The notes beneath the pieces were generated by a model. The model worked only from the letters and a program-made list of their open reading frames with translations. It did not search any database and was not told the DNA's origin. The position numbers were made by a program, and so were the translations under genes. From Chrysochromulina tobinii (Eukaryota > Haptophyta > Prymnesiales > Chrysochromulinaceae), in contig JWZX01003291.1 in NCBI GenBank assembly GCA_001275005.1, positions 1 through 38,792 of the forward strand: 38,792 nt of DNA. The letters are read 5' to 3'. Shown here piece after piece: positions 1 through 38,792 of the stretch; within the stretch, counting starts at the first letter, position 1; each line of letters opens with the position of its first letter.

Positions 1-29
1 GGGGGGGGGGGGGGGGGGGGGGGGGGGGG
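1..29. repeat. Poly-G run at window edge
   Basis: Twenty-nine consecutive G residues open the window. Such a run at a sequence end is commonly an assembly or sequencing artefact, but a genuine G tract cannot be excluded. The rest of 30-469 holds no convincing gene; it is probably the 3' flank of the light-harvesting gene that ends at 470. Confidence 0.8.
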
Positions 30-469
30 CGGACCGCCCCCGGGGCCGCCCGCCGCGCGTCGCTGTCCCGCGCAGCACGTTATGACGCGCGCTCCGCGCA
101 CGATATGACACGACACACGACGGATTTTCGAGAAGATCACATTTTGTTCGCTGTTTTCAGAACATGTTATTCCACCTCTCGTTTCAGACCGACTCGAGCG
201 AGTCTACATCGCGCCCCGAGGACACGTTTTGGTTGCCGATATCCAAAAAATGGATGCCGGATGGACGCGGGGTCGGGCGGACGCGAGAGACGGAGCAGAT
301 GATCACGAATGACAGCACGCCGCCTCCACCGCCTCCGCCGGGCCCTCGATAGGGATGCCGCCGCGCGCACACCGCGATCTCAGCGCAGCATAGAGCGACA
401 CGAGTGAGCGGGCTCGTATGCCAACAACGCACGTCCCGCGTGCACGTACAGAGCCGCCCCTCTAATGGT

Positions 470-1357
470 CTAGTGGTAGGAGGCGAAGGTGCCGAAGGGC
501 TCGACGAACGCCGCGCCATCGAAGAAGCCAGTGGGCGCGACAGGGATAGCGCCCGGGATTTTGCCCGCGATCAGGCAGCCGATGATGCCGAGCATGGCAG
601 CGCGCCCGTTCTTGAGCTCGCTGAGGCGCTGGCGCTCGAGCTTCTTGGCGTCCAATCCCCTGGTGATGCCGATCGGGTCCCAAAAGTTCTTGAGCCCCTT
701 GAGCGAGCCCGGCGTGCCGCCCGCCATGTAGTGCGGTTTGATCTTCCACTCGCTCTGGTGCTCGATGATGAAGATCGCGCCGATGATCTGAAGCTTGCCC
801 ACCTCAGGCACCGCCTCCCACTGCTCCATCGGGCCGCCCGCAGCCGCAATGTCGGCAAACGTGGTGCCGGTCTGCCACTGCGAGCAGTATCCGGGGAAGT
901 GGATGCCATCGTGGCCGTTGGCGATCGCCACCTGGTTGCCCGTCGCCACCAGCCAACCGACGAAGGCAGCCATCGCAACGCGCCCGTGCTTAAGCTCAGC
1001 GTGGCGGAACCATGCGAGCGTCGCCGGCGAGCCGAGGTCGGCGAGCTGGAGCGGATCCCAGACAGTGGCGAGGCCCGTCTCGTGCGACTTGCCCTCCCTG
1101 CAGGCAGGAGGAGGAGCAGGCGGTGGTCAGGCATCTTGCGGAGCTTTGGGGCCGCAGAAAAGACCTCCAGGGAAGCGACGGGCTATGCGGCTCGCGATCG
1201 AAAGTTTGGCAACGTACAAGCCGTTAGCTGCGGACATGACCACACTGCTGGCCATCGGGCGCGCGAGCATCGGGGCCTGGAAGGCGAAAGAGGCTGCGGC
1301 GAGGGTCAGAGCCATTTTGCGATCAGATCTGCTGCTGATCTGCAGCCTTTCATTCAT
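470..1357 (-). CDS. Fucoxanthin-chlorophyll a/c light-harvesting protein, two exons
   Basis: Plastid thylakoid antenna protein that binds chlorophylls a/c and carotenoid and passes energy to the photosystems. Model: exon 1 from 1357 (or 1315) to 1218, intron 1217-1098 (donor GTACGT, acceptor CTGCAG), exon 2 1097-470. The junction keeps frame and gives 241 aa from the Met at 1315, or 255 aa from 1357. Helix 1 carries ELKHGRVAM and helix 3 carries ELKNGRAAMLGI, the two Glu/Arg motifs that bind chlorophyll and lock the helices in this family; WDPL precedes helix 1. The N-terminus is hydrophobic with an Ala-Ser-Phe-Ala-Phe type cleavage site, as in secondary red-lineage plastid preproteins. The start at 1315 places that signal directly after Met; 1357 adds a charged stretch. 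The next gene upstream ends only 44-86 bp away, so the promoter is very short or lies inside that gene. Confidence 0.9.
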
Positions 1358-1401
1358 TTGCTCTCAGACACTGTTTTCGACTGTGAAATGCACAGACGGA
1401 C

Positions 1402-4400
1402 CTATCCAAAACGCGCGAGTGCTCGCGCTGGAGTCAGGATGTGCTGTGTCTGCTGGATCAATGCCTTCGGCACGCGAGCTTCCCTAGCTTCATCAACGGC
1501 GTCCGAAAGTTCGTCCACTCGTCTTCCGAGCTCCGCCTTGTCGAAATCCTCGGTGCCGAAAGCCTTCATCATCTCTTCGACTGCCCGTGAAGCTTGCGCC
1601 ATTCGTTTATGGGATGCGTCATGGGCCGCGTGAAGCTGTTTGCACTTGTCGAGCAGCTCCTGCGCTTTCGTCACGCACGGCTCCAGATTGCCGGACTCAT
1701 CATTGAGCACGGCCTTGCCTCGCTTCACCGCCTCGGTCAGCGCTTCGGATGCCTTTCCTATCGAGTCGCTCGACTGCGACCGCTCAAACCATTTGAGTGC
1801 GCGCTCGGCAACCTCGATCTCGGTCGTGATGATCGCACGTGCACATGCCTTCTCGAGGTGGAGGCGTGCGGCCGTCATCGTCTCGTCATCCAGCTCCAAG
1901 TGGTCCGCCCGAGCGATGACCAATTTGTGCTCAGGCGCGACCCGAAGAATCGAGCTCGCATCCTGTTGACGATCTAAGCGAAGCTGCGCAGTTTTCAACG
2001 CCGCGTAGGCCCCCACCCGCTTTTCGTGCGCCGTTTGGGTCGCTTTGAGGGCCACCCTGCTGCGCTCAACGTCGGCCAAGGGCACAAGCGCCTCATCTGA
2101 CACGGAAAGCACCGATTTGAGCTCCTCTATGATCGTTGACAGTCCCTGATGAGAAGTGCTCCGGAGGTCCAGCAAAACATGGGTTGCAACCGCAGTAGTT
2201 CTCGTGAGCCGTTCCTTTGTCGTGTTGAGCCGCTGCGCCACAGCGCGAATCGTAGCGAGTGTGCTGTGCTGCTCCTCAGTCGCATTAATGGAGGGCGTGA
2301 AATTCTGCGCCTCGTCGATGGCAGCTGCAAGCTCCTCCGCTGCGTCCAGCAGCAGGTCTGCGTTACGAGAGCGCCGAAGCTTTTCAAGGGCCGACTGACA
2401 GCCGCCGTTTGCCGCGGAAAGGCGTTGCAGGATGCTCTCGCGAATCTTGCGCGTGGTGGCCCTCTTTCGGAGGATGGCGAAGAAGGCTACAACGTCACCG
2501 GCGATGCCTTTTTGCATGTCGCGCGCTTCCTTGAGCCTTTCTTCGCACTGGAGGATGAGCGCCTCCTTGACGCGGCATTCACGAGCGTGCTTGATGGCGG
2601 CGCTAATCTCCGTTGTGTCCAGTCGAGAGTAGTACCCCTCGCCCCCGTTGGTGATTGGGCAGACCCGGAGGAGCCGGTCTGTTGCAAGCATCCTGGCTCG
2701 CTGCACGCGATTGGCTTCTGCGAGCAATGCGGCTGCCTTCTCCACACGTTCTTCGTCCACGTGGGCTTCGCGTCCCTCATCAACGGCCGCTTGAAGTCTG
2801 GAGATATCCAACGAGAGGGCATCATCCTGCGTCAACGTCTTGAGCGCGAGCTCTGCACGTCGACGTCGCGCCAAGGCCTCATCGTAAGTGTTCCGCGTCC
2901 GAACTAAGTGCTCGATAGCAGGTTCAAGCAACGCAGCGCGGACATGCTCCTCATCCGCTTGTACGCAGGCGTCCTGCAGATCCTCGAGGTACTTTCCCGT
3001 TCGCTCCATGCCCATCCATGACATCGGCGCTCTCAAAGCTTCCGTCAGCTCCCTTTCGGCAACCAAGCGTCGGCCACGTGCGAGCCTTCTGAGGGCGTCC
3101 AACTTGCACCCTCTGTCATACTCCTTCGGCCTCACATGGCACCTCACCCAGTCACTGGTTGCAACAAACGTCAGCGTCGCGGTTGCGAGCGCAACAAGCA
3201 GCACCGGTGATGTTGCGGCCGCGCCTGCAGCGCCATCGACACCATCGCCAGACGCGTTCTCTACGCCGCCGGTGCGGATAAGCCAATCTACGGCGAGGAT
3301 CATGCTCAGTATGGCGGCCATAGTCTTTAGTGGCGAGAAGCGTGCTCGGAAGCCGATCTCGTCGAGGGCGATTTCGGCCCACGTCGACAACCGGAGGAGT
3401 AGCTGCGATTGACCCTCCTGCTCAGGGTCCGCAACAAAGAAGGTGAGGTCGTCCGCACCCTGCCATCTCCTGAGGAGCTCTTCCCGCAATGTCACAGCGC
3501 TATCTTGCAGCGCCTCTCCAGCGTGATCCATGGCCGCATCGACCTGCATGCGCACCTCGTTCAGGCGTGCAGTCGGATCGATGGCGGCTTTATTGCGGCA
3601 GGCTCTTGATGCGAAGAGCCACCCACACGCGTCCGGAAGCAAGATCGCGGAGCACGCGACGACGATGGCCGCGTCAGTGACCGTAACGTCTCGAGATGTG
3701 AGCACGACGTATGCTTGAGCGACAGCGGCCGCCCCCATTAGGAGCTGCACGGACGCTGCACATAGCGCTAACAGCTGCGTCACGAGCCAGCTCGTGAAGG
3801 CTGGAGGTACGTGATCGGCGGTGATGGGCAGCGTGGTCGACAGGACGGCTTGGTACGAGCGAGCCACGCTCGGAGTAGGGGTGAAGAGCGTAGCATAAAC
3901 GACCACTGCTGGTACGATGGCCGCGACGATAACTGCGAGTACTCCATAGCTCATTGCGGCGATAAGAGAACATCCTGTAGGTACGAGGGCACTCCAGAGA
4001 ACGGCAGACGTCGTGCTGCACACCGAGGGAGCCCGCACATACTTGCCGCCCGAACTCAACGTCTTGAGCAGGAGCGGCTGCGTAAGTGATGCAGATTGGC
4101 TCTGTCCTGGACTAGCGCCATAACCGTCTGTTGGAAATCCAGACCGGCTCCTTTGTGGTGCACTCTCGACTCTCTCCGCCTCGATGAGAGCGGCAACCTC
4201 TGCAGCTCGAGCAGCGGCTTGGCGCTCCTTGCGTTCTTTCCGCGCGGCTCGATCGACCGCCCTCGCCTCTTCCTTCTTGGTCGTATTCATGGGCGTGGCA
4301 CCAATGCTCATGCGGAAGTAGTCGTGCTGCTCTCGCCTTGCTAGGAGCCGCTCCCTGCCATGTGAATTGCCCTTGCGGACCATGGCGCGCATCCTCTCCA

Positions 4401-4728
4401 GCTCCTGATCTGTCGCGCATGGCGAGCCCAAGTACGTGCCGTCGCTCGCAACGTGTAAGTTCATCCTCGATGGGCGCGATGACGGCGAGCGAGATGCAGG
4501 CGATGCCCTGCTACTGCAGGGGCTAGAGCAGGGGCCATAGAATTCCTCACTCTCATCAAGCAAGGACGGTGACGGAAGCATTTTGGGCTGCGGCAGCTGC
4601 ACGATGCGCTTCGGTAACGTGACTCCAGGCACCTTTGTCATGACATATGAAAGCGAGGGCTGCCTCTTGATGTGAACTGCTTGTACGCTGATCCTTTGGG
4701 GACTGCTGGGCACCGGTATCAGCTCCAT
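1402..4728 (-). CDS. Multi-spanning membrane protein with long coiled-coil C-terminus
   Basis: An uninterrupted frame encodes 1,108 aa from the Met at 4728. That start is preferred because the frame upstream (to 5193) only translates the GC-rich palindromic repeats. Residues 1-230 are Ser/Pro- and charge-rich with a Lys/Arg/Ala/Glu helix near 150-190. Hydrophobic segments lie at about 244-283, 312-343, 350-374, 468-485 and 507-526. From about 545 to the end the protein is Ala/Glu/Arg/Leu-rich helix, with recurring units of the form Leu-x-x-Ala-Val-x-Glu-Ala...Val...Ile...Leu, for example near the C-terminus at LSDAVDEAREARV. Such helical repeats are common in large proteins of haptophytes and other protists, but I know of no defined function. 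It may be a membrane-anchored scaffold; this is inference. No catalytic motif was seen. Confidence 0.7.
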   Translation of the reverse strand: MELIPVPSSPQRISVQAVHIKRQPSLSYVMTKVPGVTLPKRIVQLPQPKMLPSPSLLDESEEFYGPCSSPCSSRASPASRSPSSRPSRMNLHVASDGTYLGSPCATDQELERMRAMVRKGNSHGRERLLARREQHDYFRMSIGATPMNTTKKEEARAVDRAARKERKERQAAARAAEVAALIEAERVESAPQRSRSGFPTDGYGASPGQSQSASLTQPLLLKTLSSGGKYVRAPSVCSTTSAVLWSALVPTGCSLIAAMSYGVLAVIVAAIVPAVVVYATLFTPTPSVARSYQAVLSTTLPITADHVPPAFTSWLVTQLLALCAASVQLLMGAAAVAQAYVVLTSRDVTVTDAAIVVACSAILLPDACGWLFASRACRNKAAIDPTARLNEVRMQVDAAMDHAGEALQDSAVTLREELLRRWQGADDLTFFVADPEQEGQSQLLLRLSTWAEIALDEIGFRARFSPLKTMAAILSMILAVDWLIRTGGVENASGDGVDGAAGAAATSPVLLVALATATLTFVATSDWVRCHVRPKEYDRGCKLDALRRLARGRRLVAERELTEALRAPMSWMGMERTGKYLEDLQDACVQADEEHVRAALLEPAIEHLVRTRNTYDEALARRRRAELALKTLTQDDALSLDISRLQAAVDEGREAHVDEERVEKAAALLAEANRVQRARMLATDRLLRVCPITNGGEGYYSRLDTTEISAAIKHARECRVKEALILQCEERLKEARDMQKGIAGDVVAFFAILRKRATTRKIRESILQRLSAANGGCQSALEKLRRSRNADLLLDAAEELAAAIDEAQNFTPSINATEEQHSTLATIRAVAQRLNTTKERLTRTTAVATHVLLDLRSTSHQGLSTIIEELKSVLSVSDEALVPLADVERSRVALKATQTAHEKRVGAYAALKTAQLRLDRQQDASSILRVAPEHKLVIARADHLELDDETMTAARLHLEKACARAIITTEIEVAERALKWFERSQSSDSIGKASEALTEAVKRGKAVLNDESGNLEPCVTKAQELLDKCKQLHAAHDASHKRMAQASRAVEEMMKAFGTEDFDKAELGRRVDELSDAVDEAREARVPKALIQQTQHILTPARALARFG

Positions 4729-4849
4729 GTCGCGACGGCCAGCCAAAGAGGGATGCGACAGAACCGTCCCTTGTCCGAAATTGACGGAGGTTTCGCGTGT
4801 GGCCGGCCGCCACTGTGGCGCCGGCGCGCGCGCGTCGCGAGCAACCGGC

Positions 4850-5215
4850 TCCCCACGGTGTCTATTTACCGGTTTGTCCCGGCTCCCCCCGTGTGCGCTG
4901 CGCGCGCCCGTGTATCCCGTGTGTGTCCCGTGTGTGTCCCGGCTCCCCCCGGTGTCTTTTTTACCGGTACCGGGTACCGGTACATTGGTGGGTTGGGATG
5001 CTTGTGAGGTTCGTCTGTGTGATTCGTGTGTCCGTGTGTGTCCGGGCTCCCCCCGGTGTCTTTTTACCGGTAAAAAGACACCGGGGGGAGCCGGGACACA
5101 CACGGTACCGGTACCGGTACCGGTAAAAAGACACGGGGGGAGAGCCGGGACACACACGGGACACACGGGACACGCGGGCGCACAAGGGCACACGGATCAC
5201 ACAGACGAACCTCAC
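4850..5215. repeat. Long inverted-repeat field with central palindrome
   Basis: A unit reading CCGGCTCCCCCCGGTGTC followed by a T tract and ACCGGT recurs at about 4942, 5043 and, inverted, at 5072 and 5123; partial copies lie near 4850-4895. The two central copies form a near-perfect palindrome centred between 5068 and 5069, with arms of about 35 bp and one mismatch. Outer arms match again: GAGGTTCGTCTGTGTGAT at about 5007 and its reverse complement at about 5196. GGTACC/ACCGGT steps are tandemly repeated at 4968-4983 and 5103-5125. The field lies between two minus-strand genes, where the promoter of the 1402-4728 gene should be. It could be a MITE-like element or amplified satellite. Confidence 0.85.
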
Positions 5216-5611
5216 AACCATCCAAACCCAGGCCAACACACCACAAGACACACAACCCCGAACCCAAGCCCGAACCTGTACGTCAGCAGCGCCAGCGCGA
5301 CGACCGAAGCCGCGGCCGACTCAACAGCCGCAGGCCCGGAGCCGACCGCTCCCCGCGGCCGACTCCGCGGTACCGTGGTCCGTGCTGCGCTCCCGCGGTA
5401 CCTTGCGAACAGTGTTCCCGACCCGCGCTCGGGCATCTCTCCTACCGCCCCCCGCGCGCCCATTAGCGGCGACCACCACGGTCCACGCGGCACGGCGGCA
5501 CCGGCGCGCCACAGTGAGAGTGACACCAAGAGGCTGTAACAACGGCAACGATGTACCCCAAAGCCAAACACGAACATACTACCCTCGGGGCGTATGTCGG
5601 GCAGAAAACAA
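5216..5611. other. Intergenic stretch without a supported gene
   Basis: About 400 bp between the inverted-repeat field and the stop codon of the PH-domain gene. Frames are open here but translate to Arg/Ala/Pro-rich strings with no family resemblance. It probably contains the 3' untranslated region of the PH-domain gene. Confidence 0.5.
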
Positions 5612-6754
5612 TCAGATGACACACACCGTCTCCGACCACTCGCCGCTCGAGCGGCGCATAAGGCCCTGGTGCCGCACCGCGTCCACGTTTGCTGCTTCTG
5701 CTGTTTCCCCCAGCTGCTCCCTCGGCTCGCGCCCCTCACCCTTCGTATCTTGCGGCCCGCCGCCATGCCCGCCGCCGCGGCTTGTCGGGTCAAGCGCGAG
5801 CCAAGAAATGCTCGAGAATGAGACGCGCTTCGGCGGCTTCTTGGCGGGGGTGTTGGCGTTGACTCCCTTCTCAACGACGGACGAGCGATTGGCGCAGTGG
5901 TGGGCGTTGGCTGCCTCCTCGACGATGGACGAGCGGTTGGCGCTGTGGTGGGCGTTGGCTCCCTCTTCGACGGTGGACGAGCGGTTGGCGCTGTGGTGGG
6001 CGTTGGCTCCCTCTTCGACGGTGGACGAGCGATTGGCGCTGTGGTGGGCGCTCCCCATACGGCGCCGCTGCGCCTGCGCCACCCACGCCTGCACGGCGTC
6101 ATCGGCACCGGAATCATCGCCGTCGGACATGGCGCCGAGCGAGCCTCGTGGCGAGAGCGGCGGCGGCGCGCGGAAGGAGCCCGCGGATTGGAGCGAATGG
6201 GACATCCCAACTTCCTCGAGGGAGCGCATCCGGTAGTCGGAGAGGTGCTCGAGCCGCCGGCTCTTTGCGCGGTCGTCGTCGGCGTCTTCAGACGAGGCCG
6301 GAGAGGGAGCACGGCTTGTCGTCGCACGGCTGCTACAGCCGCTGCCGCCGCCGCCACCGTTGCCGCCGCTGCCGCCGCCCGCGGGCTGCGTGAGCTCGCG
6401 CCGCCGGTCGTTGATGCACTGGGAGATGGCAGCGTACCACCGTTGGAGCTCGCGCTCGTCAAACGTGCGAAAACGAAGCCGACGGCCCGATTCGGAGATG
6501 ACGTCGATGACGGGGATCTTGTGAGGCACTTCGACCGCGACCGTGCAAGTCGCAAGCATCAGGTATCCGCTCGCGGTGTTCGATACGTCGTACCAGGCCA
6601 AAAGGTGAGGGTACACCTCGAGATATCTTTTGCTCCAGCGCCAGAATAGATGGGGGCTGTCCACGGGCTGCTTCTCGACGAAGCCCACCTTAAGGGCATG
6701 ACCCCGGGACGACTGCAGGTAGTTGAGCACGGCCGCGGCGTCCTGCTCGGCCAT
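5612..6754 (-). CDS. PH-domain protein with 16-residue tandem repeats
   Basis: 380 aa in a single exon. Residues about 20-115 have the layout of a pleckstrin homology domain: a basic first strand (KVGFVEKQ), the strand pair around FWRWSKRYLEV and LLAWYDV, and a C-terminal helix with the conserved Trp (ELQRWYAAI). PH domains bind phosphoinositides or proteins at membranes. The rest looks disordered: a Gly-rich linker, Ser/Pro-rich sequence, then four near-identical units around ANAHHSANRSSTVEEG (48-bp DNA repeat), and a Gly/Arg-rich tail. Its start is 253 bp from that of the CDKL kinase on the other strand, so they probably share a divergent promoter. Ligand and role are unknown. Confidence 0.75.
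   Translation of the reverse strand: MAEQDAAAVLNYLQSSRGHALKVGFVEKQPVDSPHLFWRWSKRYLEVYPHLLAWYDVSNTASGYLMLATCTVAVEVPHKIPVIDVISESGRRLRFRTFDERELQRWYAAISQCINDRRRELTQPAGGGSGGNGGGGGSGCSSRATTSRAPSPASSEDADDDRAKSRRLEHLSDYRMRSLEEVGMSHSLQSAGSFRAPPPLSPRGSLGAMSDGDDSGADDAVQAWVAQAQRRRMGSAHHSANRSSTVEEGANAHHSANRSSTVEEGANAHHSANRSSIVEEAANAHHCANRSSVVEKGVNANTPAKKPPKRVSFSSISWLALDPTSRGGGHGGGPQDTKGEGREPREQLGETAEAANVDAVRHQGLMRRSSGEWSETVCVI
5855..6050. repeat. 48-bp coding minisatellite, about four copies
   Basis: In-frame tandem repeat inside the PH-domain gene. The two middle copies are nearly identical and the outer ones diverge by a few bases. The unit is 16 codons, so copy-number change would not break the frame. 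Confidence 0.9.
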
Positions 6755-7007
6755 TGGACGGCCGCGTGAAGAGCAAAGTGCTCCATTTGGAAGGTTTCAT
6801 TTGGAAGTTTACATGCAGGGCGCGGCCTCGCACACCCTCGCTGAAAAATTGCGACTCCGAGGGTGGGTGTGAGTCCACGTGCTTTTTGAGGGAGCGCCCG
6901 CGGCGGCGCGATCATCAGAAAAAAGCGCAGCGAAGGCGTTCAAGAAGCTCAAGGCCTCCGTCTACTCTCCTTGCCTGCCACCGTCCTCAGAGCGGGCACG
7001 GACGAGC
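6755..7007. promoter_or_regulatory. Divergent promoter region, PH-domain gene / CDKL kinase
   Basis: 253 bp separate the two start codons on opposite strands, so both core promoters must lie here or overlap the genes. A direct repeat CATTTGGAAG occurs twice at about 6783-6806. No TATA box is obvious. The assignment rests on gene layout alone. Confidence 0.45.
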
Positions 7008-9735
<2,728 letters not shown>

Positions 9736-10430
9736 GCGCAGGCGCGCGCGGGGTCTCACACCCATGGCGACGCGCGCTGGCAGGGCGGCATCCGAACATC
9801 ACCAGGGGCTCTGTCAGTCGTAGCCGGTATACGCGGGAGTGGCGGCTACAACTTGACATCCAACATCGCAGCTACTGCATCCGGGTCTGTGTCCATGACA
9901 CTGACCGGCATCCGGGACAACGTGCTATCGTCGAATCGCGATTTTATTATGTGACGCGATAGAGATATCAGATGATAATTTTGATAATACGCCAAGATAT
10001 AGACATCATGATCGGGATTGTATGCGCGCGCCTCCGCATCGTAGGAAGCCACCAGCCACGGGCACGGCGGTCCACCACCAGGGCGCGCAGACACGCGACC
10101 CGCGCGCCGCGGTCGCGCAGCGCCCGAGCTCGAGACCGCCACAGCCAAACCGCGCGGTAAGCGCGGCCGCCGCTGGCCGACCAGAACCACGGCATCACCA
10201 GGCTTGTGCGAGAGCAACCTCCACGCCACCGGTCCATCGGCTGATCCGATCCTTCGCGGCCGCGCCGCGCGACGTGTGGTGAGGTGTGACCCTCGACACG
10301 CGCGTGAGATCCGATCAGTGCCTCCCGCGAATCACCCGCGCGCGTCCGTATGCACACAATACACTCTTCACCGCCGCGCAGACGCGTGGCCACGCCACGG
10401 CCGGACCATCCAATACTAGACGGTGCTGGC
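9736..10430. other. Convergent intergenic region with AT-rich patch
   Basis: About 695 bp between the 3' ends of the CDKL kinase (plus) and UDP-galactopyranose mutase (minus). A markedly AT-rich patch at about 9935-10020 contrasts with the GC-rich surroundings and has short ATATC/GATAT and ATGAT/ATCAT inverted repeats; it may hold 3'-end processing signals. An open minus frame at 9846-10229 is not convincing as a gene. Confidence 0.5.
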
Positions 10431-12134
10431 TCACTTGGGGCCATCCCCGGGCCCAAACTCTTCAGGCTTGCGCTTGGGTTCGAGCTTACCGGTCTCCTTC
10501 AGGTTATCAAACATCTCGAGCGCGTTCAGGATGGCCTGGTCCATGTTGAAGTACTTGTACGAGGCGAGCCGGCCGACGAACGCGACCCCCGGCTCCGCCT
10601 CGGCGAGCTTGCGGTACTTTTCGTACAGCTCATTGTTCTTGGGGTTGGGTACGGGGTAGTATGGGTCGCCCGTGGCCGAAGAGAACTCCTTAGCGAGCAA
10701 GGTGCCCTTGATCTGGCCGTTCTTGACGGCCGTAGGCTGGTTGATGACGTGCTTGTACTCGACGATGCGCGTGAACTCGACGTCGGGCGACGGGTAGTTG
10801 ACGACCATCGCCTCTTGGAAGAAGCCATCCTGGGGCTCCTCCACCCACTCCTCCTTGAAGATGATGGAACGGTATTCGAGCTTGGGCATGCCCTGCTGCG
10901 CAAAGTACGAGTCAATCGGCCCCGTGTAGATGATCAAGCCGTGCTCAGGAAGCTTGCCGGCGTCGCGCAGCTGGAAGAAGTCGCAGTTGAGCCGGATGGT
11001 GATGTTCGGATCGTGCAGCAGCATGTTCTCAAAGATGCGCGTGTAGCCGCGCTTGGGCAACGCCTGCCACTTATCGCCGAAGTAACGGTCGTCCGTGGTG
11101 GTCCGGCACGGCAGGCGCAGCATCACTGACGCGTCGAGCTCAGACGGGTACTTGTCCCACTGCTTCTTGGTGTAGTGCTTGAAGATCTTGTCGTACAGTT
11201 CCGGCCCGACGCGCGACAGCGCCGCCTCCTCGCTGTTGGCGAGCTCCGACACGCCCGGCAATTCCGGCGCCTTCGTATAGCCAGCCGGCATCACTCGGTT
11301 CTGGGCATACCACTCGGCCATCTGCTCCTCCGTTTGGATGCTGGTGCGAAAGAGGGTGTTGACCGTCTCCATCGTCGGCGGGATGGGCACGAGTTGCTTC
11401 ACCCCATCCTTGTCCGGCACGAGGCCCTTGACCCGATGGTCAAAGGGCTCCCACTCCGAGAATTGGGTCACGTACTCCCACACGCGCTCGAAATTGGTGT
11501 GGAAGAGGTGCGCGCCGTACTTTGACGCGCGCAGCCCATGCGACTCGATGTAGTCGTAGCAGTTGCCGCCGATGTGGTCACGGCTGTCGATAATCAACGA
11601 GGTCATGCCAAGCTCCTTGGAGCAACGCTCCGCGAGCACCGCGCCCGAGAGGCCCGCGCCGACGATCAGTAGGTCGACCTTCTTAGGCGCCGTCGATGTG
11701 TCGCCAGACATCACGTCCTGCGAAAGAGACGCGCGCGCCCGTGCATAGTCGGTGATCGATGGGTTCGGAGTGCGGCCGGATCGGCATGCTCCATCACTCG
11801 CAGTATGTGCACACCTTGGAAAGGGGCAGCGGCCCCTCAGCCTTGTCACCAAAGAGGCTCTCGGCAACCTTGGCAAACTGATCCTTGCCGACGCAGCCCT
11901 TGACCAAGTTCTTCTCCGCCCACTCGGGCTCGGCGCGGCCGACGCCCACGGACGAAGCAAAGGGACCTGTGAGGGCATACGCCGCAGTTGGACACTAAAT
12001 TAGCGAGGATGTGTCCAGCGCCACGAGTTGGGCCGAACTTCCGGCTCGAACTCGCGACCCCGCAGCATCCTTAAGGCCACCCGGACCGGCAAGGCGCGAT
12101 CGCCGCCGCATGCAGGAAACTCACCGATTGGCAT
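10431..12134 (-). CDS. GLF: UDP-galactopyranose mutase, three exons
   Basis: FAD enzyme that interconverts UDP-galactopyranose and UDP-galactofuranose, supplying galactofuranose for glycoconjugates. Catalytic exon: 11717-10431, with the dinucleotide-binding motif GAGLSG, IGGNCYDY and YGAHLFHT near the N-terminus, RYFGDKWQALPKRGYT in the middle, and the C-terminal GRLASYKYFNMDQAI typical of the family. A short protein could start at the ATG at 11711. A separate well-coded exon in another frame (11966-11815) joins it in phase through a 97-bp intron ending TTTCGCAG. A 10-nt first coding exon (12134-12125, Met-Pro-Ile-Gly, donor GTGAGT) would then supply the start. This model gives 482 aa with about 55 extra N-terminal residues of unknown role. 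The catalytic part is sure; the two upstream exons are inferred. Confidence 0.88.
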
Positions 12135-12540
12135 GGAGGTTGGAAGCGACGGCGCGCGGCAGTGAACGCAGTCGTGTGAACGCAGTCGTGTGAACGTTGC
12201 AGAAATCCCTCTGCGCCCCATCCTACCCCCCGCAGCATCTTTTGGTGGCGAGCTTGTCTGTTGGTGCGCGATCAGGATCAAAGGGGGCACTTTGAGAATA
12301 GTAGTTATGGCCAATGTTGGGACGAGATGCAATGAATATACATATGCTTAGGAAGCGGGTGCAACATATGAACACATCTTCTATTGAGCTGCGGCCTAAC
12401 CACGAGTCCATTATTTATCGAGGTCTGGGCGCGCGGTGGCACACTCAAAGGTGTGAACTCGTGAGCGGCCTTGACACAGCAGACAGAGGCGAGAAACAGC
12501 ACATGGACCATGCACCATGGTCAAGCTTTTATTGTTCTGT
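12135..12540. other. Intergenic stretch without a gene
   Basis: About 400 bp between the proposed first exon of the mutase and the stop codon of peptidyl-tRNA hydrolase, both on the minus strand. A short direct repeat, GAACGCAGTCGTGT, occurs twice near 12165-12192. It should contain the mutase promoter and the hydrolase 3' end. Nothing else was recognised. Confidence 0.5.
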
Positions 12541-13325
12541 TCACAGCAACTGCAAGCGCCCGGTGATCGGATCGATCCGCGTCACGAGATCGGGGCCAAC
12601 CGTTCCCACGGTCACCGAACCCGCAGCCACCTCTGTGCGTCCCGCATCGGCGATGAGGTGCGTCGTGAGGCCAGCTCGAGCAGCCTCCTCAAGCTTGGCT
12701 CTCAGTTCGGCCTCGTCCGCCACGCCGAGACAGATGACGGCCTCGCCCATCATTTCCCACTGATGCAACAGCCCCTGGCCCTCGGCGCCCTTGCTGAGCG
12801 TGGCTCGATAAGCACCAAGAGCGCCATGCGCTACCTGAGCGGCAACTTTGCCCTGGCACATGTGGCAGAAAGCGAATCGCACCGATCAAAGCAATAGTAA
12901 ACGCCACGCATGCGCAGTTGTGCATTTGCAGTGATGTGCGCTTGCAGCGTTGTGCGTGTGTGCGAGCGCACTGCGCGCACCACGCCCATGCCCAGGTCAC
13001 GCCGCACGAGGCACACGAGCTTGAGTGGAACTGCTGTCTCACGCGCTGCAGGGCGCGAGTCGGCTGCTGATGCCCAGGGTGCCGACATTGAAGACAGGAT
13101 GAGATCCACCGCCACCTCGACTCCGTCTGGTCCGGCCGCATCCAGCGCGTGCTTGGCCTGCTCGCGAGTGCATCCACAGATCTCAACGATTGTGTCAATG
13201 CTCGCTGCCTGGTCGCCATACGAGGTGGGTGGCGAAGCCGCTCGGACAGCGAAATCTACGCTCACCGCGACGGAGGTGGGAGACGCGACGATCACGCTCA
13301 CGAGCGGAGAAGGTGAGGACAGCAT
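12541..13325 (-). CDS. PTH2: Peptidyl-tRNA hydrolase 2 with N-terminal UBA-like domain, two exons
   Basis: Cleaves peptidyl-tRNA released from stalled ribosomes, recycling tRNA. Exon 1 ends at 12981 and exon 2 runs 12852-12541; the 128-bp intron has a GTGCGC donor like the CDKL introns. The joint makes RRDLGMGVGKVAAQVAHGA, matching the first strand and helix of the PTH2 fold in length and sequence. Exon 2 shows the family signature IADAGRTEVAAGS followed by TVGTVGP and ends ITGRLQLL, as PTH2 proteins do. Upstream, SIDTIVEICGCTREQAKHAL reads as a UBA-type three-helix ubiquitin-binding domain, known at the N-terminus of some eukaryotic PTH2. The start at 13325 is tentative (218 aa); the frame stays open to a Met at 13478, and another 5' exon is possible. 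Confidence 0.88.
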
Positions 13326-13739
13326 TCTCACGAAGCGCTCAGGAGGCCGCGCGGACGTCGCGAAAGGCAGGTCCGGCCTCCTGCACACTCGCACAGAGCA
13401 TACGTCCTCACGAACGACCCTGTTAGTGATTAAGAAGCGTGAGACTTCCAGACACTGGGACTCTGACACGTTTGTCACAATAAAAGTCGAGATATCTCAG
13501 CCTGTGGGAGAGTCGACACCACTGTGTACCCGTATTTGGTGGAAATATTTTCTTGGTTTTCGAAAAGTGAGCGCATGCTCACTCAAAACATACCATGCAA
13601 AGAGCGCACAATACTGTTGTATGGCATGACCTACAGGAGCGAGCGAGCGACCAGTCCTAGATAACAAATTATAACTCGCATGCGCGTTTCGCATGCAGAC
13701 ACTCTCGGTGCGCGCGGCGGCTGCTGCGCACGCCCCGGC

Positions 13740-14320
13740 AATGCCAGCTCACACGGATAATAGCGCCACGCCATCTGCACCTGCTTGTCCCACCTGTCAG
13801 GCACCAGGATGACCCACTGCTCGCCTGCCACCTCATCGGATCTGCTTCCCATGTCCAGAGCAGCGACGAGCGCGCTCCAGTTGCGGTGCGTCTTGGAGTG
13901 CAGCATCGCGTACAGCGTCGTGAGCTCGAGCTCAGAACGCTCGCCGCGACGTAGTCCATCAAAATGGCTCGTTCATCAAAATGCTCGGCTCGGACTGAAC
14001 CCATAGCCAGACAGCCATGTTGTGCATTTTGCTTTTCACAAACTCATCGACGCTGCTCATGTACGACTTGGGGTTCGCGGGGTCGAGCTCGGGAGTGCAC
14101 CCGTAGCTCGCGTGGCCGCGGTTCGAGATGGTCTCGACCTTATCGGGGCCGATCCAAACGCGGCTCGAGGCCTGGCGATGGACGTACATGAGGTCCATTA
14201 CGGCCTCGGCGAGGAGATGCGGCGGGAGGACCGTGGCGGCGACGGGAGCAAAGCGCTCGACGTGAGTGTCCTCGAGACTGTGACACAGAGGAACTGCAGA
14301 GAACTGCAAAACGAATGAGG
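13740..14320 (-). pseudogene. Unrecognised gene fragment, probably frameshifted
   Basis: Two protein-like segments lie on the minus strand in different frames. The first (about 14304-13973) follows a good acceptor, TTCGTTTTGCAG, and reads through VLPPHLLAEAVMDLMYVHRQ and SYMSSVDEFVKSKMHNMAVW to a stop. The second (about 13965-13742) continues through ELELTTLYAMLHSKTHRNW and QWVILVPDRWDKQVQMAWRY. There is no room for an intron between them; one extra base near 13970 would explain the break. The break sits in a short direct duplication of ATTTTGATG. A GTGCGC donor-like site follows at about 13728. No family was recognised. It may be a decayed gene, a sequencing error in a real one, or part of a multi-exon gene. 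Confidence 0.4.
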
Positions 14321-14846
14321 TTGACATTCTCGCGCGCTCTGCTACTCGTCCAGGACTCGGACTCGTCTCGGTCGGGACGTGCTCGGTTTTCACATGTTTT
14401 CAGACGGCTTTCCTTTCGCGCATCAAACTGTGTTTTCTGCAAAAAATTAGAAGGAAAGAAGCGTGGTGGTTATTCATCCTGGCGAGCTCCTGAAAGCTAA
14501 AGAGGCTCGCATTAATCGAATAGGCGAGTGCGCTGTTGCCTGATCGTAATTGCTAATTCGTACACGCCGGGGCGGAGCCAAATACAGACCGGTCTACACG
14601 AGCCGGCCGGCTCGGCGGAGGCAACGGCGGTGGTCGGTGTCGTCGCACGTCGGGCGCCGAATTCCCTACAAATCTACGGAACGGTACTCAGCCTAGCTTA
14701 CGTAAGCACTTTTATCGTATTCCCACACTCAGAGGCGTCCGACTCGCCACGCAGGTGGCGGGGTGGCGCGATCCCGTGCACGCGCGACGCCACAACGCCA
14801 CATGTGCCTGAGTGACATCGACGTCCCCCAGTGCTCCCGCTGGCCG
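14321..14846. other. Intergenic stretch without a recognised gene
   Basis: About 525 bp downstream of the RAD51B-like gene and upstream of the broken gene, both minus strand. It is less GC-rich than the neighbouring coding sequence. The start exon of the broken gene could lie here, but none was recognised. Confidence 0.45.
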
Positions 14847-16010
14847 CTAGAGCGGCCGTGCGTCTAAGGACGCGCCTGCCGTGTACGCGAAGGCCGCCTC
14901 CGCACATAGCGGCGCCTTGGCCACGCGCAGCACCATCGTCTTCGCGGCGGGCGCGTGCACCGCTCCCGGCGGCGGCGGCGGCGGCAGCGTCGCGTGGCGT
15001 GTGAAGGCGGCGTCGTACTGGGCGGCATGCTCGATCGCGAGGCGCACGTTGACACTGTGCGCCCAAGCTGTGCCGAGATACGCGTGCAGCTGCGCATCGT
15101 CCTGCCCAAGCACCGAACTCACGTCACCCACCTCGCCTCGCCCATAGCCGCCCACCGGGCCTGCCACGACATGGTTGACACACAGCACGCACGTTGCAAA
15201 CGCATCGGCATAGAGCTTGAGGCGAGCGGCGAGGGCGACGACCGCGCTCTGCCGGCGCAGCACGTTCCCCCCGCGATCAAAGCCGCGATGCGCCGCCATC
15301 GCGATCGAATCGACAATCAGCAGCCCGACGCGCGGCGGCGTGAGCATATCGAGCTCAAGCTGCTCGCTGACCACTGTGCAAAAGTCAGCCCATGTCGAGG
15401 GACGATAGACGGTAAGGCGACGGAGGAGCTCCTCGGCAGGGGGTACGCCGCGGGCCAGCGATGACGCCAGCGCCGGTGCCGCCTCGGCGGTCGCACCCGC
15501 TTGGTCCATGGCGGATGGAGCTCCGAGCGTGCGGAGCAGCTGCAGCAGCCGCTTGGCGGAGAAGCTGCCCTCGGTGTCGATGTAGATGACGCGCGTGCCC
15601 TCGCCCGCGCCCGCGAGGAGCGCGTGCGCGGCAACCGACGAGCACAGCTGCGTCTTGCCCGAGCCCGCAGGCCCGACGAGCTCAGTGACAGCACGCATGG
15701 GCAGGCCGCCACCGAGGTGCGCATCGAGTGCCGCGAGGCCAGTTGGCACCGCGGCCGCGGGCAGGTGGTTGCTGGAGGCCGCTTGGCCGAGAAGGGTAAG
15801 CGCGCTTGGCGGTGGCGGCGCCACGTGCCGTGCCACGGCCTGAAGCAACACGCGCACTTCGGGCAGGAAGAGGTCGAGGGCGTCGATCAGATCGAGCTCG
15901 GTTGCTTGTAGGACGTCGCGACAGGTCGTGAAGCGTCGCAGCGCGGCGGCACGCACGTTAGCTGGTAGGCCGCTCACACGCGCAAGCGAGCGTTCGGCGC
16001 GCAAGGCCAT
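14847..16010 (-). CDS. RAD51B: RAD51B-like recombinase paralogue
   Basis: RecA/RAD51-family ATPase; RAD51B belongs to the BCDX2 complex that helps load RAD51 in homologous recombination. 387 aa, single exon. An N-terminal helical domain (1-65) precedes the ATPase core. Walker A is GPAGSGKTQ (113-121), and VIYIDTEGSFSAKRL (141-155) matches the RAD51B strand after Walker A. Walker B is LLIVD (230-234). LGTAWAHSVNVRL corresponds to the RAD51B-specific C-terminal motif, which favours this paralogue over RAD51C, RAD51D or XRCC3. A Pro-rich loop encoded by a GGC/GGCGG repeat is inserted near the C-terminus. The stop codon of the MFS gene lies about 240 bp upstream of the start, and that gap must hold the promoter. 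Confidence 0.88.
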   Translation of the reverse strand: MALRAERSLARVSGLPANVRAAALRRFTTCRDVLQATELDLIDALDLFLPEVRVLLQAVARHVAPPPPSALTLLGQAASSNHLPAAAVPTGLAALDAHLGGGLPMRAVTELVGPAGSGKTQLCSSVAAHALLAGAGEGTRVIYIDTEGSFSAKRLLQLLRTLGAPSAMDQAGATAEAAPALASSLARGVPPAEELLRRLTVYRPSTWADFCTVVSEQLELDMLTPPRVGLLIVDSIAMAAHRGFDRGGNVLRRQSAVVALAARLKLYADAFATCVLCVNHVVAGPVGGYGRGEVGDVSSVLGQDDAQLHAYLGTAWAHSVNVRLAIEHAAQYDAAFTRHATLPPPPPPGAVHAPAAKTMVLRVAKAPLCAEAAFAYTAGASLDARPL

Positions 16011-16251
16011 GGCCCGCCTACCCTTGTTTCGACGCGTGAACGAGCAAGCGGTCAGTGCGGCCCCTCGGAAAAATGAATGTAATGGGGCCCCGCACGGAAG
16101 CCTACCAAGGAGGAAGCGTTGTGTGAATGTGTCCAGTGTCCGCCAATTTGTGAAGCGTGCGGTGCGACGTCAACGTGAACGAGATCATATTGATGTTTGA
16201 TCTTGGGGGTCCTCCTTTGAGCTTTGTGACTAAAGACAGTTCCTCACCGTC

Positions 16252-16861
16252 TCAGTGTGATGGAGCGCTTCGCGAAGACGCAGCCGCTGACGGCTCCTCT
16301 CGCTCCTCCTCGAGCGGTGCGAAGCGCTCGGAAGGGCGCGCGAGCTCGACCGAGTGGACGTCGTTGGTGAGGCGACGCGGCAGTCCAATGAGCCCCAAGA
16401 GCGCGAGTGAGCCGATGCCAACACCGAGTCCCACAAAGACGAGAAGGACGCCCGAGGGGGAGGAGGTAGCTGCGGGGCGTGTCGAGAGCGCTATGGCAAG
16501 CAAGGGCGCAGCCAGCGCCGGCCCCAGCATCTTCCCTATGCCTTCTGTGAACGCGACGATGCCGTTGAGAGCGCCAGAGCGACTAGGGTCGCGCGCACAC
16601 AGCACGTTGCTCATCGAGACGAGGGACGTGCCGCCAAGGAGCATCGCGGACGACTGGACGGCGTACACGGCCGCTGCGGCCGCTGCCTGCCAGTACCGTT
16701 CATCTGCTCCGGAAGGAACCCCAAGCACCGTGCTGCCTGAACTGTCTGTAACGTCCGTGCCTCTGGTGCCTGTGTCACTCGCGTTCGCGCCGAACGCTGC
16801 CTCTACGGAAGCGGTGGCGGTGGCGGCGACGGTGGCGGCGGCGGTGGCGGCGGCGGTGGCT

Positions 16862-16895
<34 letters not shown>

Positions 16896-17928
16896 TGCTA
16901 CTGCCTTCATCTGAGATGAGCGGGAACAAGAGCATGAATGCGCCTCCGAGCGCGCAGCCTAGGATGAGGCTGCAGTAGAGGCCCAGGCGCCGCACAAGAG
17001 CGCCCATCACCGACACCGTGAAGAGGAATTGGAGGAACGACGACACAGCGAGCATCGAGCCCACCTCCTCCTCGACCAGAGCAAGCCCTCCTGCTCGTGC
17101 CGTGGCGATGGCCCACAGCGGCACGACGTCAAAGGCGGCAAACATGGCCATACCGTGCCCACTGCGCAAGAACATCACCAGCGGGAACGGGTGTGTGCAT
17201 AATGCACCGCGCAGCGGCTTCTGCTGCTGCCTCGTCGGCATACGCGTGGCAGACTGCTCCATGTAAGTGCCATCCTCGCTGCTGCCATCGACCGCTCCTT
17301 TTCGCGCCGGGACCGTCTCTGGTAGCCACGCATACGTGACCGCCACCGCAACGATGCCGAGCCCAAAGCCGACCAGCGAGGGCGCGAGCGCCGGGAAGCG
17401 CGCGCCGAGCACGCCATAAGTCCATCCAGCGATCGCAGGTCCAAGTGTCGCCGTCACAGAGCCTACGGAGATGATGTACGAGAAGACCTGCGTTTGGTAT
17501 GCCTCGCCTGCCACCTCCAAGGTGCACATGCCCATGAGCGAGACCCAGCCATTGCACATGCCCAGCAGGATGAGGCGCACGCCGATGGCCACGTAGATAT
17601 TGGTGGCGAAGCCGAAGGCGAGGTTGCCCAGTGCCACTGCGGCCATGCTTGCAATCATCGCCGGGCGCCGGCCAATGCGATCGGCAGCGTAGCCCCAGCT
17701 AATGGATGTGAACAGGCGACCTACGAGCACAGCCGTTGGCAGCAGACCCGCCACGTAGCCCGAACGGTCCCTATCTGGAGCCCAGCCGCAGTCCACCGCC
17801 AAGAAGCCGGCGTATGAGAAGATGGAGCAGAGCGAGTAGAAATGTGCGCTGTTGCAGACACTCAGGGCGATGACGGGTTTCCAACCCAGTATTGGGCCCG
17901 ACTCAGAATCCTTCACTTTCCGTATCAT
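16252..17928 (-). CDS. Major facilitator superfamily transporter
   Basis: 558 aa with about twelve hydrophobic segments. The loop between helices 2 and 3 carries the MFS signature as WGYAADRIGRRP. Helix 1 contains NSAHFYSLCSIFSYAGFLAVD. The layout resembles the zinc-induced-facilitator-like group (proton-coupled export of small chelators or ions in plants), but the substrate cannot be assigned. A loop after the mid-protein helices is greatly expanded by a poly-Ala run (GGC repeat, about 16815-16900) followed by a Ser/Thr/Gly stretch. The C-terminal tail is acidic then Ser-rich. A CAG acceptor-like site directly precedes the chosen ATG, so a 5' exon is possible. Confidence 0.85.
16815..16903. 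repeat. GGC/GGT trinucleotide tract
   Basis: A long run of GGC and GGT steps inside the MFS gene, read on the minus strand as poly-Ala with Thr and Val interruptions. It is probably length-variable and falls in a predicted loop, where expansion is tolerated. Confidence 0.85.
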
Positions 17929-18555
17929 CCCTGCTTCACCCTCGGTGGATCGGAGAAAGCGCCCGCATGCGTCGGGTTACTTGCCAAGTTTTTGCCTGCC
18001 CCACTCCTGGCTCCTTATGGAGCAGAAGTGACGAAATTCACAGGTGGGGCGTTCGGGGGAATTCAAAAGCCCCACCAGGGTAGCACCCGCGGGGCTGCAT
18101 TGAGCCAGTATAGAACAACTTGGCAACCTTCTGCTTGTCGAAACCGCGGCTTTTAAGCACGATGAAGGGTGGTTCTCGCGCGCGCTCTCGTGTGAAATTG
18201 AAGCTGCAGTCTCCGCGGGCCGCTGGGCTTGCACCGGACATGGGCGGCCACCCGTACATAGTCATAGAACAATGAACATGCGAATCACGCTTCAACTACA
18301 TGATACATGTGACGTACATCATCTCGTCGCGGAATGGACCGACAGATCCCACAACGCACTCGCTACGCTCCGATCTTCCCACACGGCTGACTGACAGTTG
18401 TCACGGTACGCACCTCGCTCCGCCGCTCGGCCGTCGGCTCGGCACGGTCGCGCCGCTACATAGAGTACGAACAACCGCGCTGCCGGCCACCTCTGACCCT
18501 CATCGGACCCCACGGCACTCCCATAAGGTGTATGCCCCTACCGAGAGCGCCCCAC
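17929..18555. other. Intergenic stretch upstream of the MFS gene
   Basis: About 625 bp between the start of the MFS gene and the stop codon of the EF-hand gene, both minus strand. Short open frames exist on both strands but none is protein-like. It should contain the MFS promoter. Confidence 0.5.
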
Positions 18556-20103
18556 TCAGCAGATGGCTTTGGCGATCTTTTCGAACTCCTCAAAGTTGAG
18601 CTGCCCGTCGTTGTCTGCGTCGGCACCCTTGAAGACCTCGAGCGCTTGCTTTCCGTTGGACAGGCCCGCCGTCTTGAGCACCTCGTACAGCTCGCGCTTA
18701 GAGATCGTGCCGCTGTCGTCGGCATCGATCTTCTTGAAGGCGGCGACGGCGCGCTCGTACCGCGAGAGCTGCAGCGCGTCCAGCGACGCCGAGAGCGAGG
18801 GCATCGACTGGGAGCCGATGCGCTTGGGGCGCTGTCCCCCAAACTCTTCGGTTGGAGGGAGCAGCTTCGTGAGCGTCTTCTTCATCTGCGCGAGTGGCAC
18901 CTCGCCCGCGCCCGCGGGATCGAGCCGCTGCAGCAACGCCTTGAGTTCGGGGTTGTGCACCTCGCGCCGTTCTGTCGGGATCTCGAGCCGCAGCGACGCC
19001 ATCCCCTCGCTCGACAGATTCTGGCGCATCTTCGCCATCGAGTTCGACATCATCGCGCGCTCGAGGGCGCCCGCGACCGCGAGCTTCTGTGCGAGCTCCA
19101 TGTGCCCGTGCCGGTTGTTGCAGAAGTCGTCGACCTTGGCGGCGCGCGCCTCGAGCTGCCCCTCGAGCGACTCGAGCTGGCTCTGCAGCTCGCCCATAGT
19201 CCTCTCAACACGTCCTCGCGACGCCGCCTCCTGCAGCTGGCGCTCGCGCATCGCCTCCGCGCGCAGCTGGCGCTCCCGATCGGCCTTGGCGTCGAGCTCG
19301 GCGTTCTTCTTGGCCTCCTGCTGCATGATCGCCTGCTTCCTCGCCTCCTGCAGCGCCTTCTGCTGCTCGATTGCGCGCACGATCTCTGCCTGCTTCTGCT
19401 CACCGTGCGCCTTGATCTCCGCCATCTTGCGCTCGCGCTCCGCCTGCTGTTCCTCCACGCGCCGCTGCTGCGCTTCCATACGCACCGCGTAGTCGGCTCG
19501 CTGCTGCGCGGTCATTGCGATGCGCTGCTGCGCCGCACGCTCCACCTTGGCCTGCGCCTCGTCCGCCTTGAGCAAGTTCTTCTCGAGCTGCGACTGCCGC
19601 TCGGCCGCGAGCCGCTCGCGCAGCTTCTGCTCTTTCATGGCGTCTTGCATGCGCTTGCTCTCGGCCATGGCCTCGCGCTCCTCGGCGGTGCGCTTGAGCT
19701 GGTCCTGGTGCAGCTGGTGGGCCATCTGCCGGGCCTGCTCCCGCTTCTTCACCTCGATGGCGCGCTCCCGGGCCTCCTCGGCCGCCTTTTGCGCCAGCCG
19801 CGCCTCGTCCTTGGCGCGCCGCTTCAGGAAAGCCCTTTGCTCTTCCTTCTGGGCGGCCTCGATGGCCAGCTCCATATTGTGCAGCTTGCTCGCCTTCTCC
19901 GATGCGTTGGCCTTCGCCGCCTTCTCCTCCGCTACCGCCGCCTCCTCCGCCGCCTTGGCCGCGCTCGTCATGGCGCGCTCCTCCGCGATCGCCTGCTGCA
20001 GCTTGGAGATCTCATTGAGAAGCTGCCGCTCGTAACGCGCTTGCGTGAGCTCGGTGAGCGGCGTGGCGATCTCGCTCGTGCTCGCCGTCCTCGACGGAGG
20101 CAT
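18556..20103 (-). CDS. Coiled-coil protein with two C-terminal EF-hands
   Basis: 515 aa, single exon. Residues about 20-330 are an almost continuous Ala/Glu/Gln/Lys/Arg helix predicted to be a long coiled coil. The C-terminus has two canonical calcium-binding loops, DADDSGTISKRE (460-471) and DADNDGQLNFEE (495-506), both with Asp at position 1 and Glu at position 12. It ends in Cys. This architecture suits a calcium-responsive cytoskeletal or flagellar filament protein; that is inference. The start codon lies 210 bp from that of the GNAT gene on the opposite strand, with a hairpin immediately upstream. Confidence 0.85.
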   Translation of the reverse strand: MPPSRTASTSEIATPLTELTQARYERQLLNEISKLQQAIAEERAMTSAAKAAEEAAVAEEKAAKANASEKASKLHNMELAIEAAQKEEQRAFLKRRAKDEARLAQKAAEEARERAIEVKKREQARQMAHQLHQDQLKRTAEEREAMAESKRMQDAMKEQKLRERLAAERQSQLEKNLLKADEAQAKVERAAQQRIAMTAQQRADYAVRMEAQQRRVEEQQAERERKMAEIKAHGEQKQAEIVRAIEQQKALQEARKQAIMQQEAKKNAELDAKADRERQLRAEAMRERQLQEAASRGRVERTMGELQSQLESLEGQLEARAAKVDDFCNNRHGHMELAQKLAVAGALERAMMSNSMAKMRQNLSSEGMASLRLEIPTERREVHNPELKALLQRLDPAGAGEVPLAQMKKTLTKLLPPTEEFGGQRPKRIGSQSMPSLSASLDALQLSRYERAVAAFKKIDADDSGTISKRELYEVLKTAGLSNGKQALEVFKGADADNDGQLNFEEFEKIAKAIC

Positions 20104-20313
20104 GCTCGTCGAAGCGAGAGGTTCAAAGGACGAGGCTCCAAGGACGAGCCTCTCGCTTCGCGGACAGCCAGCGAGGCGGAGGTAGAACTGTCGGGACGCA
20201 CTGAGCCCAAAACGACGCGTCTGTATGTAAACTTAAGCGGATTGCCATATGAGTGATGTTTTTTCTTTGCGTAACGTCGAAACTGTGCATCCGCAACCGC
20301 GTATCCTCAGCAT
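20104..20313. promoter_or_regulatory. Divergent promoter region with hairpin
   Basis: 210 bp separate the divergent EF-hand and GNAT start codons. A perfect 12-bp inverted repeat (CGAAGCGAGAGG at 20110-20121, its complement at 20149-20160), with an inner GAGGCTC/GAGCCTC pair, lies 7 bp upstream of the EF-hand ATG. It would form a stable hairpin in the 5' leader of that mRNA or act as a palindromic factor site. Confidence 0.5.
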
Positions 20314-22903
20314 ATGCAGGCAGAGTCGCCTTCCTTGGTGGCCGAGGAGGTGATATTCGCAGAGCTCTCCTCGCCGACGCCTCTGCTGTCGCCCGGCACG
20401 CCACCCTTCGTCTTCTCGCGCCTCGACGACGAGGAGAAGGAGGACCTGCCCGACCCGGCTGATTACTTGGACGACGAAGACGAGGATGAGGACGGCGGAA
20501 TCGCGCAGTACGAATTGCGTCTGCACCACCCGGAGCGTTCGGGCGGCACGGTGCCGGTGCGTGCGGGTGGCGCGGGTGGCTCGGCCGCCGGCGCCTCGCG
20601 CGCCGCCTCGCTCGGCGTCGCCGTCGAGCGTGCGCACATGCAAGTTGACGAGCTGCGCCAGTTCAAGACGCTGTGTGACCGGCTGCTGCCCGGGCTGAGG
20701 TCGCAATCGCACTTGTACACGCTCATCCATTTGGACGATCGGACGTATACGCTCACGCTCTCTGAGTGGGGCGAGGTCATCGGCGGCGCCACCTTTCGCC
20801 TCGTGCAGGCGACGGACACGCCGTGGCTGCTGCTCGACGTGCTGCTCCTGGCCGTCGAGCAGCGGGCGGGCGTGTGCGGCCGTGGGCACGGCACGCGGCT
20901 GGTCAACTACCTCAAGGAGCTCGCCATGCGTGTCGCGCGCCGGCGCGGCCTCGCTGCCGCCCTCCTAGCCCAATCTGACTGGCAGGCGGAGGTACCCGGC
21001 GGAGGTGCCGCATGGCAATTCTGGACACGCCAACGCCTGCGGGCGACGCCGCAGGCGACGCTCCTGACGCGGGCGCTGTTCCAGTGGGACAAGGCGAACG
21101 AGGTGTACGCGCACGCCGCACCCATGCTCTGTTGGCTCTCTCCCTCGATGCCTCCACGTCACGTACTCTGTCCGGTACGGCTAAGCGCACGTGCTCAACA
21201 GCAGGTACGCGCATCTCCCCACCGAGCTCGCATCTCCCATCGAGCTCGCATCTCCCATCGAGCTCGGGCCGTCAAGAGTGCCTCTGATGGCCATCGATAC
21301 TCACTGATGGCCTCCCTCATCAGGCGAGCCTCGAGAAGCACTGATGACCTCTGATGAGCCCTGATGGCCTCCCTCATCAGGCGAGCCTCGAGAAGCACTG
21401 ATGACCTCTGATGAGCCCTGATTGCCTCCCTCATCAGGCGAGCCTCGAGAAGCACTGATGACCTCTGATGAGCCCTGATGGCCTCCCTCATCAGGCGAGC
21501 CTCGAGAAGCACTGATGACCTCTGATGAGCCCTGATGGCCTCCCTCATCAGGCGAGCCTCGAGAAGCCCGATGCCTTTCGGCACACGCGGCACACTCGGC
21601 GTGTGAATGTGAAGTTGCAGGGCGCGCTCACGCTGCTCCCGCCGATCGAGCCCATCGATGTCGAAGGCGAGCGCTGGGATGCGTCCGCGAACGTTGAGGT
21701 CCGCCCGCGCGACCGCGACCGAAGCCGCGGCGGCGGCGCCATCGCCCACGGCAGCGCCCACGGCAGCGCCCACGGCAGCGCCCACGGCAGCGCGCCACCG
21801 GCTCTGATGCGCCCGCTCGGGACGACGCTCGGGCCGCAAGCGGCACGTCGCCTCAAGTGTGAGGCGTGTGGGCAGCTGAGCAGCACCGACGACGTGTGTC
21901 GACCGGTCCAGCCGCAGCGCTCGCTTTCCGAGCCGGTGGCGTCGTCGTGGGCGCCGGTGGCCTCACCCGCATCGTCGCCGCGTCGTCATGGGCAGTCTAC
22001 CACAGCAGTGAGTTTCGTCAACGGATCGTCCTCCGGCGGGGCATCGCCGGTGCGCGCCTCGCGCCTGGCGCGCAGCAGCACTGTTGGCGCCGCCGCCGGC
22101 GCAGCCGAGCAGGTGCGCGAGTGCCGTTGCTGTGCACGGCAGCTCCACCAGATCTGCGATCACGATCGGCATAAGTTGTCAGACGCGGATGTGGAGCTGG
22201 CGCTGGCGGCACAGCGAGAGGCCGCCGCCGCGGCGGCGGCGCTCCACCTCGGCCTACCAGCCGCCGCCGACCCCGACCAGCAGTTTACGTGTGGTCGGTG
22301 CCTGGAGCTCATCGCGCGGGGAAGCGTACGTGACAGCACTGCCAGCGGCAGCGGCAGCGTCAGCGGCGGCGGCGGCAGCAGCAGCAGCAGAGAGGGTGTC
22401 GGCGGCGGCGGCGGCAAGGGCAAGCTTGCGGTCGACGGAATGCTCGCATTCCCAAATTTGGGAATGCTCGTGGTGGGCGAAGCGCGCGTGTGTCAGGCCG
22501 AGCTCCTCGTGCGCGTGTGTGCCGCGAGCGCAGCTTACCACGAACGCAAGCTCAAGGTCGATGCTTTGCTCGCCGTGCTCCGCCGCTATGCTCGCGTGCG
22601 CGTGCTCTTGGGCGGCGCGAGGCCCGTCGTCAAGGGCGAGTACCCCGCCATTCCCGTCAAGAGCACCGGGGGGACCGGCAGTGCTCGGGGCAGCGCTCGG
22701 GGCTCGGGTCGCGGCAGCGGGCGCGACGGTGGGCGCGGCGTCGGAGCAGGAAGAGGCATCAGCTCTCCCCATCCCCTCCCCTCCCCGTCTCCTGGCGCTA
22801 AGGGGCGGGCGGCGGCGCTGGCGCCAGTCAAGCAGCTCTCCGAAGAGGATGGAGGCGAGGGGCCTGCCTCGAGTCGCAAGCGTTCTGCAGAGAGCACATC
22901 GCT

Positions 22904-22938
<35 letters not shown>

Positions 22939-23489
22939 GGACATTCTCGCCCTCTCGCAAGCGCCACGCGAGTGGACTCGGGTCCACTTCACATTCACAC
23001 TCGAGTGGACTCGAGGCGGCCCTTGCAGCCATCGACGCGTCAGATCCCTTCGGGCTGCATCAGGCGTCGACGGGGCGGAGCCGCGGCAGCGGAGGTGGAG
23101 GCGTCGTAGTGGGCGCCGCCGGCAGCTGGCGAACAGGGCGTGGCGGGCGTGGCGGGCGCGGCGGGCGTGGCGGGCGCGGCAGCACGCCTCCGAGCGCCAT
23201 CCCGAGCGCACCCGTGCACGCCGTGACGAGCACTGCCACCATCGACGCGGACGGGCGCGTCGTAGTGGGCGTCCTCAACCATCACGTCTACGGCGGCGCG
23301 CGCCCTGGCTCGCTGCACAACGTCTACCTCAAGCTGCAGTACGAGGACGGGAGCCGCTCGAATGGCTTTGTGCCGGCGGTGGCGCTCCGGGGTGACCTGC
23401 AGGTGCTCCACCAGTACACCAAGAAGAAAGCTGGGATGAAAATCCTCAAGTACGTGGCAGGCGGAGGGGAGGGCGAGGACGACGAGTAG
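20314..23489 (+). CDS. GNAT-like acetyltransferase fused to a Cys/His zinc module, two exons
   Basis: Model: exon 20314-21204, intron 21205-21620 (donor CAG/GTACGC, acceptor AAGTTGCAG), exon 21621-23489; phase 0 at both ends, 919 aa. The N-terminal part resembles a GCN5-related N-acetyltransferase: strand GEVIGGATFRLV, the strand LLLDVLLLAV, and the acetyl-CoA loop CGRGHGTRLVNYLK with the Arg-x-x-Gly-x-Gly-like pattern. The second exon has CEAC, then after about 80 residues CRCC, LHQIC, and after 50 more CGRC, a C4HC3 order like a PHD finger split by long disordered inserts. Poly-Gly and Arg-Gly-rich stretches follow, then a conserved-looking C-terminus (LHNVYLKLQYEDGSRSNGFV). Acetylation of histones or other chromatin proteins is plausible but inferred. 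Confidence 0.72.
21302..21570. repeat. 57-bp minisatellite in intron, about 4.5 copies
   Basis: Near-identical units start at 21311, 21368, 21425, 21482 and 21539. Each holds the inverted repeat CTGATG-8 bp-CATCAG plus further TGATG steps, so each unit can fold as a hairpin. It lies wholly inside the GNAT-gene intron. The 57-bp period is a multiple of three, which keeps frames open on both strands and creates a spurious repetitive ORF on the minus strand. Confidence 0.92.
22908..22940. repeat. GGC tract encoding poly-Gly
   Basis: Pure GGC/GGT run in the second exon of the GNAT gene, read as poly-Gly. Similar shorter runs occur near 22365-22410. Confidence 0.85.
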
Positions 23490-23755
23490 GCCGAAGAGAG
23501 AAGCAAATGATTGATGACGAGCCTCAGGATTTGCAGGTTTCCTATTGCAGCGTGGCGGAGTCGCCCTTTACATGTACATGTTGCATCACATGTTGTAACA
23601 CAGGGTGCAACGCAAGGGGCTGGGAGCCCCATAGTGCAACGGATACCAAGCGGGTACGGTTAGGCCGGTTACCTCTTCGTCGGCGACTCCGGCACCGGGG
23701 TGCGTCAACCGAACCTTTCTCGTGAAATGCGGGACAGCGGCCTTTCCCCCACCCC
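23490..23755. other. Short intergenic region
   Basis: About 265 bp between the GNAT gene and the next plus-strand gene. It contains clustered GTTGCA/TGCAAC steps and the imperfect inverted pair GTTGCATCACATGTTGTAAC at about 23579-23598, possibly 3'-end or promoter structure. Confidence 0.4.
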
Positions 23756-24550
23756 ATGGTGTACTGCTTGTGCCCCGACACCCCGCCGGAGAAGGTCAGC
23801 TCCAAGGGCTTCAATGGTACCAAGGGCCAACTGCTCCTCGAAATGCAGAACTCACCACACCGCTACGGCGTTGGACTCAAGGACGCGTGCTGCGCAGAGC
23901 CGTGCTGCTGCATCATCTCCATGATCGGCGTACCCTTTGGGTGCACCGCCTGCTGGGCGCGCAAGGCGGTGCTCGACAAGTATCACAACGGTCTGGACGA
24001 TTACACGTGCTGCCAGGGCTACCTCGGCCAGTGCTGCTGCGTCGATACGCGCGAGTGCTGCAAGGGCTCGGGCCTCGGCTTGTGCCTCGAGGGCTTCTGT
24101 TGCCCTGTGTTTTCGATCTCGCTCGCCCGCATCCACATAATGCACACCAAGCAGATCCGCCCCGACCCGTGCGACTACCAGCTGATCGCGTGCTCCAACT
24201 GCCTCCAGCTCGTCTCGTGCATCCTTGACATCGTCGCCATCTTCTTCGAGCCCGCCCGCGACTTTGCGCAGCTGCTGGACCTCGTCGTCGACCTGTTCAC
24301 GTGCTCGATCGCTGGGTGCATGGCCGCGCAGGTCCATCATGAAATCAAGAAGGACAACGAGGCCGGACAGATCATCTACATCGTCGTCGAGGGTATGCCG
24401 GTTGCCGGTGGCCTTGCGGCGCAGGACACCATGGGCGCCATCGCGTATGCGCAGCCGCAGCCCGTGGCCGTCGCGGTGCCCATTGGCCAGCCAGTGGGGG
24501 TCTACAGGAGCGCCGGTGCGCCGCCCAAGGCAGAGGAGATGACGCGCTGA
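23756..24550 (+). CDS. Cysteine-rich membrane protein, PLAC8-like
   Basis: 264 aa, single exon. Cysteine is very abundant in the first 160 residues: CCAEPCCC followed by a hydrophobic stretch, GCTACWARKAVL, DDYTCCQGYLGQCCC, and LGLCLEGFCCPVFSISLARIHIM. Cys-Cys pairs beside short hydrophobic segments and a Cys-x-x-x-x-Pro-Cys-Cys pattern recall PLAC8/Cys-rich membrane proteins involved in metal or cell-size traits, but the match is loose. A second hydrophobic region lies at about 150-200 (QLVSCILDIVAIFFEPA onward). The C-terminus is Ala/Val/Gln/Pro-rich. The start directly follows a pyrimidine/C-rich leader. Function is unknown; the protein is probably palmitoylated or metal-binding at a membrane. 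Confidence 0.75.
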   Translation: MVYCLCPDTPPEKVSSKGFNGTKGQLLLEMQNSPHRYGVGLKDACCAEPCCCIISMIGVPFGCTACWARKAVLDKYHNGLDDYTCCQGYLGQCCCVDTRECCKGSGLGLCLEGFCCPVFSISLARIHIMHTKQIRPDPCDYQLIACSNCLQLVSCILDIVAIFFEPARDFAQLLDLVVDLFTCSIAGCMAAQVHHEIKKDNEAGQIIYIVVEGMPVAGGLAAQDTMGAIAYAQPQPVAVAVPIGQPVGVYRSAGAPPKAEEMTR

Positions 24551-25091
24551 GCACGCGCACCCTTCAGAGCGGCGGCCCACACGGCATGGACTGGCCGAGG
24601 CCAATACACACCAGGTTCGGCGTCGAGCAAGATTGTGTGCGCGCGCGTGGGCTCTCACTCGTCGTGAGAGTCGGCACAAGAACCGCGGCGGGTCTGGCGG
24701 TGGCTCGTAGCGTGGCGGGAGCCGGGGGCGGCGGCTGCAGTCTCTCTCACTCTCTCTCGTCCCACTGCCCCCCCTGCGTTCGGTTGTGCGCGGCGGCGCG
24801 ATGGTTGTGCGTCATTTGTACTTTTGCCGCCGTTTCGCTGCGAGTTGCGGTCACGTCGCAGGTCGACAGTTGCCCAGAGAGATATCGCCAGGTCGTGTTG
24901 TTAGAGGTGGGGAGTGTGCCCGATGATCTCAGTCGCACTCACATAAATTCGAGAATCGTCGTATAGGTGCCAGCACGACAGTACACTAGCCACTACATAC
25001 ACACCGCGCGCGCTGGCGCCAGCAGTACAAACCTGTCCACGGTCACGACGTGGGCGGGCGCGTGGCTGCTATGCCTTGCCTCGAGATTCAT
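24551..25091. other. Convergent intergenic region
   Basis: About 540 bp between the 3' ends of the Cys-rich gene (plus) and SEM1 (minus). It contains a CT-rich microsatellite at about 24740-24762. An open plus frame at 24586-24966 has no protein-like character. No gene is supported. Confidence 0.5.
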
Positions 25092-25497
25092 TCACTGCTG
25101 CATGGGCCGCGCGCCTGCGGCGGTCGGCAGGAGGCCGGCAAGCGTAGTTGGCGGCGGCCCTGAGCTCTCAGAAGTAGCCAACTCCATCCGGAGCTGCCGG
25201 GTGAAGTTCTCATCCTCCTCGTCATCCTCCCACCCGTCCTGCCACATTGTGGGGTCCTCGACCTCCTCCGATATCTTGGACCAATCCTGCTGCTCAAATT
25301 CCTCGAAATCGTCGTCTTCCTGCGCGCGCGGGCGAACGAGGTGCGCACGGATTAGCCTCCGAGCCAGGCGGGCGGCGCTCTGACGCAGCTATTTCAGGGG
25401 GGCTGGGCCGGGGGTTTACCTCAAGCACGTCGACAATCTCCTCTGGCTTGCCCGAAGCAGCCGCCGGCGCGGCGGGCGCGGGAGCAGCAGACGACAT
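25092..25497 (-). CDS. SEM1: SEM1/DSS1, small acidic proteasome and TREX-2 subunit, two exons
   Basis: Intrinsically disordered acidic subunit of the 26S proteasome lid, also found in TREX-2 and with BRCA2. Exon 1 is 25497-25420 (26 codons, starting Met-Ser-Ser-Ala-Ala), the intron is 25419-25320 (100 bp, donor GTAAAC, acceptor GCGCAG), and exon 2 is 25319-25092; 101 aa. The joint makes LEEDDDFEEFEQQDW, and WQDGWEDDEEDENFTRQLR follows. These are the two acidic Trp/Phe-containing binding sites of DSS1 in the right order and spacing, ending in the C-terminal helix. The N-terminal Ala/Pro stretch and the last 20 residues are longer than in animals or yeast. The start codon is only about 30 bp from the microsatellite where the retrotransposon begins, so its promoter may be displaced or supplied by the element. 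Confidence 0.9.
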
Positions 25498-25525
25498 GTC
25501 CGAGTGCACACGTCTCAAGGCATTC

Positions 25526-25553
25526 AGTCAAGTCAAGTCAAGTCAAGTCAAGT
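25526..25553. repeat. AGTCA microsatellite
   Basis: Five full AGTCA units plus a partial one. It sits between the SEM1 start and the retrotransposon and may mark the 5' junction of the insertion or the insertion target. Confidence 0.85.
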
Positions 25554-25984
25554 TCAAAAATGGCGCCTTCGGCGCCGCCGCCTTTGGGGCGCACCACGGG
25601 CGCGAGATATCGGGTGGGCGCGCCGCGGCGCAAATGGCTGGGACTTGCAGCCCCGTTCTCGGGCATTATCCACATCCACTTCTTTTTCCAGGGCGCGACC
25701 TCCCAAGCTACCAACTTCGGGCATTTCCCTTTTCGTACAGTACAGTGCAATGCTGCATCCGGGCCCGTCGACAATCGGGGCGGTGTCGGTGCTGCGCGAG
25801 GGCTGGAATGGTCGCCGGGAACCCCATCTATCGGGGGCAACTGCCGGCGTTTCTTCACGCGCGCGCGTGGACCCCCTACCTCTTCTTTTACGCCCTTTTG
25901 GGCTAGACAAGGACCCGTCAGCTACTTCGAGCCGGTCTGGGGGGCCAAATTTCATGATCGGGGGCGCGCTGGTGGAGTGGCTCG

Positions 25985-27013
25985 ATGGACGATGGTGACG
26001 GCTGCGGTGGGCAGTTCTTCGTTCTGCTCGAGGAGTGCGCGCTGTGCTCCAGCAACGACTCATGGTCTGGCAGTGGCACGGCTGCAGCAGGAGCTCCACT
26101 TCCTGACCAACAACGAGGCAAGGAACGCGACGGGCCGCGCGACGCGGCGGGGCTCATCGATGCTGAGCATGCCAGCCGCGCTGGAGGCCCAGGCGGGCGA
26201 TCAATCGCGCCGCGGAGCACTCGCGAGCCTTCTTACTATGACGAGTTTGACCCCCTTTCGGGTCAGACAAGAGATCGGTTTTTCTTTTTGGACCGACTTC
26301 AAGAAGATCGGCGATCGGGCGCTGCGCGCATGGATGGCGCAGCGCGACGAGCGATGCGGCTCGCTGTGCGGCACGGCGATCGCGGGCTGCCGACGACGGA
26401 ATGCGAGTGGCAGCGAGCCGCGGCGGCTGCCGCAGCAGCCGCGACGCTCGAAGAAGAGCTCGATGACGAGCGCGTGCGCTACTTTGAGGGCGATGCGGCC
26501 GACTCGGAGCGTGAGCGCGATGAGCACGGCGCGTATCTTGACGAGCTGCATCGAGCCGCGTGTCTGCGGCGCACTTCTGGGTCCTTCTTCAAGCATCAAG
26601 TCGGATCGGGGCACGCCGCCACGACTGCCGAAGGGCTGCGCGACGCTGCTGCCGCAGTTTATCAATGCCGTCGGTCTGGCTGCCACACGCTCGTCGACGC
26701 CGGCAGGGCGCGCGCAGCGGCCCGTAAACGACCGAACGGCTCCTTCTGCGAAGGCGACGGATGCGCCGGGCCGCGCTGCGCCACTCGCTGGAGACCCGAT
26801 CGATTCGTGCCGAGGCAATGTGCGATGGCGTACAATCTCTTTCATGGCAGGCGGCGCTTGGCTGATTGGCCCGCCCGTGTGGGCGGTGGCTCTGGCACGC
26901 GACGCTCCAGGGCTTCCGGCGCGCGAGCTGCGCTTCTGGCTCTCGCCTGGCTGCAAGAGCTCGGGCTCTGCAGTTTCGAAGGTCCTCCTACGTCCTCCTC
27001 CTCGGCGCCTTGA
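25985..27013 (+). CDS. Candidate retrotransposon ORF1 (gag-like)
   Basis: 342 aa in the frame with strongest coding character for this stretch: G-starting codons dominate and the middle is acidic and helical (EEELDDERVRYFEGDAADSE). Towards the C-terminus a Cys-rich segment (YQCRRSGCH, then FCEGDGCAGPRC) could bind zinc, as gag-like ORF1 proteins of LINEs often do. The stop codon falls at the start of the 201-bp tandem repeat. The ORF2 frame is also open across this region, so a fused product from a Met at 25560 is the alternative. No family match was recognised. Confidence 0.45.
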   Translation: MDDGDGCGGQFFVLLEECALCSSNDSWSGSGTAAAGAPLPDQQRGKERDGPRDAAGLIDAEHASRAGGPGGRSIAPRSTREPSYYDEFDPLSGQTRDRFFFLDRLQEDRRSGAARMDGAARRAMRLAVRHGDRGLPTTECEWQRAAAAAAAAATLEEELDDERVRYFEGDAADSERERDEHGAYLDELHRAACLRRTSGSFFKHQVGSGHAATTAEGLRDAAAAVYQCRRSGCHTLVDAGRARAAARKRPNGSFCEGDGCAGPRCATRWRPDRFVPRQCAMAYNLFHGRRRLADWPARVGGGSGTRRSRASGARAALLALAWLQELGLCSFEGPPTSSSSAP

Positions 27014-27409
27014 CGCGCCGCTCGCGGGTGGGATGGGGGGATATCGGATCGGGTCCTCTGGTCGCGCTCCATGGCATGCCCCCGAGGGAAACCTCCGCGG
27101 GGCCTCTGTCGGAGGTCGGACTATGCGACTCATGGTTCGCCCTCACCACACCGCGGGGCCGCCTCTCTTGGCTGCCGCCACTGACCTTCCTCTTCTTCTC
27201 CATCGACACCTTGATGCGCCGCTCGCGGGTGGGATGGGGGGACATCGGATCGGGTCCTCTGGTCGCGCTCCATGGCATGCCCCCGAGGGAAACCTCCGCG
27301 GGGCCTCTGTCGGAGGCCGGACTATGCGACTCATGGTTCGCCCTCACCACACCGCGAGGCCGCCTCTCCTGGTTGCCTCCGCACTTCTCCTTTCTCTTCT
27401 TTTCCTGTT
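27008..27409. repeat. 201-bp tandem duplication at ORF1/ORF2 junction
   Basis: Two copies (27008-27208 and 27209-about 27400) with few differences in the first 160 bp. The period is 67 codons, so the ORF2 frame stays open. Both copies contain the same ATG context (27123 and 27324). Similar 200-bp monomers act as promoters at the 5' end of some mammalian L1 elements; whether that applies here is unknown. Confidence 0.92.
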
Positions 27410-30400
27410 CGGCGCGGGGGTGGCAGCCTGTCGTCGTTCGGAGCCGGACGTCACCCCTGACGAGCTGCACAAGGAGCTCCGGAGCATTGCGCAACTGCTG
27501 CGCCTGCACCACGAGAAGCTCTTGCTCATGGCCAAAACGGCGGCCGCGCCTGGAGCTTTCCAGGCATCGCGCGACGCCATCAAGGTGCTCGGCGGCAGGG
27601 AGGCGAAGCTCATCGCGTTACTGGCTGCCATGCCGTCCACGCGCGAGGTCCATGAAATTCGTGCGAACGTCGTGCAGAATTTTTACGCCGATCGCGACAA
27701 GCTCTCGTCGGCGATCCACGACGAAGTGACGAAATGCAGGACGCTCGAGGCCGAGCGCAGGCAGCCGATCTCTCACATCGGCATCGCCATCATCTGCTTG
27801 TCGCATCTTGCCGGTCTCGTTGGCGTCGCATGGTCTGCGCCATCTCCTCCGTCCTCTTCTCCTGTTCTACCTTCTTCTTCTGCATACTCTTCTTCTTACT
27901 ATTATTCTTCTTCCTCCTCATCTTCCCCTTCTTCCTCGGCTTCTTTCTCCGATTCTACTCGTGCTGACCCTCCTTCTTCCGTCGCGCTCATTGCGCCTAC
28001 TCTCGCGGGTACTTTTGCGTACACTCTTCCCACACCGCCCTCATCGCCGCCGCCCTCGCCGCCTGGATCTTCTTCTTCTTCTTCATCTTGTTCTCTCACT
28101 TCTTCGCCGGCGCGCCGTGTACGTCGCGTGCGGTGGCCTTCAGGCTCGCCACCGCCATCGCCGCCTCCATCGCCGACGGGAGCCTCGGATTCCTCGGCGG
28201 CGCCTTCGCCTCCTCCTTCGAGGACATCTTCGCGGCCGTCTTCACCAAAGGCACTGACTGCGGCCTCGCCTGCGCGCGAAGCGGCTCACGCGCGACGGCT
28301 GTCCTTGCAACCTGCACGATACGTGCCAGCCGCCTTTGGACGGCGGAGTATTCTCGCGACGGCGGCCGCAGCGGCGCAAAGCAGCACGATCGTCACGAAC
28401 GGCGAGCCGCCTGCAACCTTCGTGGCGTCGGCAGTCTGGACTGGCGCCATCGATGGCAAGGTCTTCAAGCGCGGCGCCTTTGGCGTGGGCTACTATGACG
28501 ACGGGCCGATCGCTGCGTGTGGCGAAGCGATCGTTGGACAGCGCGTGGGAACGGCACTATCCTTCGGCGCGGTCTCGATCAGCATGCGACCGTGCCAACA
28601 GGACTGCGACTGCGCGCGGTGCATACCGCGGCACGCGGATGCCAGACGGGCGCGCTTTGCCGGAGAGGCGGCGCTTCCGCCGCCGCCCCTGCCGACGCAT
28701 CGCATTACGGTGGCTGGCGGCAACGTCAACAAGACTGACGTCGTCGAGAAGACGCTCGCCTTCGCAATCCGGCAGCTTGACGGTGCCGACAAGCTGACGA
28801 GGCCGCGCGATCTTCTCAACGCGGGGCTCTTGAAGGCGCTATCGGCCCTAGGTGTTCATGACGGCGCTCTCGACGATTACGACGCGCTGCTAGCGCTGTT
28901 TCATGAGCGACAGGCCGTCAATCGCGCCGCTGTCGGCTGCGCAGCGGCAGTGGTTGTGGCAGCGGCTGCTGCTACGTCACGTCAGGCTAACGGTGCTCAC
29001 AGCGCGGCTGCCGCCGCGAGCGAGCGGTCGCGCGATGATCCCGAGGTGGTGTCAGTTTCGGCCGTCGCGGGCCTGAAGCGCAAGGTGGCTGCGGCGGTGC
29101 GCACGCTCGGTGAGTGTACCGCGAGCAGTGCACGGGCTGCTGCCGTCGCGATCGGCGGGCTTCATGCTGGGTCGGCCTTCGACAAGGCTGCCCAAGAGCG
29201 CGACGCGGCGGCGGCGGTCGCGAGCATGGTGGCCGCTGCGGTGACGGCCGAGGACCGCACTCGAAGCGCAGCCGCAGCGCGGGTCGGGTCATCGCACGAG
29301 ACGCAAGCCGAGATCGGGATGCGCGTCTACTGCAAGCTCGAGCTGCTCGAAGGGCAGCTACCGCACGAGGCCTGGCGGCTGGCTGTCATCCGGGGCCTCT
29401 TCTTCGTTGGTGCAGGCGAGGTCGAGGCTTTCGTCGAGTTCATCGTCATCGGCGCTCGTTGGTCGCTCGACGACTATCCGTATGTTGCCGAATGGAGCGC
29501 TGACGCGCTCAAAACGGCTGCGGCGAGAGAGCGGGATCGGCCGGCGCTCAAACAGCACAACGTCACTCTCGGACGAATGCTCGCCTTTGTTGGGCTCAAG
29601 GCGGTCGTGCCGCCGCCCCGGCCCGCGCTTGGCGTTGCGCTTAACCGATTACCCAGCGACACTATCGCCGCGGTTGGCGCCACCGGCGATGCAGGAAATG
29701 CCGTAACGCTGATCGTCTACGACGGGCGCGCCGCGCGCGCGACCGCGCTGCATCGCGTCCTTCAGGCCTACGCGTACGCGGCGGCCGGTTTCGCCACAGC
29801 GTGCCTGCCGACCATGTGGGAATGGCGCACTGCCCTTTGCGGCTCTTGCTCAGCGGCGCAATGGCTCGTGGCGCATTTTTTGCACTCCATCGGCTGGTCT
29901 GACGTTGTCGACGGCCTGGCAGCCTCAGCGGCACTCGCACGTTTCAAACGTGTGCTGCCCTGGCAGATGATTGCCGACGCGCTCGCGGATCTTTGCGAGA
30001 CTGACGTGTGCGTTTCGGTGCAAGCGCCGATGACACTCGGGCAGATCATCGGGTGCACGGGCAAGGCGCTCGGCGATGAGCTGCTGCGCGAAGCGATGAA
30101 GCTGCCACTGCAGCTCGAGCAGCTGCGTTCCGATGGTACGATCTCTGCGGCCGTGCTCGACTGGTGGCTGCGTGACGCGGCCTCTTTCATCGTCAAGTCC
30201 AAGTACAAGTTCGCCGAGGTGCTCGCCGCGCGCGCGGCCAAGCAGCAGCCCGCTCTACCGCGGCTGCCTCCGGGCGCATGTTGGATGGCCAGACAGGCTA
30301 AGGCGTACAAGATGGAGGTGGCGCTCAGCGACGCCAAATTCCTGCTCGAGCGGCTGCGGCGTGAGGCCAAGACGAAGGCGGAGGGCATCGTGCCTACATC

Positions 30401-33400
30401 GGCTACGGCGCCGCGCGCAGTGATCGAGGTGCAGCGAAGGCGCGCTTGCCTCGTTTGGAACCCCGGCGGCGTGCACGTCATCGACGCGAGGGCCGATCGC
30501 CGAGTGGGCGACCGTGAGCGTGCTATGCAAGGCAAACGGAGGGCGAGCGGCGCAGGAGCGCAGGCCGACGTGCGCGATCGCGAGCTGGCTGCGGCGATCG
30601 AGCGCGAGGACGAGGAGGACGGAGGCGGCGACGTGGGGCGGGGTTCAGCGCTCCGCTTCAAGGGCTGTGACGCGCTCGAGGCGATCATTGACCAAGTGAA
30701 GTCCAAGGACGCGCACCTGCTCGTGTTGTCCGAGACGCACTTGCACGGCCGCGCGGTCGATGACGTGGCCGATTACCTCGGCACGCGACTGGGCTGGCAG
30801 GATCTCGCCAAGGGGCGCAGTGGCGGCGCGCCTGAATATGTGCCGTGCGTCGTGCAGGCGCCGGCGGCGCGCGGTGAATGGGCGGGCGTACTGGTCGCTT
30901 TCGATCCGACAGTCTTCAAAAAGCTTGACGTGCAGATAGTCGTACCTGGACGCGTGCTGCAGATCGAGTTCCGAATGGTCGACGACTCTACGAATTTGAC
31001 GCTTTTCGCATGCTACATGCCTCAAGCCAATCTCCCACGCGAAGTGCACGACAAGGCTTGGGGCAAGCTCGAGGAGGCGCTGCTCACAGTGTGCGGCGCG
31101 TACGTGATTGCGGGCGACTTGAACGCGGAGACGGCGACTCGGCTGCTGAAGGCGCACAAGATCAACCTGAGCAAGGGCGGCGTGGTGAAGAGGCCGGGCG
31201 AGACCTATTTGTTCAAGCTCATGCACGGCACAAGCTTCCTCGAATTTGATCAGCCCACGAGGGTCGGGCGCGAGGAGTACACGCACCTGCACGTGGTGAG
31301 CGCGGCCTCGAAGGACGCGGAGGGCAATCTCGTCGAGGCCGTCACGAGCAAGCACGTCATCGACCACGTTCTCGAGGGCGGCTGCGATGGACGCGTCGGA
31401 GGCGGCGAGACCTTCACGGTCAAGGTCGGATCGGAGCCAAACAAGCAGTATCACAGGGCGCTGGGCTTTGCGATCATTACGACCGACACCGAGGAGATTG
31501 TCACGAGCGCGAATCGCAAACCGAAGCTCAGCAAGATGCCGAGGGTGTCGAGCAAGCCCAAGACGATGAGCAAGACGGGCAGCGACAAGCGCGACGGGGC
31601 CAAGCTGAAGAAGCGCCTGGTCACGATGGCCAACGCGCTGCCGGATCGTTTTGAGGATGGCACGGGCGGGCTCGTCGACGATGCCGAGTTGGGCGTGGAC
31701 GACTCTGACCTCGAGGAGGTGTTAGAGGGCGACGGTGATGCTGACGAGCTCATTGGTTGGGACGCGTACAAGGAAAGGGCGGCGAGCGCGAGCGAGTCGG
31801 CCATGAAGGACTGGGTGGCGGGGCGCGAGGGCGCGTGCGCCGAGGCGATGCAGCAGCTCGTTGGCCAAGGGCGGCCCATTGACGAGCGCAGCAGAGCGCT
31901 GGCGCGCGACGAGGCGGCGGCGCGCTACGCGGCGACGAACGGCACGTGCGTCGAGCATCTGATGCAGGCGTGCATGCTTGTGGCGCGCGAAGTCATCGCG
32001 GCGCCGCAGGCGGCCAAAGGGCGCAAGCAGTCGGCCGGCGAAGTGTTGCGGCGGAAGCTGGACAAGTACCTCGCGATCGAGAAGGAGGTCGAGGATCTGA
32101 AGATCACCGACATCGTCTTCGGCTACTGCGGCAAGATCAAGGGTCGCTGGAGGACGCGTGAGAGCGCGCTGACGCCCGAGCTCAAGCAGTTTTTCCTCCG
32201 CGACGCAGCGCCGCACGCGCCAGGCGAACGCAAGGCGCGCGAGCTTGTGCTCATACGGAGACGCGTCGACGAGTGCGTCAGGGAGGTCGAAGAGCATCGG
32301 CTGACTACTCGCGTCGACTATGTCAATGAGCAACTCACGATCTTGGCTGCCAGAGAGCTGGGGTACGCGCGAGCCGCTGCTGAGGTGATTCGAGCTGAGC
32401 GACGTGGGCTGATGTCCTCCAAGGACAAGGGCCCGGGCGGGACGCTGGTAGCTCTCGAAGACGAGGCGACCGGGCTGCTGCTCACTGGCGTGGCCCGCGA
32501 TAAGGCCGTCGCCGCCAAGGTGCGCTCGGGCAACACGCCAAATCTCGTCTGTCTCGAATCGGCTGGTCACCTTATGGACCTGTGCCGTATCGAGCGCGGC
32601 GAGCGCAGAGGAGGCAGCACGGCGCAGGGCAGCGGCGCGGCGTTTCAGGTCGTCGAGGACGCCGAGTGCCGGCTGGGTCGGCAGCCGCGCATCGCCCGAA
32701 ACCGAGAGCGCGTTGAGGCCTGTGTGCGGCCGCCGGCTGGCGACTTCGTCGTCGTTGGGAACGCGAGGTTTCCTGACGAGGCGCACGACGGCAGGGTACG
32801 GTACGACGGCAGCAGGAAGGGCATTCTGGGCAGTCCATTTCGGATGGGTCTCGACGGGCGCGACGAGAACTTGCGAGATCTCTCGTGCGAGTGCTATCGA
32901 GAGTGGCTTGAGACGGGCGGTGATGCGTACGCGATCGCGGTGGCCAAGTGTTTCCCAATCGAGTGCGTCGCGCCGGGTCACGGGCGGATCTGCAGCGCCG
33001 ACATCGAGGCCGAGATCGAGTCGCTCGTCGAGATCGTCGTCGAGCTCGACAAGCGCCTCGTGCTCGAGTGCGGGTGCGCGCCGAAGCGGTGCCATCTCGC
33101 GTGCATCGCGGAAAAGTGCAACACGCTGATCCGTGCGAAGCGTGCCTTGAGATCCAAGCAGGCTGCCGATGCGCGCGATGCCGGCGGCGCGGCGGCTTGC
33201 GAGCAGTGTGGCGAGGGCGTCGTGCAGGAGGGCGGAGGCGCGGCCGATGCTGATGCGCTATTGGCGAAGGTCGTCGCTGATGCTGTCGCTCAAAAGGGCG
33301 ATGTGTCAGGCTTTGTCGAGGCGGGCACGGCGGCGCAGCATCACGTCACGCGTGACGAGGAGAGCAGCGGTCAGCGGGCCGACGAGGCGACGCACGAGGG

Positions 33401-36400
33401 ATCGCGTGGCGCTGGGCACGCCACGGAGGCCGATTCAGCAAGGGAGCGCGCTCGCGAGCGCGACGCGTGGCATGAGGAACTGCGCAGCGTCATCGGCGCC
33501 ACGGGTGCTTCTGACGGCGATAAGGCGTCTGCCTTCGACTATTGGACCGGCGAGTACCAGCTCGAGTTCAACGAGAGCGGCGACCGGTGCACCGACCAGC
33601 GAGCACGGGCGCTGCTGCAACGGCTGCTCACGCCCGAGCGCGTCCTCGAGTTGACCAAGCTGGTCAAAGAGAAGCTCGCCACCGGGTTGGACGAGTTCAA
33701 CTTGGTGCTCGTCAAGCAGGGCGGGCTTGAGCTCGCCAAGCTCTTCGCTGACGCGTGCGTGGAGGAGGTGGCGGTCTTTTCATTCCCGACGAGCTGGACT
33801 ACCTGGCACGCGACGTTGATCCCGAAGCCGGGCAAAGATCGTTGCAAGCTCAGCGGCTGGAGGGAGATTTGGATCCAGTCGCATCTGTGGAAGCTCGTGG
33901 TCGGCGCCATCCTGCCCGAGTGCGCTGAGGTTTTTGCGCGCACGCGACCATGGTGCAACGCCGGCTTCGAGGCCGGGCGAGGCTGTCCCGAGCAGTCGGC
34001 GGCACTGCGCGCGCGGCTTGAGCTGCACATGCGGCTGCGGCAGCCACTACACGTCTACTTTCAGGACTATTCCGTCTTTTTTCCGTCGATCTCGAGGCAG
34101 CTTGTCGCCTTCATCCTGCATGAGCTGGGCGTGAGCACAGTCTCGATGCAGATTCTTCGAGAAGTCCAAGATCAAGTGATGGGAGCGTTCAAGACGGCGG
34201 GCGGTCCCACTGAGCTGGCCCCGATGCTGAGAGGCGAGCCCATCGGCGGCGTCGAATCGCCGTTGTTCTCGCTGCCTGTGGCGGCGCTCGTACAGCGCGC
34301 ACTCGAGACCTACGTGCCGGGCAGCCCACTGCCGGATCGGCGCGAGCTGCGTGTCGCTGCGCTGCAGCTGTGGTATGCCGACGACGGCGCACTTGCTGAC
34401 GCCGTCGAGGGCATCATCCAGACGGCGGTGGACATCATGATCTTGCTGTCGGAGGAGATCCTGGGGCTCAAGGTCGGGCACGACACGGTCGAGGCGTCCA
34501 AGTCGGCGTCGCTGTCGTGGACATGGGACAAGTCGCGCAACGAGTTCGTGCGTGGCAACGGAAACAAGTTCAAGGTGCCGTTGGGTAGCTCACGAGAGGA
34601 CATCGAGCTCGCGCGTGCAATCACCTATCGATACCTGGGCATTGACTTCGACCCTGAGCTCGACGTGACCAAAGTGGAGGAGTCGTATCGCGCGCGGGCC
34701 AGCGCAATCATCACCATGATCAACAATCTTGGCGGCGGGTACTGCGACCAGCTCGCGCAGGCGGTGAATACGGTCGTACAGGGCGTTTTCATCTTCCCGG
34801 CGAGGACGATTCCTTTCACGGAGGTCGCGTCGAAGGCGCTCGACATCAAGGCGACTAAGCTGCTCTTCAACCACGGCAATCGCGCCAGGCACTCCAAGAT
34901 CGTGGGTGCTTACGTCGCAGGCAAGTATGGAGGCCTCGGGCTGCGACCGGGGCGGTCGACGATGGCGGCCGGGCTGCTCGACGAGATGGCGCGCGCCTGG
35001 GGTGGCCGACACGGCGAGCCCGCGCGTGCAGTTCGGCTCTCCTTGCAGACGGTCTTCGTGGCGAGCCTGGGCTGGGACGGGCCGTCGGCGGAGGCGCCGA
35101 CCGTCTTCGACTTCATCATCAACGAGCGATGGCTACCTTGTTTCAGGAGCGAGGTCCCGATGGAGGGCGTAGCGCTGCATATGGCACGGCTGGGACTGCG
35201 GTGGCGCGGCACGGGCGTTGACGAGTGCCGGCTGGACAAGCAACGCGCGATCGAGCGAGGAGTGTTGCCAGGTCGCAAAGTGCGCCTCATCGAGCTGCTC
35301 GGCGTGACGCCCTCGCTACGCCTGCACGGGCTGGGCATCAGCAGCCTCGATGAGCTACACGCTGGTGGCGGCGAGCTGCTCAGCGCTGAACGGATCGAGG
35401 TCATCTATGCGAGGCCCGGTTGGGCGTGGAGCGACGTGGACAGAGCGCATGTCCGACGGCTGCTGCGTGAAGTCGCCGGCAACGATCGCGCAAAGGTCGC
35501 GCTCGACGACTGGAGAGAGCACGGCGCGCCGATGGGAGGCGAGATCGCGCTTATTGAGCGGATCAACGTGGGGAGACGGAGTGCGCTGCGCATGTTCTCT
35601 CGTATCGTGGGGATTATGTGGTGCAAGGACGCAGAGGGCGGCCGGCCCGACGAGCGCTCCTATGAGGTGATCTTCTGCGGCGCTCGGCTGCGCGACGCAG
35701 TATGGCTCACCCGGGCGCAAGTGCTGGAGGGCGCGGCGAGGCGCGACGCCGCCACGACTGTGTGCAGCCCTGGCGAGCCCATCGAGATCGATGAGGTGAC
35801 CGCGTGGATGGACGAGGCTGACGCATCGAGGTGGGAGCCGAGCACTTTCAACCGCTTCCTGACGCGGCTTCGAGGGCCGCAAGGCGCGGCCGAGCTGCTC
35901 GCCAAGGCCAGTCGAGCGGCAGGGCTCAATCGCGACGCGGCGCAAGCTCGTGTCGAGCTCACTGACGTCCTGCTGCTGGACTACGCGGCGCTGAGAGCTA
36001 AAGGCGTGAGCGCCAAGGAGGTCAATCTTCGCGAGGATCGGATCGCTGATGAGGCGAGGAGGCACGAAGTCGAGGAGTACTCGACTGCGTGGACGATCAC
36101 GTGCACGGGCGCGCTGCGACAGGCTCACACAGTCGAGGAGCGTATGGGCGCCGTTCGGGCGATGCCCGTACCGACTTACGCCGACGGTGGCGCGGTGCCT
36201 GAGTCTGACGTGCAGGTCGCTTTCGACGGGGTGGCATGGAAGGCTGCCAAGGATAACGGCAGTCTTTGGAGCGGGTGGCGCGGTCCCAATCACAAGGTCG
36301 CTGAATTCGAACGCGCGCCCGCGGCGTTCGCGTCAGCTGTCACGCGCAGTTTCTCGCGAGCGTATGAGGCCGAACGTTCGCCAGAGGGCCTGACGTGCGT

Positions 36401-38792
36401 GAACGCGTACGGCGGGCTGCTGCAGATTCGTATTGCGCGCGATGAGGCTGCGCTCATCGCGAGCGATCTCAATCTGGCGCTGCTGCGCGAGATCGGCAAG
36501 ATCGAGATGGTCTGCAAGCAGCGCGGCCGGGGCGGCTTCAAGCTCGTGGCGGCTACTGATGGCGCTTACTGCAAGGCGAAGGCGCTCAGTGCGCGCGACG
36601 CGCTGCGGTACGAGCTGGCAAGCGATGCTGAGCGCGTGCAGCGCAAATTGCGAGCGCCTTACGAGCCGCCGCAGGTGGCTAGCGGCGTCTTTTACGGGCT
36701 GCAGGCTCCTGGGAGCGCCGTGCCGGTGGCTGAGGGCAGGCGGCTGCCGGCCGAGTTCGATAACAATCAGGCGGAGCTCGACGGCCTCATACTCGCGCTT
36801 CGTCGTCACGTGGCCTTGCTGACCGGCATCTCGGTCCACGAGGTCTTGCGGCGGCTGCTGCACGACTGCGAGTACGCCATCGGCCCGGCCGCGAGCGCTG
36901 ACGAGGGTGAGGACGAGCTTGATGCTATGTCGGCCCGCGATGGCGAGGCCGACACGAGCGGCCCGAGAGAGGCGCGCGATCTGCTCATCATTATCGACAG
37001 CGAGATCATCGCCAGCTTCTTTCAGCGGGCGTGGCGCAGGGGCGACATCAAGTGGCTGCGCGGCGAGACGTACGGCCTGCGCATGGAGGAGGCGATCCTG
37101 TTACGGATCTGGCTCAGGACGCTCGGCGCCGAGGTCCACACTCTACGGTTGAGCTCTCATTGCGGCTTCATCCCGAACGTCTGGGCTGACGCGATCGCCA
37201 ATGCCGCGCGGCTTTTGGACTGCGACGGCGAGCCGCCTCTCGTCGTGCGTCGCCCCTTGGCCTTTTTGTGTAAGGTCGGCGGCGACGGCAAGTCGTGGCG
37301 TGGACCGGGCGCGTCGCTACCGCGGAGCGCGTGCGGGATGGCGAGCTCATCAGCGGAGCTCGACGCGCGGACTTCTAAGGAGATTCGCGAGCTGAGCGAC
37401 ACTTGCGCGCTGCACAAGCTCGTCGAGAACGACGTCAAGGTGTTTCGCGCCTCACGGCAGGGTCGCGAGGCGCGCGACGAGATCGACGGGATCGTCTTTC
37501 TGCCCAGGTGCTCGCGGCACGCCCAACTCGGCGAGCAGCTTTTGGACAGCGACGCGAGCAAGCAGGCCAAGGGTCTTTTCGAGCAAGCGAGACACGAGCT
37601 GCGCAGCGTCGCCGACGGCGAGCTATCGGCTGAGCTCATCGAGGGACGGTTGTACGCTGCCCCGTTCTTTGACTACGTCGGGGTGGGGCTCGACGTGACC
37701 AAGGGCATGCAGATCTTCGACCGGCGCATTCAGACCCCGCTCTCTACGCAGAGGGGAGGCGGTTTCGGCGGGCCGCTCGAGCTCACGCGTGTGGGCATGC
37801 GGCACTTACTGCGCAACTTCACGCAGAGCGCGTTGCCCGAGCTGGGCGATGGCATCGACGACAGCGCGAGAGTCGCGGGCGAGACTCTGCCGCTGTGCAG
37901 GTGCCCGGTTTGTCGTCGGGAGTGCAGGTGCGACCTTTTTCATTTCTTCGAGTGCCCGCACGGGCTGAGCGAGGCAGCGAGGGTGGCTTGCTGCAGCGCG
38001 CTCGAGCAGCACGCGTCTATGATAGGTGCGCCGCGCGCCGGCGACGGCGAGGGCGAGGGCGACTTGCATTTGGAGCTGGCCTGGGCGAGGGTGGCCTTGC
38101 TTGCCGAGCGGCTGCCGGGTGAGCTTGGGCGGTACCGCAGGTATTTGGCCGCCAAGGCGCTCGCAGGCGCCTTTGCGTTGCCAGCGGCGTCTTCAGTGAA
38201 GGAGGCTGTCATGGACAGCCTTCGCGCCGGCGTGAGCGTGAGCACGGCAGAGGCCGATGAGGCTGACGACGGCGACGGCGACAACGGCGATACGCAGGAC
38301 GAGTGGGAGGAGGCGCGCCCGCCGGGCGAGTTCGACTACGAGCAGTGCGCAGGGGCGCGGCGCGATCTGCTCAAATGGTACGTCGGGAAGGCTATCGCGC
38401 TCAACACGGTTATCATCGACCACTTGCGCATCGAGTACAGCGCGTGGGTCGAATCGTTGCGGCGTGGGCATGCAGGGCTGCGTGGCGCATACGGAAGCGA
38501 CTACATGAGTCATTTCCTTGGCGGCAGGGAGCGAGTCTGCGATGAGCAGCTGCGTGGCACCTTCTTCCCGACCGACGGCAGCGTGGCCGTGCCAATGAGC
38601 CTCGCCGACTTCAAGGTTGGGCACAAGAGCGACGAGATGCGGCCGGGCCGCTTCGTGCGCATCGTGGGCGGCGAGACGATCGCGTGCACGCACGGCACCG
38701 CAGCGAGCAGGTACGAGGCGCAGGCTAGCAGGCGCGCGAGCGCCAAGGCGGCGGCGGATCTCGCAAGGGAGGAGGGCAGCTTCAGGTACGCG
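27324..38792 (+). CDS. Giant retrotransposon ORF2 polyprotein (partial, no stop in window)
   Basis: At least 3,823 aa from the Met at 27324; in-frame Mets at 27123 and 27033 are alternatives. 27324 is chosen because a hydrophobic, signal-anchor-like segment follows at once (about residues 12-35). Order: hydrophobic segment; charged helical stretch 40-150; second hydrophobic segment near 153-172; Ser/Pro-rich low-complexity region to about 330; about 780 residues not recognised; endonuclease 1109-1389; about 400 residues, partly helical; DUF4326-like 1808-1936; reverse transcriptase 2153-2441; about 630 residues; RNase H 3073-3298; Cys/His cluster near 3525-3546; an acidic then basic tail to the edge. 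I read every codon from 25164 to the last base and found no stop. Usual LINE ORF2 proteins are about 900-1,500 aa. Introns or proteolytic processing cannot be excluded. Confidence 0.85.
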   Translation, partial: MRLMVRPHHTARPPLLVASALLLSLLFLFGAGVAACRRSEPDVTPDELHKELRSIAQLLRLHHEKLLLMAKTAAAPGAFQASRDAIKVLGGREAKLIALLAAMPSTREVHEIRANVVQNFYADRDKLSSAIHDEVTKCRTLEAERRQPISHIGIAIICLSHLAGLVGVAWSAPSPPSSSPVLPSSSAYSSSYYYSSSSSSSPSSSASFSDSTRADPPSSVALIAPTLAGTFAYTLPTPPSSPPPSPPGSSSSSSSCSLTSSPARRVRRVRWPSGSPPPSPPPSPTGASDSSAAPSPPPSRTSSRPSSPKALTAASPAREAAHARRLSLQPARYVPAAFGRRSILATAAAAAQSSTIVTNGEPPATFVASAVWTGAIDGKVFKRGAFGVGYYDDGPIAACGEAIVGQRVGTALSFGAVSISMRPCQQDCDCARCIPRHADARRARFAGEAALPPPPLPTHRITVAGGNVNKTDVVEKTLAFAIRQLDGADKLTRPRDLLNAGLLKALSALGVHDGALDDYDALLALFHERQAVNRAAVGCAAAVVVAAAAATSRQANGAHSAAAAASERSRDDPEVVSVSAVAGLKRKVAAAVRTLGECTASSARAAAVAIGGLHAGSAFDKAAQERDAAAAVASMVAAAVTAEDRTRSAAAARVGSSHETQAEIGMRVYCKLELLEGQLPHEAWRLAVIRGLFFVGAGEVEAFVEFIVIGARWSLDDYPYVAEWSADALKTAAARERDRPALKQHNVTLGRMLAFVGLKAVVPPPRPALGVALNRLPSDTIAAVGATGDAGNAVTLIVYDGRAARATALHRVLQAYAYAAAGFATACLPTMWEWRTALCGSCSAAQWLVAHFLHSIGWSDVVDGLAASAALARFKRVLPWQMIADALADLCETDVCVSVQAPMTLGQIIGCTGKALGDELLREAMKLPLQLEQLRSDGTISAAVLDWWLRDAASFIVKSKYKFAEVLAARAAKQQPALPRLPPGACWMARQAKAYKMEVALSDAKFLLERLRREAKTKAEGIVPTSATAPRAVIEVQRRRACLVWNPGGVHVIDARADRRVGDRERAMQGKRRASGAGAQADVRDRELAAAIEREDEEDGGGDVGRGSALRFKGCDALEAIIDQVKSKDAHLLVLSETHLHGRAVDDVADYLGTRLGWQDLAKGRSGGAPEYVPCVVQAPAARGEWAGVLVAFDPTVFKKLDVQIVVPGRVLQIEFRMVDDSTNLTLFACYMPQANLPREVHDKAWGKLEEALLTVCGAYVIAGDLNAETATRLLKAHKINLSKGGVVKRPGETYLFKLMHGTSFLEFDQPTRVGREEYTHLHVVSAASKDAEGNLVEAVTSKHVIDHVLEGGCDGRVGGGETFTVKVGSEPNKQYHRALGFAIITTDTEEIVTSANRKPKLSKMPRVSSKPKTMSKTGSDKRDGAKLKKRLVTMANALPDRFEDGTGGLVDDAELGVDDSDLEEVLEGDGDADELIGWDAYKERAASASESAMKDWVAGREGACAEAMQQLVGQGRPIDERSRALARDEAAARYAATNGTCVEHLMQACMLVAREVIAAPQAAKGRKQSAGEVLRRKLDKYLAIEKEVEDLKITDIVFGYCGKIKGRWRTRESALTPELKQFFLRDAAPHAPGERKARELVLIRRRVDECVREVEEHRLTTRVDYVNEQLTILAARELGYARAAAEVIRAERRGLMSSKDKGPGGTLVALEDEATGLLLTGVARDKAVAAKVRSGNTPNLVCLESAGHLMDLCRIERGERRGGSTAQGSGAAFQVVEDAECRLGRQPRIARNRERVEACVRPPAGDFVVVGNARFPDEAHDGRVRYDGSRKGILGSPFRMGLDGRDENLRDLSCECYREWLETGGDAYAIAVAKCFPIECVAPGHGRICSADIEAEIESLVEIVVELDKRLVLECGCAPKRCHLACIAEKCNTLIRAKRALRSKQAADARDAGGAAACEQCGEGVVQEGGGAADADALLAKVVADAVAQKGDVSGFVEAGTAAQHHVTRDEESSGQRADEATHEGSRGAGHATEADSARERARERDAWHEELRSVIGATGASDGDKASAFDYWTGEYQLEFNESGDRCTDQRARALLQRLLTPERVLELTKLVKEKLATGLDEFNLVLVKQGGLELAKLFADACVEEVAVFSFPTSWTTWHATLIPKPGKDRCKLSGWREIWIQSHLWKLVVGAILPECAEVFARTRPWCNAGFEAGRGCPEQSAALRARLELHMRLRQPLHVYFQDYSVFFPSISRQLVAFILHELGVSTVSMQILREVQDQVMGAFKTAGGPTELAPMLRGEPIGGVESPLFSLPVAALVQRALETYVPGSPLPDRRELRVAALQLWYADDGALADAVEGIIQTAVDIMILLSEEILGLKVGHDTVEASKSASLSWTWDKSRNEFVRGNGNKFKVPLGSSREDIELARAITYRYLGIDFDPELDVTKVEESYRARASAIITMINNLGGGYCDQLAQAVNTVVQGVFIFPARTIPFTEVASKALDIKATKLLFNHGNRARHSKIVGAYVAGKYGGLGLRPGRSTMAAGLLDEMARAWGGRHGEPARAVRLSLQTVFVASLGWDGPSAEAPTVFDFIINERWLPCFRSEVPMEGVALHMARLGLRWRGTGVDECRLDKQRAIERGVLPGRKVRLIELLGVTPSLRLHGLGISSLDELHAGGGELLSAERIEVIYARPGWAWSDVDRAHVRRLLREVAGNDRAKVALDDWREHGAPMGGEIALIERINVGRRSALRMFSRIVGIMWCKDAEGGRPDERSYEVIFCGARLRDAVWLTRAQVLEGAARRDAATTVCSPGEPIEIDEVTAWMDEADASRWEPSTFNRFLTRLRGPQGAAELLAKASRAAGLNRDAAQARVELTDVLLLDYAALRAKGVSAKEVNLREDRIADEARRHEVEEYSTAWTITCTGALRQAHTVEERMGAVRAMPVPTYADGGAVPESDVQVAFDGVAWKAAKDNGSLWSGWRGPNHKVAEFERAPAAFASAVTRSFSRAYEAERSPEGLTCVNAYGGLLQIRIARDEAALIASDLNLALLREIGKIEMVCKQRGRGGFKLVAATDGAYCKAKALSARDALRYELASDAERVQRKLRAPYEPPQVASGVFYGLQAPGSAVPVAEGRRLPAEFDNNQAELDGLILALRRHVALLTGISVHEVLRRLLHDCEYAIGPAASADEGEDELDAMSARDGEADTSGPREARDLLIIIDSEIIASFFQRAWRRGDIKWLRGETYGLRMEEAILLRIWLRTLGAEVHTLRLSSHCGFIPNVWADAIANAARLLDCDGEPPLVVRRPLAFLCKVGGDGKSWRGPGASLPRSACGMASSSAELDARTSKEIRELSDTCALHKLVENDVKVFRASRQGREARDEIDGIVFLPRCSRHAQLGEQLLDSDASKQAKGLFEQARHELRSVADGELSAELIEGRLYAAPFFDYVGVGLDVTKGMQIFDRRIQTPLSTQRGGGFGGPLELTRVGMRHLLRNFTQSALPELGDGIDDSARVAGETLPLCRCPVCRRECRCDLFHFFECPHGLSEAARVACCSALEQHASMIGAPRAGDGEGEGDLHLELAWARVALLAERLPGELGRYRRYLAAKALAGAFALPAASSVKEAVMDSLRAGVSVSTAEADEADDGDGDNGDTQDEWEEARPPGEFDYEQCAGARRDLLKWYVGKAIALNTVIIDHLRIEYSAWVESLRRGHAGLRGAYGSDYMSHFLGGRERVCDEQLRGTFFPTDGSVAVPMSLADFKVGHKSDEMRPGRFVRIVGGETIACTHGTAASRYEAQASRRASAKAAADLAREEGSFRYA
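27843..28101. repeat. TCT/TCC/CCG low-complexity tract in ORF2
   Basis: Pyrimidine-rich TCT/TCC runs at about 27869-27952 and 28068-28095, with CCG-rich sequence between them, encode Ser- and Pro-rich, extensin-like sequence in the ORF2 frame. It separates the membrane-like N-terminus from the rest of the polyprotein. Confidence 0.85.
30648..31490 (+). other. APE-type endonuclease domain of ORF2
   Basis: Endonuclease/exonuclease/phosphatase fold that nicks target DNA to prime reverse transcription. Motifs in order: LLVLSETHL with metal-binding Glu at 30732; GVLVAFD; LFACYMPQ; IAGDLNAE with GDLN at 31113-31124; KHVIDHVL with Asp at 31362; and YHRALG with the general-base His at 31452. All catalytic positions are present; the final motif is Tyr-His rather than Asp-His. 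Confidence 0.88.
32745..33130 (+). other. DUF4326-like module of ORF2
   Basis: The segment shows the two landmarks of DUF4326, a small domain mostly known from phages and bacteria: GSPFRMG (32829-32849; family Gly-Asn-Pro-Phe) followed by YREWL (32895-32909), then CGCAPKRCH (33069-33095; family Cys-Trp-Cys-Ala-Pro-x-x-Cys-His). An insert separates the halves, longer than I expect for the family. The biochemical role of DUF4326 is not established. The Cys/His set could bind a metal. Confidence 0.7.
33780..34646 (+). other. Reverse transcriptase domain of ORF2
   Basis: Motifs in order: LIPKPGKD (33816-33839); motif A in YFQDYSVFFPSIS with catalytic Asp at 34065; motif B-like GGVESPL (34245-34265); motif C YADD at 34374-34385; and YLGID (34632-34646). 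Motif B lacks the common Gln before Gly-Gly. The two motif C Asp residues and the motif A Asp are present, so it should be active. The thumb region probably extends further downstream. Confidence 0.92.
36540..37215 (+). other. RNase H domain of ORF2
   Basis: All four active-site positions are recognisable: Asp at 36558 (VAATDGAY), Glu at 36774 (NNQAELDGLILAL), Asp at 36996 (LLIIIDSEI) and Asp at 37188, preceded by His at 37158 (SHCGFIPNVWADAIANAA). RNase H removes the RNA strand of the hybrid. Presence downstream of RT fits I-type or related non-LTR clades. A long acidic insert lies between the second and third motifs. Confidence 0.88.
37896..37961 (+). other. C-terminal Cys/His cluster of ORF2
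   Basis: CRCPVCRRECRCDLFHFFEC then Pro-His: Cys-x2-Cys followed by His-x3-Cys, like the zinc-knuckle found after RT/RNase H in many LINE ORF2 proteins, thought to aid RNA binding. Extra Cys residues make the exact ligand set unclear. Confidence 0.7.

Follow-up and report, generated by a model that had tools for sequence, protein, structure and literature searches.

What is encoded by a plus-strand reading frame that runs to the very end of a contig without a stop, and whether it belongs to one gene, are the questions raised by contig C2132 of the haptophyte alga Chrysochromulina tobinii. This complete contig of 38,792 bp is the window analysed here, and the genome searched comprises 53.15 Mb in 2,253 contigs. 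The C. tobin genome has been described in print with 63.4% GC, 59 Mb and 3,472 contigs (main text of PMC4580454). Base counts give the window a GC content of 64.7%. Ordinary host gene families were found by Pfam scan in five of the ten ORFs upstream of 25.3 kb; between 7402 and 20103 the scan names a protein kinase, a UDP-galactopyranose mutase, a Rad51-like protein, an MFS transporter and an EF-hand protein. Tandem repeats are present at 5855-6050 (48-bp unit, 4.1 copies, 92%) and at 21304-21567 (57-bp unit, 4.6 copies, 99%), and the contig starts with 29 G in a run (1-29), which is probably a sequencing or assembly artefact. An Rfam search of the window gave no matches. The end of the contig is a non-LTR retrotransposon whose main protein exceeds 4,000 amino acids and contains an extra domain, DUF4326.

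The frame is free of stops from 25356 to the last base (38792), a length of 4,479 codons. The earlier note had let it open at 25164, which is wrong, since a TAG at 25353-25355 directly precedes the true opening; its count of 3,823 codons without a stop from 27324 to the last base was reproduced on recomputation. About 115 stops are expected across the whole frame from overall base frequencies and about 61 in the 3,462 codons from 28407 from position-specific base frequencies, and none is present.

The window copy represents the 5' part of the element, about 13.3 kb, and starts near 25526; all features of this copy described below lie on the plus strand. At its 5' end stands a terminal (AAGTC)n tract (25526..25553, detected by TRF), the reverse complement of the (GACTT)n 3' tail of the family, and similar tracts are found on other copies, both full-length and truncated. 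The 5' untranslated region (25554..25957) can be aligned with copies in C1185 and C846, with 69% identity to C1185 over 25534-25936 (BLAST). The first 73 bp of the element's 5' end, including the tract, recur with 100% identity in C119 next to a different flank. Short stretches elsewhere in the genome (L057, L058 and L059) carry the 5' box GCGAGATATCGGG of the window family and are perhaps non-autonomous relatives.

ORF1 (25985..27013, 342 aa) lies in a frame different from that of ORF2, contains Cys/His in its C-terminal half and has homologous ORFs in C1185 and C846. Comparison with C1185 gives a dN/dS of 0.205 over 26400-27000 for the ORF1 frame and of 1.53 over 26355-26970 for the giant frame. 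In the three 200-bp bins of 26401-27000, the C1185 mismatches at giant-frame position 2 number 34, 17 and 17, with 5-13 at positions 1 and 3; this position is the wobble position of ORF1, and ORF1 is therefore the coding frame there. From 28.4 kb on, mismatches fall mainly at position 3 of the giant frame in nearly all 200-bp bins. The assumption that 25.4-27.0 kb belongs to the same coding frame is thus mistaken: across ORF1 the absence of stops from the giant frame is a chance effect of GC-rich DNA. A single gene spanning 25.2-38.8 kb was rejected on the dN/dS and mismatch periodicity of ORF1. The earlier note had named several separate ORFs as an outcome that would speak against it, and this was found in part, ORF1 being a gene of its own in another frame.

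ORF2 (27033..38792, from the ORF scan and the database protein P0004) is still open at the contig end. An ATG stands at 27033, 20 nt past the ORF1 stop, and an in-frame tandem repeat with a 201-bp unit (27008..27377; 1.8 copies, 96% matches by TRF) begins at that stop. Because of this duplication the start of ORF2 is ambiguous; it may be 27033, 27324 or another position before 28.4 kb. From 27324 on, P0004 and the window agree in 3,822 of 3,823 residues; P0004 then continues for 350 residues, to a total of 4,173 aa. It is encoded on a 14,826-bp contig and heads no isolated record, its cluster holding 10 sequences; it may come from the same alga, even from the same reads. Judged from P0004, the window copy appears to lack the last 350 codons of ORF2 as well as the 3' UTR. 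The earlier estimate of an ORF2 about three times the usual length is supported by the comparison of these 4,173 aa with the 1,275 aa of human L1 ORF2p (PDB 8sxt).

A search for other copies in the genome, proposed as a check on the frame, yielded C1185, C2201, C1272, C846 and more. C1185 (13626-29813) contains an open frame of 5,097 codons with its stop close to the contig end. It is diverged from the window copy by about 26-31% in DNA and aligns in frame over 3,028 columns with 64% identity. From 28407 on, all 11 tested segments have a dN/dS of 0.13-0.52 against C1185: in order, 0.26, 0.44, 0.38, 0.23 (endonuclease), 0.29, 0.29 (DUF4326), 0.52, 0.13 (RT), 0.24, 0.24 (RNase H) and 0.25, all of them rough values because synonymous divergence is high (dS 0.7-1.6). 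C2201 and C1272 align to the same parts of the element with broken frames. With a frame of 5,097 codons maintained in a diverged copy under the same constraint, the missing stops are unlikely to stem from an assembly error; an assembly artefact was rejected on this ground and on the agreement with P0004.

The long frame could also be a by-product of biased codon use in GC-rich DNA, concealing several shorter genes, possibly with introns. Other frames of the window reach up to 1,264 codons, coding status apart, the ORF1 region of the giant frame is itself open by chance, and the annotated Ctob_004847 is a split model of C1272. This protein (P0007, called partial) is encoded by C1272 in three pieces at 97-100% identity, and the model omits 3704-4352, where the frame of that copy breaks. 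Against such an origin stand the constraint on every segment tested and the in-frame alignment of C1185, which make it very improbable.

The N-terminal part of ORF2 (27033..28406) is absent from C1185, in part hydrophobic and rich in Ser/Pro. Over 27030-28390 no meaningful alignment with C1185 was obtained, dS being saturated and the C1185 sequence being different there. This stretch is putatively coding by its base composition, and within 27033..28406 coding-like GC by codon position was found only in the bins 27430-27829. The corresponding stretch of C1185 (16640-17630) is unrelated to that of the window and by eye somewhat cysteine-protease-like; it gave no Pfam match. In the window, the N-terminal part is followed by a conserved N-terminal region of no recognised fold (28407..30449; dN/dS 0.26-0.44 in three segments). 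No Pfam family was found within 27324-30398, and the structure model of 28374-30620 (pLDDT 36) is unusable.

The claim of an intact endonuclease, RT and RNase H stands as far as the expected motifs are concerned, all of which are present; Pfam is weak for the first and silent for the other two. The APE-type endonuclease (30450..31373) shows the motifs NPGG, SETHL, GDLNAE and IDH. Its PF03372 score in the window is 18 bits, under the cut-off of 24.5, and 24.7 bits in the relative C2112. The reverse transcriptase (33560..35000) has motifs A, B and C, the last being YADD at 34374, and a dN/dS of 0.13. Among the nine PDB matches listed for the RT region, seven are R2 or L1 ORF2p, weak at E 0.0046-0.27; the remaining two are a different RNA-directed DNA polymerase and an unrelated protein. 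The RT assignment gains further support from genomic loci that match RVT_1 as well as the window RT region. An RNase H-like domain with D, E, D, D motifs follows at 36549..37205 (the dN/dS given above covers 36400-37150), and then a Cys/His knuckle-like motif at 37896..37961, recognised in the sequence. The database relative P0005 (3,296 aa) is 46% identical over the RT region. The order in the element is thus ORF1 and then the giant ORF2 with endonuclease, DUF4326, RT and RNase H motifs.

Taken together, the endonuclease and RT motifs, the 5' truncation, the tail and the duplications described below place the element, by sequence characters, among the APE-type non-LTR retrotransposons. For a Penelope-like element, no GIY-YIG Pfam family was found in ORF2, and the endonuclease motifs are APE-type. 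The element shares with LINE-1 and R2 the endonuclease/RT logic, the 5' truncation, the simple-repeat 3' tail and the target duplications, besides the weak RT matches to R2 and L1 ORF2p chains. It differs from LINE-1 in an ORF2 of more than 4,000 aa, and from both in DUF4326 and the 5' inverted tail. Human L1 and R2 are not known to carry RNase H, whereas ORF2 of this element has RNase H motifs. Long frames are frequent at RT loci of this genome: at least 2,000 codons are reached at 7 of 26 RVT_1 matches and at 11 of 27 matches to the window RT region, the window included.

The giant ORF2 had been recognised in the earlier note, which contained neither DUF4326 nor the 3' end nor the inverted tails. 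DUF4326 (PF14216; 32814..33113) lies between the endonuclease and the RT and was identified by Pfam, by phrog_464 (E 1.2e-6) and by its motif, CGCAPKRCH at 33069-33095. Its score in the window straddles the cut-off of 25, with 27.7 bits in the genome scan and 23.9 and 19.3 in protein scans; in C1185 (29.6 bits) and C2201 (32.7 bits) it is above the cut-off. The structure model of the window domain has a pLDDT of 72, and its 37 Foldseek matches, with a best E of 2.6, include none that is meaningful.

DUF4326 gives 11 matches across the genome, three of which are the window family (C2132, C1185 and C2201). The Cys, Cys and Cys-His of the motif are invariant in all 10 aligned sequences, C519 being omitted from the 11. 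In eight of the 11 matches other retroelement domains or motifs occur in the same frame or family, for C2009 and C2005 by eye or similarity only; C1464, C448 and C519 are without assignment to an element. In C2174, C108 and C2005 the domain stands near the start of the frame stretch read. It is followed in C2174 by a weak DNA-methyltransferase match (phrog_757, 0.0023), and in both C2174 and C108 the same frame continues into RT motifs (YIDD and YVDD) and RNase H-like sequence. In our reading of the frames L111-L115, these two RTs would be of the DIRS type. C2005 resembles C108 by eye over the stretch fetched, and C2009 shows, by eye only, the order RT-like YTDD stretch, DUF4326, RNase H-like sequence. 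P0005 has neither a Pfam match nor the DUF4326 motif, so an intact domain is not required in every relative.

DUF4326 is predicted to be of a rhodanese-phosphatase type acting on ADP-ribose derivatives, and in phages and nucleocytoviruses it is fused to SLOG, Macro, NADAR or components of DNA replication and restriction-modification, according to passages of PMC9503650 and PMC7824862. The proteins of the alga resemble these viral ones in that the same Pfam domain is joined to other enzymes, and differ in that it lies inside retrotransposon polyproteins. No account of DUF4326 in retrotransposons was recognised in the portion of the open-licence PMC literature covered.

A second giant LINE-like frame was found in C2112 (69-14483; L106/L107), with 4,805 codons, the endonuclease already mentioned and RT motifs. 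Its RNase H (23.6, cut-off 25.8) and DnaJ (24.8, cut-off 27.8) scores fall below the Pfam cut-offs, and DUF4326 is present on the C-terminal side with 36.8 bits. Along this side align six database proteins (P0008-P0013), all with DUF4326; DnaJ is found in four of them, scoring above the cut-off in two (P0010, P0011) and slightly short of it in the other two (P0012, P0013), and the RNase H of P0013 is just under its cut-off. The RT stretch of C2112 gave a single PDB match, to a coat protein (E 0.19). No tail of the window-family type was found in the stretch of C2112 read, and the inverted tail is accordingly not common to all giant elements here.

The ends of the window family were defined on other copies, from which all tail and duplication evidence comes, the 3' end of the window copy being beyond the contig. 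Copies C1272, C2201 and C1706 have TCGATAGGCTTCCGTNNGGTTGTCTGTTGTTTATG in common at their 3' ends, and after it come repeats of the AACTT, GAACTT or GACTT type. This motif occurs 124 times in the genome at up to 3 mismatches and not once when read backwards. Forty of the 124 loci were fetched, all exact matches, and three (L069, L076 and L078) were dropped for the contig end. In seven of the remaining 37 (L066, L073, L079, L080, L088, L092 and L100) the sequence stopped short of the 5' junction or the reference gave no means of placing it; these were set aside by eye, from where the alignment stopped, and 30 resolved junctions were kept. In L079 and L100 the sequence upstream of the shared 3' UTR looks by eye like the repeats in the C2112 3' UTR, as though families had exchanged their 3' ends. 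The 3' tails are (GACTT)n, (GAACTT)n or (AACTG)n, with a tail match of 7-28 bp in all 37 copies. Variable 5' truncation is evident in the 30 resolved copies, whose starts lie between 1 and 429 bases upstream of the 3' motif.

In 27 of these 30 insertions a tract of 10-48 bp stands at or near the 5' junction and repeats, in reverse complement, the unit of the copy's own 3' tail: AAGTC with GACTT in 17, CAGTT with AACTG in seven and AAGTTC with GAACTT in three. The exceptions are L089, with both senses and as such the only one of the 30 with a same-sense tract, and L077 and L090, with no tract. Such tracts also stand at the 5' ends in the window, C119, C1185 and C846, and at the truncated 5' ends of C1706 and C1375. 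The unit class agrees with the copy's own 3' tail in 27 of 27 cases, a value never reached in 100,000 permutations (maximum 24); since this match partly follows subfamily, use of a single RNA at the two ends is not proved by it. Of the 27 tracts, 22 touch or overlap the element (by 0-4 bp in 20, by 7 and 11 bp in two); the other five lie 3-42 bp away, the gap being partly a further tract in L081, L097 and L102.

Flanking duplications of at least 8 bp occur in 14 of the 30 copies and in 8 of 870 mismatched pairs; for at least 6 bp the counts are 18 of 30 and 73 of 870. Because up to six bases of tract or tail fall within the search windows, a match can come out longer than it is (as in L072), and 16 of the 30 copies have no duplication of at least 8 bp. 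Where duplications are visible they adjoin host sequence outside the tracts; they enclose the tracts, and the tract is therefore part of the insertion in these copies.

The sense of the tracts bears on how they arise. First-strand cDNA made on the sense RNA yields only the GACTT sense on the plus strand, so that AAGTC needs another route: either the other target 3'-OH was extended on the RNA tail, or cDNA was copied. The 5' tract exceeds the 3' tail in length in 20 of the 27 copies (Wilcoxon p 0.0004), and this excess favours reiterative copying. The overall explanation preferred here, which we consider probable, is an APE-type element with ORF1 and a giant ORF2, the inverted tails of whose family are made by two-ended priming on the RNA tail. 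ORF2 would be translated after ORF1 from the same RNA, and its endonuclease would nick the target. The RT would begin copying at the short-unit repeat of the RNA 3' end by target-primed reverse transcription; the second target 3'-OH would likewise be elongated with the RNA tail repeat as template, in a reiterative, telomerase-like manner. The two strands would then be joined, and most insertions would thereby gain an inverted tail. DUF4326 would act on ADP-ribose-type nucleotides, possibly against a host defence signal, as the published prediction would have it. The step of two-ended priming on the tail repeat, taken by itself, is judged somewhat less firmly, as the likelier origin of the tracts. 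In a tentative extension of this reading, the RT would act as a telomerase does at both target ends, attaching reiterated tail units to each 3'-OH and copying the element from one of them, so that almost all insertions would be capped by newly made inverted repeats; separately, retroelements of this alga would have recruited DUF4326 several times as a counter-defence enzyme, in line with what is proposed for giant viruses and phages.

The alternative that survives best is a snap-back, in which, after first-strand synthesis, the 3' end of the cDNA pairs with the (AAGTC)n DNA at the 5' end of the same cDNA and is extended on it. It yields the same inverted outcome and explains why no antisense 3' UTR was seen by eye beyond the tracts in the copies printed. 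With such copying, the length of the 3' tail would tend to set an upper limit for the 5' tract, against the excess observed, although slippage could rescue it; on balance it appears unlikely. The other possibility concerns the target itself. The genome is rich in (AAGTC)4, with 469 + 438 overlapping matches. The reversed (AAGTC)4 control (87 + 62) is not neutral, being the AACTG unit that is also a family tail, and reversed (AAGTTC)4 (51 + 33 against 33 + 52) is that repeat as read from the opposite strand, so that both controls are useless as a background rate. That the tracts were already present in target microsatellites preferred by the element is nevertheless rejected as hardly credible, as the visible target duplications flank the tracts on the outer side, the tract unit follows the copy's own tail throughout, and an opened target array would give the same sense at both ends, where the ends here are inverted.

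Two-ended priming has a known counterpart in L1 twin priming, in which the second target end primes on the same RNA and part of the element body is inverted in a minority of insertions. The proposed likeness is the priming of the second target end on the same RNA; the difference is that here the tail repeat alone is inverted (by eye), and in 27 of 30 resolved copies. An inverted element body of the L1 type was not seen at the 5' ends, the printed tracts holding, as judged by eye, tail repeats and no antisense 3' UTR. The I factor of Drosophila likewise has a tail of short repeat units at the 3' end of its RNA, and slippage occurs when copying begins; we know of no 5' inverted tail in it.

Within the part of the open-licence PMC literature covered, no account was recognised of LINEs with inverted tails at the 5' end, of haptophyte LINEs, those of this alga included, or of giant LINEs; the word beginnings 'transpos' and 'retro' are absent from the main text of PMC4580454. 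The part covered likewise yielded no description of either the near-constant inverted tail or DUF4326 in retroelements.

The giant ORF2 is a warning that gene callers requiring a stop can miss such elements at contig ends and that annotation can split them. To our knowledge, the origin of the second target strand and of the 5' end of LINE insertions is a long-standing open question. A 5' junction that records its template, through the inverse tail unit, makes this second-strand question testable by sequence and in vitro. Up to four retroelement architectures with DUF4326 occur in a single algal genome, which suggests that the nucleotide-based defence proposed for phages and giant viruses may also confront cellular retroelements.
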